Shown here in pieces: positions 1-64,000 of a stretch of 64,000 nt of DNA (its first letter is position 1; every line of letters starts with the position of its first letter). Both the position numbers and the translations under genes were made by a program. The stretch is from positions 62,001 to 126,000 of the forward strand of contig JAQYVU010000003.1 of the NCBI GenBank assembly GCA_030145385.1, given 5' to 3'. The DNA comes from Desulfococcaceae bacterium. Its GTDB lineage: Bacteria; Desulfobacterota; Desulfobacteria; Desulfobacterales; Desulfosalsimonadaceae. Below the pieces are notes generated by a model. That model worked only from the letters and a program-made list of their open reading frames with translations. It was not told the origin of the DNA and did not search any database.

Positions 1-1322
1 CAGCCGCACTCTTTGGGGGTGTTCAGCATTGGTTATCTTATTTATATCCCGGACTCAAATCAAAAGGTCTGGATGTGTGTGTTGGCGTTGTAGAGGGTCC
101 TAATTTTAACAAACCGGAACCATTTATTAATGAATTTAAATATGAAAATTGGACGATTATTAAATGTTTAACATGTACGCCTGAGGGGCGGGCACGCGCT
201 GTGATGAAAGCTCTTCTTGCTCAAAACCCGGATCTTGTACTCGGGGTTAATATTGCTGATACATACGAAGGTTGTCTTCGGGCACGCACAAAAGGCTGGC
301 ATGGCAAGGTCGCAATGACTCTGCATGGCATCGAAGCAGATTATTACGATGATATTAAAAGGACAAAGCATGTTCTTGATGCCGTTGTTTGCACAAACAG
401 GCTTACATGTAAGATTGTAGAAGATGTGGCTGCATTTGAAAAATCAAAAATATTTTATGCTCCCTATGGCGTATTAATCCCTGATAGCCCGAATGCTCTT
501 GCTACAATCAGTAAAAAAAAAGAGATCGTCGTTGCGTATTCAGGTCGTCTTGAACAATCCCAAAAAAGAATCCATGACCTTCTCAAAATTTTTAATAAAT
601 TAGATGAAAAAAATGTTTCTTATAAGCTATTAATAGCAGGTTCAGGGCCTGAGGAAATCCAATTACGAAATGCGTTTAAAACGCATATACAAAAAGGAAA
701 AGTCAAATTTTTAGGAAAACTGGTGCCAACGGAATTGGGAGAAAAACTTTATTTGCAGGCAGATATATTGATTATCACTTCATTGTGGGAAACAGGTCCA
801 ATTGTAGCATGGGAAGCGATGGCTCATGGATGTGTTGTTGTCAGCTCGGAATACATTGGTTCAAAAGCTGAAAATGCATTAATTCATAAGCGTAACTGCA
901 TGAAATTCCCTATAGGAGATACAAAAAAAGCGGCTGAAGTTATAGAAGCACTTTTTGACACCCCTGAACTTTTCGTGCGATTGAACAGCGAAGGATTAAA
1001 ACTTGTTAACAACCGCTATTCAAGATCCAAATCAATTGAGGCCTGGATAAATGTTATTGATAAGCTGCTTGACTTACCTCCAAATAAGGCGCTGACAGAA
1101 AAATACTGGCGTCATATCCCACAAGGCCGCCTTGATAAATTCTTGGGGTGTTCCCTGGCAGAAACGGTAAGACTGATTTTAGTCAAAAAATTTATGAGTA
1201 AAGGACCAGGTTCTGAATGGCCGCATGCTTACAGCAAGATCCCACCGTATTCAGAACAATTTTTTAGTGAGGTTTCACAGATTGAAAATCAATTAGAAAA
1301 CGAGCATAAATGTGACGAATAA
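1..1322 (+). CDS. GT4-family glycosyltransferase, 5' end outside the window
   Basis: Retaining GT-B sugar transferase, probably building the exopolysaccharide repeat unit from a nucleotide-sugar donor in the cytoplasm. An in-frame GTG lies at 75, but the frame stays open to the left edge and encodes a normal GT4 N-terminus (GGVQHWLSYLYPGL, then GLDVCVGVVEG). The gene therefore begins upstream of the window and GTG 75 is not the start. The donor-site segment AYSGRLEQSQKRIHDL begins near nt 536, and the GT4 E-x7-E signature lies in WETGPIVAWEAMAHG near nt 786. About 100 residues follow the catalytic domain, a little long for the family. Its 3' end overlaps the next gene by 11 nt, so it is co-translated with the cluster. 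The exact sugar cannot be deduced. Confidence 0.85.
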   Translation, partial: AALFGGVQHWLSYLYPGLKSKGLDVCVGVVEGPNFNKPEPFINEFKYENWTIIKCLTCTPEGRARAVMKALLAQNPDLVLGVNIADTYEGCLRARTKGWHGKVAMTLHGIEADYYDDIKRTKHVLDAVVCTNRLTCKIVEDVAAFEKSKIFYAPYGVLIPDSPNALATISKKKEIVVAYSGRLEQSQKRIHDLLKIFNKLDEKNVSYKLLIAGSGPEEIQLRNAFKTHIQKGKVKFLGKLVPTELGEKLYLQADILIITSLWETGPIVAWEAMAHGCVVVSSEYIGSKAENALIHKRNCMKFPIGDTKKAAEVIEALFDTPELFVRLNSEGLKLVNNRYSRSKSIEAWINVIDKLLDLPPNKALTEKYWRHIPQGRLDKFLGCSLAETVRLILVKKFMSKGPGSEWPHAYSKIPPYSEQFFSEVSQIENQLENEHKCDE

Positions 1323-2352
1323 TATACGTCACATATTAGGTACGTTTGTTTTTGACTGGCCCCGGTTTTTGTGGTGCTTAAGGCTGTGGAGTCAAAACGG
1401 CTGGATCTATATGAAGAATCGAAATGACGATTTGGATATCTGTGAAAAAGGGATTAAATGCAATTGGGAATTCACTCGTCCACTTCATTTATGCAATGTT
1501 TTTCCTTTTACATCATCAATTATGCTGAGCAAAGCTTTACAACAATATCCAATATCAACAGCAAGTCATCCGGCTTACATTTCAAATTCAAAAATATGCT
1601 CGAATGAAAAATATGCTCCTGATGTCCCTGAAGTAAGTTTTCTGATCGGTCATCGTGGTATTCAAAGGCTCCTGCACTTATTATTGACGCTAAAGACGAT
1701 AGCGGCCCAGAAAGGAGTCTGTTTTGAGTGTATTGTGGTGGAGCAGGATAATGAGCCTTTGATTGAGAATCAATTACCCTCCTGGGTTCGTTATATTCAT
1801 TCACCTTTGCCGGAAAAAGATATGGCTTACTCACGCAGTCGGGCTTTTAATGTCGGATCACTATCAGCCTGTGGCAGTATCCTGATTTGTCATGATAATG
1901 ATATGCTGATTCCAGAGTCCTATGGCAAAGAAATCTTTTCCAAAATAAAAAAAGATGGTTACGAGGCGATTAATCTTAAACGATTTATTTTCTACACCAA
2001 TGAGAAATCTGCTCATAATATCTTCAGAAGCGGAAGCATTACAAATAAAGTGATCTGTGAAAAGGTTATAGAAAATTTGGAAGCAGGGGGCAGTTTTGCG
2101 ATTACCCAAAAATCCTTTTTCCATATCGGGGGGTTTGATGAGGAGTTTATCGGTTGGGGTGGAGAAGATAATGAATTCTGGGATCGCTGTTTGACTTTAA
2201 AGGTCTGGCAACATACATACATGCCAATCATACACCTTTGGCATCCATGGCAAGTTTTAAAATATGATACGAGCAATCCCACTACTAAATTATTGGAAAA
2301 TAAAAGGCTTGTCCCTTCAGAGAAAAGGATTCGCCTGTTGAAAAATGGCTGA
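1312..2352 (+). CDS. GT-A glycosyltransferase (galactosyltransferase-C-like)
   Basis: Predicted inverting GT-A sugar transferase of 346 residues. It starts at GTG 1312 inside the end of the previous gene. The first ~105 residues (WPRFLWCLRLWSQNGW region) match no family I recognise. The catalytic domain starts near residue 108 (EVSFLIGHRG). The metal/donor motif is HDND near residue 193. The acceptor-side motif GGFDEEFIGWGGEDNEFW near residue 273 is typical of the C-terminal half of galactosyl/N-acetylgalactosaminyl transferases such as chondroitin polymerase. The stop overlaps the next ATG by 8 nt. Substrate unknown. Confidence 0.75.
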   Translation: MTNNIRHILGTFVFDWPRFLWCLRLWSQNGWIYMKNRNDDLDICEKGIKCNWEFTRPLHLCNVFPFTSSIMLSKALQQYPISTASHPAYISNSKICSNEKYAPDVPEVSFLIGHRGIQRLLHLLLTLKTIAAQKGVCFECIVVEQDNEPLIENQLPSWVRYIHSPLPEKDMAYSRSRAFNVGSLSACGSILICHDNDMLIPESYGKEIFSKIKKDGYEAINLKRFIFYTNEKSAHNIFRSGSITNKVICEKVIENLEAGGSFAITQKSFFHIGGFDEEFIGWGGEDNEFWDRCLTLKVWQHTYMPIIHLWHPWQVLKYDTSNPTTKLLENKRLVPSEKRIRLLKNG

Positions 2353-3319
2353 ATTGGTTTCGACAATAATTCCGGTTTACAATCGGGCTTTTTTTCTTAA
2401 AGAGGCAGTTGATAGTGTGCTTTGCCAGGTATATCGTCCTATTGAAATTATTATCGTGGATGATGGATCAACGGATACAACCAAAGAAACGATTGACGAT
2501 TTGGTTTTAAAGTATCCGGACATTATCAAAGCAGTTCATCAGGATAACGGGGGGCCGGGCAAAGCCAGGGAAACCGGCCGCCAGTTAGTAAAAGGTAAAT
2601 TTATTCAATATCTTGACTCTGATGATATTTTATTGCCGAATAAATTTAAAGATCAGGTCCAGGCATTCGAAAAAAATCCAGGCTGTGGCATTGCATATGG
2701 TCAAACACGGCTGGTGGATGAAAATAATGACATTCTTGAAGCCCCTTACAAGGAAACCGGAAACAATCACTTCTTTCTTTTTCCAAAATTGTTGACCTTG
2801 CGATGGTGGAATACCCATACTCCTTTGTATAGAAAAAGCGTTTGTGATCGTATCGGCCAATGGCAAAGTATGCGAATGGGGGAGGACTGGTATTATGACG
2901 CGAGCGCAGGAGCGCTAAGAATAAAACTGATTAATTGTCACTCTTATGTTTCCCATCACCGGCAACACAATTCCGAGAGGTTAACTACCGGTGGCATGGA
3001 TATTAATAAACTGGAAAATATCGCTAAACTTCTACCGTTTCTGAACGCATGCGCATTTGAGGCGGGAGTCCCTGAAAATGATCCGGAATGGTACATTCAT
3101 TATTGCCAGGTGTTTCTGGAAATGCGACGGACAGCAGATGCCGGTCTCAAAGACCAGAGTGAAAAGTTATTTGAACTTCTGAAAGAATCCTCTAAACAAC
3201 AAATAATATCGAAAGCAATCGCCTACAGGCTTGTTAAAAAAATAATCGGGCCGCATAAAAGTAATCAATTTTATGATATGGCAGCCTCATTGAAACAATG
3301 GATAAAGAATATAATCTGA
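2345..3319 (+). CDS. GT2-family glycosyltransferase
   Basis: Cytoplasmic or membrane-associated GT-A transferase of 324 residues. The N-terminus has the classic GT2 pattern: STIIPVYNRAFFLKEAVDSV, then IIIVDDGSTD. The DxD-type metal site is YLDSDDILLP near residue 95, and the acceptor-side ED motif is MRMGEDWYYDA near residue 180. The C-terminal ~100 residues are helical and family-variable. The ATG lies within the end of the previous gene, so translational coupling is likely. It is one of three consecutive GT-A enzymes (1312-4273), which suggests sequential additions to one repeat unit. Specificity cannot be read from sequence. Confidence 0.88.
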   Translation: MAELVSTIIPVYNRAFFLKEAVDSVLCQVYRPIEIIIVDDGSTDTTKETIDDLVLKYPDIIKAVHQDNGGPGKARETGRQLVKGKFIQYLDSDDILLPNKFKDQVQAFEKNPGCGIAYGQTRLVDENNDILEAPYKETGNNHFFLFPKLLTLRWWNTHTPLYRKSVCDRIGQWQSMRMGEDWYYDASAGALRIKLINCHSYVSHHRQHNSERLTTGGMDINKLENIAKLLPFLNACAFEAGVPENDPEWYIHYCQVFLEMRRTADAGLKDQSEKLFELLKESSKQQIISKAIAYRLVKKIIGPHKSNQFYDMAASLKQWIKNII

Positions 3320-3322
3320 TAA

Positions 3323-4273
3323 ATGAGTCCCGGGAATCCCATGATTTCAATCGTCATGAGCACGTATAATGATTCAGGGTATTTGTCTGAAACGATTGAC
3401 ACTGTGCTTGCTCAGAGCTTTATAGATTTTGAATTTATTATCATCAACGATGGCTCGCCTGATCCTGAAACCCAATTGATTATAGGTGATTACGCTGCGA
3501 AAGACAGCCGGATAAAAGTCATTAGCAAAGCAAATGAGGGGCTCACCAGGGCTTTGATTGATGGTTGTAATGACGCTAATGGGGAATATATTGCCAGAGT
3601 GGATGTGGGTGATATGATGTTGCCAAATCGCTTGCAACTTCAGAAAGAAGTGCTTGATGCATATTGGGATGTGGGGTTTGTTTCCTGCTGGACTGAATTT
3701 TGTGCACCTGAATGGGAGCTGATGTGGACGAATAAGGGAAAAACGGAAGTCAGTGTACCGGTTAATATGATACCGAAAAATTTGTACCAAGGCTTATCCG
3801 GTGATATTGCCCATCATGGCTCCGTCATGTTCCGAAAATCAATATATGAAAAAGTCGATGGATATCGCTGGCAGTTTTATTTAGGCCAGGATTGGGACTT
3901 ATGGTACCGAATGGCAGAGAAATCAAAATTTTATTTAATCCCGCAAGTGCTTTACAGGGTTCGTATTCTTCCTGATGGAATTAGCATGACTATGAAAAAG
4001 CGGCAGGATCAGATAGCTGAATGCTCAAAAGGTGCTTTTGTTGCCCGAATGCGGGGTGAAGATGACACCCCCTTCTTAACAAGAGCTTCTGAAATCAGAC
4101 CCTTAAAATATAAAAGCAAAAAGAAAAATGACTTGGAACCAGGGTATTATTTTATTGCTGAAAATTTACGGCATCGAGATAAACAGGGTTCAAGAAAATA
4201 TTTTTTTAAAGCCATCAATGAAAATTTATTCAGCATTCGTGCCTGGATACGTTTATGTCAGACATTTGTCTAA
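3323..4273 (+). CDS. GT2-family glycosyltransferase
   Basis: GT-A transferase of 316 residues, starting 3 nt after the previous stop. GT2 motifs are SIVMSTYNDSGYLSETIDTV and FIIINDGSPD at the N-terminus, and LGQDWDLWYRM near residue 190. The usual DxDD metal motif is altered to RVDVGDMMLP, which keeps two aspartates. An alternative start is the ATG six codons in (MISIVMS); nothing decides between them. About 200 nt without a convincing gene follow (4274-4474), so a sub-operon may end here, though no terminator hairpin was found. Confidence 0.85.
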   Translation: MSPGNPMISIVMSTYNDSGYLSETIDTVLAQSFIDFEFIIINDGSPDPETQLIIGDYAAKDSRIKVISKANEGLTRALIDGCNDANGEYIARVDVGDMMLPNRLQLQKEVLDAYWDVGFVSCWTEFCAPEWELMWTNKGKTEVSVPVNMIPKNLYQGLSGDIAHHGSVMFRKSIYEKVDGYRWQFYLGQDWDLWYRMAEKSKFYLIPQVLYRVRILPDGISMTMKKRQDQIAECSKGAFVARMRGEDDTPFLTRASEIRPLKYKSKKKNDLEPGYYFIAENLRHRDKQGSRKYFFKAINENLFSIRAWIRLCQTFV

Positions 4274-4474
4274 AAATGAGTCCTGCTCATCTAAGCCTAT
4301 TGTAATAAATAAGGTATAAATTGTAATGATAAATCATACAAAATGCTCTGTCTGCCAGTGTGTAAAAGCTTTTATTGCCGGGGAATATGCATTAAAGGTC
4401 CAAAGTCCGCCAATGAGTATTTAACAGGACGGATAAAGGAAATAAATGATCGCTATGTTCAATTTTGATTTTTC

Positions 4475-5269
4475 GTGAGAAAGAATATGATTATCAAAAA
4501 AAAATACCGGCTGATATGGTTTCAGCATTTCCACAAAGCAGCAGGAACTTCAATCGTCGATTTAGCTGAGGCTAATAATGAGAGGCTTTGGCTGAATCAT
4601 CAAAATGGCAATCCTATAGATAGTCGTGGCAATCAGATTGAGTTGTGGAAATATTCTGAGGATGAGCTGAGGCGCTTTATCAACCTGTGTGAGAAAGAGA
4701 GCATTACTTTTATTGCAACGGAGTGGGGGCTTCCATGCCTGCGTGTTCTCTCTGAAGACCATAGGGTTAAATTGATTACATGTCTGCGTGATCCTCTTGA
4801 CAGATTTGTATCAAATTTTTATTTTGATTTGTATTATGGATTTACGCTGGCAAGGAAATTAGAAGATTATGTGGCCACACGTGGCAGATCATTTACGATG
4901 TTCAATTATTATTGCAGGGTATTATCAGGTCATAACAACAGCCCCCATGATGTCAACGACGCAATATTTGCTCGGGCGAAAGATGCTCTGAGCAAATTTG
5001 ATATCTGTATTATTTTGCAAGAAGGGTTCATTGCGCTTGTAAAAGGGTTGGGATGGAAAGTTAATCAATTGCAATCAAATTCTTTAAATTTCAGTTTTAG
5101 GCATGCGTTAAGCTTAATTGCGAGAGGGGAAATGAGACTGTTGTTATACCGGTTATTATACCCGCGAAATAAACCGGAAGACGGTTTTGTGAAATATTTC
5201 AAAAGTGGGAATTTATGGGATCAAAATTTGTATAATGTGATTAAGGCGAATTCGGATTTACGGCTATGA
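4475..5269 (+). CDS. Sulfotransferase-like protein of the exopolysaccharide cluster
   Basis: Predicted PAPS-dependent carbohydrate sulfotransferase that would transfer sulfate to a sugar hydroxyl. Residues 14-24 read FQHFHKAAGTS, matching the 5'-phosphosulfate-binding loop of Sulfotransfer_2-type enzymes (H-x-H-K-x-x-G-T-S). CLRDPLDRFVSNFYFD near residue 107 matches the 3'-phosphate-binding segment (R-D-P-x-x-R-x-x-S). The length of 264 residues is normal. The start may be GTG 4475 or ATG 4487; no clear ribosome site separates them. Its place among glycosyltransferases suggests a sulfated exopolysaccharide. PAPS synthesis genes are not in the window. Confidence 0.78.
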   Translation: MRKNMIIKKKYRLIWFQHFHKAAGTSIVDLAEANNERLWLNHQNGNPIDSRGNQIELWKYSEDELRRFINLCEKESITFIATEWGLPCLRVLSEDHRVKLITCLRDPLDRFVSNFYFDLYYGFTLARKLEDYVATRGRSFTMFNYYCRVLSGHNNSPHDVNDAIFARAKDALSKFDICIILQEGFIALVKGLGWKVNQLQSNSLNFSFRHALSLIARGEMRLLLYRLLYPRNKPEDGFVKYFKSGNLWDQNLYNVIKANSDLRL

Positions 5270-5348
5270 ACTCTAATCGATGCGTCATGGTCATCATAAA
5301 TAGTTTATGATTCGAATTATTTAAAGAAAAATAAAGTAAAAATGAGTT

Positions 5349-6341
5349 ATGCTTTCAGTTATTATTCCAACTTATCACCGTGAAAAAGTACTTTGTGATA
5401 CCATTACAAGCCTTCTCGGATTGCCAGACAGTTATTATGAGTTGCTGGTTATGGATCAAACTCCGGATTATGAACCTGAAACAGTGACGGCATTAACCAA
5501 ATGGAATGAAAATGAGCAAATTCGATGGATTAAACTATTAAAACCTTCTATTACCGGTTCCATGAACCGAGGTGCGCTAGAAGCAAAAGGAGCTATTGTT
5601 CTCTTCCTAGATGATGATATTATCCCTTCAAAGAATTTGATAAAAGCACATCGAAATACTCATGAAATGAATCCTGATGCCTGGGTGGTGGTGGGTCAGG
5701 TGTTACAACCGAAAGACTGGAATCAAAAATCAGGCGGATTTGACGAATTGAAGAGGGGAAAAGAGCCGGATGTGGGTACGATAGCAGGCTTGGGAACTCA
5801 GAATGTGTGTTTGAAGCAGGATCTCGACTTTCAATTCAATGGTTCAAATCCTCGATATGTGACCAATGTAATGGCTGGAAATCTTTCTGTAAAGCGAGAT
5901 AAGTTTATCGAGGTAGGAGGTTTTGACGAGAATTTTTTCCCACCTGTTTCATATCGGTTTGAAACCGAATTTGCCCGGCGTATTATAAAAAAAGGCGGGA
6001 AGATAAGGTTTGCGCCGAAGGCATCCATCAGGCATCTTCGTGCATCAAGCGGCGGAACTCGTTCTCAGGGGAGCCATTTGACATCAATCAGTCCAATACA
6101 TGGCGTCGGAGATTATTATTACGCACTGCGTTGTGGAAAAGGGTGGGATAAATGGCTTTATATTTGTAAACGACCTTTCCGTGAAGTCCGGACAAAATTC
6201 CATTTAAAGCATCCCTGGTGGATTCCAGTGAAGTTAGTTGGTGAAATCAGGGCTTTTTTTCAGGCTGTTCAATTGAACAGAAAGGGACCCAAGCTGATAG
6301 ATACAAAAAGGCAGGGATTGTTTAGCAAATGTATAAAATAG
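5349..6341 (+). CDS. GT2-family glycosyltransferase
   Basis: GT-A transferase of 330 residues. It opens with LSVIIPTYHREKVLCDTITS. The usual DDxS is replaced by VMDQTPDY, as in a subgroup of rhamnosyl/galactosyl-type GT2 enzymes. The metal site is FLDDDIIPS near residue 90, and GGFDENFFPPVSYRFETEFA near residue 196 is the acceptor-side motif. No membrane segment is apparent. Its 3' end overlaps the next gene by 13 nt. The sugar is unknown. Confidence 0.86.
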   Translation: MLSVIIPTYHREKVLCDTITSLLGLPDSYYELLVMDQTPDYEPETVTALTKWNENEQIRWIKLLKPSITGSMNRGALEAKGAIVLFLDDDIIPSKNLIKAHRNTHEMNPDAWVVVGQVLQPKDWNQKSGGFDELKRGKEPDVGTIAGLGTQNVCLKQDLDFQFNGSNPRYVTNVMAGNLSVKRDKFIEVGGFDENFFPPVSYRFETEFARRIIKKGGKIRFAPKASIRHLRASSGGTRSQGSHLTSISPIHGVGDYYYALRCGKGWDKWLYICKRPFREVRTKFHLKHPWWIPVKLVGEIRAFFQAVQLNRKGPKLIDTKRQGLFSKCIK

Positions 6342-7516
6342 GTATTTTGGAAACTCACCCCATCCAATACAAAACACCCTGGTTTAGGCTTCTGCACAAA
6401 CATCCGGAAATTGACCTGATAGTTTTTTACTGCATGATTCCTGATGCAAAACAGCAGGGTGAAGGCTTTGGCGTTGAGTTTATGTGGGATACTCCATTGC
6501 TTGAAGGGTATAAGTATAACGTATTGAATAATATTGCGAAAGATTCGGGAACTGAACATTTTACAGGTTGTGATACACCTGAAATCTATAATTTGCTCAA
6601 TTCGTCCAATTCGCGGTTTGATGCATTTATCATTAATGGCTGGCATGTTAAATCCTGCCTTCAGACGCTTTGGGCATGTAAAAAAAATAAAATACCGTGT
6701 ATTATCCGTGGGGAATCCAATGACCTGAGGTATAGGGTATGGTGGAAGCAATTAATACATCGCCTTCTTCTAAAACAGTATGCTGCTTTTTTGAATATTG
6801 GTAAAAGCAATAAAACATTTTACGTTAACAACGGGGTATCTGAAGAAAAACTTTTTTTTGCTCCTTATTGTATAGATAATCTTTATTTTACGAAAATGGT
6901 CACTTCTCGTAAACCGGAAAGAGGTAACATTCGTTCAGCTTGGGGAATAAATCCTGGTGCATGTACATTTTTATTTTGTGGGAAATTTATCGATAAGAAA
7001 AGACCCCTTGATTTGATTCAAGCTTTTTTACTGGCATATGAGGCAGATAATAAACGTTCGTTGAACATGCATCTTTTAATGACAGGGGATGGAGAGTTGA
7101 AACAAGAGTGTGAACGTTTGGTTAACGAACATAACCTGCCTGTTACATTTACCGGATTTTTGAACCAGAGCGAACTTGCAAAGGCTTACCTTGTGGCCGA
7201 TTGCATGGTTCTGCCATCAGATAATGGTGAAACCTGGGGGCTTGTAATTAATGAGGGGATGGCTTGCGGACTTCCTGCGATTGTTAGTGATCAGGTCGGA
7301 TCTCATTTGGATCTGATTATTGAAAACCAGACCGGTGCGGTCTATCCTTGCGGTGAGGTTTACGCATTATTTGAGCTGTTGGCTGAATATGCAAATAATC
7401 CAAATAAGTTAAAAAGAATGGGGGCGGAAGCCAGGCACAGGATTGAATTATACTCATATGATGAAGTAGTGAAAGGAACAATTGATGCCGTCAAATGGGT
7501 ATGCCGCTCCATATAG
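6329..7516 (+). CDS. GT4-family glycosyltransferase
   Basis: GT-B enzyme of 395 residues. The N-terminal acceptor domain begins KIGILETHPIQYKTPWFR, a signature seen in GT4 proteins of polysaccharide loci. The donor domain has LFCGKFIDKKRPLDLI near residue 215 and the E-x7-E motif in GETWGLVINEGMACGLP near residue 300. ATG 6329 lies within the last codons of the preceding gene, indicating coupling. About 150 nt of gene-free DNA separate it from the next transferase. Confidence 0.88.
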   Translation: MYKIGILETHPIQYKTPWFRLLHKHPEIDLIVFYCMIPDAKQQGEGFGVEFMWDTPLLEGYKYNVLNNIAKDSGTEHFTGCDTPEIYNLLNSSNSRFDAFIINGWHVKSCLQTLWACKKNKIPCIIRGESNDLRYRVWWKQLIHRLLLKQYAAFLNIGKSNKTFYVNNGVSEEKLFFAPYCIDNLYFTKMVTSRKPERGNIRSAWGINPGACTFLFCGKFIDKKRPLDLIQAFLLAYEADNKRSLNMHLLMTGDGELKQECERLVNEHNLPVTFTGFLNQSELAKAYLVADCMVLPSDNGETWGLVINEGMACGLPAIVSDQVGSHLDLIIENQTGAVYPCGEVYALFELLAEYANNPNKLKRMGAEARHRIELYSYDEVVKGTIDAVKWVCRSI

Positions 7517-7670
7517 TCTGGCTTTATAAAAGTCTGGGAGATAGGCAGCAAATTTTTAAATCCAAAACGATAGAGTTTAATGCTGTCTGGTTCTTTTTGG
7601 AGTAGAATTTAGATAATTTATTTAATTTCTATGAAAAACCATAAAGAAATTGATTTGAAATACAAAAGTA

Positions 7671-8768
7671 TTGAAGCACAGAAATAACAGTAAGAATCTA
7701 TTCCTATCAACGGAATCTTTACGTCCGGGCAAAGGTGGGATTGCAAGAGTCGCCCGTCTCATGGCTAAGGTGATTATTGAAGAGCAAGGTCAAATGGTTA
7801 ATGACCTTAAAGCTCTTTCACTAAGTGATACATATCCAATGACTCAATTTGTTGAAAATGCGTTGACGACAAAAGGTTCTTATCTGAAGTATTTTTTATA
7901 TAATAATCTTGCAAGGGTGAAGTTCAATTATTTCCTTTATGATTTTTTGGGAGTTATGCGGTCGCATAACATTTTACCGTTTTTACCCAAAAGACCCTCA
8001 ATGGTCTGGGCACACGGTATTGAAGTGTGGCAAAATGCCAGGCAGTGCCATATCGAGAATCTTCGCAATGCAGATTATGTGCTCTTCAATAGTCATTATA
8101 CAAAAAAAAGGGTAGAGACTCTTCATGGTCAGTTGCGAAAATCACATGTTTGCTGGTTGGGGACGGAAACAGATGATGCCCCTGGTACAGTTGTTCCTTA
8201 TCATAATAGAAAACCGCTTGTGCTTATTGTGGCACGAATGGAGAAGGGGCGTGATAAGGGGCATCGAAGTTTGATCCGTTCCTGGCCGGGAGTGATTAAA
8301 AAAATTCCTGACGCCATGTTGAAGATTGTTGGTAAGGGCAATGACATGGAAAATATCAGGAAAATCGCTGATATGTCTTCTACCGGAAGCAGCATAGACT
8401 TTTTAGGATTTGTCAGTGATGAAAACCTTGAGGATCTTTATAAAAATTCACGGCTTTTTGTGATGCCGAGTCATGGCGAGGGGTTTGGCATTGTTTATAT
8501 TGAAGCCATGAGACATGGACTGCCGGTTATTGGTTCTGTTTATGATGCCGCTGCTGAAGTGATTTCGCATGGCAAAACAGGCTTAATAATTGATTCTGAA
8601 AAAAATGGCGAACTTGCAGGTGGGATTATTGAAGTATTGAGTAATAGAGAAAAAGCCAGGCACATGGGAGAACAAGGTTTTCTCAGGTGGCAAAAACATT
8701 TTAGCTATTCGTCATTCAAAGATCGTTTCGCTACTCATCTTGGCGCTTTTATTTCGAAAGATTCATAA
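7671..8768 (+). CDS. GT4-family glycosyltransferase, TTG start
   Basis: GT-B transferase of 365 residues. The glycine-rich N-terminal loop RPGKGGIARVARLMAKV (residues 18-34) and the donor-domain motifs VARMEKGRDKGHRSLI and HGEGFGIVYIEAMRHG identify GT4. The frame is closed by an in-frame TGA at 7656-7658 and the only start before the conserved loop is TTG 7671. A short ORF in another frame (ATG 7631, 18 codons) runs into this start and could be a leader. One stop nucleotide triplet and a single spacer base separate it from the next ATG. Confidence 0.85.
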   Translation: MKHRNNSKNLFLSTESLRPGKGGIARVARLMAKVIIEEQGQMVNDLKALSLSDTYPMTQFVENALTTKGSYLKYFLYNNLARVKFNYFLYDFLGVMRSHNILPFLPKRPSMVWAHGIEVWQNARQCHIENLRNADYVLFNSHYTKKRVETLHGQLRKSHVCWLGTETDDAPGTVVPYHNRKPLVLIVARMEKGRDKGHRSLIRSWPGVIKKIPDAMLKIVGKGNDMENIRKIADMSSTGSSIDFLGFVSDENLEDLYKNSRLFVMPSHGEGFGIVYIEAMRHGLPVIGSVYDAAAEVISHGKTGLIIDSEKNGELAGGIIEVLSNREKARHMGEQGFLRWQKHFSYSSFKDRFATHLGAFISKDS

Positions 8769-8769
8769 C

Positions 8770-9921
8770 ATGAATGTTGTTCATTGTATCTCATCTTTGG
8801 ATAAAAATGATGGGGGACCTTCTCGCAGTGTGCCCCTTTTATGCAATGCCATAGCTGCAAGAGGGCATTATGTGGAACTGGTTCATACAAGTTCACCATC
8901 GCAGGTCCCTTTGGTTGGAACTGATTTTTTTAAAATTCAAACATGTAAGCCGGATTCCTGGATTAAATCTTTTAAAGGCTCAAAAGCATTAAAGAATTAT
9001 ATTTATTCAAGCAATCCAGACCTCTTTCACGGACATGCCCTGTGGCAACTGCCAGTACACTTCATGGCCCGGTCTGCTCAAATAAAAAATATTCCATACA
9101 TAATAAGTCCAAGGGGTATGCTGGAACCTGGCGCATTAAAGTTTTCAAGATGGAAAAAAAGAGTTGCCGGCTTAGGGTTTCAAAATAAAAACCTGGCGCT
9201 TGCAGCCTGTATACATGCAACCGGAGAACTCGAGGCGAAAAATATGAGAAACTACGGTTTGAAAAACCCAATCGCCATTATCCCCAATGGGTTAACCGTT
9301 AATGCTTTGCCTGAATCCATTGAATGCAAAGAGTCAAAGGGAGGAAGTCGCTATGTTGTTTTTATGTCCCGGATCCATCCCAAAAAAGGGCTAAAATTTC
9401 TTGTAGAGGCGTGGGCAGAGTTGCAGCACATTTATCCGGAATGGACATTGATCATTGCCGGAAGTAATGAGAATAATTACGAAAATAGGTTAAAGTTTCA
9501 AGCACAAAAACAGGCTGTTTTTCATCGCATTAAGTTTGCCGGCCCTGTGTTCGGAGCGGGGAAAAAAGAGTTATTAGAAAGGGCCGATCTTTTTGTACTG
9601 CCTTCTTTGAGTGAAAATTTTGGTATTGTAGTTGCCGAAGCACTTGCATCCGGAACTCCTGTTATTACAACAAAAGAGACCCCCTGGGAAGATCTGGAAC
9701 ATTATCGGTGCGGCTGGTGGATTCAAACCGGGAAATCAGCATTGACCCATGCCCTCAAGAGTGCCATGGAATTACCACCAGAAGAACGTTCGCTTATGGG
9801 TCGACGCGGTCATAGCTTGATTAGGGATAAATACGCTATTTCATCTGTTTCAGAAAAAATGATTTTTTTGTATGAATGGATTGTCCATAAGAGCAGTAAG
9901 CCGGATTTTGTTTACTCCTAA
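8770..9921 (+). CDS. GT4-family glycosyltransferase
   Basis: GT-B transferase of 383 residues from the chosen ATG 8770. That ATG sits one base after the previous stop and gives the family-typical start MNVVHCISSLDKNDGGPSRS; the frame is open ten codons further upstream but that reading overlaps the preceding gene. The donor domain has VVFMSRIHPKKGLKFLVEAW near residue 195 and LPSLSENFGIVVAEALASG near residue 276 (E-x7-E). TKETPWEDL after it is typical of a WcaL/PimB-like branch. It closes the first run of transferases. Confidence 0.87.
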   Translation: MNVVHCISSLDKNDGGPSRSVPLLCNAIAARGHYVELVHTSSPSQVPLVGTDFFKIQTCKPDSWIKSFKGSKALKNYIYSSNPDLFHGHALWQLPVHFMARSAQIKNIPYIISPRGMLEPGALKFSRWKKRVAGLGFQNKNLALAACIHATGELEAKNMRNYGLKNPIAIIPNGLTVNALPESIECKESKGGSRYVVFMSRIHPKKGLKFLVEAWAELQHIYPEWTLIIAGSNENNYENRLKFQAQKQAVFHRIKFAGPVFGAGKKELLERADLFVLPSLSENFGIVVAEALASGTPVITTKETPWEDLEHYRCGWWIQTGKSALTHALKSAMELPPEERSLMGRRGHSLIRDKYAISSVSEKMIFLYEWIVHKSSKPDFVYS

Positions 9922-9984
9922 ATTGAGCGTTTTAAATTTTGAAAAAATCATTTTAATATTTATTTAATTATGTTGGTCTATTTT

Positions 9985-10140
9985 AAGTTTAAAACTTAAA
10001 ACCCTCCGGGATCGCCGATCTCACCGCATCTACTGCGTCAAATGCGCAATCGCATAAACGACTATAGCGGCAACGCATTTTCCTTGTATATGCGGCAACC
10101 TCGACAACCGCTCAACTTAGGTTACTGTTAAATTTAAGCC
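9985..10140. repeat. Repeat-like intergenic segment
   Basis: This GC-richer patch lies in an otherwise AT-rich 260-nt gap. It contains short self-complementary stretches, for example ATGCGCAATCGCAT near 10051 and AAGTTTAAAACTT near 9993. An 11-nt string, TACTGCGTCAA, recurs at about 22338 in another intergenic gap. It reads like a dispersed intergenic repeat of the kind common in Desulfobacterales, not a gene. Copy number elsewhere cannot be seen from here. Confidence 0.35.
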
Positions 10141-10182
10141 AGCATTTCAGAGTCGTAAAATTTATATAGGTTGGTTTGATCT

Positions 10183-11610
10183 ATGATATTGTATGGCTTC
10201 TTATTTTTCTTAGCTATAGCAACGTTTCTTTCGTTTGAAAATTGGCGGCGAGGAATTTTTTTCCTGCTTTTGGTTGCGGCTGTTCAGGATCCGGTAAGAA
10301 AGATGATTCCAGGTGCTCCAGGTTATCTTGTCTTGTCAATTATGCCGGTTTGGTTTGTAATTTTTTTTAAATCATTCCCTTTTATTTCAAAATATTGGAA
10401 AAGTTTTACAATCCATTTTTCACAGCTTTCAGGCAGTATAAAACTTTTTCTCATATCACTTATTCCCGCATCCTTAATTTCGGCAACTTATGGTCCAGGA
10501 TCATGGCAGATAACAATTATCGGACTGCTTTCTTATTCAAGCCTTCTTCTCGGGATTATATTCGGGTATATGCAATTAGAAGATAATAATAAAGGTATCA
10601 GACAAATCCTTGTTTTTTATTGCGTTGTGACCGCTGTGATGCTGATCGGAACCCCGATGGAGTACCTTGGAATGTACAAAGGCTGGAGAGCTTTGGGCAC
10701 ATCTGCATTGGGTATGTCATGGATAAGAACAACGGATTACGGGTTTTTTGTGAAGTTGATTTCCGGGTTTTATAGAAGCCCTGATGTGATGGGCTGGCAT
10801 TCGGTAACATTGACAATGTTTTCCGTCCTGCTTTCTATCCATAGCAAAGGAACACAGCGTTATAAATGGCTTTTGTTTGCCGGGTGGGGCTTTGTCGGAG
10901 CAATGCTGTGCGGCCGACGAAAGATGCTGTATATGCTTCCCATTTTTGGATTTGTTTTGACCTGGCTTTTCTGGCGTGTTCAGAGCAATCGGTTTCAATT
11001 CAAAAAAATACTTGTCATAATTCTTTTCGCTGTTTCAGCAGGATATGGAATTTATCAGATGGTCGGCCCGACTTCTGATGTGGAAACTTACTATTTCAAG
11101 GATCCGACCAAAGATTCTTTAGAGAGATTTAAGCAGCATGGTTTTAATGCACTTGCGGAAACGTATCGGCAATCAGGTTTTTTTGGTGAGGGCTTAGGGT
11201 CCGCCACCCAAGGGGTTCATAATCTTCGTGTGGCAAGACCGAGGACCTGGCAAGAGGGCGGTTTAAGCAGGGTTCTGGTTGAGCTTGGGGTCCCGGGGTT
11301 CCTGTGCTTTATCCTGTTCGGTTTAGTGTTGATAAAATCATTATGGGTACTTATTAGCAGGAGACTCGATAAAAACTCCACAGACTTTGTTTTTTTTGGT
11401 GGCCTTTTTGCCGTGATGTGCGGGAATTCAGTCTCTTTTGTTGTGTCCGGCCAAATTTATGGTGATCCTTTTATCATTATTTTTGTTTCGTTTATTTCCG
11501 GTTTGATTCTTTCCGGTGCTCGGATGGTTAAAGAGGATGAAAATGATCAGGATACGATTCCGGTTAAAAATTTTCGCTCCCTTAAACACCAGATCAGGTT
11601 AAGGGTATAA
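10183..11610 (+). CDS. Wzy/WaaL-family membrane protein, probable polysaccharide polymerase
   Basis: Multi-spanning inner-membrane protein of 475 residues with about ten hydrophobic segments. It probably joins lipid-linked repeat units on the periplasmic face. A large soluble loop (about residues 290-380, with DSLERFKQHGFNALAETYRQ and FFGEGLGSATQG) matches the O-antigen ligase/polymerase fold; the GxGxGS-type segment is normal for this loop. It lies between the transferases and the acyltransferase, as expected for the polymerase of a Wzy-dependent cluster. The minus-strand protein at 16198-18522 is a second member of the superfamily, so which one polymerises and which one ligates is uncertain. 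Confidence 0.8.
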   Translation: MILYGFLFFLAIATFLSFENWRRGIFFLLLVAAVQDPVRKMIPGAPGYLVLSIMPVWFVIFFKSFPFISKYWKSFTIHFSQLSGSIKLFLISLIPASLISATYGPGSWQITIIGLLSYSSLLLGIIFGYMQLEDNNKGIRQILVFYCVVTAVMLIGTPMEYLGMYKGWRALGTSALGMSWIRTTDYGFFVKLISGFYRSPDVMGWHSVTLTMFSVLLSIHSKGTQRYKWLLFAGWGFVGAMLCGRRKMLYMLPIFGFVLTWLFWRVQSNRFQFKKILVIILFAVSAGYGIYQMVGPTSDVETYYFKDPTKDSLERFKQHGFNALAETYRQSGFFGEGLGSATQGVHNLRVARPRTWQEGGLSRVLVELGVPGFLCFILFGLVLIKSLWVLISRRLDKNSTDFVFFGGLFAVMCGNSVSFVVSGQIYGDPFIIIFVSFISGLILSGARMVKEDENDQDTIPVKNFRSLKHQIRLRV

Positions 11611-11616
11611 ATTTCA

Positions 11617-12150
11617 ATGGATATCATTAGAAATCGCAGTATGGCAAAGTATTCAAGAAAAGAACTTATTGCGCGGGTGCTCTGGGGGTTCGCGCAACCC
11701 TTATTCCGATACAGTCCGCGCATCTTTTTTGGGTGGCGACGGTTTCTGCTTCGTCTTTTTGGGGCAATTGTGGGGAAGTATGTAAACATCTATAATTCGG
11801 CAATCATATACATGCCCTGGAATCTTGAGATTGGCGACTGGTCAGCGATTGGTGAGCATGCATATATCTATAATCTCGGGAAAATTAAAATCGGAGAAAA
11901 GGTGACAGTCTCCCAGCGGGCCCATCTTTGTGCGGGAACGCATGATTATTCGGATCCGGTCATGCCGCTATTAAAACCGTCGATTGTGATTGAAAGTCAG
12001 GCCTGGGTGGCTGCGGATGCCTTTGTGGGCCCCGGCGTTACCATTGGGGAAGGGAGTGTTGTCGGGGCACGGTCCGTGGTGGTAAAGGATGTTGAACCTT
12101 GGGTTGTTGTTGCCGGTAATCCGGCAAGACTAATAAAAAAAAGAAAATAA
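11617..12150 (+). CDS. Left-handed beta-helix acyltransferase (WcaF-like)
   Basis: Predicted O-acetyltransferase of 177 residues using acetyl-CoA to decorate the polysaccharide. The N-terminus (ARVLWGFAQPLFRYSPR, then WRRFLLRLFGA) matches colanic-acid WcaF-type proteins. Hexapeptide repeats run from about residue 65 to 165 (LEIGDWSAIGEHAYIYNLG, IKIGEKVTVSQ, VTIGEGSVVGARSVVVKDV). The catalytic histidine is probably in CAGTHDYSDP near residue 108, and VVAGNPARLIKKR is the canonical C-terminus. It starts 6 nt after the polymerase stop. Acetyl is the most likely acyl group but not provable here. Confidence 0.88.
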   Translation: MDIIRNRSMAKYSRKELIARVLWGFAQPLFRYSPRIFFGWRRFLLRLFGAIVGKYVNIYNSAIIYMPWNLEIGDWSAIGEHAYIYNLGKIKIGEKVTVSQRAHLCAGTHDYSDPVMPLLKPSIVIESQAWVAADAFVGPGVTIGEGSVVGARSVVVKDVEPWVVVAGNPARLIKKRK

Positions 12151-12200
12151 AAGATCTGGAGATTCTTGCAGATCTTAACTCAGAAATAGCTGGCAATAAT

Positions 12201-13049
12201 ATGAATAATCAAAATATACCTGTATCAGTACTTATTTTAACATTAGATGAGGCGGATAATCTTCCCGCTTGTTTATCCGCGCTATCCTGGTGTGATGATA
12301 TTGTTGTTCTGGATTCCGGAAGTAACGACAGGACTTGTGAAATCGCGAAGGGATTCGGGGCCAGTGTGCTTACCAGGGCTTTTGATAATTTTGCCAACCA
12401 GCGAAATTTTGGTTTAACGGATGCGGGGCTCAAGCATGAGTGGATTCTCCACCTGGATGCCGATGAGGTGATGACAGGCGACTTGCTTGAAGAGATGGAA
12501 TCAAGTCTCAACGATAACCGATTTGATGCTTACATGATACCATCAAAAACCATGTTCAACGGCAAGTGGCTGCGTTATTCCGGAATGTATCCTGCATATC
12601 AGGTCCGGCTTACCCGGCGTGGTGCGTTTCGTTTCAAACAGGTGGGGCATGGCCAGAAAGAGGATATGGATCCGGGACGGATCGGAACATTAAAAGAGCC
12701 CTATCTACATTATTCCTTTTCCAAAGGAATCGGTGAATGGTTTGAGAAACACAACCGCTATTCCACGCTTGAAGCCTTTGAAACGGTGGCCAGTCTGAAA
12801 AACGGGAAAATGGATTTGCAGAGGGTATTTTCGATTGATCCCTACCATCGGCGGCAGGCACTTAAATCATTATCCTTCCGACTGCCATTTCGTCCGTTTT
12901 TCCGATTTGCCTATATGTATTTTTTCCGATTGGGATTTCTTGATGGAGCCAACGGGTTTACTTATAGCTGTCTTGTCTCTGTTTATGAATTCATGATTGC
13001 CCTCAAAGTCAAAGAACTGAAACGCCGGGAAAAAGGGCTTTATTTATAA
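12201..13049 (+). CDS. GT2-family glycosyltransferase (WaaE/KdtX-like)
   Basis: GT-A transferase of 282 residues resembling the WaaE/KdtX branch that adds glucose to LPS cores. It has the pattern VSVLILTLDEADNLPACLSA, CDDIVVLDSGSNDRT, then NQRNFGL and HLDADEV near residue 86. The segment HYSFSKGIGEWFEKHNRYST near residue 170 is also typical of that branch. The hydrophobic C-terminus (FRFAYMYFFRLGFLDG) probably associates with the membrane. It follows the acyltransferase by 50 nt and precedes another GT2 by 19 nt. Confidence 0.85.
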   Translation: MNNQNIPVSVLILTLDEADNLPACLSALSWCDDIVVLDSGSNDRTCEIAKGFGASVLTRAFDNFANQRNFGLTDAGLKHEWILHLDADEVMTGDLLEEMESSLNDNRFDAYMIPSKTMFNGKWLRYSGMYPAYQVRLTRRGAFRFKQVGHGQKEDMDPGRIGTLKEPYLHYSFSKGIGEWFEKHNRYSTLEAFETVASLKNGKMDLQRVFSIDPYHRRQALKSLSFRLPFRPFFRFAYMYFFRLGFLDGANGFTYSCLVSVYEFMIALKVKELKRREKGLYL

Positions 13050-13068
13050 ATTGTAATTCGGAGGTGAA

Positions 13069-13851
13069 TTGCCGCTTACGTTTTCCATTATAACTGCCAC
13101 ATTGAATTCCGCTGATACCCTGTTGAATTGTTTGGAGAGTGTTCAGGAGCAGTCACTTTCGTGTCAGCACATGATCAGCCACATGATCAGCCATATGATC
13201 ATTGACGGCGGATCTACAGATGACACGTTACGGATCATTGAGGCATATCAATTTGAAAACTGCCATGTGATTTCAGAGCCTGACAATGGGATGTACGATG
13301 CCATGAATAAAGGGATTCGTATGGCATCAGGGGATATTCTCGGGATTTTGAATGCAGATGATTTCTATGCTGATCGTGATGTCTTGAGCAAAGTTGCCGA
13401 TATTTTTCAGGATGATTCCATTGATTCCTGTTATGGCGATCTTCAGTATGTAGACCGATACAATGTCCATCAGGTAGTGAGGCACTGGCGGGCTGGACGT
13501 TTTGAAAGAAAACGATTTTTATGGGGCTGGATGCCGCCGCATCCAACTTTTTTTGTTCGCCGGTCGGTTTATGAAAAATTCGGAAATTTTAATCTGAATC
13601 TTGGTTCGGCAGCAGACTATGAACTGATGCTGCGATTTCTGGTGAAACACAAAATCAGTACCGCCTATATTCCGGGAGTGCTCGTAAAAATGAGAATCGG
13701 CGGCAAAAGCAATGCTTCCTTGAAAAACCGGCTGATTGCCAATCGATTTGATCGGATGGCCTGGAAGGTCAATGGCCTGAGGCCCTATCCGTGGACACTG
13801 ACGCTAAAACCTCTGAGAAAGATCGGGCAGTATATTTTTAAATCAAAATAA
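13069..13851 (+). CDS. GT2-family glycosyltransferase with in-frame 12-nt repeats
   Basis: GT-A transferase of 260 residues of the WcaA-like type (FSIITATLNSADTLLNCLES; SEPDNGMYDAMNKGIRMASG; LNADDFY). The start is TTG 13069 preceded by a strong GGAGG at 13061-13065. Just before the nucleotide-binding motif IIDGGSTDD the protein has HMISHMISHMI. At DNA level this is about three tandem 12-nt units (13168-13203). Relatives normally have a single HMIIDGGSTD, so two extra copies appear to have been inserted in frame next to the active site. The protein still reads through normally. The WMPPHPTFFVRR segment near residue 150 is also family-typical. Confidence 0.85.
   Translation: MPLTFSIITATLNSADTLLNCLESVQEQSLSCQHMISHMISHMIIDGGSTDDTLRIIEAYQFENCHVISEPDNGMYDAMNKGIRMASGDILGILNADDFYADRDVLSKVADIFQDDSIDSCYGDLQYVDRYNVHQVVRHWRAGRFERKRFLWGWMPPHPTFFVRRSVYEKFGNFNLNLGSAADYELMLRFLVKHKISTAYIPGVLVKMRIGGKSNASLKNRLIANRFDRMAWKVNGLRPYPWTLTLKPLRKIGQYIFKSK
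13168..13203 (+). repeat. Tandem 12-nt repeat inside a glycosyltransferase gene
   Basis: Two exact copies of CACATGATCAGC (13168-13179 and 13180-13191) are followed by a diverged third copy beginning CATATGATCAT. Each unit keeps the frame and adds four residues (HMIS). Slippage would change protein length without a frameshift. Confidence 0.9.
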
Positions 13852-13914
13852 TTTTTCTCACCACCAGATATCTGTTCTGCCCTCGATTTGCAGATATTTC
13901 ATATGATTATAATG

Positions 13915-13953
13915 TCTTTCAAAGAATTGCTGAACGGTCTATTCTTTGAAAGA
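13915..13953. other. Perfect 13-bp inverted repeat between two polysaccharide genes
   Basis: Left arm 13915-13927 (TCTTTCAAAGAAT) pairs perfectly with right arm 13941-13953 across a 13-nt loop. It lies in the ~200-nt gap between the last GT2 gene and the lipid-carrier transferase. No clear T-tract follows, so it may be a weak terminator, an RNA-processing hairpin or a repressor site. Confidence 0.6.
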
Positions 13954-14048
13954 GCTTGCCTTTTCAGTCGTAGGCTTTGAGCCCAACCGCCTCCGACTAA
14001 TTTCAAAATAAACTATCAAAAAATACCGTATTTATTCAGTGTGACATT

Positions 14049-15539
14049 ATGGGAACGATATTCGGCATATTTTTAACTTCATTGATTCTATCCATGGCAT
14101 TTACCCCGGTGGTGATCCGGGTCGCCAAAAAGCTTGAACTGGTGGACAGACCGTCCGCAAGAAAGGTACATTCCATCCCGGTTCCCCGTATCGGCGGTGT
14201 AGCCATTTTTTTGGCCTGTATTCTCGGTGGTGCTTCCTGTTTTTTTTACAAAACAGCCATTACAGTGGGAATTTTCCAAGATCCCAGAATTATCTGGCTG
14301 GTATTTGGTTCTCTGTTGATATTCGGGCTCGGCTTTATTGATGATATTTGGCGGCTTGGATATATTGCCAAATTTTCAGTTCAGATTCTGGCCGGCATCA
14401 TTGCTTATAGCGGCGGGCTTCGAATTGAACTCATTACTTTTCTGCCCCAGCACTCTTTAGCGCAAATCGGGCTCTCTCTGCCGGTTACGATTTTCTGGGT
14501 GGTCCTGGTGATCAATGCGATTAACCTGATTGACGGGTTGGACGGTCTTGCGGCAGGCGTCGGATTTCTGGTCTGTCTGGTCCTGCTCATTCTCAGCATC
14601 TTAGGCGGAAGATATGTTCCTGCTGCGGTTCTGGCCGCCCTGGCAGGAGCGTTACTGGGTTTTCTGGTTTTTAATTCCAATCCGGCTTCCATTTTCATGG
14701 GCGACGGCGGAAGTTATTTTATCGGTTTTGTGATTGCATCTGTCAGCATGATGGGGTCTTTCAAAGGGCAGACAGCTGCCAGCATCCTGATCCCCATGAT
14801 TGCCTTAGGCCTCCCGCTCATGGAAACTGTTTGGTCAACCCTTCGCAGGTTCATCTACGGTCGGAAATTGTTCAGCCCGGACAGAGATCATATCCATCAC
14901 AGACTCATGGCACTGGGGCTCTCTCAAGGGAGAGCCGTGCTTATTTTATACGGCATTACAGTGCTTATGGGATGTTTTTCAATCGCAATGGTTTACACCC
15001 ATGACAACAAAACTGCCCTTTTGCTCCTGCTTTTTGGCGCAGGGATAATCATCGGTATTCGAAAACTCGGATACCTTGATTTTTTGAAAAGTGACAGCTT
15101 CAGATACTGGTTAAAAGATGTCTCGGATGAGACGGGTATCTCATGGGAGCGGAGAAGTTTTCTAAATCTTCAAATGGAAATACAACATTCGGAAGATATG
15201 GGAAAAATGTGGAAAAATATATCTAAAGCAGCACAATGGCTTAATTTTGATCTCGTTGAATTAAGGATTGAAAATAAGTTACGAATTGACAGCCAAAATG
15301 AGCGTCTTCTCTGGTGGAATAAGGTGAGAATTCAAGATAGTGATGATGACTGGGATTCATTTTTAAAGCGTAAAACGTTGATGAAGCTGGAGTTGCCCCT
15401 TACATCAAATGATAATGGGACATATGGCACGATTTGGCTGGTCAAGGATTTAAAGCGTGATCCGCTCAGTCATTACACCTTAAGGCGCATTGAACACCTG
15501 AGAAGGACGGTGATTAAAACCATTGAAAAGATAGGATAG
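14049..15539 (+). CDS. Polyprenyl-phosphate sugar-1-phosphate transferase (WecA/MraY family) with a C-terminal extension
   Basis: Integral membrane enzyme that moves a HexNAc-1-phosphate from a UDP-sugar to undecaprenyl phosphate, starting repeat-unit assembly. The first ~330 residues are the PNPT fold with about ten membrane segments. Visible motifs are ARKVHSIPVPRIGG, the DD pair in GFIDDIWRLGYIAK, NAINLIDGLDGLAAG, FNSNPASIFMGDGGS, and the HxxH-type DRDHIHHRL near residue 280. Residues ~345-496 form a soluble extension absent from ordinary WecA/MraY (SWERRSFLNLQMEI, NISKAAQWLNFDLVELRIEN, TIRIL-type C-terminus). It resembles a degenerate GAF/sensor-like fold, which is inference. It lies downstream of the transferases and is the probable priming enzyme of the cluster. 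Confidence 0.88.
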   Translation: MGTIFGIFLTSLILSMAFTPVVIRVAKKLELVDRPSARKVHSIPVPRIGGVAIFLACILGGASCFFYKTAITVGIFQDPRIIWLVFGSLLIFGLGFIDDIWRLGYIAKFSVQILAGIIAYSGGLRIELITFLPQHSLAQIGLSLPVTIFWVVLVINAINLIDGLDGLAAGVGFLVCLVLLILSILGGRYVPAAVLAALAGALLGFLVFNSNPASIFMGDGGSYFIGFVIASVSMMGSFKGQTAASILIPMIALGLPLMETVWSTLRRFIYGRKLFSPDRDHIHHRLMALGLSQGRAVLILYGITVLMGCFSIAMVYTHDNKTALLLLLFGAGIIIGIRKLGYLDFLKSDSFRYWLKDVSDETGISWERRSFLNLQMEIQHSEDMGKMWKNISKAAQWLNFDLVELRIENKLRIDSQNERLLWWNKVRIQDSDDDWDSFLKRKTLMKLELPLTSNDNGTYGTIWLVKDLKRDPLSHYTLRRIEHLRRTVIKTIEKIG

Positions 15540-15648
15540 GGTGAGGGGGAATATTTTTGTTGAAAGAATTGCCTATGACGGATAATATTACAAATCCTTT
15601 AGTTTTGATTTTTTATTAAAATCACTAAGATCAGAATGCGTAATGCTT

Positions 15649-16047
15649 ATGAATCTATCTGATATAACAATTGAAAAAATAGTTACTGTTTTAAAAAAAG
15701 ATACCCGCGTTGCCGCTGCCTAGTTATTCGGATCAGCAGCTAAAGGAAAATTAAGGCCTGACAGCGATATTGATATCGCTATTTTACCTGTTCCCGGATT
15801 TTTCATGACACAAATGGACCTCTTGAAATTAAGCAGTCGACTTGAAGAACACTGTGGGCAGACCGTTGATATCGGTGTTTTAAGTACCACCAATCTGATA
15901 TATTCCAGGGAGGCAATTTTAAAGGGAAAGTGTATATATGAAATAGATGACATATACTGTCGTCTTTTTGTAGCAACAGTCCTCGGTTTATACGCTCAAT
16001 TAAAAATTGAGCGAAAGGAAGTTGAAGATGCCTATATCTCCAGCTGA
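15649..16047 (+). pseudogene. MNT-type nucleotidyltransferase interrupted by an amber codon
   Basis: From ATG 15649 the frame encodes a minimal nucleotidyltransferase (MntA-like, partner of HEPN/HepT toxins) of about 132 codons. The catalytic motif LFGSAAKGKLRPDSDIDIAI (GSxxxG...SDxD) is intact. A TAG at 15721-15723 replaces the residue just before LFGSAAKG, where relatives have Tyr, so TAT/TAC to TAG is the likely mutation. Reinitiation downstream (an ATG at 15805) would lack the active site. Unless the stop is suppressed the gene is dead. No intact HEPN partner follows. It lies between the converging halves of the polysaccharide locus, a place where defence or toxin-antitoxin genes often insert. 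Confidence 0.75.
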
Positions 16048-16111
16048 AGAAGGTTACAAAGATTTGGCCAGGTTTTTGAAACAACTCGGTGTTCAAATTT
16101 CTGTTGAATAA
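16028..16111 (+). CDS. Very short ORF after the nucleotidyltransferase remnant
   Basis: ATG 16028 opens a 27-residue ORF (MPISPAEEGYKDLARFLKQ and eight more residues) overlapping the end of the MNT frame by 20 nt. Position and overlap are where a HEPN (HepT) partner would begin, but 27 residues are too few and I cannot recognise the fold. It may be a remnant of a deleted partner or chance. Confidence 0.25.
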   Translation: MPISPAEEGYKDLARFLKQLGVQISVE

Positions 16112-16197
16112 TATCTATTTTTCGAAGCAAAGAATTGCCCACCGTTTTTTCATAAGATCATCTGATATCAAATTCCTTAATGTCTCAGCAGAAAAAA

Positions 16198-18522
16198 TTA
16201 TTTCAATTTTAATGTCTGTTTTAATGTTCGGGCCTTGCGGTATTCTTCCTCGGCCCGGTAATCAATACCCAGTTTTTTATACAGGTCACCGGCAACACGG
16301 TGCAGGCTATTATCATCCGGAAAGTATTCGATTGCCCGCTGAATGATGAATAATGCTTTTTCATCAGATTGGCGGCCTCGATAAAAATTATAAACATGAG
16401 AAAAGTAAGACTTTTTGATTTCTGTTTCATCGGGCAGATATTCCAGCGCCCTCAAATATGATGTTTCCGCTTTTTGTTTCTCTCCTGAAGAATTAAAGAA
16501 ATCTCCCAGATCCAGGTGCGGTTCCACCCTGTTCGGCAGCGCCTGATGCATTTGATCCTCATTGATTTCGAACAACACCATCAGGGCAAGGCAGTTTTCG
16601 GTCACTTGCGTATCAATCGTCATCGCTGATTTTAAAATTTCAAGTCCTTTTATCCTCTGATTTTCTCCAAACAACATGGCGGCGTACTTTATGTATGCCG
16701 CCATATTTTTTTTATCGCAGTGAATGCTGTTGCGTAATAGCTTTTCCGCCAATTCAATATTACCCTGCTGGTAGGCATAATATCCGGCATCGTGAAGGTG
16801 GCGACTGTTTGTCGGATCCAGGAGAATCGATTTTGAATAATATTTAAGGGCGGTTGTGTTATTATTCATCATCACAGCGGCTTGGGCGGCTAATTGATGG
16901 TATTTGGGGTTAAGGGGATCACGTGCCGCAGCGTTTTGCGCAGTCTCAAATGTCTGGTTAAGTTCTTTTTTTGAAATATCAGGCGTCAGATGAATGCTCC
17001 TGGAATCTGAAAAAAGGAAATTGGCAATCAATGCGCCGCTATGAGTATAAAATATGCCGATACAGAGAAGCAGGGCTGATATTCCGATAATATACGGCCT
17101 TTTATTTGATTTTTTTAAATAAGTTGCTGATAAACCCCTTCGCAGGCGCGTATTTGCCGCAGACACAGCAAGTGCCAGAATAAAGAAAAAATAAAGTCCG
17201 TTGGCGCCGATCTGCATATTAAAATCAACAAATGAGTGGAGTAAAATGGCGCCGACGGATGTTATGCTTCCGGCAAAAAGAAATATTGAATACCACTCCC
17301 GGCGTTTAAGAAATGATTTGGCTGCTGAAAAAAGAATTGAAAAAAGACAGAAAAACATCAAAGCCGGTAAAATGATGCCGCCGGTACATAAAAATTCAAA
17401 ATAATCATTATGGGCGTGCTCTAAAACATCATTTCCCGGAAAAGTCCGGTAGATTGGATAGATGTTTTCGATGGTGCCTGCACCGGTTCCCAATAAAGGA
17501 AAATCCCGGATAATTTCTTTGCAGTCTGACCATATGATATAGCGGTTGTCATAGATTAAGCCGGATTGGTTCCGGATATTTTCAAACCTGTCAAATATGG
17601 CATTCCACCCCGATGTCCCGGTTAAAAATAAAACAATGATGACAATTACAGCGATAAAAAAACCGGTTTTTTTTTGATTTGCCTTAATCATAACTAATAT
17701 CGCAAAAAAGCTCATGGATAAGGTCAATGAAATAATCCCGCCCCGGGAAAGGCTTAATAATATCGATGTTGCGATGAGAATGGCGGCAGTACCATATAGA
17801 AAATGATGATTTACCTGTTTTTGATTAAAAAAATCGGCAATCCTTCTTTTTAAGGATATTTTTGTCATGATCGGGCGAAATGCCAGAAACATGCTTAAAA
17901 CCAGGGGGAAAATCATTTCCATGAGCCCGGCATAATGGTTTCGGTTGACATAAGGGCCGACCGGCGAACCGCCCTGGCTTAATTCTCTGATCCAGAAGAT
18001 TCTGTTTTGAGGAAGGGGGTAATCAAGACTTTGGGTGATAAATTCAATGATTGCAAGTAAGGACAGCAATGCGGCAAACCATGCAATCACTGCAACAGTC
18101 GTTTTTAGAAGAATTCGGTCCGCCAGAAACTGTATGGCGGTGATGTAAAAAAGCGCATATGAGGAAAACTTTAGAAATTCGATCAAAGTGGCGCGTGGAT
18201 GAATGGAAATTGGAATCCAGTTGAAAGGGCCGGTGAGTCCGGAAGAATTATGATAAATGTCAAAGGTTGCAGGGGACAGAAATTTAACAAGATTTCCCGG
18301 CAAAGGAATGATCTGTAAACATATGAATGCAAGAACCAGTATCAGGGGGATAATTCCCGGCACCTGATAAAATGTTTTTTGTTCGGTAGAAAAATAAAGA
18401 AGCAGGGCGCTGGCGCAAATAATGACTTCCATGATCAGGTAGGACCATGTCTCCACCGTTCCAAAGGCCATGGGCGAGAACAATAGTGCGGTCAAAAAAA
18501 GATAATAAGCGGTTTTTTTCAT
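16198..18522 (-). CDS. O-antigen ligase/polymerase-family membrane protein with C-terminal TPR domain
   Basis: 774-residue inner-membrane protein. Residues 1-~460 carry about 12 hydrophobic segments and the Wzy_C-type periplasmic loop (SDCKEIIRDFPLLGTGAGTI, then FLEHAHNDYFEFLCTGG; the HNDYxE motif is diagnostic). Residues ~510-774 are tetratricopeptide repeats (NPKYHQLAAQAAVMMNNNTTA; NSRHLHDAGYYAYQQGNIEL; DNSLHRVAGDLYKKLGIDYR). Ligase-TPR fusions are common in exopolysaccharide and PEP-CTERM loci, where the TPR part may dock export partners. The ATG at 18522 directly follows the stop of the phosphatase gene (both minus strand), so they are one operon. Confidence 0.88.
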   Translation of the reverse strand: MKKTAYYLFLTALLFSPMAFGTVETWSYLIMEVIICASALLLYFSTEQKTFYQVPGIIPLILVLAFICLQIIPLPGNLVKFLSPATFDIYHNSSGLTGPFNWIPISIHPRATLIEFLKFSSYALFYITAIQFLADRILLKTTVAVIAWFAALLSLLAIIEFITQSLDYPLPQNRIFWIRELSQGGSPVGPYVNRNHYAGLMEMIFPLVLSMFLAFRPIMTKISLKRRIADFFNQKQVNHHFLYGTAAILIATSILLSLSRGGIISLTLSMSFFAILVMIKANQKKTGFFIAVIVIIVLFLTGTSGWNAIFDRFENIRNQSGLIYDNRYIIWSDCKEIIRDFPLLGTGAGTIENIYPIYRTFPGNDVLEHAHNDYFEFLCTGGIILPALMFFCLFSILFSAAKSFLKRREWYSIFLFAGSITSVGAILLHSFVDFNMQIGANGLYFFFILALAVSAANTRLRRGLSATYLKKSNKRPYIIGISALLLCIGIFYTHSGALIANFLFSDSRSIHLTPDISKKELNQTFETAQNAAARDPLNPKYHQLAAQAAVMMNNNTTALKYYSKSILLDPTNSRHLHDAGYYAYQQGNIELAEKLLRNSIHCDKKNMAAYIKYAAMLFGENQRIKGLEILKSAMTIDTQVTENCLALMVLFEINEDQMHQALPNRVEPHLDLGDFFNSSGEKQKAETSYLRALEYLPDETEIKKSYFSHVYNFYRGRQSDEKALFIIQRAIEYFPDDNSLHRVAGDLYKKLGIDYRAEEEYRKARTLKQTLKLK

Positions 18523-19233
18523 TTAATGAATTTCTTTACCGGCCAGGAGCGCTGCCGGGTTTGTGTCAACTAAAAGTCGTGACGCTTCGGAGCCGATACG
18601 CTTTGCAGCTATTTCAGCCGCCTCGGACAGGACCGGGGTGCGAAATTTTTGGGAATGCGCATCCGAGGCAATAAAATCCACTTTTCCGGAATTCAGCAGA
18701 TAATCCGCACAATATTGAATGTCACCGCCGAAATCACCGGTGAGGCTGGCTGCGGTAATCTGGACGTAAATATTTTTGTTGAGAAGATTTAATAATAATT
18801 CCGGCGATCGGATGACGGAATAATTCCGCTCAGGGTGGGCAATGATCGGCTTGAGTCCCTTTGCAATGAGCCATGCAAGGATTTTTCCGGCAAAAGACGG
18901 CAGATGGTTATGGGGAAATTCAATCAGTGTATATTTCGTATTGTTGAGCGGATATTTCAATAGCAGGGCAGGGTCCAGACTGATGGATACTTCCGCGCCG
19001 GGGTGAATCTGAACCGGAATATTGTTTTGTTTTAACCGCCGGTTTAACCGGTCAACCTGCTTGATGATATCCTGGATGGTATATTTGTTGTCATAGACAT
19101 GGGGTGTTGCGATGATTTCACAAACACCATCCCGGTAAGCGATTTTTGCCATTTCCAGCGATTCATTAAAATCAGAAGCGCCGTCATCAATATCCGGCAG
19201 AATATGGCAGTGAACATCAATCATGCGGGGCAT
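18523..19233 (-). CDS. PHP-domain protein-tyrosine phosphatase (CpsB/YwqE type)
   Basis: Predicted Mn-dependent phosphatase of 236 residues that removes phosphate from the tyrosine-rich tail of the neighbouring Wzc-type kinase, cycling polymer export. PHP metal motifs are MIDVHCHILPDIDDGA (residues 4-19), IATPHV near 41, HPGAEV near 77, EFPHNHLP, PIIAHPERN near 131 and SDAHSQKFR near 196. Its ATG overlaps the kinase stop by one base (TAATG), a tight translational coupling that supports the kinase/phosphatase pairing. CpsB is best known from Gram-positives, but PHP-type partners also occur in proteobacterial loci. Confidence 0.9.
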   Translation of the reverse strand: MPRMIDVHCHILPDIDDGASDFNESLEMAKIAYRDGVCEIIATPHVYDNKYTIQDIIKQVDRLNRRLKQNNIPVQIHPGAEVSISLDPALLLKYPLNNTKYTLIEFPHNHLPSFAGKILAWLIAKGLKPIIAHPERNYSVIRSPELLLNLLNKNIYVQITAASLTGDFGGDIQYCADYLLNSGKVDFIASDAHSQKFRTPVLSEAAEIAAKRIGSEASRLLVDTNPAALLAGKEIH

Positions 19234-21440
19234 TATGAGGTGGTATAGTCGTTTTTATAGTAACCGTAAGGTCCATCATATTTGGAATAATATTGATGCT
19301 GTTTTTTTAAATCCACCGCATTGATGATTAAACCGAGCATTTCGGAGTTGATATCGGTTAGCATTTTATTCGCTTTGAAAACGGCATCATAAGTGGTTAA
19401 CCCGGAGCGGGTGACCAGTATGGTTTGCTCTGCAATTTTACTGATTAAATGGGCATCGCTGACATTAAACATCGGAGGAGAGTCAAAGATAATAAAATCG
19501 TAATTGTCTGATAAATCCGTGATCAGGTTGCTGAGCTTTGAGGAGCTTAACAGTTCGGATGGATTTGGCGGAACCGGTCCCGCAGGAGCAATATCCAGAC
19601 AATCCAACGCATCATGTTTGAAGATGGTGATGTCTGATTGGTTCGTCAGGTAAGTACTCAGCCCGGAGGTGTTGTCCAGGTTAAAAACTTTATGAATTCT
19701 TGCCCGGCGCATGTCTCCATCAATCAAAAGCACTTTTTTTTCAGACTGGGCGAATGAAATTGCCAGGTTGACGGACGTCGCGGTTTTCCCCACCCCCTGG
19801 TTCATGCTTGAAAGCAGCAGGCGCTTGGGAGCGCCGTCCGGTGAAGATAAAAGCACAGAAGTCCGTATGGCCTTATAGGCTTCGGATACAATTGAACTGG
19901 GGGCCTGTATGGTGATATTTTCAATTTTTTGGCCACTTTCCTTTAAAAGCGGTATCATGCCCAGAATCGGTAGACCCAGTCGTTCTTCCGCATCCTCTGA
20001 TGTCTTTACCGTATTGTCCATATGGTCCAGGAAAAAGGCCAGGCCGATTCCGGCTGCCAGGCTGAAGATAATGCCGATTAAAATAGCCCGTCTGGGTCCC
20101 TTGGTGATTGGTGAACCCGGCGGGTCCGCGCTTTCAACCACCCATACATCGATGGTCTGCTGTTGTTCAGTGATATCAAATTCCTTGATCCGGCTGAGCA
20201 GCCGGTCATATAAAAGGCGGTGGACTTCAACATCCCGGTTTAGAATCTCATATTGAATAAACTTGTCGCTCATAAAAGCGGCATTCTGTTTTGTCTGGTT
20301 CAGCAGCGTTTGAATGCTTTTTACTTTTTGCTGTGCCAGTTCATACCGGTTCTTAACAGATTGAATAACATTCTGTATTTCATTGTTAAGCTTGTCTTTC
20401 AATGTGTTTAAGTCTTTTTTTGCCCGGATCATTTTCGGATGCTTATACCCGATGCTTTTGGACAGGCTGGCGATTGCCTGTTCTTTGCTAATTATTTGAC
20501 GCCGCAATTCTTTTACGGTTTCATTGGCGGCAATGACCGGCAGATTCTGGGCCGCTTCCGGTGAGATTCGCTTAATTTCCTGGTACAATGATTCCAGTTC
20601 ATTGACTTCCGCCTGTGCCTGGGTCAGATTACTGCTGAACTGTGTTATTTTTTTGGGGAAAATCGCTTCCTGGTCGTCAATTGTATAGATATCGTGTATC
20701 TTTTTATATTCCCGGAGTTTTTTTTCGCTGTCTTCAAGCTTGGCCCTTTCAGAATCTGAATTGGTTTTCAGCCATTCAAGGGTTTGAGAGGTCGATTCCA
20801 GTTTCATCCCCATGAGCAGCTGCTTGTACGCAGAGGCGACGGTATTGACCACATCGGCTGCAAAAACAGGGTTGGTGGAAGAAAAACTCACATTAACGAT
20901 ATCACCTTTTTCCATATCGCTGTTAACAGTGATACCGTTTCGTACCATTTTTGCCAGCGCTTGCACTTTTTTGTTTTTTGTCTCTTCTTCAGTGGATTCG
21001 TTTTTTACGGTTTGAGCGGCGGAAGGTTCATTGTCAACGGTTCCGGACAGTTTCAGCACAACTGAATAAAGATTTTTAAACCAGTTGGTCACGTCCGTTG
21101 TAATGGATGAATCCTGTTTTTTATCCTGAAAATACCGGTTGTAAGTTTCATCAAGTCGCAGGGCTTCGACCACCCTGGTAGCGACCTTGCTGCTTTTGAT
21201 CAGCTGAGCCTGTGTGGATAGGAAATAAGGATCATAGCCGAAGCGATTATTTGATAGAAAAGAGGGGTCGTAATTGTTCTGGATTAAAAGTGTTGTGGTT
21301 GCCTTGTAAACCGGTGTGACGGAAAGTGCTTTGATTAAAATAAACGGAAGACTGACAAAAAAAACAAGCAGAATGATATTTTTTCGGCGAAGTAAGATGT
21401 ATAAATAGTCTTTAATATTTATTTCTTCTTCTCTGTTCAT
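19233..21440 (-). CDS. Wzc-type chain-length determinant/tyrosine autokinase
   Basis: Inner-membrane polysaccharide co-polymerase fused to a bacterial tyrosine kinase, about 735 residues from ATG 21440; a GTG three codons upstream is less likely. An N-terminal Wzz domain (INIKDYLYILLRRKNIILLV, first TM) is followed by long periplasmic coiled coils (~220-420). A second TM lies near residue 455 (RRAILIGIIFSLAAGIGLAF). The kinase domain has Walker A NQGVGKTATSVNLA, Walker A' VLLIDGDMRRARIH and Walker B FIIFDSPP. The C-terminus carries a tyrosine cluster (QHQYYSKYDGPYGYYKNDY), the autophosphorylation site. It is coupled to the phosphatase and lies downstream of the Wza-type exporter. Confidence 0.93.
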   Translation of the reverse strand: MNREEEINIKDYLYILLRRKNIILLVFFVSLPFILIKALSVTPVYKATTTLLIQNNYDPSFLSNNRFGYDPYFLSTQAQLIKSSKVATRVVEALRLDETYNRYFQDKKQDSSITTDVTNWFKNLYSVVLKLSGTVDNEPSAAQTVKNESTEEETKNKKVQALAKMVRNGITVNSDMEKGDIVNVSFSSTNPVFAADVVNTVASAYKQLLMGMKLESTSQTLEWLKTNSDSERAKLEDSEKKLREYKKIHDIYTIDDQEAIFPKKITQFSSNLTQAQAEVNELESLYQEIKRISPEAAQNLPVIAANETVKELRRQIISKEQAIASLSKSIGYKHPKMIRAKKDLNTLKDKLNNEIQNVIQSVKNRYELAQQKVKSIQTLLNQTKQNAAFMSDKFIQYEILNRDVEVHRLLYDRLLSRIKEFDITEQQQTIDVWVVESADPPGSPITKGPRRAILIGIIFSLAAGIGLAFFLDHMDNTVKTSEDAEERLGLPILGMIPLLKESGQKIENITIQAPSSIVSEAYKAIRTSVLLSSPDGAPKRLLLSSMNQGVGKTATSVNLAISFAQSEKKVLLIDGDMRRARIHKVFNLDNTSGLSTYLTNQSDITIFKHDALDCLDIAPAGPVPPNPSELLSSSKLSNLITDLSDNYDFIIFDSPPMFNVSDAHLISKIAEQTILVTRSGLTTYDAVFKANKMLTDINSEMLGLIINAVDLKKQHQYYSKYDGPYGYYKNDYTTS

Positions 21441-21493
21441 AAATAACACTCGCCCTTATTTGGAGTTGAAAAAATCATACGCAAACACTTAAA

Positions 21494-22300
21494 TTAAAAA
21501 TAACTTTCCGGCACAACAATAACATCATTGGGCTGTATCGGCAGATCCATTTTTACTTTTTCAAGTACATGTTCTTTGCCGTCCTTGGAGCGGATAATCC
21601 GGATCCGGGAGGGCGCGGCTTTATCATTTATCCCCTTTGCTTTTGTAAGCGCCTGAATAACGATCAGGCCTTCTTCATAATCATAGACCCCCGGGCTCTT
21701 GACTTCTCCGGTCACATAAAAAATTTTTTTATTCGGAATATAGATATTGTCGCCATTGACAATCGGCAGGTTCAGGGATTCCCGCCCTTGTTCCATAAGC
21801 TGAAACAGGTTGACGACAATTACTTTTTTTTGTTCGCTGTTCGGCTGATCCCGCTGGATGATCGCCTCGCCGCCGGCTTTTTCCCGGATCCCGCCCGCCT
21901 TGGAGATGAGTTCCAAGAGGGTTGTGTGGCCTTTCAGTTCGTACAACCCCGGACTGTTCACCCCTCCGAGAATGGTGACTTTCCGGTTTCTGAATTCTTC
22001 GATAAATATGGTGACGTGCGGATTAATTATATAACCGTCAGCAAGAAGGGATTCGATTTTTTTACCAAGTTTTTCGACACTCTGGCCGGCGGCAGATAAT
22101 TGACCGATCAGGGGCAGGGTCAGCATGCCGTCTCCGGTGATCCGAACGGTTGATCGTAAATCAGGGTGGTCATATACGGAAATGGTTAAAACATCGCCTT
22201 CTCCCAGAGTATAATCCTGAGCAAAAAGAACCAGTTTAAAATCGATCAGTACACTGATAATTATTGTCAGATAGAGTGCTTTTTTCATTTTTATCATCAT
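21494..22300 (-). CDS. Wza-type polysaccharide export protein (SLBB domains)
   Basis: Periplasmic/outer-membrane export protein of 268 residues. The N-terminal hydrophobic stretch (ALYLTIIISVLIDFKLVLFA) is a signal peptide; no lipobox cysteine is seen, unlike E. coli Wza. The Poly_export motif is YTLGEGDVLTISVYDHPDL near residue 30, then SLBB-type segments KVTILGGVNSPGLYEL near 109 and IFYVTGEVKSPGVYDYEEG near 190. It is shorter than Wza (about 380) and lacks the C-terminal amphipathic helix that forms the Wza pore, so an outer-membrane barrel partner is likely; the protein at 22513-25146 is a candidate. It is upstream of the kinase in the same orientation. Confidence 0.9.
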   Translation of the reverse strand: MMIKMKKALYLTIIISVLIDFKLVLFAQDYTLGEGDVLTISVYDHPDLRSTVRITGDGMLTLPLIGQLSAAGQSVEKLGKKIESLLADGYIINPHVTIFIEEFRNRKVTILGGVNSPGLYELKGHTTLLELISKAGGIREKAGGEAIIQRDQPNSEQKKVIVVNLFQLMEQGRESLNLPIVNGDNIYIPNKKIFYVTGEVKSPGVYDYEEGLIVIQALTKAKGINDKAAPSRIRIIRSKDGKEHVLEKVKMDLPIQPNDVIVVPESYF

Positions 22301-22512
22301 AATCAGGTAAATCAGCCTTAAATCATTCCAATGCAGTTACTGCGTCAATTTATCATAGTTACTCCACATACATTAAAACATCAACCAGAACAATTCAAGT
22401 CTGCTCGGGGGGAATAATGCGTTGAAGATGATACTGGCTGGCCTTGTTGATGGAAACGTAATCAAGGATAAATATCAATTTATAATCGGGTCATATTCGT
22501 GCATAAAAATAA

Positions 22513-25146
22513 TTATAGGGTCAGGCTTGCGCGAAGGAAGAACGTGTGATCAATGTAGTCATGTGTTGGATAATTGGAATCGTGATCCGTGAAAATATAA
22601 GCGCCGTTGACTGTCAGCCATTTAAAAATGATAAAATTAATGGACGGTGAAACAGCAAATTGGGTGTCCCTACGTTCTTTTTGATAATTTTGGTTGTCCA
22701 CTAAAATGTCGAATTCAGAATCTTCTCGAACTTTATGGTTTGCCCGGCTGCCTTTAAACTCATCATAAAAAAACGATGTATCCAGGTTAAAATGAATTTT
22801 TGAGGTAAGCGCCCGGCTCATCTTAAGGCCGATAAAATGCGCCAGGGTATAATCCGCATAAAAGTTTTCAAGGTCACCATAATCATACCGGTGCTCAAGC
22901 ACTTCATCGTATCGGCGATATGCATTGAACGTGAAGTTAGTGCGGGCGTTGAAGTTATGGTCAATCTGAATTTCCGCCATCCAGTTGCTGCTATCGCTAT
23001 CAGATTGGCGGACTTCTGTATCCGGCAATATGGAACTTGCTGATCTGAACTTTTTTTCCCCGAATCCGCCTTTGATCTGCCCGCTGGATTTCCCGGTCAT
23101 CTGCCAGCGCATCCCGGCAAAATAATGATGTTCATGGCTGTCTTTGTCGCTGATATTGTAGCCGATGTCTGCAAATTCGTAATTAACAAATGCCGAGGTC
23201 TTTGCGGTCATTCGAAAAAATAAATACGCGGCAATGGAGTTGTCCTTCCGGTCGGCATCACTGTTGATTTTGTCTTTATAATCAAGATTAAAATTCGAAT
23301 AATCCAGCCGCAGGCGCAATTTATTGGTGGCATCCAGGGACGCGGAAATATTGAAAAGGTTGGAGCTGTATTTGTCATCTGTAATGTAAGCACGTTCTGA
23401 AAACGCGTCATACGATATCTTATACTGGTCCATGGCACGCAGAAACAGCTTGTTACCGGAATGATAACTGATATATGCATCCACCCGATGGGTGAGTCTG
23501 TCTAAAGAGTCCTGGCCGGTAAGCTGATTGATGTCTTCATCGTCAATGATTTCTTCGCCGATGTCCGGATCCTGATATGCTCTGGTGCGCTGATTATGAT
23601 AAAGTTCAAGCTGCGGGCTGTACAGCAAATATACCTGAAACGGTTTATAGTTAATCGGGGTAAAAGGGTTGATGGCAAGTCCGCCGGGGGAGGCGTTGGC
23701 GGTAATAATCTCAACACTGCGTTTCGATGTCGAAGGCGCTGAAAAGGAAGTCCATATGCCGGGGGTTAGCAAGGTCGCCCAAGCCCCTTCCGGGTCTCTG
23801 TCTGTTTTATAGAGGTTGGTGGTATAGGTCTGGGCAACTGAAAAGAAACCATGAAGATAATTTTTGTTTTTTCCAAAAATATCACCGTCGATGGATCCTT
23901 GTGTCTCAACTCGTGCATAGGCGGTTTGCGGCGGATCTGTTTCAACAAAATCCACCATTACGGTATTGTCAATGTCTCCGTCACCGTCAATGACATTGTT
24001 GCTGTCCACACCATTTGCATCTATTACTGCCTGAGTCACATCGTAATTGCCCGTATACTTCCAGACTTCATCCACATCCAGAACACCGGGATTTTCCGTA
24101 TCTCCGTCCGGGGCTGATAAGTCATCCAGCATCGGATCGGAAATGTTTATATCGGTCAAAGAAACGTTGCCTGTGTTTTCCACTGCAATCGTGTAATTGA
24201 TCGTGTCCGGTTTTTTAATTTTTGCTACGTCAGCCTTTTTTGTTATCGTGAACAATGGGTTTTGTTTTATTTTGACGGATGTATCCGCTGTTTGGGGCGG
24301 GTCTGTTTCCGCAAAATCCACCGTTACAGTGCTGTTTATATGGCCGTTACCGTCAATGACATTGTTGCTGCCCACGCCATTTCTATCAATCACTTCCTGA
24401 GTTACCAGATAACGGCCCGAGTAGGTCCATGTCCCGTCGACATCCAGCACCCACGAGTTGTCTGTATCTTCTTTCGGCCCGGTCAGTGAGTCAAGAAGCG
24501 GATCGGATAAACGGATCCTTGTTAGAGGCACATTTCCCGTATTTTTTACTACGATCGTGTAATGAATGGTCCCCGGGGCATCAACTGAAGAAACATCCGC
24601 TTTACTGGTTATCGTAAAAATGGGCTCCGGCGTCACCGCTTGGTTTTTCAGCTCTTTTTTCTCTTTTTCAAGGTCTTCAGTTTCTTTTTTAGCTTCTTCG
24701 TTATTGTCTTTAGCATCGTCTAAAATTTTTGCGGCTGCGGGCAACGCAATGGCTGCCGGAGCAACAACTTTGGGGCGGATTTCAATCGATTTGTCGGTGT
24801 CCTGACCGGTATCCTTTTGCCCCTTTATTTTGTCACCGGATTCAGTTGTCCCCGGTCGTTTTATCGATCCCGGATCATTGCCTGTAAAAACTTCTGCGGT
24901 TAGTTTTTTCGAGGTAGCTGGAATGGCAATAGTCGATGCGTCGGTATTTTGAAGCAAATCTTTAGAGTTAATATCAGATGCAGTTGTTCCCTGTTTGACA
25001 GATGCGTTAACGCCTGAGGCAGCACTGATAGTATCCGCTGTTGCGGACATCTCTGCAATGGCAATATGGACGCTGAAAGTCATTGCAATGCAGAAAATGA
25101 TCGCGTGAATTATTGTTTTGATAATTGGCCGGATAGGTTTTCTCAT
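22513..25146 (-). CDS. Outer-membrane beta-barrel protein with two DUF11-like domains
   Basis: 877-residue exported protein. A signal peptide (residues ~1-32, IKTIIHAIIFCIAMTFSVHI) is followed by a low-complexity region with a short Glu/Lys-rich coiled coil (~150-170). Two tandem DUF11-type beta-sandwich repeats span ~172-290 and ~292-415 (VSSVDAPGTIHYTIVVKNTG; AKIKKPDTINYTIAVENTGN). Residues ~430-877 look like a large barrel with alternating strands (KLRLRLDYSNFNLDYKD; RTNFTFNAYRRYDEV) and end in a hydrophobic residue (FFLRASLTL), as barrels do. The barrel resembles those of exopolysaccharide/PEP-CTERM loci. It may be the outer-membrane exit for the polymer or a surface anchor. About 210 nt separate it from the Wza-type gene. 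Confidence 0.75.
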   Translation of the reverse strand: MRKPIRPIIKTIIHAIIFCIAMTFSVHIAIAEMSATADTISAASGVNASVKQGTTASDINSKDLLQNTDASTIAIPATSKKLTAEVFTGNDPGSIKRPGTTESGDKIKGQKDTGQDTDKSIEIRPKVVAPAAIALPAAAKILDDAKDNNEEAKKETEDLEKEKKELKNQAVTPEPIFTITSKADVSSVDAPGTIHYTIVVKNTGNVPLTRIRLSDPLLDSLTGPKEDTDNSWVLDVDGTWTYSGRYLVTQEVIDRNGVGSNNVIDGNGHINSTVTVDFAETDPPQTADTSVKIKQNPLFTITKKADVAKIKKPDTINYTIAVENTGNVSLTDINISDPMLDDLSAPDGDTENPGVLDVDEVWKYTGNYDVTQAVIDANGVDSNNVIDGDGDIDNTVMVDFVETDPPQTAYARVETQGSIDGDIFGKNKNYLHGFFSVAQTYTTNLYKTDRDPEGAWATLLTPGIWTSFSAPSTSKRSVEIITANASPGGLAINPFTPINYKPFQVYLLYSPQLELYHNQRTRAYQDPDIGEEIIDDEDINQLTGQDSLDRLTHRVDAYISYHSGNKLFLRAMDQYKISYDAFSERAYITDDKYSSNLFNISASLDATNKLRLRLDYSNFNLDYKDKINSDADRKDNSIAAYLFFRMTAKTSAFVNYEFADIGYNISDKDSHEHHYFAGMRWQMTGKSSGQIKGGFGEKKFRSASSILPDTEVRQSDSDSSNWMAEIQIDHNFNARTNFTFNAYRRYDEVLEHRYDYGDLENFYADYTLAHFIGLKMSRALTSKIHFNLDTSFFYDEFKGSRANHKVREDSEFDILVDNQNYQKERRDTQFAVSPSINFIIFKWLTVNGAYIFTDHDSNYPTHDYIDHTFFLRASLTL

Positions 25147-25282
25147 GTGTCTGCTTGTATAGAAAACAATCGAGTTCTGATATTTACAGCTTTAGAAATC
25201 AATAGTCGTCGTCATTAATGATGATATCGTGGCCATGTTAGCCAGGAAAAATTAAAGTAAAGGGTGATTGTGTGATAAAATT

Positions 25283-26044
25283 TCAGGGCCTTTTCGGGCT
25301 TATTACGCCGACCCCTTTGCCCGCATTGCCGTCTATTGTCAGGTGGTCAACGCCGATAACAATATGTGCCTGTTCAGGGAGTGCGTGGCTGATATACGCA
25401 TGTCCGTATTCAGCATGTCTCGGGCATGCTTTAATTGTTATAGCCGTTGATACATCAAACCGTTCTGAGGCTTCAGTGATTGTTTCATTGCTGGCTGAAG
25501 CCTGGCATAAATTGAGCATGACGGCGTATTTTGTAAAGTCTTTATCTCTCATCATGCTTTTGCAGACTGCAAGGATGATTTCCAGATTTTTCTTTTTGAT
25601 TGTTACATTTTTGTCTTTTTTGCCAAGCTCTTCGTCTTCTGTCTTAACAAATCTCAATTTTTTTACCAGTAATCGTAAAATCGAATCCGGTGTATAACCA
25701 TATTCATCACCGCATATTTTGTCGGAGTTAAAGATCGCTTTCGGCGGAAAACCGTATAGCAGTAATTCGATGATAACCTGCTCACATGACAATTTTGTCT
25801 CAACCATCGCATCGGCAATACGGGTATATCCAAATCCCATTTCCCTGGCTTTTACAATAATGTCGGAAACCGGTATATTATTGTCGTTAATCAGAACTAA
25901 AACAGCCATCTCGAGGTCGTTTTTTTCAAACACAACATCGAGCAAGGGTTCCCAATGGGAATCGTCTGCTGCGTCCAAAACATTCACGGACGCCACGGCA
26001 ATAAAGACAATGACAAACGCCGCTGAAATGATTTTTCTTATCAT
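25283..26044 (-). CDS. Secreted protein of unknown function
   Basis: I do not recognise this family. The start is ATG 26044 with CAGGAG seven bases upstream; an upstream in-frame start (26077) would put 11 residues before the signal peptide. The signal peptide is MIRKIISAAFVIVFIAVASV, cleaved near LDAAD. The mature ~230 residues are mixed helical with repeated hydrophobic heptads (MAVLVLINDNNIPVSDIIVK; CEQVIIELLLYGFPPKAIF) and five cysteines, and end in a Gly/Pro tail. It is the first gene of the minus-strand block and ~135 nt from the barrel gene, so it may be a periplasmic accessory of the export system. Confidence 0.6.
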   Translation of the reverse strand: MIRKIISAAFVIVFIAVASVNVLDAADDSHWEPLLDVVFEKNDLEMAVLVLINDNNIPVSDIIVKAREMGFGYTRIADAMVETKLSCEQVIIELLLYGFPPKAIFNSDKICGDEYGYTPDSILRLLVKKLRFVKTEDEELGKKDKNVTIKKKNLEIILAVCKSMMRDKDFTKYAVMLNLCQASASNETITEASERFDVSTAITIKACPRHAEYGHAYISHALPEQAHIVIGVDHLTIDGNAGKGVGVISPKRP

Positions 26045-27171
26045 TTTAACTCCTGCTTGAGGGTATGAATCTCGCAAAAATACAATTATTTGCTTAGCAA
26101 GTCAATGATGAAGACTCACATTTGGAAAGTATTACAAATTTGTTGTGGAGTGAGAGAAATATGCAATACTTTCTGGATTTTTTTTATATTTATAATTGAT
26201 TTTTATATTTATAATCAAATAGTTAATTGTTATGATCGAATTTCAAAGTTAATTTGACCAAGCATCAAGAAGATTTTTGAAATTAGATGCAAAATATGTA
26301 CCATTTAATAGCTATTTGATGGCTTGATTTTTAAATATGTTGTTTTTTGATGCAATATTTTGAAATATATGTTTATATTAATTTCCATAAAAAAATAAAA
26401 TTGATAATTGGGTGAAATGAAGATTGCGGAGGATTTGAGTGGGTGTAAAAAATGTTTCATATTTATTGTATTTCCGAGACATGTAAAGTGATACATTTTG
26501 GGACATATATGCTAAGTAAGTCCATAAAGTTTAGCGTTTTCCGGTTTGTTGTTTAACCGGAGAATATTGCTTTGCAAAAGGTTTGTATTTTTGGTAAATT
26601 AAATCGTTTGTGTCCGAAATGATGGAATTCGTGTGCTCCCATTGCTTTGATTGTTTTTTCCCATGAATGAATAAATGGTTGGTTTGAATTTGAGCTTTTA
26701 TAAACTTAGTTGAATTGATGGGATTTCAGTTTAATTGTTTAATATAATAATTAATTTTTGATATATTGTTCTGGTTTTTTGGGGGGGGGTAAATTTTTAT
26801 GGTCCATCATTCGGCTCATCCTGATGACAAATTGCGGCATGTTATGACAAAAACTGGCATGGCTATATTAAGGATGGGTAAGCGGGTATGATGAAATTTT
26901 TTTTGAGGAAAATACTGTCGGATGCTTTCCGGGGGCATGAGGGCGGGTAATGAAAAATTTAAGAAATGAATCAATATTATGTAAAAAGGTATATAAATTG
27001 CATATTATATTTAAAATTTTTTTTAAATACACTCTGTTTTTGCTGAAAAATAGATTTTTAATCATGATAAATGTTACTTGATGGATGTTGATGTTTATCT
27101 GCGGCAGCAGCGTGATTCTTGAAAGTATTTAATAATTCAATAGATAATGTTAATTCTTTATAGGGCCATAA
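26045..27171. other. 1.1-kb AT-rich intergenic region with a T6-G9 tract
   Basis: This lies between divergent genes and is very AT-rich with many short T and A runs. No convincing gene was found. Near-direct repeats of a TTTTTATATTTATAAT motif occur around 26177-26215. A homopolymer of nine G (26781-26789), preceded by six T, sits 9 nt before an ATG (26799) that opens a 30-residue ORF ending at 26891. The region must hold the promoters for both flanking genes, but I could not pick convincing -35/-10 pairs. Confidence 0.6.
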
Positions 27172-29955
27172 ATGAAACATAAAATAATTCCGGTTATTGT
27201 TCTGGTCATTTTTGCAATACTTGGTGGCGCGTCACATTTGTATGCAATATCTCTTGATCTTGAATCAGACCGAACCATGCTTCGAAATAGCTGGGAATTT
27301 ACAGTGGACGTGGTCGTTCGTGACCCGGCCGATCTCTCTGGTGTCATATTGTCATTGACTTACCCGAAGAGTGTTGTCTCTGTTGCTGAGCCTGCAGTAA
27401 CAACTGAATTTTTTGATTTCTTGATGCCTATAAATACGACCGCTGGTGATGTTTCCTCGATTTGGGCGATGAATACGGATGATGAAGGGGTTATATTCCT
27501 TACCGGAATCAATATAAATAGCTCGATTAACGATGCGGCGCCGCAGGATCAATATACACTGTTTTCAATTCATTTTAAGGCAAAAAGCCGCGCCGCTGCA
27601 GGTACTTACCTGATTCGCCTGAATGAGAGCCGTCTGTGCAATGGTCCGGCCGGTTGGGGTACGGATCAGAATAATAACGGCATGTTTGATTCCGGTGATA
27701 GCAGTGAAAAGGTGCCGGTTTTATTTTCGGTGGGAATTGATGCGGCAAACGGTCGGCAATCGGATTCTCCGGAAGTACAAACCAATGTTTTGCTTGAAAC
27801 TTTAGACCCGGCCCCGGCTTTGGCCATAAAAATCGTGTCAGGCAGTGGCGGAACAACTGAAGACCTGTGCCCGGATGATGCAGATAAAGCAGAACCCGGT
27901 GATTGCGGGTGTGGTGTGCCGGATACGGACTCCGATAATGACGGCATACCCAATTGTCTTGATATGTTGTTTGGTCCTTTAAATGGAGACACAAATGTAT
28001 CCCTGAGCCCTGTTTTTGAAATTCTGCCTTTCCCGGATTTTGAAAATGCCGTGGCAAATGCGGCGATTATCTGGCAAATCAGTCGAGACAGCGGTTTTAC
28101 GGATATAGTGTTTGAAATGAACGGCGCACCGGACCAGTCTCAATTTCGGTTACCGGATTTTATACTGGATGAATTTACCACTTATTTCTGGCGGATACTT
28201 TACAGTAACGGCTCTCAACAGGCCGGAATCTGGGATGCAGTGGGCCGTTTTACCACCGGACCTGATAATATGATTGATCTGGATGAAAACGGTATTCCCG
28301 ATGACCAGGATGTCGGTGCCGTCAAAAACCTGATTGTACAAAATCATCCCGATCTTGATGCGACGGATTTAATGGTGGTAAAGGCCCGCTCCGGTGATTT
28401 TCAATACGGGCTGAAGCCCGGAAATAATGTCATCAGCATTGACCGTTTAAAGTGGATAACAATGGATGAAATTGCCGGATCAGATCAGTGGCCGGTCAAT
28501 TTCCCCTTTGGTCTTTTAAGCTTCCGCCTGAATACCCGGGCCCCGGGGGCAACCGTCAGTGTATCCGTCTATTTTTCAGCGCCTCTTCCTGAGGATTTTG
28601 AATGGTTGAAATATGACCCTGAAAACGGTCTTTATGATTTCTCACAATATGTGGCATTTGCCGATGATATGATGTCTGCGGTCATTACTTTGACCGACGG
28701 CGGCACCGGTGATGCGGATCACGTGGCCAACGGCGTGATTGTGGATCCGGGCGGCCCGGTGGGTGAACTGGACCAGGACGGTGATGGTGTTTCGGATACA
28801 ATGGACGAATGTCCGGTCGATCCGGATAAAACGGAAGCCGGAACTTGCGGCTGCGGTATCGCAGATACGGATGCGGACAATGACGGGATCATGGACTGCC
28901 GCGATGGATGCCCGTCTGATCCCTACAAAATGGTTGCCGGCGACTGCGGCTGCGGTGTCGAAGATACAGACACCGACAAAGACGGAGTTGTGGACTGCAA
29001 TGATGGATGCCCGTCTGATGAGAACAAGACAGTTTCCGGCGACTGCGGGTGTGGTCTTCCGGAAATAGATTCTGATAATAATGAAATTCCGGATTGTATC
29101 GAGGTGCTTATAAATCCGCTCAATGGCCAGAACAATGTTTCGCTTACCCCGACATTTGAAGCAGCGCCTGCCTCAGGCAAAACCGGCAGCAAGGTGATCT
29201 GGCAGATCAGCCGGAATACGGCATTTTCAGACCTGGTATTTGAATATACCGGCCCGGCGGATGTCACTCGTTTGGAGGTGCCGGAATTTGTGCTGGATGG
29301 ATTTACCCTTTATTTCTGGCGGATTCTTTACAGCGATGGCACAAGCGAACCGGTTGCCGGCGGCATGGCCAAGTTTACCACCGGAGCAGATGACCTTGTT
29401 GATACAAACAGCAATGGCATTCCGGATCACCAGGAGATTGCAGACAGTGAGAGTCTGATTGCAGCAGATGCCGGCAATGATGCGAACCTCGGCAAAACTT
29501 TAAAATCCGAAGATAATAAGATCCAGTACAAGCTGACTGCCGGAGACGGTGTTGCAGCCATTGATCGTTTCAAGTGGATGGATATATCGGAAATCACCGA
29601 ATCTGACAACTGGGCGGCCAAATTCCCATACGGTCTGCTGTCCTTCAGGTTGTATACGGAAACTCAGGGCGACACGGTTTCCGTGACAATCAATTTTTCA
29701 CAGGAAATGGCCGCCAATGCGACCTGGTGGAAATATGATTTTGAAAATGGGGTGTATGACTACTCGCAGAACATCATATTTTCCGATGATATGAAATCTG
29801 TCACACTTATGCTGACCGATGGTGGCGCCGGCGATGCTGATGGTGTGGCCAACGGCGTGATTGTGGATCCGGGCGGGGTTGTACAACCTTCTTCCGGATC
29901 TGATTCCTCAGGATGTTTTGTCGATACGATACGCGCCGTAAACCGGAAGCCATAA
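27172..29955 (+). CDS. Secreted protein with cohesin-like domain, Ca-binding repeats and two 'choice-of-anchor U' modules
   Basis: 927-residue exported protein with a signal peptide (residues 1-25, IIPVIVLVIFAILGGASHLYA region). Residues ~27-180 read as a cohesin-like beta-sandwich (LRNSWEFTVDVVVRDPADLS, then VILSLTYPKSVVSV). Thrombospondin-3-like calcium repeats with CGCG pairs occur at ~230-262 and ~530-625 (DCGCGVPDTDSDNDGIPNC). A fibronectin-like segment plus an anchor-U type module occurs twice (~265-525 and ~645-905), each ending DGGxGDADxVANGVIVDPGG. The tail SSGCFVDTIRAVNRKP carries a GCFV motif resembling shortened GCF[IV]-type C-termini. It probably sits on the cell surface. An intrinsic terminator follows at 30007. 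Confidence 0.75.
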   Translation: MKHKIIPVIVLVIFAILGGASHLYAISLDLESDRTMLRNSWEFTVDVVVRDPADLSGVILSLTYPKSVVSVAEPAVTTEFFDFLMPINTTAGDVSSIWAMNTDDEGVIFLTGININSSINDAAPQDQYTLFSIHFKAKSRAAAGTYLIRLNESRLCNGPAGWGTDQNNNGMFDSGDSSEKVPVLFSVGIDAANGRQSDSPEVQTNVLLETLDPAPALAIKIVSGSGGTTEDLCPDDADKAEPGDCGCGVPDTDSDNDGIPNCLDMLFGPLNGDTNVSLSPVFEILPFPDFENAVANAAIIWQISRDSGFTDIVFEMNGAPDQSQFRLPDFILDEFTTYFWRILYSNGSQQAGIWDAVGRFTTGPDNMIDLDENGIPDDQDVGAVKNLIVQNHPDLDATDLMVVKARSGDFQYGLKPGNNVISIDRLKWITMDEIAGSDQWPVNFPFGLLSFRLNTRAPGATVSVSVYFSAPLPEDFEWLKYDPENGLYDFSQYVAFADDMMSAVITLTDGGTGDADHVANGVIVDPGGPVGELDQDGDGVSDTMDECPVDPDKTEAGTCGCGIADTDADNDGIMDCRDGCPSDPYKMVAGDCGCGVEDTDTDKDGVVDCNDGCPSDENKTVSGDCGCGLPEIDSDNNEIPDCIEVLINPLNGQNNVSLTPTFEAAPASGKTGSKVIWQISRNTAFSDLVFEYTGPADVTRLEVPEFVLDGFTLYFWRILYSDGTSEPVAGGMAKFTTGADDLVDTNSNGIPDHQEIADSESLIAADAGNDANLGKTLKSEDNKIQYKLTAGDGVAAIDRFKWMDISEITESDNWAAKFPYGLLSFRLYTETQGDTVSVTINFSQEMAANATWWKYDFENGVYDYSQNIIFSDDMKSVTLMLTDGGAGDADGVANGVIVDPGGVVQPSSGSDSSGCFVDTIRAVNRKP

Positions 29956-30006
29956 TATTGATATGGTTATTTAATAGTTTCGTTCAACAAACCTGATTCG
30001 GAATAC

Positions 30007-30046
30007 ATATCAGCGGGACTTTCTTGTATGCCTCGCTGATATTTTT
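30007..30046 (+). terminator. Rho-independent terminator
   Basis: Arms ATATCAGCG (30007-30015) and CGCTGATAT (30034-30042) pair perfectly and are followed directly by a run of T. It lies 50 nt after the cohesin-like gene and ends its transcript, so the giant gene at 30187 probably has its own promoter in 30047-30186. Confidence 0.75.
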
Positions 30047-30186
30047 CTGATCTTGATACGATCACGCGGCATACATTTTTTGAGATTAATTGGTGATAGA
30101 AAAATATTTTTAACAGACCAAGGCCTTAACCGGCTTTAAAAATGTATCAAATCATCTGAATTATTAAAATAAAAAGGCTATTCGGG

Positions 30187-33100
30187 TTGAATTCAAAAAT
30201 GATAAATCAAAGCCGTAAAGGTTCAGTTCCGTTTTCAGTAGTCGCTTCATTATGCGCTACAATGGTTCATTCCTCTAAAAAAAACAGTCAGCTTACGAGA
30301 CTTGTATGCCTTGCGATCTTCGTTTTTATGGGGCTGACAATTTGGACTGGTCCTGCTTGGGCAGCGCTCAGTGTTGAGATTGTCAACGGATATAACCTGG
30401 TGGTGGATTCCAATGTCACTGCGCCTCCGACTTACGCTCCGAAGTCCGCCTACATAGGGGCCAGAATATGCAATACCGGGGATACCGCAATTGATGATGT
30501 TGTTGCGTATGTAGGTGATTATATTGATGGCTCCAATGATACACCTGGATATTTTCCGGTTCTGGACTCCGCTGCCCAGTCGGCAGCATGGGATACTGCT
30601 CACCCCCATATCGTTGACACCGGGAAATATTCCCTCACCATTGAAGCCGACGAAACCGGTGCGGCCGACGGCACCCGTTACATCGGTACCTTAGAACCCG
30701 GGGAATGCCGGATGCAATACTGGCTTTTTTCCTATCCCCAGTGTGTCAATGTCGACGCTGATGGTGACGGCGTTTACGAATCCAACTCAGATGATCCGCC
30801 CTGTGAGGTGAGTATTACCGGCGGCATTAAGCCGGAAGATGATCTGGTTTTAGATTATGATGTCTGGGCAACGACCAGCACCTCGGGCGTGTCAACGGCT
30901 GTTGAAACCCGTGATTTTACCATGCGCAATGAAATATCCGCATCTGCAAACAAAATCTGGCCCAATACCGACAGCAAGGTTCCCAACGAATACTTGGAAG
31001 CCATTGAATCCGTTATCGGTTGGGGAACGCTGGGCCCCGACGGTCAGCCGCTGTCGACCGGCAACCCGATTTATCCCGGGCAGCGGGTGATTACAACCCA
31101 GGGTATCTGGTATGATCTGGGCAATGTGGTTCATGGTTTTGACAATGACAATGATTTGATTGTCGATCAAAATGCCTGGCTCCAGCCCGTGGGCGATCCG
31201 GGGCTTTTTGATGCCGACTGTTTCCGGATGGTCCGGAATTACGGTATTGTCATTGTCAAGCTTAAAAGCGGCGGTGAAGCGCTGATTCCTTTTGAAGATC
31301 AACTCTACTTTATGAATCTTCCGGACAACACCGGCGTGGTGGGGCTTGTTTATTACCAGTTTATTGCCACGGACGAAGGGTGCAGCGCCGACATGACCCC
31401 ATACCAGGAAGCGGCATCCGGGTATGATAATGAAAAGTTTTCTTCCGATTACGGCCTCGGGCTTCAACTGTACAGCGGCTCATTCGGAACCGCCTTGAGT
31501 CTCACCAAAACAGATGGTCGTGCTTCCGCAAACGCAGGTGATACCCTGACCTATACGATAACCGCGACCAATGATAGTGGCGTTCATCTCGGGGCGCCGG
31601 ATCTGGGCGTTCCGTTGGTATTTGAGGATTTTATTCCAACGGGCACCACTTATGTTCCCGGGTCAGCGGATGACTCACCGGATACAAACCTGATTGAACC
31701 CACCGGTACCGGATCATATACTCAGGGGTATACGGATCGGGATGATAACCTTGATGAGTGTACGATTAATTATGAAGTGCCCCTGGGCGGTTCTTCTTAT
31801 GAAATATTTTATTTCAGTACCGCCGCCGCCACCTGGGATGAAACAGATATCACCTGGAGTGACACGGAACCGCCAACGCCGTCAGATGTCAAGGGTATTC
31901 GGTGGATGCTGATCACGGATATTAATTTGGATGGCAGCCATGACGGAGACGACTGTGTTGCACCGAATGGGACATACGATGACGGTTCCATTGAAACTTC
32001 ACTGCCGGCAGGCATGAGTACGACCATCAATTTTCAGGTCACCGTGAACAGCAATGGCGGCCCTATTATTTGTAATACGACTGGCTTGGGTTTTGGAGAG
32101 GCGAGTTCGGCAGTGGAAGCCGAAGACTGCACCCTGGTAACCGGAGATAACACCTTGAGCGGTACGGTGTTTAAAGATGATGGGGGAGGCGATGGCGGAG
32201 CCGGCATATACGGCAACGGCACTCAGGAGAATGGCATTGAAGCGGGCATCGGTGATGCCTCCGACGGGGTGAAGGTTACTCTTTATTATGATTTAAATGG
32301 TGACGGTGAATATGACAGTGGTGATATCCAGTATGATTTTGCCACTGCCGATACAAACGGTGATTACAGCTTTACAAATCTTCCTGATGGACCGTTTTTG
32401 GTTGTAGCTAAAAAATATGACGGCAGCCCCGCCCCTGGCGACAGCACCGATAACGCAGTAAACGATTTTAATGCGGGGTGGGGAAATACCACATCAGATC
32501 CTAACCTGCCAACTACCACGGATCAGGGCATTCTTAAAATGTCTGAGGATTCAACCACGGTTACTTTGTCGGTGAATATTGATTTGGACAACAGCGATTC
32601 AACCCCACAAGCAATTTCAAACGTGAATTTCGGATTTGCCCCGCCATTGGAATTAACCAAAGGTATCTCGGGTAATCCGGATATTGACGGGGATGTGAAG
32701 GCAGATAACCCCATCGACGAAGGAGATGTTTTTGATTATAGCATTACCCTGGCAAACCGCCTGCCCAGCGTGGGCGTCCAGGGACCCACAGGATGCGAAT
32801 ACACCATATGGTCGACTTCCGGGAGCACCGGATTAAATCCCAAAGATTTTGCGACACCGGAAAATGCCTACGATTCTTCCAGCCCCAACCGTACCACGGC
32901 CTCGGCCCTGGTCTCGGGCGGAGGGCTCCGGTGGATGCTTTTCGATGATTTTGCCATGTCCCAGAGGCCGGGCAATATCAGCAAAGTAGAGGGCCTGTTC
33001 TTCGGGTATTTTGACACCACCCTGACTGACGATTTCCTGGACATGGAGATCCGATATCCAGGGGAAACCGATGTAACTGCCACCATCAGCACCGCCCAGA

Positions 33101-36100
33101 TTGAAAGCTACGTGGGTGAGCCGTCCCTGGACATCAACAATGCCATCTCCTGGGACATTTCCACCCTCAAGCCCGGCGGGACAGGCGTGGTGGGAGACTG
33201 GGCTTCGGATTTTTCCGATTTTGAAAGCACGGACCTCTACATCAACCCCAGCAAAACGGCCTCGGCTGACCAAAAAACTTTTTATTTAGACGCTGCCGGC
33301 CTGCGGGTGACCATGGACGTGGACTGTGCCGCCGGCGAGTCCACCACGCTTAGCCCCGTTCCCCTGCAGGATACGTATGACACCACCCGGTTTGAGTTTA
33401 TTTCGGCTGACCCGGCCCCCACCTTGGTCAACACCTCCACCGGCGTTATCCAGTGGGACGACGTGGGTCCCATTTTGCCCGGCACTTCCACCACGGTCAT
33501 TGTCACCATGCGGGCTCTGGATGTGGACGGCACCATCACCGGGACCTGCTCCGGCACGCCTGACGGCTGCAACTTCGCCCGGACCGATTACGGCACCATG
33601 AACGTTTATTACGCCGATGGCCGCCAGGCCAATGACGACAATGACAACATTGCCGTAGACATTGTGGGCAAGGCTGAAATCCGGGGCACGGCATGGAATG
33701 ACACCAGTAATGACGGCTGGCCGGACAATGACGGTGAAGCAGGCCTTCCGTTTGTGGCGGTTTCCCTTTACGCCTGTGTGCAGGCCGACGGGAGCACTCT
33801 GGAAACAGGTTCTGCCAAAAAGACCTGTGAGGAAATGACTAATGGTAATTTCTGGGGAACCATTGCCACCACCACCACGGACGCCAATGGTGACTACGAA
33901 TTTCTGGGTCTGGATTCAGGTTATTACATCGTTGAAGTGGGAGACACGGATAGCGCTCCGGCCTCGGGGCCTGGGGGAAACAGCTCCCCCTTCAGCGGCA
34001 CCCAGACAGCGGAGCCGGACGACGACCAGAGCATCACATCCGCCGATGCGGACGCGCCCAACCAGACAACCTTCAATAACACTTGGGGTGACCCGGGCGT
34101 GGATTTTGAAGATAACCAAGGCAACCTGAACCTCAACTTCTTGAACGGCGTCACCGAGGAAACCGTCAATGGTGTGGATTTTGGTTACTACATCCCTACG
34201 GCCACTATTTACGGCAATGTATGGCACGACGTGGACGGAGACACAGTCACTGATGGGGGCGACAACGGCCTTCCCGGTTTCACGGTGAAACTCTATGATG
34301 ATACCGACGCTGACGGCGACCCCGATGGAGCGGCCGTTGACACGGTCACCACCGGCGCCAACGGCAATTATTTTTTCTCCGGGCTTTCGGCAGGCGATTA
34401 CGTGGTCGTGGTCACCCCACCCACCCTCCTGTCTCAGGTATGGGAAGAAACCGTGGAAAACACTGGCGGAACCACATCTCTGAACAACCAGATTCCGGTT
34501 ACCGGTTTATCAGCCGGAGAGTTTTCCGGGTCCCACAACTTTGGGTACACCCTGGATAAAACCGCCATTATCGGTGATACGGTTTATATTGATTTTGATG
34601 CTGACGGGATTCAGGATGCCACTGAAGATCCCATTGCCAATATCACGGTCTGGCTCTACAATGATGAGGACAGAGATGGAACCATAGACACCGGTGTGGA
34701 CGCCCTGATCGCCACCGACGTGACCGATGTAAATGGCAACTACCTGTTTGAAGGTCTGGGTCGGGGCAGCTATGTTGTTGTTGTGGATACCAATGACACT
34801 GATTTTCCGACCAATACCTTTGAGACAGCTGATCCGGATACCAATGCTGCCAGTATCGGCGACTTGATTTTTCTGGATGCGGACGGTGACGGAAATCTTG
34901 ATGCCGGCGAGGAAGGAATCCCCAATGTGGTGGTGCTTCTCTACGAAGATACCAATGGGAACGGAATACTGGATACTGCTGCTGATCAAATCATTGGCGC
35001 AAACGCAACGGACGTGAACGGTAATTATTTGTTTACCGCGCTCAATGCCGGCGATTATTTTGTAGATGTCGATGAAACCAGCCTGCCTGCATCGGATCTG
35101 TCCATCACCACCACCGATCCCGCAGCAACCTTGATATCCCTGTCCGATCGTACAATCAGCACGTCCGTTCTGACGGCCGATGCCGGCTACAGCCCCAGTT
35201 CGGGGTACGCGATTGGAAACCGGGTCTGGTCCGATGCAAATGGCGACGGGGTCCAGGATGCGGGTGAAGCCGGGATCAGCGATGTAGACATTTCGATTAC
35301 AGGCACTGGCTGTGCTCCCTGTAACGCGACTACAGATGAAAGTGGATACTGGATCGTCACGGGCCTGACCAATTTGGCGGTCTATTCCGTGGTTGTGGAT
35401 ACCGAAGACGTGAGTTCCACCTTTGCCATCACCACGCCCGGCGGTGACACCCAGAGCAAGACCATCAGTACAGCCGACGACATGAGCGCGGATTTCGGCT
35501 TTCGTTATGATGGGGATGGCGACGGCGTAGCCGATGAGGACGCTGGCGATCCCACCGGTGCCATTACGGGTAATGTTTTCCTGGATAGCGACGGAGATGA
35601 AACCTTGGATTCAGGCGAAGAGATGATCGGTGTAACAGTCAATCTGTTTGACAGTGATGGCAATTTGATTGCTACCACCCTCACGGACGCATCTGGCACC
35701 TACACTTTTACCGGAGTGCCCATCGGCCAATATGCTGTTCAGTCGGTGGATGCAACCGGAACACAATACAGCACCATATTCCTGGCCGCCGGAGAAGCGT
35801 TTACCGATTTAGATGTTATTTACAACGCCCTGAGCCTTAACCTGCCGGACAGCCAGAGTTCCGTCAGCGTGGGCGGGGTTTATGCCAATTTGATGCAGGA
35901 TTTTGGGTATCAGCGGTTTTTAGGCGCCATCGGCGATACGATATATCTGGATGTAAATGCAAATGCGGATCAGGATCTCGGCGAACCGGGTCTTGACGGT
36001 GTTTCAGTCTACCTTTATCTGTGGGATGATCTGGATAGCGATGGGGTGGTTGATGATGCCGATGGTGAATTAACCCTTGAGGCTACTGCGGTCACAACGG

Positions 36101-39100
36101 CCGACAATCCATTGACCGCTGAAGATGAGAGCGGTAAGTACCTGTTTTCCAATCTGGATGAACCGCCCACAGGTCAATATTATGTTGTGCAGGTAAATAC
36201 AGCGTCTCTTCCGGGAACCGGTTTTACGCTGATCGGCGATCCAGACACGGATGGCGTTCCTTGTACGGATTCATCTGCACCTGACGGGTGTGACAGCCTG
36301 CAGGTTGTGGACGGTTATTCGGCCGGCATCAACTACCTGGGAGCGGATTTCGGCTATCAGATCGACGGCGCAGACTATGCGGCTATCGGCGATTATGTAT
36401 GGATTGATACGGATGCCGACGGTGTGATTGATTCCGGAGAAGCAGGCATTCGTTATATTACGGTTTATTTTGATGCGGATAACGACGGAAGTCTTGACTG
36501 GACAGACGGAAACGGAAATGGGACATGGGATTCAGGTGAAGGTGAACAATGGGTTGAAACCGACACCAACGGTTATTACGTATTTACCGAACTTGCCGAT
36601 GGCACATATAATTATCTGAAAGTAGATACAAATGATTCTGACTGGCCAAGCGGACTGCCTACGATTCCGGTGTATGAGGTAAGAAGTGACAATGACGGTA
36701 GCCTTGACAGTTCTGCCAACGTGGTGATCAGCGGCGGCAATGTCACGAGCATTGTGGACGGTGATGGTGACACAACGGATACATGCATGGCGTGTAACCT
36801 GGATATTGATTTCGGATATCGATACAGTGGCACAAACACTTTAAGCGGAACTATTTGTCTGGATGATCCCAGTCTCAACGGATATTGCGGTTCCACAGCG
36901 ACAACTTATTCAGGGGTGGACAGCGCCGGCGGAGAAGCACCGTTAGCCGGTATTACCGCATCTTTTTATCAATGGACAGACACGGATAATGACAATCAGG
37001 CATGGGCGGTAGACGGCACTTTGGACTCCGGAGATTCCTTTACTTTTCTCGGAAGTACCAGTTCGGATGCGAACGGGGATTATTCTTATGATAATCTGCC
37101 GGATGACGTGATTGTCGTTTTCAGTGTTTCGGAAACATACAGCCTGGACCTGACCACCACCAATGGAAACACCAGTGTGGAGGGTGATGGTTTAAACAGC
37201 TATCAGCTTTATGAAGGAACCACCATTTATGATTTCGCCACAGTAACTATTTTCGGGCGCCAGGCTCTTAAGGATCTGGATCTGGACGCAGACAACAATA
37301 TCAAGGATCTCGATTTTGCGTTTGAAGGCCTGATCAGTTACGATTTCGGTGATTTGCCTGACAGCGGGGCAACTGACTATAATGCTACCTTGTTGACCAG
37401 CGGTGGAGCCCGGCATGTGGTTGCCGGTTCATCCATCTATTTGGGCACTGCCGCGGCCGGCGACGGAGTTTCCACTGAAAATGACGGAAGGGATAGTTCG
37501 GATGCGTCTGCCGATTCTAATGATGATGGTGTCACGCTTTTTTCTTCGAACTGGAATACATCAGGATATGCCAGCGTGACGGTCGAGGCATCAGCCGACG
37601 GCTGGGTAGCCGGTTGGATGGATTTTAACGGAGATGGTGACTTCAGCGACGCTGAGGAAAGGATTGTTAACCAGGCGGTGACTGCCGGAGACAACCTGGT
37701 TTCATTTTCTGTTCCTGATATTGCAGGAGGGACATACCAGTTCAACGCCCGTTTCAGGATTTATCCGGAAGAGCCGGTACTGGTTTCCTACACAGGTACC
37801 GCTCTGAACTCATCATTGCAGCCGACAACCGGTGAAGTGGAAGATTATCAATGGACAGCGGTCGTCACTTACGCGTCTGTAGCCTCTTTTACGTCATACG
37901 AAAGCAATGGCAATGTGATTTTAGAATGGGAGACATCCACCCAGATCGGTACATTGGGGTTTCACGTGGTACGCCTGGAAGCAGAAGGCAAAACGGTTCA
38001 GGTAACAGACCATCCGGTCCCGGCGCTTGTGTTTCCCAATGGCGGGGTTTACCAGTGCATTGATCGTTCGGCAGAATCGGGCGGGACATATACATACCAG
38101 CTCGTTGAACTGGAAGCGTCCGGCAGAAAGCGTACATACGGGCCGTATACGGTCAGTGTCGGCACCCGTTCAAAAGCCCTTGATCAAGAAGCATACGCCA
38201 GCCTGTTCAGGGATGGGTACTCGCGTCAGCCCCGCGAAATGTTTTCGCAGCAGTCACAACCGGTGGCGGTCATGGAAGCATCAACAGAACAATTAACCGC
38301 CGATGCCTGGAAAGTAAGCCGGGCAGCTTCCGGATTTAATGTGGCATCCCGAACCCTCATGGCGGCTGAACCTCAGGAATCGCTTGCCGGTGTGCGGGAA
38401 GTTAAAATTAAAATTACAGATGCCGGTCTTTACAAGGTCGACGCCGGCGCTCTGGCGACTGCACTCAATGTTTTTGAAGATGATGTGCTGGATGTGATTG
38501 CCAAAGGACAACTCCGGCTGTCCAGCCTGGGCAAACCGGTGGCTTACTTTCCGGCTGAAGACAACAGCAGTATCTATTTTTACGGCCAGTCCCGCCCATC
38601 AATCTATACAGACAGCAATGTTTACTGGCTGAAGCTGATACCGGGCTCGGAAAAAGGGGATTTAAACGGTGACGGCGTTGTGGATAACCAGGATTTTGTG
38701 ATCTGTATGGATATCCTGACCGGTAAACCCGGCCAGGACTTGCGTGCGGATTATGAGACATCCGGTGCGGATGTTTCAGGCAATGCCCGGGTGGATATGG
38801 CTGAAGCCGCCTACATTCAGGATGTCCTGTTAGGTATTATGGGATCAGTGACCGGCAATACGCCGTCTGAGGCCGGAGAAGGTAAATCGTTTGCATCCAC
38901 GGTTCATTTTGAAAAAGAGGTGTATTTTAAGACGGATTTACCGGTTGATGTTGAAGACTTCTGGTTCTGGGAAAAGTATACCCTGGGTGTCCCGGATTAT
39001 GGTTCATGGCCAGAATATTATCCTGATTTTAACCCCTTTCAGATTGACGTTGGAGAAGTGATGCCCGGCAGTTCTCATATTGCGGAGCTGACGGTGCATT

Positions 39101-40689
39101 TTCACGGTTTCAGCAATCACCCGCACCAGGCGAAAGTCACATTAAATTTTGGTGCTGCCGGTGAACTGTACCTGGGGGAAGTATCCTGGAGCGGATATGA
39201 ACCGGTCTCAAAGATTTTTTCATTTAACCAGCAGCAGTTAGCGGAGGGAATCAATACAATCAAGGTCGAAAGTCTGAAAACAGATGACGCGTTTGGCGTT
39301 GATTCCTTTGACCTGACCTATCAGCGGTTATATATCGCTTCAGAAGACAGCCTGCATTTTCATTCCGGGGAAAATGATGTGATTGCCGTGGGAGGGTTTA
39401 CAGGGTCGGATATTTTTCTTTTTGACCTGACGAATCCGAACCGCCCGAAACGAGTCTCAAATGCGGCCATCGATACTGTCAATAATCTGGTGACATTGAT
39501 GCCGGATACCTCTGAAACACCGTATCTGGCGCTTCGACTTTCAGCGGCCAAAGTGCCGGCATCAGAAGATATTATAGCAGATGAACCGTCTGATCTCAAG
39601 AACGATGCCAATGCTGCCGCTTACCTGATTATTACGGCAGATGAACTTTCAGCAGGTGCAATGGCTCTGGAAGCATACCGCATGGATAAATTTGCCGGAT
39701 CAACAAAAGTGGTAAAATTATCGGATATTTTTGATGAGTTTTCTCACGGGATATATGACCCGTACGCAATTAAAAAATTTATAGTCCATGCGAAGAATAA
39801 CTGGGCCAAACCGCCGCAGTATGTGGTTCTTGTGGGGCATGGTACATATAATTACAAGCGATATCTGGAGAAGTTTAATACGGAATACTTTGGTAACCCC
39901 TTTTATGATACGATTAATTTATTGCCGGTGATCATGACCAGTACACCGTTTGGTAAATATGCTTCGGATAATTTATACGGGGATGTAAATGGGGACGGCA
40001 TGCTGGATCTTGCCATTGGCCGGATTCCGGCAAAAACGGATGCTGAGGTTTTGGCATATGTCATAAAATTAAAGTCCTATGAGAAAGGATTGGATCCAGG
40101 AAATAATCATGTGATGATGCTTGCAGATAATCCGGACCCGGGCCCGTTTAATAATTTTCCTGCGGACAGTGATGATGTGATAGCGCAGTTTTTAGGAGAT
40201 TATTCATTTGGAACCATATACTATCCCGGTAAAACAAAAGATGAAATGAACAGTGCGTTTGCTGCCGGTGTAAAGGATGGTGCCTGGCTGGTCAATTATA
40301 TTGGCCATGGCGGGTATGATGTGATGTCGAATTTTTATGAAAACAGCTATGTGGGGTCGCTGGAAAATACTCAGTATCCGATTTATGTGGCCCTGACATG
40401 CCTGGCAGGTGATTTTTCATTTCCCTTATTCGACTCGCTCAGTGAGACATTGGTACTAAAGAGCAATGGTGGTATGATTGCCGCGTGTTCTCCCACAGGC
40501 CTTTCAGTTAACAGTGAAGCTGTGAAAATGAATAAAAAGTTGTTTGAGGCCTTTTTTGAAGAACAGGACATGGGCGGCGCTGTCAAACGCGCGATTGCGC
40601 TTTATAAGGCGGATGGAGATTTGCCGTTTCCGTATATGATTGATGTGTATAATCTTCTGGGTGATCCGGCGCTGGAAATTAAACAATAA
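30187..40689 (+). CDS. Giant secreted SdrD-like repeat protein with C-terminal C25 (gingipain-type) cysteine protease
   Basis: About 3,500 residues. Starts TTG 30187, ATG 30199 and ATG 30262 are possible; the last gives the most normal signal peptide (LVCLAIFVFMGLTIWTGPAWA). Order: unique N-terminal region; DUF11-like segment near 440; about ten SdrD/Cna-type B repeats (~655-2370; pattern IGDxVWxDxDxDGxxDxGE); GEVED domain (~2381-2557, ending TTGEVEDYQW); a linker; dockerin-like calcium segment (~2821-2884, GDLNGDGVVDNQDF); peptidase C25 (~3100-3495). The catalytic His is in NYIGHGGYD (~3370) and the nucleophile Cys in ALTCLAGDFSFP (~3404), matching the gingipain H and CxxGDF pattern. It probably acts outside the cell. 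Codon use turns clearly GC-richer at about 32.75-34.5 kb. The RiPP operon begins 25 nt downstream. Confidence 0.85.
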   Translation: MNSKMINQSRKGSVPFSVVASLCATMVHSSKKNSQLTRLVCLAIFVFMGLTIWTGPAWAALSVEIVNGYNLVVDSNVTAPPTYAPKSAYIGARICNTGDTAIDDVVAYVGDYIDGSNDTPGYFPVLDSAAQSAAWDTAHPHIVDTGKYSLTIEADETGAADGTRYIGTLEPGECRMQYWLFSYPQCVNVDADGDGVYESNSDDPPCEVSITGGIKPEDDLVLDYDVWATTSTSGVSTAVETRDFTMRNEISASANKIWPNTDSKVPNEYLEAIESVIGWGTLGPDGQPLSTGNPIYPGQRVITTQGIWYDLGNVVHGFDNDNDLIVDQNAWLQPVGDPGLFDADCFRMVRNYGIVIVKLKSGGEALIPFEDQLYFMNLPDNTGVVGLVYYQFIATDEGCSADMTPYQEAASGYDNEKFSSDYGLGLQLYSGSFGTALSLTKTDGRASANAGDTLTYTITATNDSGVHLGAPDLGVPLVFEDFIPTGTTYVPGSADDSPDTNLIEPTGTGSYTQGYTDRDDNLDECTINYEVPLGGSSYEIFYFSTAAATWDETDITWSDTEPPTPSDVKGIRWMLITDINLDGSHDGDDCVAPNGTYDDGSIETSLPAGMSTTINFQVTVNSNGGPIICNTTGLGFGEASSAVEAEDCTLVTGDNTLSGTVFKDDGGGDGGAGIYGNGTQENGIEAGIGDASDGVKVTLYYDLNGDGEYDSGDIQYDFATADTNGDYSFTNLPDGPFLVVAKKYDGSPAPGDSTDNAVNDFNAGWGNTTSDPNLPTTTDQGILKMSEDSTTVTLSVNIDLDNSDSTPQAISNVNFGFAPPLELTKGISGNPDIDGDVKADNPIDEGDVFDYSITLANRLPSVGVQGPTGCEYTIWSTSGSTGLNPKDFATPENAYDSSSPNRTTASALVSGGGLRWMLFDDFAMSQRPGNISKVEGLFFGYFDTTLTDDFLDMEIRYPGETDVTATISTAQIESYVGEPSLDINNAISWDISTLKPGGTGVVGDWASDFSDFESTDLYINPSKTASADQKTFYLDAAGLRVTMDVDCAAGESTTLSPVPLQDTYDTTRFEFISADPAPTLVNTSTGVIQWDDVGPILPGTSTTVIVTMRALDVDGTITGTCSGTPDGCNFARTDYGTMNVYYADGRQANDDNDNIAVDIVGKAEIRGTAWNDTSNDGWPDNDGEAGLPFVAVSLYACVQADGSTLETGSAKKTCEEMTNGNFWGTIATTTTDANGDYEFLGLDSGYYIVEVGDTDSAPASGPGGNSSPFSGTQTAEPDDDQSITSADADAPNQTTFNNTWGDPGVDFEDNQGNLNLNFLNGVTEETVNGVDFGYYIPTATIYGNVWHDVDGDTVTDGGDNGLPGFTVKLYDDTDADGDPDGAAVDTVTTGANGNYFFSGLSAGDYVVVVTPPTLLSQVWEETVENTGGTTSLNNQIPVTGLSAGEFSGSHNFGYTLDKTAIIGDTVYIDFDADGIQDATEDPIANITVWLYNDEDRDGTIDTGVDALIATDVTDVNGNYLFEGLGRGSYVVVVDTNDTDFPTNTFETADPDTNAASIGDLIFLDADGDGNLDAGEEGIPNVVVLLYEDTNGNGILDTAADQIIGANATDVNGNYLFTALNAGDYFVDVDETSLPASDLSITTTDPAATLISLSDRTISTSVLTADAGYSPSSGYAIGNRVWSDANGDGVQDAGEAGISDVDISITGTGCAPCNATTDESGYWIVTGLTNLAVYSVVVDTEDVSSTFAITTPGGDTQSKTISTADDMSADFGFRYDGDGDGVADEDAGDPTGAITGNVFLDSDGDETLDSGEEMIGVTVNLFDSDGNLIATTLTDASGTYTFTGVPIGQYAVQSVDATGTQYSTIFLAAGEAFTDLDVIYNALSLNLPDSQSSVSVGGVYANLMQDFGYQRFLGAIGDTIYLDVNANADQDLGEPGLDGVSVYLYLWDDLDSDGVVDDADGELTLEATAVTTADNPLTAEDESGKYLFSNLDEPPTGQYYVVQVNTASLPGTGFTLIGDPDTDGVPCTDSSAPDGCDSLQVVDGYSAGINYLGADFGYQIDGADYAAIGDYVWIDTDADGVIDSGEAGIRYITVYFDADNDGSLDWTDGNGNGTWDSGEGEQWVETDTNGYYVFTELADGTYNYLKVDTNDSDWPSGLPTIPVYEVRSDNDGSLDSSANVVISGGNVTSIVDGDGDTTDTCMACNLDIDFGYRYSGTNTLSGTICLDDPSLNGYCGSTATTYSGVDSAGGEAPLAGITASFYQWTDTDNDNQAWAVDGTLDSGDSFTFLGSTSSDANGDYSYDNLPDDVIVVFSVSETYSLDLTTTNGNTSVEGDGLNSYQLYEGTTIYDFATVTIFGRQALKDLDLDADNNIKDLDFAFEGLISYDFGDLPDSGATDYNATLLTSGGARHVVAGSSIYLGTAAAGDGVSTENDGRDSSDASADSNDDGVTLFSSNWNTSGYASVTVEASADGWVAGWMDFNGDGDFSDAEERIVNQAVTAGDNLVSFSVPDIAGGTYQFNARFRIYPEEPVLVSYTGTALNSSLQPTTGEVEDYQWTAVVTYASVASFTSYESNGNVILEWETSTQIGTLGFHVVRLEAEGKTVQVTDHPVPALVFPNGGVYQCIDRSAESGGTYTYQLVELEASGRKRTYGPYTVSVGTRSKALDQEAYASLFRDGYSRQPREMFSQQSQPVAVMEASTEQLTADAWKVSRAASGFNVASRTLMAAEPQESLAGVREVKIKITDAGLYKVDAGALATALNVFEDDVLDVIAKGQLRLSSLGKPVAYFPAEDNSSIYFYGQSRPSIYTDSNVYWLKLIPGSEKGDLNGDGVVDNQDFVICMDILTGKPGQDLRADYETSGADVSGNARVDMAEAAYIQDVLLGIMGSVTGNTPSEAGEGKSFASTVHFEKEVYFKTDLPVDVEDFWFWEKYTLGVPDYGSWPEYYPDFNPFQIDVGEVMPGSSHIAELTVHFHGFSNHPHQAKVTLNFGAAGELYLGEVSWSGYEPVSKIFSFNQQQLAEGINTIKVESLKTDDAFGVDSFDLTYQRLYIASEDSLHFHSGENDVIAVGGFTGSDIFLFDLTNPNRPKRVSNAAIDTVNNLVTLMPDTSETPYLALRLSAAKVPASEDIIADEPSDLKNDANAAAYLIITADELSAGAMALEAYRMDKFAGSTKVVKLSDIFDEFSHGIYDPYAIKKFIVHAKNNWAKPPQYVVLVGHGTYNYKRYLEKFNTEYFGNPFYDTINLLPVIMTSTPFGKYASDNLYGDVNGDGMLDLAIGRIPAKTDAEVLAYVIKLKSYEKGLDPGNNHVMMLADNPDPGPFNNFPADSDDVIAQFLGDYSFGTIYYPGKTKDEMNSAFAAGVKDGAWLVNYIGHGGYDVMSNFYENSYVGSLENTQYPIYVALTCLAGDFSFPLFDSLSETLVLKSNGGMIAACSPTGLSVNSEAVKMNKKLFEAFFEEQDMGGAVKRAIALYKADGDLPFPYMIDVYNLLGDPALEIKQ

Positions 40690-40714
40690 TAAAATATGGG
40701 TTGTTTTATAAAAT

Positions 40715-41017
40715 ATGGAAGAATTAATGATCTCCACTGAGCATGTTTTTAAAAAAAATGAAGACGTTGTTACCCGGAAGATTGCTGACCAGTTGATTCT
40801 GGTGCCGATTAAAGGGAATGTCGCAGATATGCAGCGACTGTTTATGTTGAATCCGGTGGCAGAATTTATCTGGCAACAACTGGATGGTAAATGTTCCGTT
40901 GCAGTAATTTGTGAGCAAATTGCAAATGGCTTTATTGTTGATCAGCAAAACGCTGAAAAAGATGCGTTTGAATTTATCGGACAATTGATAGATTTTCAGT
41001 TAATCAATGAGGTCTGA
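40715..41017 (+). CDS. PqqD-family RiPP recognition protein
   Basis: 100-residue winged-helix RiPP recognition element that should bind the precursor leader and present it to the radical SAM enzyme. The family pattern is visible: KNEDVVTRKIADQLILVPI, then LNPVAEFIWQQLDGKCSVAVI and a C-terminal FIGQLIDFQLI helix. Length is typical. It begins 25 nt after the giant protease gene; its stop is followed two bases later by the radical SAM start, with GAGG as ribosome site at the junction. Function follows from the family and the neighbouring precursor. Confidence 0.9.
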   Translation: MEELMISTEHVFKKNEDVVTRKIADQLILVPIKGNVADMQRLFMLNPVAEFIWQQLDGKCSVAVICEQIANGFIVDQQNAEKDAFEFIGQLIDFQLINEV

Positions 41018-41019
41018 TT

Positions 41020-42117
41020 ATGGAAGGCCTATGTCAAACACAGCAGGATGTTGACCTTTCGTATCTTGCTTTTGCTCGAAGAGTTTTAAAGGAAAGAATC
41101 CCCATAAGCGGTGATATTGAAATTACGAGACAGTGTAACTTTAATTGCATTCATTGCTATTTAGGGGAAGCATCGAAACGCCAGGAATCATCTGCTGATG
41201 AATTAACCACGCAACAATGGATCAATATTATTGATGAATTGGCTTTGGCCGGGTGCCTTTATCTGCTCATTACAGGAGGAGATCCCCTGCTCAGAAAAGA
41301 CTTTGAGGTGATTTATGTTCATGCAAAAAAGAAAGGACTCATTGTTACTGTTTTTACCAATGGCTCCTTAATATCAGGGGCAATTATTGAACTCTTCAAG
41401 GAATATCCGCCCTACAGTGTTGAAATAACTTTGTACGGCGCATCTGAAAGCACCTATCAGGCCGTTACCGGCCGATCGGGGATGTATGAAAGATGCCTGT
41501 CAAGTATTGAAGCATTGATTAGCGCAGGGATTCAGACAATGCTTAAAATGATTCTGATGACTGAAAACCAGCATGAATTTGAATCCATTCAAAAACTGGC
41601 TGAAGATTTTGGGGCCAAATTTCGTTTTGACGGCATGATTTTTCCCTGCCTGAATGGCGATCCCGGGCCGATTGCATATCGTGTTCCTCCTGAAAAAGTC
41701 GCGGAACTCAACTTGTCTTCTGAAAAGCTTATTGACGATTGGGAGCAGACAAAAGAACGGATGAAGCATATTCCAGCTTCAGACTCGTTATATTCTTGCG
41801 GGGCGGGTGTTACTAATTTCCACATTGATTTTTTCGGACTGCTGAAACCCTGTATTCTGGCGACAGACGTTACGCATAACCTGTTAAACGGATCATTTAA
41901 TGATGGATGGCATCATATCATACCAAAAATCAAGAAAAAGAAAAATCCCCTTGAATTTGAGTGTAAAAATTGTGAAAGTCAACTATATTGCGGATTTTGT
42001 CCGGCTTTTTTCCGGCTTGAGACAGGATCCGAAACCGAAGTGTCAGAATATCTCTGTCATATTGGCAAAATAATGAATGAAAAGATTCGTGAAAAAAAAG
42101 TAGCAGGAGCAAGCTGA
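41020..42117 (+). CDS. Radical SAM/SPASM peptide-modifying enzyme
   Basis: 365-residue maturase. The radical SAM cluster motif CNFNCIHC is at residues 39-46 (CxxxCxxC), followed by SAM-binding LLITGGDPLLRKDF near 86. The C-terminal SPASM region holds seven cysteines: C-x13-G-x4-C (CGAGVTNFHIDFFGLLKPC), then CKNC-x5-CGFC and a last Cys in EYLCHIG, enough for auxiliary iron-sulfur clusters. Such enzymes form thioether or C-C bonds, or epimerise residues, on ribosomal peptides. The precursor core has cysteines but no aromatic residues, so a Cys-based thioether is the best guess. Its stop lies 1 nt before the precursor ATG, with AGGAG upstream. Confidence 0.92.
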   Translation: MEGLCQTQQDVDLSYLAFARRVLKERIPISGDIEITRQCNFNCIHCYLGEASKRQESSADELTTQQWINIIDELALAGCLYLLITGGDPLLRKDFEVIYVHAKKKGLIVTVFTNGSLISGAIIELFKEYPPYSVEITLYGASESTYQAVTGRSGMYERCLSSIEALISAGIQTMLKMILMTENQHEFESIQKLAEDFGAKFRFDGMIFPCLNGDPGPIAYRVPPEKVAELNLSSEKLIDDWEQTKERMKHIPASDSLYSCGAGVTNFHIDFFGLLKPCILATDVTHNLLNGSFNDGWHHIIPKIKKKKNPLEFECKNCESQLYCGFCPAFFRLETGSETEVSEYLCHIGKIMNEKIREKKVAGAS

Positions 42118-42118
42118 C

Positions 42119-42313
42119 ATGTCTGAATCGATTGAAAAAGAAAAACAGCCTTATAAAAAACCGAGTATTACAGTCGTCGATCTGGCGGCTGATGAAGTGC
42201 TTGCGGTCGGTTGCAAGACTGGTAGTTCCGGGCCACCCGGGAAAAATCCGTCCCCAATTCCTCCGAACAGCTGTATGGGGCCGCTAACTCCCTGCGTGAG
42301 CCAGGGGTCATAA
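42119..42313 (+). CDS. Candidate RiPP precursor peptide, Cys/Pro/Gly-rich core ending in Ser
   Basis: 64 residues. Residues 1-~31 form a charged, leader-like half (EKQPYKKPSITVVDL, then AADEVLAVG). Residues 32-64 form a core with cysteines at 32, 52 and 59, eight prolines and seven glycines/serine runs (CKTGSSGPPGKNPSPIPPNS; CMGPLTPCVSQGS). There is no aromatic residue in the core and the last residue is Ser. The KPxIxxxDLxxxEVLAxGCK arrangement is that of leader peptides bound by PqqD-like proteins. ATG 42119 starts one base after the radical SAM stop with AGGAG ~10 nt upstream. Only one precursor gene is present. The product is unknown; I do not recognise a characterised peptide. Confidence 0.8.
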   Translation: MSESIEKEKQPYKKPSITVVDLAADEVLAVGCKTGSSGPPGKNPSPIPPNSCMGPLTPCVSQGS

Positions 42314-42331
42314 TTTTTTAGTTGGTACATC

Positions 42332-43243
42332 ATGGAATATCTTTTCCCCATAGCTGGGATTCAATTCAAAGTTAATGCAAAAAAAAAATTATTGCCGGCA
42401 TCATCATTACATTATGATATCAGTCGGCAATTTTTTTTTAAAAATGATGCCAAAGACCCCATTGATTTCATTGATGTTTATTTGACAGATAAAGCCGCAC
42501 CTCATACTGATCGGTTTGATCGAATCTTTGACAGTCAAAGTTCATGGGCAATTTATGCTCTTCAAGAGGATTTTTACATAACCGATCAATATCCGCCATA
42601 TAATTCACCTGTCTGGGTTGCCCGGGTTCATACCAAAGAGAATCAGATAACTTTATACTGTTCCAGCCAGATCATAGATCAGCACAAAAAACAGCTTAAG
42701 TTTAACCCGTTCACCTACCCGTTGGATCAGATTCTGTTGATGAATTATCTGGCAGATCGTGAGGGGAGTATTTTTCACGCTGCCGGTTGGGTATATAATG
42801 ATCAGGGAGTTGTTTTTGCAGGTAAATCCGGTGCAGGGAAAAGTACGATTTCCAACCAGCTTCATAAATTGAATCCGGGGATGATATTAAGTGACGATCG
42901 TATTGCGATTAGAAAAATCGGGGATTCTTTTTTAATGTACGGTACCCCGTGGCCGGGTGAGGGCAGATTCGCGGTAAATCAGTCGGCCCCGTTGAAGGCG
43001 CTGTTCTTTTTAGAGAAAGGGGAAAAAAATCAAATTGCCGCCTTGACATCATCCGATGCTTTAGCAAGGCTCTTTCCAGTGATGTCCATTCCCTGGTATG
43101 ACAGGGGTAAAGTGACAAAGATGATGGTCTTTTGTGAATCATTACTGGCAGGAATACCGATGTATGAATTGACCGTTCGTGCGGATGAAACTGCCGCTGA
43201 TTTTGTTAAAGACTTTATGGATGGGGAAAAACCAATTGCCTGA
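42332..43243 (+). CDS. HPr-kinase-like P-loop protein of the RiPP operon
   Basis: 303 residues with the P-loop fold of HPr serine kinase/phosphorylase. The P-loop is GKSGAGKST near residue 163-171, preceded by EGSIFHAAGWVYND. SDDRIAIRK near 187 matches the catalytic SDD segment, and YGTPWPGEGRFAVNQSAPLK near 205 resembles the HprK-type C-terminal motif. The first ~135 residues are a poorly conserved beta-rich domain. HPr itself is not encoded nearby, and homologues in lasso-peptide clusters phosphorylate the C-terminal serine of the precursor, so the precursor's terminal Ser is a plausible substrate. It starts 18 nt after the precursor stop. Start ATG 42332 has a weak ribosome site. Confidence 0.82.
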   Translation: MEYLFPIAGIQFKVNAKKKLLPASSLHYDISRQFFFKNDAKDPIDFIDVYLTDKAAPHTDRFDRIFDSQSSWAIYALQEDFYITDQYPPYNSPVWVARVHTKENQITLYCSSQIIDQHKKQLKFNPFTYPLDQILLMNYLADREGSIFHAAGWVYNDQGVVFAGKSGAGKSTISNQLHKLNPGMILSDDRIAIRKIGDSFLMYGTPWPGEGRFAVNQSAPLKALFFLEKGEKNQIAALTSSDALARLFPVMSIPWYDRGKVTKMMVFCESLLAGIPMYELTVRADETAADFVKDFMDGEKPIA

Positions 43244-43718
43244 TGACGGACAAATTATTCATGCCGGCGGGAATTTTGGAAAAGATAAGCTTTTTTCAGG
43301 CATGCTTAAAGACGGGTATGATCTTCGGCTGCAGGTGACAGGATCCAGTATGTCGCCTTTCATAAAAACAGGCAGCTATGTTACCCTTTCCAGGGATCCG
43401 GTTTCAAAATTAAAAATCGGGGATGTTGTTTTTTGTGGCTGTGATGACGGGTCATTTAAATTACATCGGCTGATTCAGATTAAAAATAAAAGGCTGATTA
43501 CCAAAGGAGATGCCCTCTCGTCAAATGATGCCCCGTTTAAAAAAACAGATTATCAGGGTAGGGTGATCCGTGTTGAATATCAATGTTCTCAGACTGTTAG
43601 AAGCCGAAACCTGGAATTGCGTTCCGCCCGGATGACAAATTACCTGATTGCCGTTTACTACCGTTTAAAATTGTTCCTAATATGTAAATATATCAGTTTG
43701 AAATCTGAAACAGCATAG
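43221..43718 (+). CDS. S24/S26-family signal-peptidase-like protein
   Basis: 165 residues from ATG 43221, which overlaps the kinase-like gene by 23 nt; the frame is open further up to 43179. The nucleophile serine is in VTGSSMSPFIKTGSYVTLSR. A second block, FKLHRLIQIKNKRLITKGDA followed by LSSND, fits the Ser-His-Asp arrangement of the archaeal/ER-type signal peptidase I (HR...TKGD...D), not the bacterial Ser-Lys type. The hydrophobic C-terminus (YLIAVYYRLKLFLICKYI) may hold it at the membrane. In this operon it could remove the leader or process the exported peptide. Substrate unproven. Confidence 0.78.
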   Translation: MGKNQLPDDGQIIHAGGNFGKDKLFSGMLKDGYDLRLQVTGSSMSPFIKTGSYVTLSRDPVSKLKIGDVVFCGCDDGSFKLHRLIQIKNKRLITKGDALSSNDAPFKKTDYQGRVIRVEYQCSQTVRSRNLELRSARMTNYLIAVYYRLKLFLICKYISLKSETA

Positions 43719-43882
43719 CCATTTGTACCGCGACGTCTTAACTCTTTATATTTAAAGTTTAATCTTGAAAGTTTTTCCATCCCCCGGATTTTTTTCTGAC
43801 CCGTCTGTTTTGAAACTGATAATATAATTTACAATTTTTTATGATCAGACTTTACTCGGTCATTAAATATTCCCCGGTTTTA

Positions 43883-43937
43883 TTGACATGCCTTAAATCC
43901 TGTATTATTTATCCTGTTTGAACATTAAACAAACAGG
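43883..43937 (+). promoter_or_regulatory. Promoter and inverted-repeat operator of the Feo operon
   Basis: TTGACA at 43883-43888, a 17-nt spacer and TATTTA at 43906-43911 form a good sigma-70 promoter. Immediately downstream, CCTGTTTG (43913-43920) and CAAACAGG (43930-43937) form a perfect 8-bp inverted repeat with a 9-nt centre, ending 12 nt before the Fur-FeoA ATG. A protein bound here would block transcription, so autoregulation by the encoded Fur-type protein is plausible. It does not match the classical Fur box closely. Confidence 0.65.
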
Positions 43938-43949
43938 CTGAATAAATAT

Positions 43950-44627
43950 ATGAGAGAGATCCATTCACACGAGCGCCAGCAGTTTGAAAAACTGTTTAAG
44001 CAGGAAAAAATTGACCGGTTTGACGACCGGTTCAAGATGCTGGAAGTTTTTCTGCAGACCGAACAGCATGTTACGGTCAATTCTCTATGGCTGATATTAA
44101 AAGATAAAAAGATTTCTTTAGCCAGTGAATTTATCGAAGAAACCCTTGAACTCATGTGCCGGTTCGGATTCGCACAGAAAAACAGATTTGATGATGGTAT
44201 TGTTCATTATGAACACCGGCATTTGGGACAGCATCATGATCACATGATCTGCACCAAATGCGGCAAAATTATTGAATTTAAAAATGACCAGCTCGAACAG
44301 CTTCAGTCTCAGGTGGTATCGGGTTTCGGTTTTCATATGCTTCAGCACCGGATGGAAATTTATGGAATTTGTGCGGATTGTTTAAAATCCCGGGAACAGC
44401 AGATGCCGTTAATATCTGCCAGGCAGGGAGAACAGGTCATTATTAAAAATCTTGTCGGCGGGAATAAAGCCCGTATGCGCCTTTTAAGCATGGGCTTGCG
44501 CGTTGGTGATGAGCTTGAGGTGATCACCAACAACGGTCAGGGGCAATTGGTGGTTGCGGTTGGTTTTCAGCGCTATGTGCTGGGTCGGGGAATGTCCCAG
44601 AAAGTTATTGTGGGGCCGAAGGAATAA
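43950..44627 (+). CDS. Fur-family repressor fused to a FeoA domain
   Basis: 225-residue fusion. Residues ~1-150 are Fur-like: a winged helix (FKMLEVFLQTEQHVTVNSLW), the metal/dimer segment HHDHMICTKCGKIIEF near 92, and a second CxxC (CADC near 139). Residues ~153-225 are a FeoA SH3-like domain (QVIIKNLVGGNKARMRLLSM, then GLRVGDELEVITN and LGRGMSQKVIV). FeoA normally binds FeoB at the membrane, so the fusion may link the regulator directly to the ferrous-iron transporter. A free FeoA and FeoB follow, with a promoter/inverted repeat upstream. Both halves look intact. Confidence 0.9.
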   Translation: MREIHSHERQQFEKLFKQEKIDRFDDRFKMLEVFLQTEQHVTVNSLWLILKDKKISLASEFIEETLELMCRFGFAQKNRFDDGIVHYEHRHLGQHHDHMICTKCGKIIEFKNDQLEQLQSQVVSGFGFHMLQHRMEIYGICADCLKSREQQMPLISARQGEQVIIKNLVGGNKARMRLLSMGLRVGDELEVITNNGQGQLVVAVGFQRYVLGRGMSQKVIVGPKE

Positions 44628-44668
44628 CTAATAATTAATCCTGTCTTTATGACAGAAGAAGGATATAC

Positions 44669-44896
44669 ATGCGTTTGGATGAGATGAAAGAAGGTCAGCA
44701 CGGTCGGATTTTAAGAATCGGCGGTGAAACCCGGCTGAGGCGGCGGATACTTGAAATGGGTCTGACAAAAGGTTCCGAGATATATATTGAAAAATATGCT
44801 CCTTTAAAAGACCCTCTGGAATTGAGCGTGCGAGGATGCCATGTGTCCTTAAGGGTGAAGGAAGCTGCGGAAATAGATGTTGAGGCATTAAAATAG
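44669..44896 (+). CDS. feoA: FeoA, ferrous iron transport accessory protein
   Basis: 75-residue SH3-like protein that binds and supports FeoB. The family pattern is MKEGQHGRILRIGGETRLRR, then RILEMGLTKGSEIYIEKYAP and VSLRVKEAAEIDV at the end. A ribosome site (GAAGGA) lies 7-8 nt before ATG 44669. A short inverted repeat (CTGTC-TTTAT-GACAG) sits in the 41-nt gap after the Fur-FeoA gene and may tune expression. It lies 14 nt upstream of feoB. Confidence 0.92.
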   Translation: MRLDEMKEGQHGRILRIGGETRLRRRILEMGLTKGSEIYIEKYAPLKDPLELSVRGCHVSLRVKEAAEIDVEALK

Positions 44897-44910
44897 AGCA
44901 GGACAGAATA

Positions 44911-47091
44911 ATGGAAAAAAGACAGCTGAGAATCGCCCTTGCGGGAAATCCGAATTCCGGAAAAACAACTATTTTCAACAACCTGACCGGAACACGGCAG
45001 AAAGTTGGAAACTGGCCCGGAGTAACGGTTGAAAAAAAAGAGGGGGATATTTTAAAGTTCGGGTATGATATGAAAATCATCGATTTGCCCGGTACTTACA
45101 GTCTGACGCCTTTTTCTATTGAAGAAATTGTGGCCAGGGATTTTATCTTAGATGAGAATCCGGATGTGGTCATTGATATTATTGATGCGTCGAACCTTGA
45201 ACGCAATCTGTATCTGGCCAATCAACTCCGGGAGCTTGACTGCAAGGTTATTTTTGCTTTAAATATGGCCGATGTCGCCAAGTCGCGCGGGTTTAAAATT
45301 GACGCTAAAAAACTGTCCGAACTTCTCGGTGTTCCGGTCGTTTTTACGGTGGGGAACAAGAATGAGGGCCTGGATGATCTGTTAAAAACAGCGATTGAGC
45401 TGGCTGAGTCTCCCCTTGAAATACCTGAGGAAAGAAGAGTCCGTTACAGCAATGACATTGAATCAGCCATTTCTGAATTAAAGGATTTTATAGAACTGCG
45501 GGTTGACAGTTCTTTTTCTTATAATTCCCGCTGGACAGCCGTCAAGCTGCTCGAGAACGATCAAATCATCAAAGACAGGATCATCGAGAAAGTCAGGGCT
45601 GAAAGCGAAAACATTCTGAGAAAAGCGGAAAAACTCCGGGGGAAATTGTCCAAACGCTTAGACGATGATCCGGAGATCGTCATGACCGATGACCGGTACG
45701 GATTTATCGCCGGTACCATTAAGGAAGTTTTATCCACCTCCACTCGCCAGCGAGTGGATATATCCCGTAATATTGATCTGGTTTTGACCAACCGGTTTCT
45801 GGGTTTCCCGATTTTTATTTTTTTTATCTGGGCGATGTTTCAGACCACATTTACCTTAGGCGCTTATCCCATGGAATGGATTGATGCCGGGGTAGGATAT
45901 GTTTCTGCTTTTTTTGCATATGTTCTGCCGGACAGCCTGTTAAAAGATCTGATAGTGGACGGCATTATCGCGGGTGTCGGGAGTATTATTATATTTTTGC
46001 CGAATATTTTACTGCTGTTTTTCTGTATTGCACTGTTCGAAGATACCGGATACATGGCACGGGCTGCGTTTTTGATGGACAAGATCATGCATCTGATCGG
46101 CCTGCACGGCAAATCATTTATTCCCATGCTCATGGGGTTCGGGTGCAGTGTGCCGGCAATAATTGCGACCCGGTCTCTGGAGAGCCGGAAAGACCGCATT
46201 CTGACTATTTTGATTACGCCGTTTATGTCCTGTTCGGCACGGCTCCCGGTATATATTGTCCTGGCCGGTACTTTTTTTGCCGCCCATGCCGGTACGGTTA
46301 TTTTTATGATCTATCTTTTCGGTATTCTTGTGGCAATCGTTACCGGCCGCCTGTTCCGTACTGCATTATTAAAAGGAGAAGACGCGCCGTTTGTTATGGA
46401 GCTGCCGCCATACCGGGTCCCTATGATGAAAAATCTTTTGATTCATATGTGGGACCGCAGCAAGATGTTTTTAAAGAAAATGGGCGGTATTATACTGGTC
46501 GGCTCGATTGTGATATGGGTGCTGTCAAATTTTCCGCAAAATATTCAATATTCGCGCGATTATGATTCGCAGATCGCCCAATTACATCAGGCCTACGAGC
46601 AGAAGGTCAGTTCAGGAGAATCCATTGATGAACTACGTCTTTTGCAGACAAAAGAGGATTTTGTTGAAAGGCTTTCCATTGCAAAAGAAGCGGAAAGAGC
46701 GGAAAAGTCGTTTATCGGCAGAATCGGAAAGGCGATTGAACCGGTATTTTTACCCATCGGTATTGACTGGCGGGGAAGTGTTGCTTTGCTGACCGGTTTT
46801 GTGGCAAAGGAAATTGTTGTCAGCACCATGGGTGTTTTGTATGCCGCAGAAGGCGATGCAGAGTCCGATGCATTGCGCAATGCGCTGTTAAAATCGGGGA
46901 TGACGCCGCTTTCCGCACTCTCAATGATGATTTTTGTTCTTCTGTATGTTCCCTGCCTGGCAACCATCGGCGCTATCACCCGCGAAACCGGGTCGGTGAA
47001 ATGGACGTTGTTTAATATTGCGTTTACCACGACAGTGGCATGGGGCATGTCGTTTGTTGTTTATCAGGGCGGGCGTCTTATAGGTTTTTAG
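44911..47091 (+). CDS. feoB: FeoB, ferrous iron transporter
   Basis: 726-residue inner-membrane Fe(II) transporter. The N-terminal G domain has GNPNSGKTTIFNNLTG (residues ~11-26), DLPGTYSLTPFS near 58 and NMAD near 118. A helical GDI region runs to ~260, then the membrane domain with two Gate-type repeats (GFGCSVPAIIATRSL near 406, GFVAKEIVVSTMGVLYA near 630). The cysteines in CSVP and FMSCSARLP are the usual ones on the transport path. Length is slightly below E. coli FeoB (773). No FeoC is present. A hairpin terminator lies downstream at 47218. Confidence 0.96.
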   Translation: MEKRQLRIALAGNPNSGKTTIFNNLTGTRQKVGNWPGVTVEKKEGDILKFGYDMKIIDLPGTYSLTPFSIEEIVARDFILDENPDVVIDIIDASNLERNLYLANQLRELDCKVIFALNMADVAKSRGFKIDAKKLSELLGVPVVFTVGNKNEGLDDLLKTAIELAESPLEIPEERRVRYSNDIESAISELKDFIELRVDSSFSYNSRWTAVKLLENDQIIKDRIIEKVRAESENILRKAEKLRGKLSKRLDDDPEIVMTDDRYGFIAGTIKEVLSTSTRQRVDISRNIDLVLTNRFLGFPIFIFFIWAMFQTTFTLGAYPMEWIDAGVGYVSAFFAYVLPDSLLKDLIVDGIIAGVGSIIIFLPNILLLFFCIALFEDTGYMARAAFLMDKIMHLIGLHGKSFIPMLMGFGCSVPAIIATRSLESRKDRILTILITPFMSCSARLPVYIVLAGTFFAAHAGTVIFMIYLFGILVAIVTGRLFRTALLKGEDAPFVMELPPYRVPMMKNLLIHMWDRSKMFLKKMGGIILVGSIVIWVLSNFPQNIQYSRDYDSQIAQLHQAYEQKVSSGESIDELRLLQTKEDFVERLSIAKEAERAEKSFIGRIGKAIEPVFLPIGIDWRGSVALLTGFVAKEIVVSTMGVLYAAEGDAESDALRNALLKSGMTPLSALSMMIFVLLYVPCLATIGAITRETGSVKWTLFNIAFTTTVAWGMSFVVYQGGRLIGF

Positions 47092-47217
47092 CACAAGCCT
47101 GATTTGCCCATTTGCTGTGTTATAATTGGAGTGCGGTAGGCACACTACAGCTTCACCACTTATGCCTTGCGAATGAACAAATCAAACTTGTGTAAAATCG
47201 GGTTATCGATTTTCCGT

Positions 47218-47244
47218 GGTTCCCACGGCCCTTTCGTGGGAACC
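47218..47244. terminator. Hairpin terminator between convergent feoB and clpB
   Basis: GGTTCCCACG (47218-47227) pairs perfectly with CGTGGGAACC (47235-47244) over a 7-nt loop, 15 nt before the clpB stop. A modest run follows on both sides (ATATTAATTT; on the other strand GAAAATCG). It probably ends both transcripts. Confidence 0.7.
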
Positions 47245-47258
47245 CATATTAATTTAAA

Positions 47259-49877
47259 CTACGCCGCATGGGACGAATCCTTGGGAATCCCGGGAATGAT
47301 ATGAAACCGGATTTTATCTTCTTCCGCATACGCTTTGATCTGGCTTGATTCTTTCATATCGCCTTTTAAAATTTCCATTGAAAGCGGGTTTTCAATGTAC
47401 TGCTGAATAGTCCGTTTCAAAGGCCGGGCGCCATACACCGGGTCAAATCCTTTTTCTGCAAGAAGATCTTTGGCGTCATCCGACAGTTGAAGATCAATGT
47501 CCATGTCTGCGAGCCGTTTACCCAACCGTTCCAATTGAATGTCAACAATTTGGCGAATTTGTCGGTGGGTCAGGCTATGGAAAATAATATTTTCGTCAAC
47601 CCGGTTGAGAAACTCGGGTTTGAAACCGGCCCGTAAAGCTTGCATAATTTTTTCTTCCATTTTTTCGCGATTGGTATCTGAAATTTCCTGTATCAGGTGA
47701 CTGCCAATATTGGATGTCATAATGATCAGCGTGTTCTTGAAATCAACGGTTTTTCCCTGGCCGTCCGTCAGGCGTCCATCATCCAGTATCTGTAAAAGGA
47801 CGTTAAAGATATCCGGATGTGCTTTTTCGATTTCATCAAAAAGAATCACGGAATAGGGCCGTCGTCGCACTGCTTCGGTAAGATATCCGCCTTCTTCATA
47901 CCCGACATACCCCGGAGGGGCGCCGATCAGGCGGGAAACCGTATGCTTTTCCATGTATTCCGACATGTCCACCCGGATGATGGCCTGTTCATTATCATAG
48001 AGAAATTCCGCTAAGGATTTGGCAAGCTCGGTCTTGCCGACCCCGGTGGGCCCCAGGAATATGAATGATCCAATGGGCCGGTTCGGATCCTGAAGGCCTG
48101 ACCGGGCACGGCGAACCGCATTGGAAACAGCAGTCACCGCTTCATCCTGACCGATCAGCCGTTTTTTCAGGCGGTCTTCCATGTGTACCAGTTTTTCACG
48201 CTCTCCTTCGAGCATTTTCTGTACCGGTATGCCGGTCCATTTGGATACAATTTCTGCAATATCTTCCGCATCCACCTCTTCCCGGAGCATTTTTCGATGA
48301 ACCTGAATATCAACAAGCTTTTGATTGGCCTGATCAAGCCGGCTTTTCAGCTCATTTCGTATGCCATAACGCAGTTCAGCCACCCTTTCAAGGTTGCCTT
48401 CCCGCTCGGCCTGCTGCTCTTCAATGTCGATTCGGTCCAGTTCGGATTTAATGGACTGAATAGTGGCAATGATGTCTTTTTCGTTCTGCCAGTGGGCGTT
48501 TAAGCGGTTAAAATCCTCTTTTAATGATTCAAGGTCTTTTTCCAGTTTTTTCAGACGGTCTTTAGAGGCGCTGTCGGTTTCTTTTTTTAAAGCCTCGCGT
48601 TCGATTTCCAGTTGAGTGATCTTGCGCTGTATTTCATCGATTTCAGCCGGCTTGCTGTCGATTTCGATCCGCAGGCGTGATGCTGCTTCATCGATTAAAT
48701 CGATTGCTTTATCCGGAAGAAAACGATCGGTAATATAGCGGTCGGACAGAGTGGCTGCCGCAACAATCGCAGAATCTTTTATTTTCACCCCATGATGCAC
48801 TTCATATTTTTGTTTTAATCCCCTTAAGATCGAAATGGTGTCCTCTTTCGTCGGTTCGGCTGCCAGGACCGGCTGAAATCGACGTTCCAGGGCCGCGTCC
48901 TTTTCAATATATTTTCGGTATTCGGAAATGGTCGTGGCACCGATACAACGCAGTGTTCCCCGGGCAAGGGCAGGCTTTAACATATTGGAGGCATCCAGGG
49001 ATCCTTCGGAGGCTCCGGCACCGACCAGCGTATGAAGTTCATCGATAAAGAGGATGATTTTTCCTTCGGCTTTTTCAACTTCCTTTACCACGGCTTTCAA
49101 GCGGTCTTCGAATTCACCCCGGTATTTCGCACCGGCAATCAGTGTTCCCATATCCAGAACAATTAACCGGCGATTTTTTAAGGCTTCGGAAACATCTCCT
49201 TCAACAATTCTCTGGGCAAGTCCTTCGACAATAGCGGTTTTGCCGACACCCGGTTCTCCGATCAGCACCGGATTGTTTTTTGTTCGCCGGGACAAAACCT
49301 GGGCGATGCGCCTTATTTCTTCATCCCGGCCGATCACCGGGTCAATTTTGCCCAGACGGGCATTTTCGGTCAGATCATGGGTGTATTTTTCCAGGGCCTG
49401 GTATTTATCCTCCGGATTCTGGTCGGTAATAGTCTGGTTGCCCCGGATTCCCATCAGAACTTTCAGCACTTTTTCTTTGGTAATTCCAAAATGGTTGAAA
49501 ATATTTTTAAGCCGGTTGTCTTTTATATCTAAAATCGCAAGAAAAATATGTTCTACGCTGACATATTGATCTTTCATGTTCGATGCTTCTGTAAACGCTT
49601 TTTCAAGCATTTTTCGAAAAAGATCGGATAAGTATGCATCACCGACAGCGCCCTGGATTTTAGGCAGTTTTTCGATTGCCTGTAATGTCTCGCGAGCCAC
49701 ATCATTCGGTGTGACACCGATTTTTTGCAGGATGGATCCGGCAATGCTGTCGGTATCATTTAGCATCACATACAAAAAATGCACCGGTTCAATCTGCTGC
49801 TGATTGTTTTTAGATGTAAATGCATGCGCTTCCTGAATCAGTTCCTGAGATTTCAATGTAAATTTATCAAAACGCAT
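47259..49877 (-). CDS. clpB: ClpB disaggregase
   Basis: 872-residue AAA+ chaperone that rescues aggregated proteins with DnaK. The N-terminal Clp domain covers residues ~1-150 ([20 protein letters not shown]). AAA-1 has Walker [10 protein letters not shown] near 206 and Walker [15 protein letters not shown]. The M-domain coiled coil spans ~410-525 ([20 protein letters not shown]). AAA-2 has Walker [10 protein letters not shown] near 610 and [20 protein letters not shown]. The M-domain separates it from ClpA/ClpC. AGGAGG lies a few bases before ATG 49877. It is transcribed alone, divergent from the HD-GYP gene. Confidence 0.97.
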
Positions 49878-50209
49878 GAGTCCTCCTTTTTTTAAGTTGA
49901 TTTATGCGGGTTTTTTACTTTAAATTAATCGTTTGATTGGTAACATATTGTCTTTTAATAAAATAATCACTTTCAAGATTGTGTCAACCGGGAGTTGAGA
50001 TGAGTAGGAAATCTAATTTTTAATTGACCTTGTTATCAAGTTTAAATACTATAGAAAGTAATTGAATTTAAATAATATGCTTCGGAATGCGATTTATTTT
50101 TATTCATAATTTAGATTTATTTTGATTTTTGTGATTGGTTTGTTAACGAAAGACAGGCATGCCAATATGAATATGGTAGCGTTTTAATGAGTGAGGAGTG
50201 TTAAGCGGT
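49878..50209. other. Divergent intergenic region, clpB / HD-GYP
   Basis: About 330 AT-rich bases. For clpB (minus strand), TTGACA (complement of 49982-49987) with a 17-nt spacer to an ATTTTA-like box could be a promoter. CTTGAA overlaps it (complement of 49972-49977), resembling a sigma-32 -35 element, but no CCCCAT-type -10 follows at the right distance. No gene is evident. Confidence 0.4.
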
Positions 50210-51439
50210 ATGGGATTCCAGCATTCTCAATATGCCCGGTATCCAAGAAGTGAAATCGCCTCGATTATGAAAAGAATCGAGGAATTCAACTATTTGCAGG
50301 ATATTGATGCCATTCTCGACAAAATCCTTGAAGAAGCCCGCAGTCTTTCAAATGCCGATGCCGGCTCAATTTTTATTGCTGAGGATGACCGCCTGCGGTT
50401 CGGGTATGTTCATAATGATACCCTGTTTAAAAAAGATGAGGCCAATGAGGAAATTTATGTTGATTTTTCAGTGCCCATTGATGGCCAGTCAATCGTCGGG
50501 TATGTGGCTTTAACCGGCAATACAATCGTAATTGACGATGCATACAACCTCTCATCGGGCAGTCCGTTTACGTTTAATTCCGATTATGATCAAAAATCCG
50601 GATATAAAACCCGGTCGATTTTAGCCGTGCCGCTTTATACGTTTCACGGCCGGCTGGTGGGGGTCATGCAGCTTATTAATGCCAAAGATGAATGCGGTCG
50701 GGTAATCGCTTTTAGAAAACGGATCCAGGATCTTGTTCCTTTGCTTGCCAATAATGCCGCTGTTGCGATTGATCGCGGGATTATGAACAGGGAGATGATC
50801 CTGCGAATGGTTAAAATGGCTGAACTCAGGGATCCGACAGAAACCGGCGCGCATGTTCAACGGGTCGGTGCGTATTCATCTGAAATTTATCATCAGTGGG
50901 CAATAAAACATAAAATTGATAAGCATGAAAAAAACCGAACTAAGGATTTAATCCGACTGGCTGCCATGCTTCATGATGTCGGAAAAGTCGGGATCCCGGA
51001 CAAAATTTTAAAAAAACCGGGTAAACTGACGGACAGTGAGTTTGATACCATGAAATGGCATACCGTTTATGGGGGGCGTTTATTCATGAACCAAACATCA
51101 AGCCTTGATAAAATGAGTTTGCAGATTGCACTTAATCATCATGAAAAATGGAACGGCAAGGGATACCCTGGTAAAATAGATGACATAATGAAGCCGGATG
51201 TTAAGCTGGGGCTTCCCAGGAAAAAAGAGGATATACCGTTAAGTGCTCGGATTGTATCTCTTGCGGATGTTTTTGATGCACTGGTTTCCAATCGATCGTA
51301 CAAGGAGCCCTGGAGTGACACGCGGGCGTATGAAGCGATTGAGGCGAATGCCGGCAAACACTTTGATCCTGAAATCGTAGAAATGTTTTTTCAGATTCTT
51401 CCGGTAATCCAGGCGATTCGAAAAAAATACAGAGAATAA
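50210..51439 (+). CDS. GAF and HD-GYP domain c-di-GMP phosphodiesterase
   Basis: About 409 residues from ATG 50210 (GAGGAG ~12 nt upstream; a GTG at 50198 is also in frame). The N-terminal GAF sensor spans ~20-175 (YLQDIDAILDKILEEARSLS; ADAGSIFIAEDD). The HD-GYP output domain covers ~200-400 with AAMLHDVGKVGIPDKIL, HTVYGGRLF, NHHEKWNGKGYPGKI and LADVFDALVS; the HD and GYP motifs are intact, so it should hydrolyse cyclic di-GMP. The GAF ligand is unknown. It may link a signal to the surface-adhesin and polysaccharide loci in the window, but no direct link is seen. The HD gene at 51500 follows within 60 nt. Confidence 0.9.
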   Translation: MGFQHSQYARYPRSEIASIMKRIEEFNYLQDIDAILDKILEEARSLSNADAGSIFIAEDDRLRFGYVHNDTLFKKDEANEEIYVDFSVPIDGQSIVGYVALTGNTIVIDDAYNLSSGSPFTFNSDYDQKSGYKTRSILAVPLYTFHGRLVGVMQLINAKDECGRVIAFRKRIQDLVPLLANNAAVAIDRGIMNREMILRMVKMAELRDPTETGAHVQRVGAYSSEIYHQWAIKHKIDKHEKNRTKDLIRLAAMLHDVGKVGIPDKILKKPGKLTDSEFDTMKWHTVYGGRLFMNQTSSLDKMSLQIALNHHEKWNGKGYPGKIDDIMKPDVKLGLPRKKEDIPLSARIVSLADVFDALVSNRSYKEPWSDTRAYEAIEANAGKHFDPEIVEMFFQILPVIQAIRKKYRE

Positions 51440-51499
51440 AGTTAAACAGCCTTTGGGCTTCATCAACAGAAACTATTATATTCCGGACCGGAGTGATTG

Positions 51500-52414
51500 A
51501 TGGAGAAAGAAGCAACTAAATTGTATGACTTGTTCGACTGCCAGAACCAAAAGGGGGTCCTGGCGGAAATTGTTACGATCATTTCTCTGCTTGATTCTGG
51601 ACGTATAGTGGATCAGTTCAAATCAGTTTATCAGGATATTGTCCGATTATTTAACGGAGAATATCCCGGTTACAGAGCTTCTAATACCAAATATCATAAC
51701 CTGGAACATACAACCATGGTCACGCTGGCCACTGTGCGTCTGATTCACGGAAGTGTTAAGGGCGGTTTCCGGTTTAAGCCGGATAATGTCCTGCTGGGGC
51801 TTCTTGCCGCGTTGTTCCATGATTCCGGGCTGATCCAGACCAAACAGGACCGGAAGGGCACCGGTGCCAAGTATACCATTGGACATGAAAAGCGAAGTGT
51901 CGGTTTTATGCGAAAGAATCTGGGTACAAAGGATTTTTCAAAGCAGCAGATGGACGACTGTGAGCAGTTGATAAAATGCACCAATTTAAAAATTGAAGTA
52001 GCAGACATTTCCTTCCGGTCTAAAGAAATTGAAGATTTGGGTAAAATTGTCGGCTCTGCAGATTTGCTCGCCCAAATGGCGGATCGGCATTACCTGGAAA
52101 AATTGATCCTTTTGTTTAAAGAATTTGAAGAAGCCGGTATTCCCGGATTTGATTCCGAAGAAGAGCTTCTTGAGAAGACTGAAGGGTTTTATAAAAATGT
52201 AACTCAAAAACGTTTAACTCAGGATTTTAACAATATTTCGTCTAATATGACAAATCATTTCAAGTATCGATGGAATATTGACCGTGATTTGTATGGCGAA
52301 TCTATTTTTAATAATATTAAATATTTAAAATCAATATTAAGCGGCGGTAAAAAAAGCCGCTTGTTCTATCAGCAGCATCTGAAACGAGGGGGACTGGTTA
52401 AAGAAAGAGAATAA
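51500..52414 (+). CDS. HD-domain phosphohydrolase-like protein
   Basis: 304-residue HD protein, probably with the GAF/HD-GYP gene in one operon. ATG 51500 follows GGAG by 8 nt. Metal-site candidates are YHNLEHTTMV near residue 56, ALFHDSGLI near 94 and SADLLAQMADRH near 176. There is no GYP motif, so it is not a classical HD-GYP; it resembles PDE-type HD proteins (HNxxH, HD, D). The basic C-terminal ~60 residues may be disordered. Substrate unknown; cyclic nucleotides are one possibility. Confidence 0.75.
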   Translation: MEKEATKLYDLFDCQNQKGVLAEIVTIISLLDSGRIVDQFKSVYQDIVRLFNGEYPGYRASNTKYHNLEHTTMVTLATVRLIHGSVKGGFRFKPDNVLLGLLAALFHDSGLIQTKQDRKGTGAKYTIGHEKRSVGFMRKNLGTKDFSKQQMDDCEQLIKCTNLKIEVADISFRSKEIEDLGKIVGSADLLAQMADRHYLEKLILLFKEFEEAGIPGFDSEEELLEKTEGFYKNVTQKRLTQDFNNISSNMTNHFKYRWNIDRDLYGESIFNNIKYLKSILSGGKKSRLFYQQHLKRGGLVKERE

Positions 52415-52750
52415 GGACAAAACGGTCCCAATTATCTGCCGTCATTGTTGAGTAGCGATGCATAATTTTTTAAATAAGCCTGGTTTTTAATAAATCAATC
52501 GCCTTCAATTGTGCGTAGTATTCGGTCCATATTGTTTTTGTCATGATATGCCTTTATGATAAATAATCCTTTGTCAATACAGATTGCTTAAAGATCATAA
52601 GACTGTTTTTATGTGACATTTGTGTAATAATTTAAATATGTTACATAGGCGGTATTCCTTTGCCGCATCGGCCTGCGTTGGGCTCAATTCAGGGGTAATT
52701 GAATATATTGGCAGCGCGGTAAAATTATTGAATTGAAGTAAGGAGTAAGC
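52415..52750. other. Intergenic region upstream of the adhesin locus
   Basis: 336 AT-rich bases without an evident gene. It should contain the promoter for 52751; a TTGTCA-17-ATCATA pair near 52573 is a weak candidate. No riboswitch core that I recognise is present. A ribosome site AAGGAG precedes the ATG. Confidence 0.4.
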
Positions 52751-54238
52751 ATGCATCAGTCGTTTAAAATTTTTTTCATTTGTATGTTACTGTGGAGCAT
52801 TTTTAATCCGGTCTTCGCAGATGAGATTGCCCATAATTATTACGGTCTGGGGGTATTTGCCTATGAAGAGGGAAATTTCACGGAAGCCAGGGACCTCTTG
52901 TTAAAAGCCGTTGTTCTGGATCCGGAAAACGCCCGGGCAAATTTTTATCTCGGCCAGGCATATGTCAAGCTGGCGCAGCCAGACAAAGCGGAGCATTATT
53001 TGACAACGGCACTCTCACTGGATCCGCAGGTCCCGGGCCTAAAGTATTCTCTGGGAATTCTTTTTTACCAAATAAATGATTATGAACAAGCCCGGCAAAA
53101 ATTTGAAGAAGTGGTTGCCGGGAACCCATCAGATATTCTGGCAATATACTATTCAGGGATGAGCCTGTATAAGCTTGAACAATACGATGCGGCCGGCGGG
53201 CTTCTGATCGAGGCCGCCCAAATGAGCCCGAGTATTGAAGCCAACGGATACTATTACGCAGGCGTCTGTAATTATCAACTGAGGCGCCTTGACGAAGCGG
53301 TAAAACAATTTGAGCATGTGATGGAAATTGCGGATTCTGAAGACCTTAAAGATAATGCACGATTATGGGCGCAAACCATCAAAAAGAATCAGGCAGCCGT
53401 CAAGCCCTATAGTTTATATCTTAAAACCGGTTATTTGTATGACGATAATGTCGTTCTGGAACCGGCTGACCGGGATATTGTTTCCGATGAAAGTGACAGC
53501 GCGTTTTTGTTATATTTTTCCGGCAAGTACGATTTGATTGATGATCGTCAGTTGAGATCGGGCATCGGTTACAGTCATTATCAAACCTGGTATCAGGATC
53601 TGGATGAATATGATTTAACCGGAAGTATCGGCAATGTTTATTTAAATTATAAGTTTTGTGAATCCGTGACAATGGGTGTCAAATACCTGCCCACCTACTA
53701 CTGGGTCGATTCCGAGAGTTATCTAATGCAGCACCAGGTAAAGCCCTCTGCACTATGGATGATCGATAATTTTAATGCAGTCGATTTTTCATACAGTTAC
53801 TATCGGAATAATTATTTTACAGATAATTCCCGGGACGGACATTCCAATGAAATGACGGCGGATTATTCCCATGGATTTTCAAGTTTAGACGGATTCATGT
53901 TTTGCGGTATCGGGTTTGAGGTTTATTCGGCTTTTGAAAAAGACCAGGATTATCGTGAACTGAAAACGCGGCTGGGAATCTCCTATGATGTATTTGATCA
54001 GACGAATATAACGGTTTACGGAAATTACTATGGTAAGCAGTATGATGCCAGGGATTTGACGTATAAAGTCAAAAGGGATGATTCCCGGTATTTTGCATCC
54101 GCATCCATTACCCGGAATATCTGGAAGCAATGGCTGAACGTTTCAGCGGAATACACTTATACGAAAAATAATTCAAATATTGCTGATTTTGATTATGAAC
54201 GAAATGCCATACTTCTTTCTGTATCCGTTAAATTATGA
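52751..54238 (+). CDS. TPR / outer-membrane beta-barrel protein
   Basis: 495-residue exported protein. The signal peptide is ~1-23 (IFFICMLLWSIFNPVFA). Five or more TPRs span ~28-215 (YGLGVFAYEEGNFTEARDLL; ARANFYLGQAYVKLAQPDKA; GYYYAGVCNYQLRRLDEAVK). Residues ~225-495 form an aromatic, alternating-strand barrel (TGYLYDDNVVLEPADRD; TMGVKYLPTYYWVDSESY) ending ILLSVSVKL. TPR-barrel proteins of this layout act as outer-membrane export or surface-assembly factors (SLAM/PgaA-like). Here it heads a set with a FecR protein and a giant beta-helix adhesin, so it may help export or anchor that adhesin. A long palindrome overlaps its stop codon. Confidence 0.78.
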   Translation: MHQSFKIFFICMLLWSIFNPVFADEIAHNYYGLGVFAYEEGNFTEARDLLLKAVVLDPENARANFYLGQAYVKLAQPDKAEHYLTTALSLDPQVPGLKYSLGILFYQINDYEQARQKFEEVVAGNPSDILAIYYSGMSLYKLEQYDAAGGLLIEAAQMSPSIEANGYYYAGVCNYQLRRLDEAVKQFEHVMEIADSEDLKDNARLWAQTIKKNQAAVKPYSLYLKTGYLYDDNVVLEPADRDIVSDESDSAFLLYFSGKYDLIDDRQLRSGIGYSHYQTWYQDLDEYDLTGSIGNVYLNYKFCESVTMGVKYLPTYYWVDSESYLMQHQVKPSALWMIDNFNAVDFSYSYYRNNYFTDNSRDGHSNEMTADYSHGFSSLDGFMFCGIGFEVYSAFEKDQDYRELKTRLGISYDVFDQTNITVYGNYYGKQYDARDLTYKVKRDDSRYFASASITRNIWKQWLNVSAEYTYTKNNSNIADFDYERNAILLSVSVKL

Positions 54239-54361
54239 TGGCTTCGCAAAAAGTCCAAATTCTGTGTTGCACAGCATTCCTCGTCACTGCGGAGTAGGCT
54301 AACTACGCCTCATTCCTCAGAATTTGTGCGCCTTGAATTTGAAGCTTTTTTCTTTGCCATC
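54237..54361. repeat. 125-nt imperfect palindromic element
   Basis: It begins GATGGC (54237) and ends GCCATC (54361). The arms align along most of their length (GATGGCTTCGCAAAAAGTCC against the complement of GAAGCTTTTTTCTTTGCCATC; both continue to AAATTCTG). It can fold into one long hairpin. It overlaps the TGA of the preceding gene. No transposase is encoded, so a MITE- or REP-like element is the best reading. GATGGCTTCG...-type ends are, from memory, common in Desulfobacterota genomes. Confidence 0.7.
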
Positions 54362-54412
54362 CGAATCTGATTTTTTATAGAATTATCAAATAATAGCTGG
54401 AGAATAAATACG

Positions 54413-55405
54413 ATGAGCATCAAAAGCGTATTGAATGTTTTTATAAGTATTATTTTAACAATGGTATCATTCGGTTCATCAGCCCATGCGGCTGGTCCTT
54501 CGGACCGGATTGATATTGAAAAAATCATTGTCCGGGAGGTGTATGAACCGGGAAACGGGTCGGCAGTGGGTAAAATCCGCCAGGTATCCGGAACCGTGCT
54601 GATCGTTCACCAGGCCCAGGAACATGGTTATCGGGCCGAGAAAGACCTGGACCTGTTCAAGGGCGATACTGTTTTTACCGGAAAAGACGGCAACGCTTCA
54701 TTTGCGCTCAATGACGGCAGTTTTATATCGCTTTCTCCGGGAACTCAGATGGTAATCAATAAAAGCGTTTATGCGGTAAAACAAAAAACAAGATCTTCGT
54801 TTATGAATATGATCACAGGTAAGGCCCGCTTTGTGGTCAAAAAATTCGTTGATGCAAGACATTCTGAATTCAAGGTTAAAACCCGGACATCCGTGGCCGG
54901 AGTCAGGGGATCCGACTTTATTATTGATGCGGCTGAAACCATCACGGAAATAACCGCCCTTGAAAAAACCGAAATAGAGGTCATCAGTTTGTCTAATCCG
55001 GAAGCCGAGCCGCTTGTTCTTCATGATTTTGAACAAACGACTGTCAGTATGGGGGGGCTGCCGGAAGAGGCTCAGAAGGTCAAGTCAGAAGAGATAGATC
55101 GTCTGATGAAAGAATTTAAATTTTTACCGTCTGATCAGTCACCGATTGAGCAGGAGTTTAAAGTTTCTGCCGTGCCGGTAGCAATGGAAAATATTTATGT
55201 GGCTGAAGATGATCTGATTGCTCCAAATTTTCAGCAAATCCATCCGGTTGAAGTACAGGCCAATTCTCTGCAGGATCTGCTGCAATCCAAAAATATCCTG
55301 ATGGACGAACACGATATTGAAGAACAGAATACTCAGATTTATCAGGAAAAGAATGAAACCATACAAAAAAGGCCGCTGCCGGGTTTTCCCGGGTCGCCGG
55401 AATAA
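54413..55405 (+). CDS. FecR-domain secreted protein
   Basis: 330-residue exported protein. The signal peptide is ~1-27 (VFISIILTMVSFGSSAHAA). The FecR domain spans ~45-200: VGKIRQVSGTVLIV, GDTVFTGKDGNASFALNDGS, FISLSPGTQMVINK and FKVKTRTSVAGVRGSDFII. Residues ~200-330 are acidic and likely flexible (QDLLQSKNILMDEHDIEEQN). No anti-sigma transmembrane arrangement or sigma factor is present, so it is unlikely to be an iron-siderophore regulator. Such FecR proteins typically sit beside large adhesins or surface proteins. It lies between the TPR-barrel protein and the giant adhesin. Confidence 0.85.
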   Translation: MSIKSVLNVFISIILTMVSFGSSAHAAGPSDRIDIEKIIVREVYEPGNGSAVGKIRQVSGTVLIVHQAQEHGYRAEKDLDLFKGDTVFTGKDGNASFALNDGSFISLSPGTQMVINKSVYAVKQKTRSSFMNMITGKARFVVKKFVDARHSEFKVKTRTSVAGVRGSDFIIDAAETITEITALEKTEIEVISLSNPEAEPLVLHDFEQTTVSMGGLPEEAQKVKSEEIDRLMKEFKFLPSDQSPIEQEFKVSAVPVAMENIYVAEDDLIAPNFQQIHPVEVQANSLQDLLQSKNILMDEHDIEEQNTQIYQEKNETIQKRPLPGFPGSPE

Positions 55406-55473
55406 GTCAAGAAAAGCGCGGACGCTGAGTTTTTTTAATGAATATGCCGGTTAGCCGGTTTCAGGAGGATATA

Positions 55474-58400
55474 ATGCGGAAAAAGGTTCGGACTTTTATC
55501 AGGATTTTAAGCGTTTTCAAAATCAGCCTGTTGGCCTGTCTGCTTTTTTTACATTCAGGTCAGGCCGTTGGTGCGGAATATTATGTAAATATCACCGGTG
55601 GTATTGATGATGATACAATCAATGACGGTTTAACCCCAACTTCTCCCTGGAAAACCCTGCACTATGCGTTTGGTTCAACAAGCCCGGTGGTTGATAATGA
55701 TATTATCAATGTCCAGGCCGGGACATACAGTTCAGATCCTGTTTCCGGTGAAGATACTTCCCAGCTGGTCATCAGTAAAAACGGACTGAGTGTTTTGGCG
55801 TTCGGGACCGTTGTAGTTGAGTCGTCATCCTTATCCGCAGGGACATGGCTGGTTGGAATCCGGATCAATGCGAACCAGGTGCGTCTCCAGGGCTTGGAAA
55901 TCCGGGGATTTCCGGAGTCAGGGGTTGAAGTAAACGGTGAGCAGAATATTATTGATAACTGCAATATCCATAACAATTCTGGCTATGGGATTCATCTGAA
56001 CACCGGACAGGATAACGCTGTTCAGAATAATTGTGATATTGCCTTTAATTCTTTTGACGGAATTTACATTGGAAGCATTTTAAATGTGATTGATTTTTGT
56101 CATGTTCACGACAACAGCGGATTCGGTATTTATATTGACGGATTCAATGCTTCTGCTTCTGATAATCAGATCATCGGCGATTGTGAAATTTTTCAAAATC
56201 AGATGGGCGGTATTGAGATTTATGACAGCCCGAACAATCTGATCCAGGACAATATTGCAATAGGCGCCGGCATCTATGATAACGGCAGTGCATCCACTGG
56301 AAACGGGATTCATATATCCGGCGCTGCCGCAATCAGTAATGATATCATCAGCAACCGCATTTACCATTCCGGGAACCTTAGCAATGTTCAGGATATTGGT
56401 ATTAATATTGACGGTTCTGTTGCAGCGACAAATATCAATGTGTTGGGCAACACCATTGAAGCGCATACCAATTGCGGCGTTTTGGTTTCAAATTGTGATG
56501 CCGCGATTAAGATCAATAAGTTTGCTGATAACAATAAAGGAATCCGGATAGACGCTAATGGGGGTATTGCAGCACCCCTCATCTGGAGCAATCTTTTTTA
56601 CAGCGGGTCGGGTCAGATGCAGTATGGCATCTATATGGAGACAAATAGCGGCGGGGAAATCATCAGTAGTTCGCAAATTCATCATAATACCATTGACGGA
56701 GCATCAGAAGACGGTATTGAAATCAATGACCTGACATCATCGGCGACCCCGGAAATTTTTTATAATATTATCAGTAATTCTGCCTCAAACGGCATTGACT
56801 ATATTTTCGGAACAGCCGGCCCGGCTGTTGCTTATAACAATGTGTATAATTATGGTTCCGCGGCTGCGGCTTATCAAGGTTTTACCGGGAGTCCGGGGAC
56901 AGGGGATATTATTGGGGTAGATACGGCGCAAAACCCAGGCTACGTAAGTGCCGGCAGCGATTATCATTTGTCTGCCGCATCCCCCTGCATTGATACCATT
57001 CCAGGCTCCAGTGCCCCCGAGGACCTGGATGGCATTTCCCGTCCTCAGGATATTTCAGCGATCAACAATGGCGGTACCTGGGATATGGGGTGTTATGAAT
57101 ATGTCGAGGATTTAACAGATACGGACGGTGACGGCCTGGCGGACGCGATTGAAGTCGCCGGGTGCACGGATCCGAATAATCCGGATTCGGATTTTGACGG
57201 CATTGATGACGGTGTTGAGATTACCGATGGAACCGATCCGTGTGATTCGGATTCGGACGGGGATGGATATACGGATGGGGAAGAAGATCTCTATGGTACG
57301 GACCCCGTAAGTATTGGTATTTATCCAGAATTAACACCCGGAGAGTATTGGGTAGATCCTAACCCCGATGTCCTGGGTTTCGGTACGTCAGCCGGCCCCT
57401 GGAATTCTTTGCACCGGGCGATTCATCATATTAATATGGGTGCCCCGGGCGTATATACGCTTCAGGTGCTGGCCGGCACCTACCAGGTGGAGATTTCCGG
57501 CGGGCGTGAACCGGACGAGGTGCTGTTTATCACCCAGGATAATTTGACCATCCAGGGTGGCGGGATCGGCAATACCATCATCGACGGTACCGGTACTGTC
57601 GATGGCCCCGGCTCCTGGATTGACGGGCTGGATGTTCATGATGCGGCCAATGTGACTATTCTTAATCTTGAAGTCAGAAATTTTCCGGCCAACGGCATTC
57701 ACATGGGCGGCGCGGTCAACAGTATTGTTGAAACCTGCAGCCTGCATGGCAATGTAAACAGCGGGCTTGTGATTGAAGGCGATGGCGGAACGACTCATAG
57801 TTCAGGCAACATCGTCCGGAATGGGTGTGAAATTTACGACAACGGGACAGACACGATATCCGGGGCCGGTATTTACGTTTTCGGCACGGTTTCAGACAAT
57901 ACCGCTGTCTTTAACAACCATATTTATTATTCGGATGATCCGGATTATATCCAGGAAATCGGGGTTAAGATTGACGGGGGCGGGTCCGATAACCAAGTGA
58001 TCGGTAATACGATTTCAGGGCATAATAATATGGGTAACGGGTTCGGCATTGAGGTGTTGAATTCCGATGCCGAAGTAAAGCGGAATATCTTGTTTGATAA
58101 TGCCCAGGGAATCAGGGTGTCTTGTGAGCCCGCAGGAAACGCTGATCCGGAAATCTGGAACAATCTGATTTATGACGGGCCGGATTCTAATATGGACTAT
58201 GGAATTTTCCTGCAAGTGAATGGCGCCGGCGGAGACGTGTCCCCGACGATTTATCACAACACTATCGATGGCGGCGCAAACGATGGCATCTATATTTATG
58301 CGTTAGATGGCAGTGCTTCTCCCAGAATCGAGTTCAACATAATTTCTAAATTTGATGCATACGGGATTAATAATGATGGCGGTTATGGACTGCCGAGTAT

Positions 58401-60651
58401 TGATTTTAACAATGTCTGGGGTAATGCGTCCAGTTATGCGTTCGGATCGGGAGGTCCTAATGCCATCAGTGTGGCACCGGAATACGTTGACGAGACTGCC
58501 GGTGATTATCATCTGCAAAGTACCTCCGGTTGTATTGACGTTATTCCTGTGCCGACTTCGGGCCCGACCCATCCTTTAGGTATTGATCTTGACGGGGTTT
58601 CACGCCCCCAGGGAACCGCTTATGATTCCGGGTGTTATGAAGCCATATCCGAGTTAGCCGAAATTTACTATACGGTGACGTTTGTTGCGGGAACAGGCGG
58701 CAGTATAAACGGTTCTGCCAGTCAAACTGTTTTAGATGGCGGAAACTGCACATCGGTGACCGCAGTGGCGGATACCGGTTATGAATTTACCGGCTGGAGC
58801 GGTTCATATAACGGGACCACCAATCCATTGACCATTACCAATGTGACGTCTGATAAAACCATCACGGCCATTTTTGAACCGGTAATTTTTACAGTAAGCT
58901 TTACAGCGGGCCCCGGCGGCAGTATTTCCGGAAATACAGTGCAATCGATTCTCTCCGGTGGCGGCTGTTCCGAGGTGACTGCGATAGCGGATACCGGTTA
59001 TGAATTTACCGGCTGGAGCGGGGACTATACGGGGATGGGCAATCCTCTGGTCATTGCAAACGTCATCGCCGATAAGAATATCACGGCCAATTTTGAGATC
59101 AAAACCTATGATGTTTCGGTTATATCGGGGGCCAACGGCAGCCTTGACGGCAATGTCGATCAGGAGGTTGTCCATGGTGGTGACACCACCTCAATCACCG
59201 CAGTCCCGGAAACCGGGTTTTATTTTACCGGCTGGAGCGGGGATTATACCGGCATGGAAAATCCGCTGGTGCTTTTAAATGTAACAGCAGGTATGCAACT
59301 TGTCGCGAATTTTGAAATAAATATTTATAATGTAGTTTTTTATGCCGAAGACGGCGGCAGTCTCTCTGGCGAAACAGTGCAGGTGATTGAATATGGGAAA
59401 AGCTGTTCACCGGTAACGGCAATAGCCGGTGGCGGTTATGAATTTACCGGCTGGAGCGGTGATGCGGATTCCACGGACAATTCCCTGACAGTGGAAAATG
59501 TCACATCAGATATGAGCGTGACGGCAAATTTTGCCGCCAATCATTCCCCGGATACCCCTGTGCTGATCAGCCCGGTCGGGAAGGCAGTTGTTGATCAGGG
59601 TGCAGTGACACTAACTGCGGGTGATTTTTATGACCCGGAATCAGATGCGCATATTGAATCAAGATGGCAGATCCGTCGGGCAGGTGAATCAAATTTCTTT
59701 TACAATATCACCTCATCGGCTGATTTAACCGAACATGTGACCGGAAATATCCTTGAAAACGGAGTTAAATATGAATGGCGGGTGGGCTATGTGGATGCGG
59801 GCAGCCGCCTTGCAACCTGGTCTGCCCGGGGAGCTTTTATTGCAGGCAAAGCAGTGGCAGATGAGAATATTCCGGCAATCCCGCCCGGGTTCACCATGAA
59901 AGATTACCGGCTGATGTCATTTATTCAATGGCCAGTGGACTATGACTTTTTAAATATTGTGGATACGCCGACAGGGGCGGACACGGGGATGGAAGATTTT
60001 AAGATCGGGGCGTATAATCCCATGACCGGGGACTATGCGCAATATCCGGATCTTGAAATTGAACCCGGCCGGGCTTACTGGATTCTTGCCAGGTACGGTA
60101 TGAAGCTGGCAATGGAGGGCGTTTTTGTCAGTGTTGACCAGGATTTTCAATTAAATCTGTTATATAATGAAGAGAGCGGAAACGGCTGGAATATGATCGG
60201 CAGCCCCAATAGTGCTTATTATTCATGGGTTGACGTGGAAGTCATTGAAGCCGATGACTCCGGCAACATCATTTACGGCCCGGTTCCGGTTTCAATGCTG
60301 CCGGATAATAATGAATATATTGACAAGCGCATCTGGCGGTGGGAAGGGGATGGCTATGTGTCTGACGATTCCGATGTTTTTGTGATACAACCCTATGAAG
60401 GGGTATGGGTCAAATCAAAAAAGAAAAACATTGCACTGGTTTTTCCGGTTTCATCTCAGGCCGGGCTTTTTGAACTGGCTGCGATAAAAGGAAAAGAAAT
60501 TATAGGGCGCCTATTTAACCGGATCACGCCGGCATATGCTGATACCGCCAGCGGGGATTCCCCGCCCATGCCCATGGGGGTCTCGGATGGCGGTGATTCC
60601 GGCAGTGATTTGGGATGCTTTATTAAGGTGATATCTGAAAAAGAAAATTAG
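55474..60651 (+). CDS. Giant parallel beta-helix / InlB-repeat surface protein
   Basis: 1,725 residues from ATG 55474, chosen because AGGAGG lies at 55463-55468; an in-frame ATG at 55438 has no ribosome site. A signal peptide (ISLLACLLFLHSGQAVGA) is followed by a first right-handed beta-helix (55.85-57.0 kb; NIIDNCNIHNNSGYGIHLN type). Calcium-binding DxDxDG repeats lie at 57.12-57.3 kb, a second beta-helix at 57.35-58.64 kb, and four divergent InlB B-repeats (~70 residues, GYEFTGWSG) at 58.67-59.54 kb. A fibronectin-like segment and a ~180-residue C-terminal domain follow, ending DLGCFIKVISEKEN. The GCFI tail parallels GCFV at the end of the 27172 gene. It is probably an adhesin or carbohydrate-binding surface protein; no lyase active site was recognised. 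Confidence 0.8.
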   Translation: MRKKVRTFIRILSVFKISLLACLLFLHSGQAVGAEYYVNITGGIDDDTINDGLTPTSPWKTLHYAFGSTSPVVDNDIINVQAGTYSSDPVSGEDTSQLVISKNGLSVLAFGTVVVESSSLSAGTWLVGIRINANQVRLQGLEIRGFPESGVEVNGEQNIIDNCNIHNNSGYGIHLNTGQDNAVQNNCDIAFNSFDGIYIGSILNVIDFCHVHDNSGFGIYIDGFNASASDNQIIGDCEIFQNQMGGIEIYDSPNNLIQDNIAIGAGIYDNGSASTGNGIHISGAAAISNDIISNRIYHSGNLSNVQDIGINIDGSVAATNINVLGNTIEAHTNCGVLVSNCDAAIKINKFADNNKGIRIDANGGIAAPLIWSNLFYSGSGQMQYGIYMETNSGGEIISSSQIHHNTIDGASEDGIEINDLTSSATPEIFYNIISNSASNGIDYIFGTAGPAVAYNNVYNYGSAAAAYQGFTGSPGTGDIIGVDTAQNPGYVSAGSDYHLSAASPCIDTIPGSSAPEDLDGISRPQDISAINNGGTWDMGCYEYVEDLTDTDGDGLADAIEVAGCTDPNNPDSDFDGIDDGVEITDGTDPCDSDSDGDGYTDGEEDLYGTDPVSIGIYPELTPGEYWVDPNPDVLGFGTSAGPWNSLHRAIHHINMGAPGVYTLQVLAGTYQVEISGGREPDEVLFITQDNLTIQGGGIGNTIIDGTGTVDGPGSWIDGLDVHDAANVTILNLEVRNFPANGIHMGGAVNSIVETCSLHGNVNSGLVIEGDGGTTHSSGNIVRNGCEIYDNGTDTISGAGIYVFGTVSDNTAVFNNHIYYSDDPDYIQEIGVKIDGGGSDNQVIGNTISGHNNMGNGFGIEVLNSDAEVKRNILFDNAQGIRVSCEPAGNADPEIWNNLIYDGPDSNMDYGIFLQVNGAGGDVSPTIYHNTIDGGANDGIYIYALDGSASPRIEFNIISKFDAYGINNDGGYGLPSIDFNNVWGNASSYAFGSGGPNAISVAPEYVDETAGDYHLQSTSGCIDVIPVPTSGPTHPLGIDLDGVSRPQGTAYDSGCYEAISELAEIYYTVTFVAGTGGSINGSASQTVLDGGNCTSVTAVADTGYEFTGWSGSYNGTTNPLTITNVTSDKTITAIFEPVIFTVSFTAGPGGSISGNTVQSILSGGGCSEVTAIADTGYEFTGWSGDYTGMGNPLVIANVIADKNITANFEIKTYDVSVISGANGSLDGNVDQEVVHGGDTTSITAVPETGFYFTGWSGDYTGMENPLVLLNVTAGMQLVANFEINIYNVVFYAEDGGSLSGETVQVIEYGKSCSPVTAIAGGGYEFTGWSGDADSTDNSLTVENVTSDMSVTANFAANHSPDTPVLISPVGKAVVDQGAVTLTAGDFYDPESDAHIESRWQIRRAGESNFFYNITSSADLTEHVTGNILENGVKYEWRVGYVDAGSRLATWSARGAFIAGKAVADENIPAIPPGFTMKDYRLMSFIQWPVDYDFLNIVDTPTGADTGMEDFKIGAYNPMTGDYAQYPDLEIEPGRAYWILARYGMKLAMEGVFVSVDQDFQLNLLYNEESGNGWNMIGSPNSAYYSWVDVEVIEADDSGNIIYGPVPVSMLPDNNEYIDKRIWRWEGDGYVSDDSDVFVIQPYEGVWVKSKKKNIALVFPVSSQAGLFELAAIKGKEIIGRLFNRITPAYADTASGDSPPMPMGVSDGGDSGSDLGCFIKVISEKEN

Positions 60652-60695
60652 GAACATCTGATTATGAAACAGTAAACAAAAATTTGTGATTTAAG

Positions 60696-60724
60696 ACAAA
60701 ACAGGCTTTTTAAGCCTGTTTTGT
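60696..60724. terminator. Hairpin terminator after the giant adhesin
   Basis: A perfect 13-bp stem, ACAAAACAGGCTT (60696-60708) and AAGCCTGTTTTGT (60712-60724), closes a 3-nt loop 45 nt after the adhesin stop. T-rich flanks on both strands make it probably bidirectional, also serving the convergent trmL-like gene. Confidence 0.85.
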
Positions 60725-60758
60725 TGTTTAAAATCTGTCTGCTGCTTTTGGTTTTGAG

Positions 60759-60869
60759 ATTTTCACGAGTTGGAGCGTTTCAGGAACAAGGCATTTCAGC
60801 GGCAAAGACGTAGTCCTTTACTCTGATGGTTGAATAACGAAGTTCCTGGGCTGCACCGGCTCGTGAGAT
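60759..60869. repeat. 111-nt imperfect palindromic element
   Basis: Left arm ATTTTCACGAGTTGGAGCG and on to CAGGAAC (60759-60787) aligns with the complement of GTTCCTGGGCTGCACCGG through CTCGTGAGAT (60842-60869). The element ends exactly at the stop codon of the trmL-like gene. It encodes nothing and resembles, in size and position, the element at 54237, but its sequence differs. It is probably a dispersed non-autonomous repeat. Confidence 0.65.
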
Positions 60870-61354
60870 TAATATTGGTGAAAGGATGGAAAAGGCCGAA
60901 GGCTTTCATACAGGGCGATGCCCACCGAGGTTGAAAGATTCAGGCTTCTGATCGTATTACGGATGGGGATATGATAGGTGGATTCCTCTTTAAACTGTTT
61001 TCTGATGTTTTCGGGAATCCCTTTGGTTTCAGATCCAAAAATTAAAAAAAGTCTTTGTTGTCGGGGGAGACGCCAGATCGAATTTTTCCCGGTTTTTGTA
61101 AACAGGGCCACTTCATTTATCTCAACATGATTGGACGTGTAAAAGGCTTCAAAGTTATCCCACACGCAAAGCTTGACCATGGGCCAGTAATCCAGTCCGG
61201 CCCGCTTTACTTCCCGGCTGTTTATGGAAAAACCCAGTGGTTTAATCAGGTGCAGATATGCGTCGGTGCCGATGCAGCTTCGCCCGATATTTCCTGTATT
61301 CCAGTGTATTTCCGGGGCGATGAGGACCACGTGACGCTCAATTATGGGATTCAT
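60869..61354 (-). CDS. trmL: tRNA (cytidine/uridine-34 2'-O)-methyltransferase (TrmL family)
   Basis: 161-residue SPOUT methyltransferase that methylates the ribose of the wobble base in certain leucine tRNAs, using SAM. The knot motifs are visible: IHWNTGNIGRSCIGTDAYLH (residues 17-36), LIFGSETKGIPENI near 104 and IPIRNTIRSLNLSTSVGIAL near 129. Length matches TrmL (~157). It is transcribed alone toward the adhesin gene, with a palindromic element abutting its stop. Confidence 0.9.
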   Translation of the reverse strand: MNPIIERHVVLIAPEIHWNTGNIGRSCIGTDAYLHLIKPLGFSINSREVKRAGLDYWPMVKLCVWDNFEAFYTSNHVEINEVALFTKTGKNSIWRLPRQQRLFLIFGSETKGIPENIRKQFKEESTYHIPIRNTIRSLNLSTSVGIALYESLRPFPSFHQY

Positions 61355-61550
61355 TTAATTATTTTTCTATGTAACAATTCAAGTAAGTATTTAATTCTTG
61401 AGCGAAAACCAGAAAATTTTTTCAAGTTCAAGGCGGGCGACCAAATTTTAACTCTGATTTAAAAATCTGAATACATTGAGTATTTTGAGGATTAAAATTT
61501 AGGCCCAACCCAATTATAAAACGGAAATTGGAAAAATTAGCGGTTTCCGA

Positions 61551-62120
61551 TTAAAATGTTCTGGGTTTGCAGATAATTTCCTTGATGCGAAGGTCAAAAA
61601 GATTGGACTGGTGGGCGGGCTTGACGATTAAAGCGGTATCCGCACCCCTGGCTGTTCCGCCGATGGCGATAATATCATTGCCGGTCAATGCACCGGCATC
61701 AGCAGCCATAATTGAAATTTCAACCGCGACTTTGGTCCCGTGACCAAAGAGTCTTAATGTATCGGCAATCAGCAGAACCGGGTAGCTCCCGGTGTATTTT
61801 TTTGCAATGGATCGCTCAACGCCGGAAAGGGCATGGGTGGCCTGGACAACTCTGACACCCTCAACTTCCAGGTCTTTTTGAACATCATCCTTCATGGTTT
61901 TTTTAAAAGGTTCTTTAAAGCCGCAATGATATGTGACCGCCGTAACTTTAAATCCTTTAAATATTTCCATCGCCTTATAAGCTGTTTCCCCGGTGGTTGA
62001 CGCAACGACCACTTCGTTTAACCCCAATTCTTTTCCACGATCATAGGCGAATTCAAGTGTTTGCTGGGTGTTTATTTTTCCCGGCTCTTCAAAGTGCGTG
62101 AATAAGGTTCCCATGCTCAT
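61551..62120 (-). CDS. Pyruvate-kinase alpha/beta (C-terminal) domain protein
   Basis: 189 residues corresponding only to the C-terminal allosteric domain of pyruvate kinase (PK_C), with no catalytic barrel. Typical features are VVVASTTGETAYKAMEIFKG near residue 38, VTYHCGFKEPFKKTM near 80 and the C-terminal IIAIGGTARGADTALIVKPA. Free-standing PK_C proteins are common in anaerobic Deltaproteobacteria and Archaea; their role is not known and binding of a sugar phosphate or nucleotide is a guess. It lies alone between two unrelated genes. Confidence 0.85.
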   Translation of the reverse strand: MSMGTLFTHFEEPGKINTQQTLEFAYDRGKELGLNEVVVASTTGETAYKAMEIFKGFKVTAVTYHCGFKEPFKKTMKDDVQKDLEVEGVRVVQATHALSGVERSIAKKYTGSYPVLLIADTLRLFGHGTKVAVEISIMAADAGALTGNDIIAIGGTARGADTALIVKPAHQSNLFDLRIKEIICKPRTF

Positions 62121-62272
62121 TTGTCAAATCCTTATTGAGGGTTTGTTTTCATGTAAGAGACGCATTATAATACTATTTACAAAAATATATTTTTAATAAA
62201 TATAGAGTATACCGATTGAACCAGTCAAGTTAAAAGCTATTGTCGCAATATGCGCGTAAATGGAGGCAGAAA

Positions 62273-63115
62273 ATGATTGTTGATGTGCATACCCATATAT
62301 TCCCGAAAGATGTCTGCGAACATCGTGAAAATTATTTTAAAGGAGAAGAACCGTTTCAGCTGTTATATGATTCCCCGAAATCCAGATTGATCACGGCCAG
62401 AGAACTGATCCAAACCATGGATGAGAGCGGCGTAGATAAATCGATAACATTCGGCTTTCCCTGGAAAAAGGAGGCGTTTTATCAGCAAAATAATGATGAT
62501 GTCATCGCGTCGGTCAATCAATTTCCGGATCGCTTGATCGGCTTGTGCTGTGTGGATATGTACAGCCCCGGGGCGGTAAAAGAGGTTGAAAGATGTCTTG
62601 ATGCCGGACTTTCCGGCGTCGGAGAACTGGCATTTTATCAGTCCGGAATCGAGTCAGAAGCACTTAAAATGCTTGAACCGGTCATGGCGTTGTGCCGGGG
62701 AAAAAATGTACCGGTCATGATACATACCAATGAACCGGTCGGTCACCAGTATCCGGGAAAAACACCCAATACGCTGGCTCAAATTTATAATCTGGCAAAA
62801 AAATTCCCGGACAACAAGATCATCCTGGCCCATTGGGGCGGCGGAATTTTTTTCTATACAATGCTTAAAAAAGAAGTCAAAGAGACGCTGAAAAATATTT
62901 ATTATGATACGGCCGCATCCCCGTATCTGTATTCACCGGAGATATACCAGGCGGCAATATCAATGGCCGGTACGGATAAAATACTGCTGGGAACCGATTA
63001 TCCGCTGATCAAACCGGCAAGATATTATAAGGAAATGGAAACCGCAAAACTGTCCGAAGATGAGAAGAAAATGATTTGCGGTGAAAATGCCGCACAACTG
63101 TTTAATATCGGATGA
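62273..63115 (+). CDS. Amidohydrolase-family metal-dependent hydrolase
   Basis: 280-residue TIM-barrel hydrolase from ATG 62273, chosen because GGAGG lies 7 nt upstream; the frame is open further upstream but without a ribosome site. Metal motifs are IVDVHTHIFP at the N-terminus, MIHTNEPVGHQYPG near 162, IILAHWGGGIFF near 193 and LLGTDYPLIKPARY near 242. The HxH at the start and D of GTDYP fit the amidohydrolase-2 group, which includes decarboxylases and lactonases. Substrate unknown. Confidence 0.85.
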   Translation: MIVDVHTHIFPKDVCEHRENYFKGEEPFQLLYDSPKSRLITARELIQTMDESGVDKSITFGFPWKKEAFYQQNNDDVIASVNQFPDRLIGLCCVDMYSPGAVKEVERCLDAGLSGVGELAFYQSGIESEALKMLEPVMALCRGKNVPVMIHTNEPVGHQYPGKTPNTLAQIYNLAKKFPDNKIILAHWGGGIFFYTMLKKEVKETLKNIYYDTAASPYLYSPEIYQAAISMAGTDKILLGTDYPLIKPARYYKEMETAKLSEDEKKMICGENAAQLFNIG

Positions 63116-63199
63116 TCCGGTCAAAGATCAAATTCGGCCTTCCAAATAACTCGTCCATAACATTTTAATATAATTGACAAGTTATTTTCTCATGCAGAG

Positions 63200-63319
63200 G
63201 TGGAAAAACACCATGAAAAGTTTTACGAAACCATTCACATTGAATCAAAGGGTGGTTTCCGGAGGCCGGAATTTGCCGTTAAACTGCGTGTTAAAGATAT
63301 GGTGAGAATATTAACATGA
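63200..63319 (+). CDS. Small ORF coupled to the downstream HD gene
   Basis: A 39-residue ORF from GTG 63200 (MEKHHEKFYETIHIESKGGF onward, then FAVKLRVKDMVRILT). The frame is open upstream to a TAA ~45 nt away. Its TGA overlaps the ATG of the next gene (ATGA), which suggests translational coupling. Composition is protein-like (charged, no low-complexity run), but I recognise no family; an overlapping 37-residue frame from ATG 63192 is a less likely alternative. Confidence 0.4.
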   Translation: MEKHHEKFYETIHIESKGGFRRPEFAVKLRVKDMVRILT

Positions 63320-64000
63320 ATTCACTTTATATGAAAATTCACAAGCAGGCGATAAAGATCGCGGAACAATACCCGGATGCGGATTTTTACCAGGATTATC
63401 CGGACCAGGTCGATTTTTCCCTGCAATTTTTTTCAACTGATGCGGTGGTTTGTGCATTATACGATTATGTTGTTGAAAATATCGAAGATGATTTCGGACA
63501 TGGGCTGGATCATGTCCGGAAAGTGGCCCATGATGCCGGAACCCTGGCAATTATCGAAGGGCAGAAATTAGAAGGCGCCGGAACCGGCAAAGAGTTATTC
63601 GGCAGCGAATTAAATCATCGGGTGCGCATGGCCCAGTGTGCCGGGCTTTTGCATGATATCCGGCGAAAATATAAAAACCATGCAAAAGAAGGGGCTGTTT
63701 TTTCAGAAAAAGTGCTTGGGCAGTATCTTTTTCCCAAAGAGGATGTTACCGATATCTGTCTGGCAATCGAGAATCATGAAGCTTTTGGGGACATCAAGGT
63801 GTGCCGAACCCCGGCGGGAGAACTCCTTTCAGACTGTCTCTATGATGCGGATAAATTCCGGTGGGGAACTGAAAATTTTACCCATACGGTATGGGAAATG
63901 GTGTCTTATGCCAATATCCCCATCAAAAAATTTATGAATTTATACCCGCGGGGAATCTCTTTTTTGGAAAAAATCAAGGATACGTTCCGTACCCCCACCG
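63316..64000 (+). CDS. HD-domain protein, 3' end outside the window
   Basis: ATG 63316 overlaps the preceding small ORF by 4 nt (ATGA). The frame stays open to the right edge, giving at least 228 residues. HD metal motifs are HGLDHVRKVAHDAG near residue 62, CAGLLHDIRRKYKNHAK near 111, IENHEAFGDI near 151 and LYDADKFRWG near 175. It is probably a nucleotide or phosphate-ester hydrolase; the segment resembles stand-alone HD proteins and not HD-GYP. Substrate unknown. Confidence 0.8.
   Translation, partial: MNSLYMKIHKQAIKIAEQYPDADFYQDYPDQVDFSLQFFSTDAVVCALYDYVVENIEDDFGHGLDHVRKVAHDAGTLAIIEGQKLEGAGTGKELFGSELNHRVRMAQCAGLLHDIRRKYKNHAKEGAVFSEKVLGQYLFPKEDVTDICLAIENHEAFGDIKVCRTPAGELLSDCLYDADKFRWGTENFTHTVWEMVSYANIPIKKFMNLYPRGISFLEKIKDTFRTPT

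Follow-up and report, generated by a model that had tools for sequence, protein, structure and literature searches.

A conserved radical SAM RiPP cassette genetically coupled to a giant C25 peptidase gene in a Desulfococcaceae bacterium

The 64,000-nucleotide stretch of contig JAQYVU010000003.1 analysed here (the window) harbors five genes, all encoded on the plus strand according to a check of its open reading frames. In brief, they encode a PqqD-like protein (40715..41017), a radical SAM/SPASM maturase (41020..42117), a 64 aa precursor peptide (42119..42313), an HprK/PEPCK-fold kinase (42332..43243) and an archaeal-type S26 signal-peptidase-like protease (43221..43718, ATG start). The coordinates confirm the tight packing described in the first-pass annotation, with gaps of 2, 1 and 18 nt followed by a 23-nt overlap. 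The limits given there, 40715-43718, are too narrow; the gene of a giant Peptidase_C25 protein (30187..40689, plus strand, 3500 aa from a TTG start) ends 25 bases ahead of the PqqD-like gene and most likely belongs to the same unit. Both this upstream protein and the conserved C-terminal Ser of the precursor had been overlooked. The flanking genes read around the cassette encode the giant protein, Fur-FeoA, FeoA, FeoB and a ClpB-like protein. A choice-of-anchor-U protein is encoded upstream of the giant C25 gene.

Counts were made in 389 genomes of the class, including the genome of the window, and in a set of 194 genomes. Profile searches found the precursor in 35 of the 389 genomes, i.e. 34 besides its own, and in 22 of the 194. 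The profile, which includes the window copy, matches the window peptide at 5.9e-21; no family match was found in Pfam or NCBIfam. Three of four homologous precursor pairs have a pN/pS ratio of 0.12-0.16 and the remaining pair one of 0.43; the precursor evolves under purifying selection. Of 88 precursor loci, counted with the window and three duplicate contigs, 83 have a PqqD match. The five genes are a conserved cassette. Precursor, RRE, maturase, kinase and peptidase are repeatedly found side by side in different phyla. The small reading frame thus stays with its radical SAM and PqqD genes in a neighbourhood search, the check proposed by the first-pass annotation, and a RiPP-type cassette is strongly supported.

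The precursors have in common a leader with a YxxP motif, three cysteines and a Ser at the C-terminus. The leader reads YKKPSI..EVLAVG, the cysteines are at positions 32, 52 and 59 and the peptide ends in Gly-Ser. Y12, P15, L22, C32, C52 and C59 are invariant in 19 aligned rows, and Ser is the last residue in 83 of 92. We consider this Ser the likely phosphate site. Three C25-linked Chloroflexota precursors lack it; the kinases encoded there keep the His, the Lys and two acidic residues. The core had been described as having three Cys, eight Pro and no aromatic residue. Past the CK of the GCK motif, the window peptide does have eight Pro and no aromatic residue; three is the Cys count of the whole peptide, as C32 is part of GCK and only C52 and C59 follow CK. 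The lack of aromatic residues, from which an aromatic cyclophane had been excluded, is a feature of the window peptide and not of the family in the aligned rows. None of the core positions holds a conserved aromatic residue among the 19 rows, which does argue against a conserved aromatic cyclophane.

The PqqD-like protein matches PF05402 with 49.5 bits (cut-off 23.4) and is the only such match in its genome. In one locus (L049), PqqD and precursor are fused in one reading frame. Judged by its family, the PqqD-like protein would be a RiPP recognition element (RRE) binding the leader. Discrete RREs bind a [Y/W]xxP leader motif (PMC13381572).

The maturase matches PF04055 (Radical_SAM) with 90.8 bits (cut-off 29.5). 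It carries the cysteine pattern of radical SAM/SPASM maturases, a CxxxCxxC motif with SPASM cysteines; ten cysteines, the motif plus seven more, are invariant (C39, C43, C46, C260, C278, C315, C318, C324, C327 and C346; 14 rows; 19 rows). The predicted fold is nearest to SuiB, SkfB, anSME and the thioether enzyme 5wgg, with Z scores so close together (24.5 to 22.7) that thioether chemistry as in sactipeptides and ranthipeptides (Cys linked to an alpha, beta or gamma carbon), C-C cross-link and other chemistry are not told apart. Similarity to the NCBIfam models AhbD (109 of 500 bits), mycofactocin (95 of 265) and PqqE (69 of 381) is weak. Going by enzyme families, Cys-based cross-linking of the core is the most likely reaction. 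Six cassettes without a radical SAM gene (L043, L044, L046, L047, L049 and L050) suggested that the Cys residues might not depend on the maturase. We rejected this, because a cassette-type radical SAM gene is present elsewhere, at 361-422 bits, in four of the genomes concerned (G088, G190, G030 and G183); that of G030 lies approximately 10 kb upstream, on the far side of the giant gene. A genome search of the other two, G125 and G075, gave no cassette-type match above 119 bits. A link to defence systems was dropped, its sole support being viperin-like matches of the maturase.

The Pfam scores of the kinase (19.1 of 33.3 bits) and of the S26 protein (21.6 of 23.3) are below cut-off, so that alignment and fold evidence was needed for both. 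A phmmer search of the kinase against the PDB gave no HprK among its matches, and we therefore turned to a fold search. The predicted structure (pLDDT 89.4) resembles PEPCK (Z 13.3) and HprK/P (Foldseek 6.5e-6). H149 and K170 are present in 112 of 112 rows, D188 in 93 and D189 in 92; the first Asp is another residue in 19 rows and the second is replaced by Glu in 20. The window kinase carries the full His-Lys-Asp-Asp set which, with a precursor ending in Ser, is the combination seen in lasso-type C-terminal Ser kinases. PadeK, which has the same motif, phosphorylates a C-terminal Ser (PMC9266682), and by analogy the window kinase is presumed to be a C-terminal Ser kinase. The 'HPr-rel-A system' named in the first-pass annotation does not apply, as HprK_rel_A scores 19.0 bits against a cut-off of 200. 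An NTP_transf_5 gene is found near the cassette in some precursor loci; none was found among the window's reading frames of at least 100 aa. Its counterpart PsmN adds a hexose to the C-terminal Ser phosphate. A phage link of the kinase, based on one weak tblastn match, was dropped.

The longest reading frame of the S26 protease begins upstream, with a GTG at 43179. Its sigpep_I_arch score is 42.8 bits (cut-off 51.85). In the numbering from the GTG, Ser57 is conserved in 68 of 69 rows, and His96 and Asp111 in all 69. In LppS, a Ser-His-Asp triad is needed for RRE-assisted leader cleavage (PMC13381572), and by analogy the S26 protein is presumed to be the leader peptidase.

The giant protein carries SdrD_B/CarboxypepD_reg/DUF11-type repeats, a GEVED domain and a C-terminal Peptidase_C25 domain at residues 3146-3497 (230.9 bits, 3.7e-68, cut-off 23); a Dockerin_1 match is weak (21 bits, cut-off 22.9). 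With 186 bits against a cut-off of 420, it does not reach the NCBIfam model of the PorU T9SS sortase (NF033707). The catalytic His and Cys are invariant in 17 rows, and a profile of these rows matches PorU (6za2, 3.4e-37) and RgpB (1cvr, 8.5e-29) in the PDB. The S1-pocket Asp of RgpB, which we take to be Asp163, has no clear counterpart in an alignment of low confidence. By hydropathy, the N-terminus has a hydrophobic, signal-peptide-like stretch, and the protein is apparently secreted.

For C25 linkage, 85 precursor loci were counted. The C25 gene adjoins the cassette in 29 of these (28 fetched loci and the window), always on the same strand. Another 33 have at least 3 kb of upstream sequence and no C25 gene, and 23 more end at a contig edge; the core pathway can therefore do without C25. 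C25 is present in 29 of the 35 precursor genomes, with 1-4 matches each. In the set of 194 genomes, subfamily matches of at least 417 bits occur in 14, all among the 22 precursor genomes (Fisher 4e-16), and the next best match has 279 bits. This 14 of 14 co-occurrence is partly circular, because the C25 profile drew mostly on cassette-linked proteins; only those of G175, G154, G008 and G014 lie outside it. In G154, G008 and G014 the C25 gene is located away from the cassette and is still a subfamily match. Any C25 gene is found in 47 of the 194 genomes, 28 of them without a precursor. Three of the 22 precursor genomes (G106, G138 and G183) have no C25 of any kind, and G082 has a cassette and no subfamily C25 (best 67 bits). 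In the radical SAM tree, the Chloroflexota cassettes fall inside a part where C25 is mostly missing, but they do have C25 genes, differently positioned. The linkage thus probably arose in two separate lineages, the second origin resting on a rapidly built tree in which many forks are weak. An MsbA-like exporter gene within 5.5 kb downstream was found beside none of 19 C25 loci vs 7 of 16 single-radical-SAM loci without C25 (p 0.0017).

The nearest known systems are the linear polyphosphorylated peptides (LPP), the paeninodin-type kinases and the SCM cassette, and none matches in full. The LPP family of Bacillota (PMC13381572, Nat Commun 2026) has four of the five parts: an archaeal-type SpI leader peptidase with Ser-His-Asp, a discrete RRE, a YxxP leader and an HprK-like kinase, without a radical SAM enzyme. 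None of the terms 'Radical SAM', 'rSAM' and 'SPASM' was found in its main text. LPP core genes include an NTP transferase and an MsbA exporter, and phosphorylation is at core Ser3; phmmer searches with three seeds each found neither gene among window reading frames of at least 100 aa. Only YxxP of the LPP leader motif YxxPxVLxHQxIxFETxxS is kept in our precursor. Unlike LPP, the window has a radical SAM/SPASM enzyme, a conserved C-terminal Ser, three Cys and a C25 partner. Paeninodin/pseudomycoidin-type systems (PadeK, ThcoK, PsmK) share the HprK-like kinase with His-Lys-Asp-Asp, the C-terminal Ser and a PqqD-like B1 protein (PMC9266682, PMC5067487). Here, neither an asparagine-synthetase-like cyclase C nor a B2 protease gene was recognised in the cassette or among the flanking genes named above; a radical SAM gene is present instead.

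The SCM (SynChlorMet) cassette of Haft and Basu reportedly comprises ScmA-F. It likewise combines PqqD-like, HprK-like and radical SAM/SPASM genes, whereas the window has a single radical SAM enzyme and a C25 partner. An SCM assignment was rejected, with NCBIfam scores far below cut-offs (ScmD 36 of 100, ScmC 27 of 125, ScmE 83 of 400 and ScmF 73 of 400 bits). The multi-radical-SAM relatives L054 and L057 resemble SCM in make-up. PorU and the gingipains share with the giant protein the C25 domain, its catalytic His-Cys pair and the best PDB sequence matches; the window protein differs in its score below the PorU cut-off, in a C25 domain that follows a giant repeat region in the same chain, and in being encoded with a RiPP cassette. 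We found no description of a C25-RiPP pairing in the openly licensed PMC literature, and term look-ups in PMC10885120 and PMC12710340 gave no match for C25, signal peptidase or HPr. The frequent position of the cassette next to the gene of the large, apparently secreted C25 protease in related bacteria suggests that the two form an undescribed partnership.

Computation shows the set of genes and its conservation, the catalytic residues, a predicted fold and the genomic link to C25; beyond these, we favour, as reasonably probable, a C-terminally phosphorylated, radical-SAM-modified RiPP whose product serves the C25 peptidase. From the enzyme families, the PqqD-like RRE would bind the YxxP leader of the precursor, the radical SAM/SPASM enzyme would modify the core with its Cys residues (Cys-based cross-linking being the most likely reaction), the HprK-fold kinase would phosphorylate the C-terminal Ser and the S26 protease, assisted by the RRE, would remove the leader. 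From the gene coupling, we speculate that the phosphopeptide, once mature, acts on the PorU/gingipain-like C25 protein or is itself joined or processed by it, and that it is a dedicated ligand, inhibitor, activator or anchor and not a free antibiotic.

We consider it rather unlikely that C25 is only the last maturation protease, trimming a secreted antimicrobial or signal outside the cytoplasm. The shared operon layout, the intact active-site His and Cys and the lack of an MsbA-like exporter beside C25-type cassettes would all fit such a role. Of 29 C25-linked precursors, 24 have a Lys right after the first Cys, where a gingipain-type enzyme might cut. However, such a Lys is just as common in precursors without C25 (27 of 32) and missing in the three C25-linked Chloroflexota rows; for this reason we rejected Lys cleavage as evidence, and the RgpB Asp is not confidently alignable either. 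Moreover, an S26 leader peptidase is already encoded, and a trimming enzyme needs no very long repeat region such as that of the window protein and of L104. It is quite unlikely that an LPP- or SCM-like phosphorylated peptide pathway works alone, with C25 as a frequent, co-moved neighbour and no functional partner. The core cassette is widespread without C25, and LPP of Bacillota is the product of the same set of enzymes (SpI, RRE, HprK; PMC13381572); against this stand the constant strand, the probably two independent origins and the co-occurrence of unlinked C25 genes.

PqqD, the SPASM enzyme and its weak similarity to the AhbD, mycofactocin and PqqE models could also point to a PQQ- or mycofactocin-like redox cofactor, the peptide being largely degraded to a small modified core. 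This is very unlikely, as conserved Cys and a C-terminal Ser take the place of a conserved aromatic residue and the partner is a protease, not a dehydrogenase. That the small reading frame arose by chance is exceedingly improbable; although it is short and matches no Pfam or NCBIfam family, the idea is already contradicted by its occurrence in 35 of 389 genomes, the same adjoining enzyme genes in fetched loci and purifying selection.

A further reading has a small chance of being correct: the phosphopeptide could be the purpose-made substrate of the PorU-like C25, which would cut the giant adhesin (or a neighbour, for instance the choice-of-anchor-U protein) and join it to the RiPP. The C-terminal Ser of the RiPP, phosphorylated and in some taxa probably also glycosylated, would then tie the protein to the cell surface. 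PorU catalyzes an anchoring reaction with lipopolysaccharide as acceptor; here, a ribosomally made surface anchor would take the place of that acceptor.

RiPP clusters are usually taken to make free antibiotics, signals or cofactors. The cassette described here shows genetic coupling, across phyla, to a large, apparently secreted cysteine peptidase from the gingipain/PorU family. Should the peptide regulate, inhibit or anchor this enzyme, RiPP chemistry would be linked to surface proteolysis or protein anchoring, and HprK/PqqD/S26/radical SAM cassettes would have a directly testable role in many uncultured bacteria.

The cassette comprises five genes on the forward strand (40715-43718) for a PqqD-like RiPP recognition element (RRE), a radical SAM/SPASM maturase, a 64-aa precursor, an HprK-like kinase and an S26 protease, and all five ORFs lie where the first-pass annotation had placed them. 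The unit proposed there did not, however, include a 3500-aa ORF (30187-40689, +) that stops 25 bases (40690-40714) before the first cassette gene on the same strand. This ORF encodes a hydrophobic stretch at the N-terminus, SdrD_B and related repeats, and a Peptidase_C25 domain at the C-terminus. The RiPP cassette is real and conserved and its C25 partner had been overlooked; the chemistry and role are predicted. The contig carrying the window, C39, is one of 209 in a 5.2 Mb genome.

PorU and RgpB are the closest matches to the C25 domain, which has the catalytic His and Cys. The domain scores 186 bits against the NCBIfam PorU model, under the cut-off of 420. Immediately 5' of the C25 gene, 27172-29955 (+) encodes a 927-aa protein in which choice-of-anchor-U domains occur at two places (NF041766), together with a C-terminal SGCFV motif. 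Its relatives are found by the cassette in loci L033 and L038 and near a C25 gene in L208, and also match part of the L195 C25 protein. A Gly-rich GCFI tail, perhaps a sorting signal, is found at the C-terminus of the PorU-like C25 proteins from L194 and L195. L194 (G000:C5:28923-29969) is the second C25 gene of the window genome, encoding 842 aa and lacking an adjoining cassette; close relatives occur in genomes G105, G160, G217 (same genus) and G248. Further 5' of the cassette are polysaccharide genes (14049-21449; glycosyltransferase 4, Wzy-like, Wzz/AAA). Capsule loci in Bacilli are also reported, in PMC13381572, to contain clusters bearing SpI, an archaeal-type signal-peptidase-like S26 leader peptidase. 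On the other side, 43950-44627 (+) encodes a single protein joining a Fur repressor to a FeoA domain, followed by feoA and then feoB.

Its conservation shows that the precursor represents a genuine gene family. Searching for HprK gave matches in 45 of the 194 genomes of the order, and in the regions fetched from these the PqqD, radical SAM, small ORF and HprK genes recurred together, so the proposed operon holds beyond the window. Residues Y12, P15, L22, C32, C52 and C59 are invariant across 19 aligned small ORFs, and the C-terminal Ser nearly so. A profile of these 19 rows matched 35/389 genomes of the class and 22/194 of the order, own genome counted in both. Of four pairs of related precursors, three gave pN 0.04-0.08 vs pS 0.32-0.48 and the fourth 0.13 vs 0.30. 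In a wider set, Ser is the C-terminal residue in 83 of 92 rows, which include three contigs counted twice (L114, L117, L127), two rows truncated at a contig end (L109, L140) and weak rows accepted to E 0.01 (e.g. L148, L165, L184). With duplicates removed, and in slightly overlapping classes, terminal Ser is found in 26/29 C25-linked, 28/32 unlinked single-rSAM and 24/26 multi-rSAM rows, and in 5/5 rows without a radical SAM gene in the stretch. The C25-linked exceptions are three Chloroflexota loci, L131-L133. L049 (6869-7468) offers a natural fusion of RRE and precursor, with a PqqD-like domain and the precursor in a single frame.

In the maturase, CxxxCxxC and seven further Cys are conserved in 14/14 and 19/19 rows. 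The predicted maturase fold (pLDDT 87.0) comes closest to SuiB, SkfB, anSME and the thioether enzyme 5wgg, with Z scores so similar (24.5 to 22.7) that they do not single out one reaction. The kinase sequence falls under the Pfam and NCBIfam cut-offs, yet the predicted kinase fold (pLDDT 89.4) matches PEPCK (Z 13.3, rmsd 5.2, 244 aligned) and HprK/P (Foldseek E 6.5e-6). The kinase carries His, a P-loop Lys and Asp-Asp, the residues required by lasso kinases according to a review (PMC9266682). In an alignment of 112 kinases, part of them from loci lacking a precursor match, His and Lys are unchanged throughout; the first Asp is kept in 93 and the second in 92, with Glu instead in 9 and 20. The S26 protein has Ser in 68/69 and His and Asp each in 69/69 rows. 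In L051 (4226-5254) a GNAT acetyltransferase domain is fused to an S24/S26-type protease match. A single long ORF of L145 (9110-11125) matches both HprK and radical SAM, and the same holds in L139, L151, L155, L160, L167, L168, L172, L174, L185, L188 and L191. These twelve loci are multi-rSAM cassettes resembling SynChlorMet (SCM), from several phyla.

A C25 gene is present in 29/35 precursor genomes of the class, with 1-4 matches each. Of 85 distinct precursor loci (the window and 84 fetched), 29 have it within the stretch, always on the same strand; 33 show no C25 despite at least 3 kb of upstream sequence, and in 23 the sequence stops too soon for a call. It lies upstream in 26 of the 29 (window counted), separated by -97 to 284 nt from the closest cassette gene that follows, and after the kinase in three Chloroflexota loci. 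L116, L164 and L183 combine C25 with HprK, PqqD and radical SAM genes and gave no precursor-profile match. Two loci of the same genus, L195 (2304-12366) and L201 (4119-12132), pair C25 with diverged HprK, PqqD, S26 and radical SAM genes in other orders. Counting only loci with enough room downstream, an MsbA-like exporter lies within 5.5 kb in 0/19 C25 loci vs 7/16 C25-free single-rSAM loci (p 0.0017, ignoring kinship) and 3/16 C25-free multi-rSAM loci.

In a tree of 55 C25 domains one clade holds 26 cassette-linked rows, including two identical pairs (same contigs fetched twice), and five unlinked rows (G154, G236, G008, G014, G105), all five from precursor genomes. Because many unlinked rows of the tree were drawn from precursor genomes, a profile search is the fairer test. 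The subfamily profile gave at least 417 bits in 14/194 genomes (next best 279), all among the 22 precursor genomes (Fisher 4e-16), a co-occurrence that is partly circular since sequences from ten of the 14 had gone into the profile. The four outside it (G175, G154, G008, G014) all have the precursor. C25 genes taken as a whole are not tied to the cassette: 47/194 genomes contain at least one, 28 of them without precursor, and no C25 of any kind was found in 3/22 precursor genomes. Fifty-seven radical SAM enzymes were placed in a quick maximum-likelihood tree, which has many weak forks and SH-aLRT as its sole support measure. There the enzymes of the Chloroflexota C25 type fall within the half that mostly lacks C25. 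This position, together with the different gene order, suggests that the pairing arose a second time in Chloroflexota.

The closest published system is the linear polyphosphorylated peptides (LPP) of Bacillota, which has a peptidase, an RRE and a kinase of the same types (PMC13381572). According to that paper, its leader peptidase LppS is RRE-dependent with a Ser-His-Asp triad shown by mutation, the triad kept in the S26 protein here, and discrete RREs bind a YxxP leader motif, which Y12 and P15 form in the present precursor; 'radical SAM', 'rSAM', 'SPASM' and 'Desulfo' were not found in its main text. SCM cassettes are akin in gene content; all SCM models stayed under their cut-offs here. In paeninodin and pseudomycoidin there are earlier examples of a phosphate on the C-terminal Ser and of hexose attached to it (PMC9266682). 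The literature covered, mostly non-subscription papers, gave no description of C25 paired with RiPP genes.

We suggest that the RRE would present the precursor leader, the radical SAM enzyme modify the Cys-bearing core, the kinase phosphorylate the terminal Ser and the S26 protease free the core from the leader. These steps are probable, given the named families and the residues tested here. Going by gene coupling, the product probably belongs to the C25 protein. C25 could instead trim the peptide; some linked C25 proteins have very long repeat regions and the CK motif (a Lys after the first Cys) is shared by loci that lack C25, and we therefore favour a dedicated ligand, an inhibitor or activator, or an anchor for C25. 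It is this coupling to C25 across phyla that gives the cassette its high interest.
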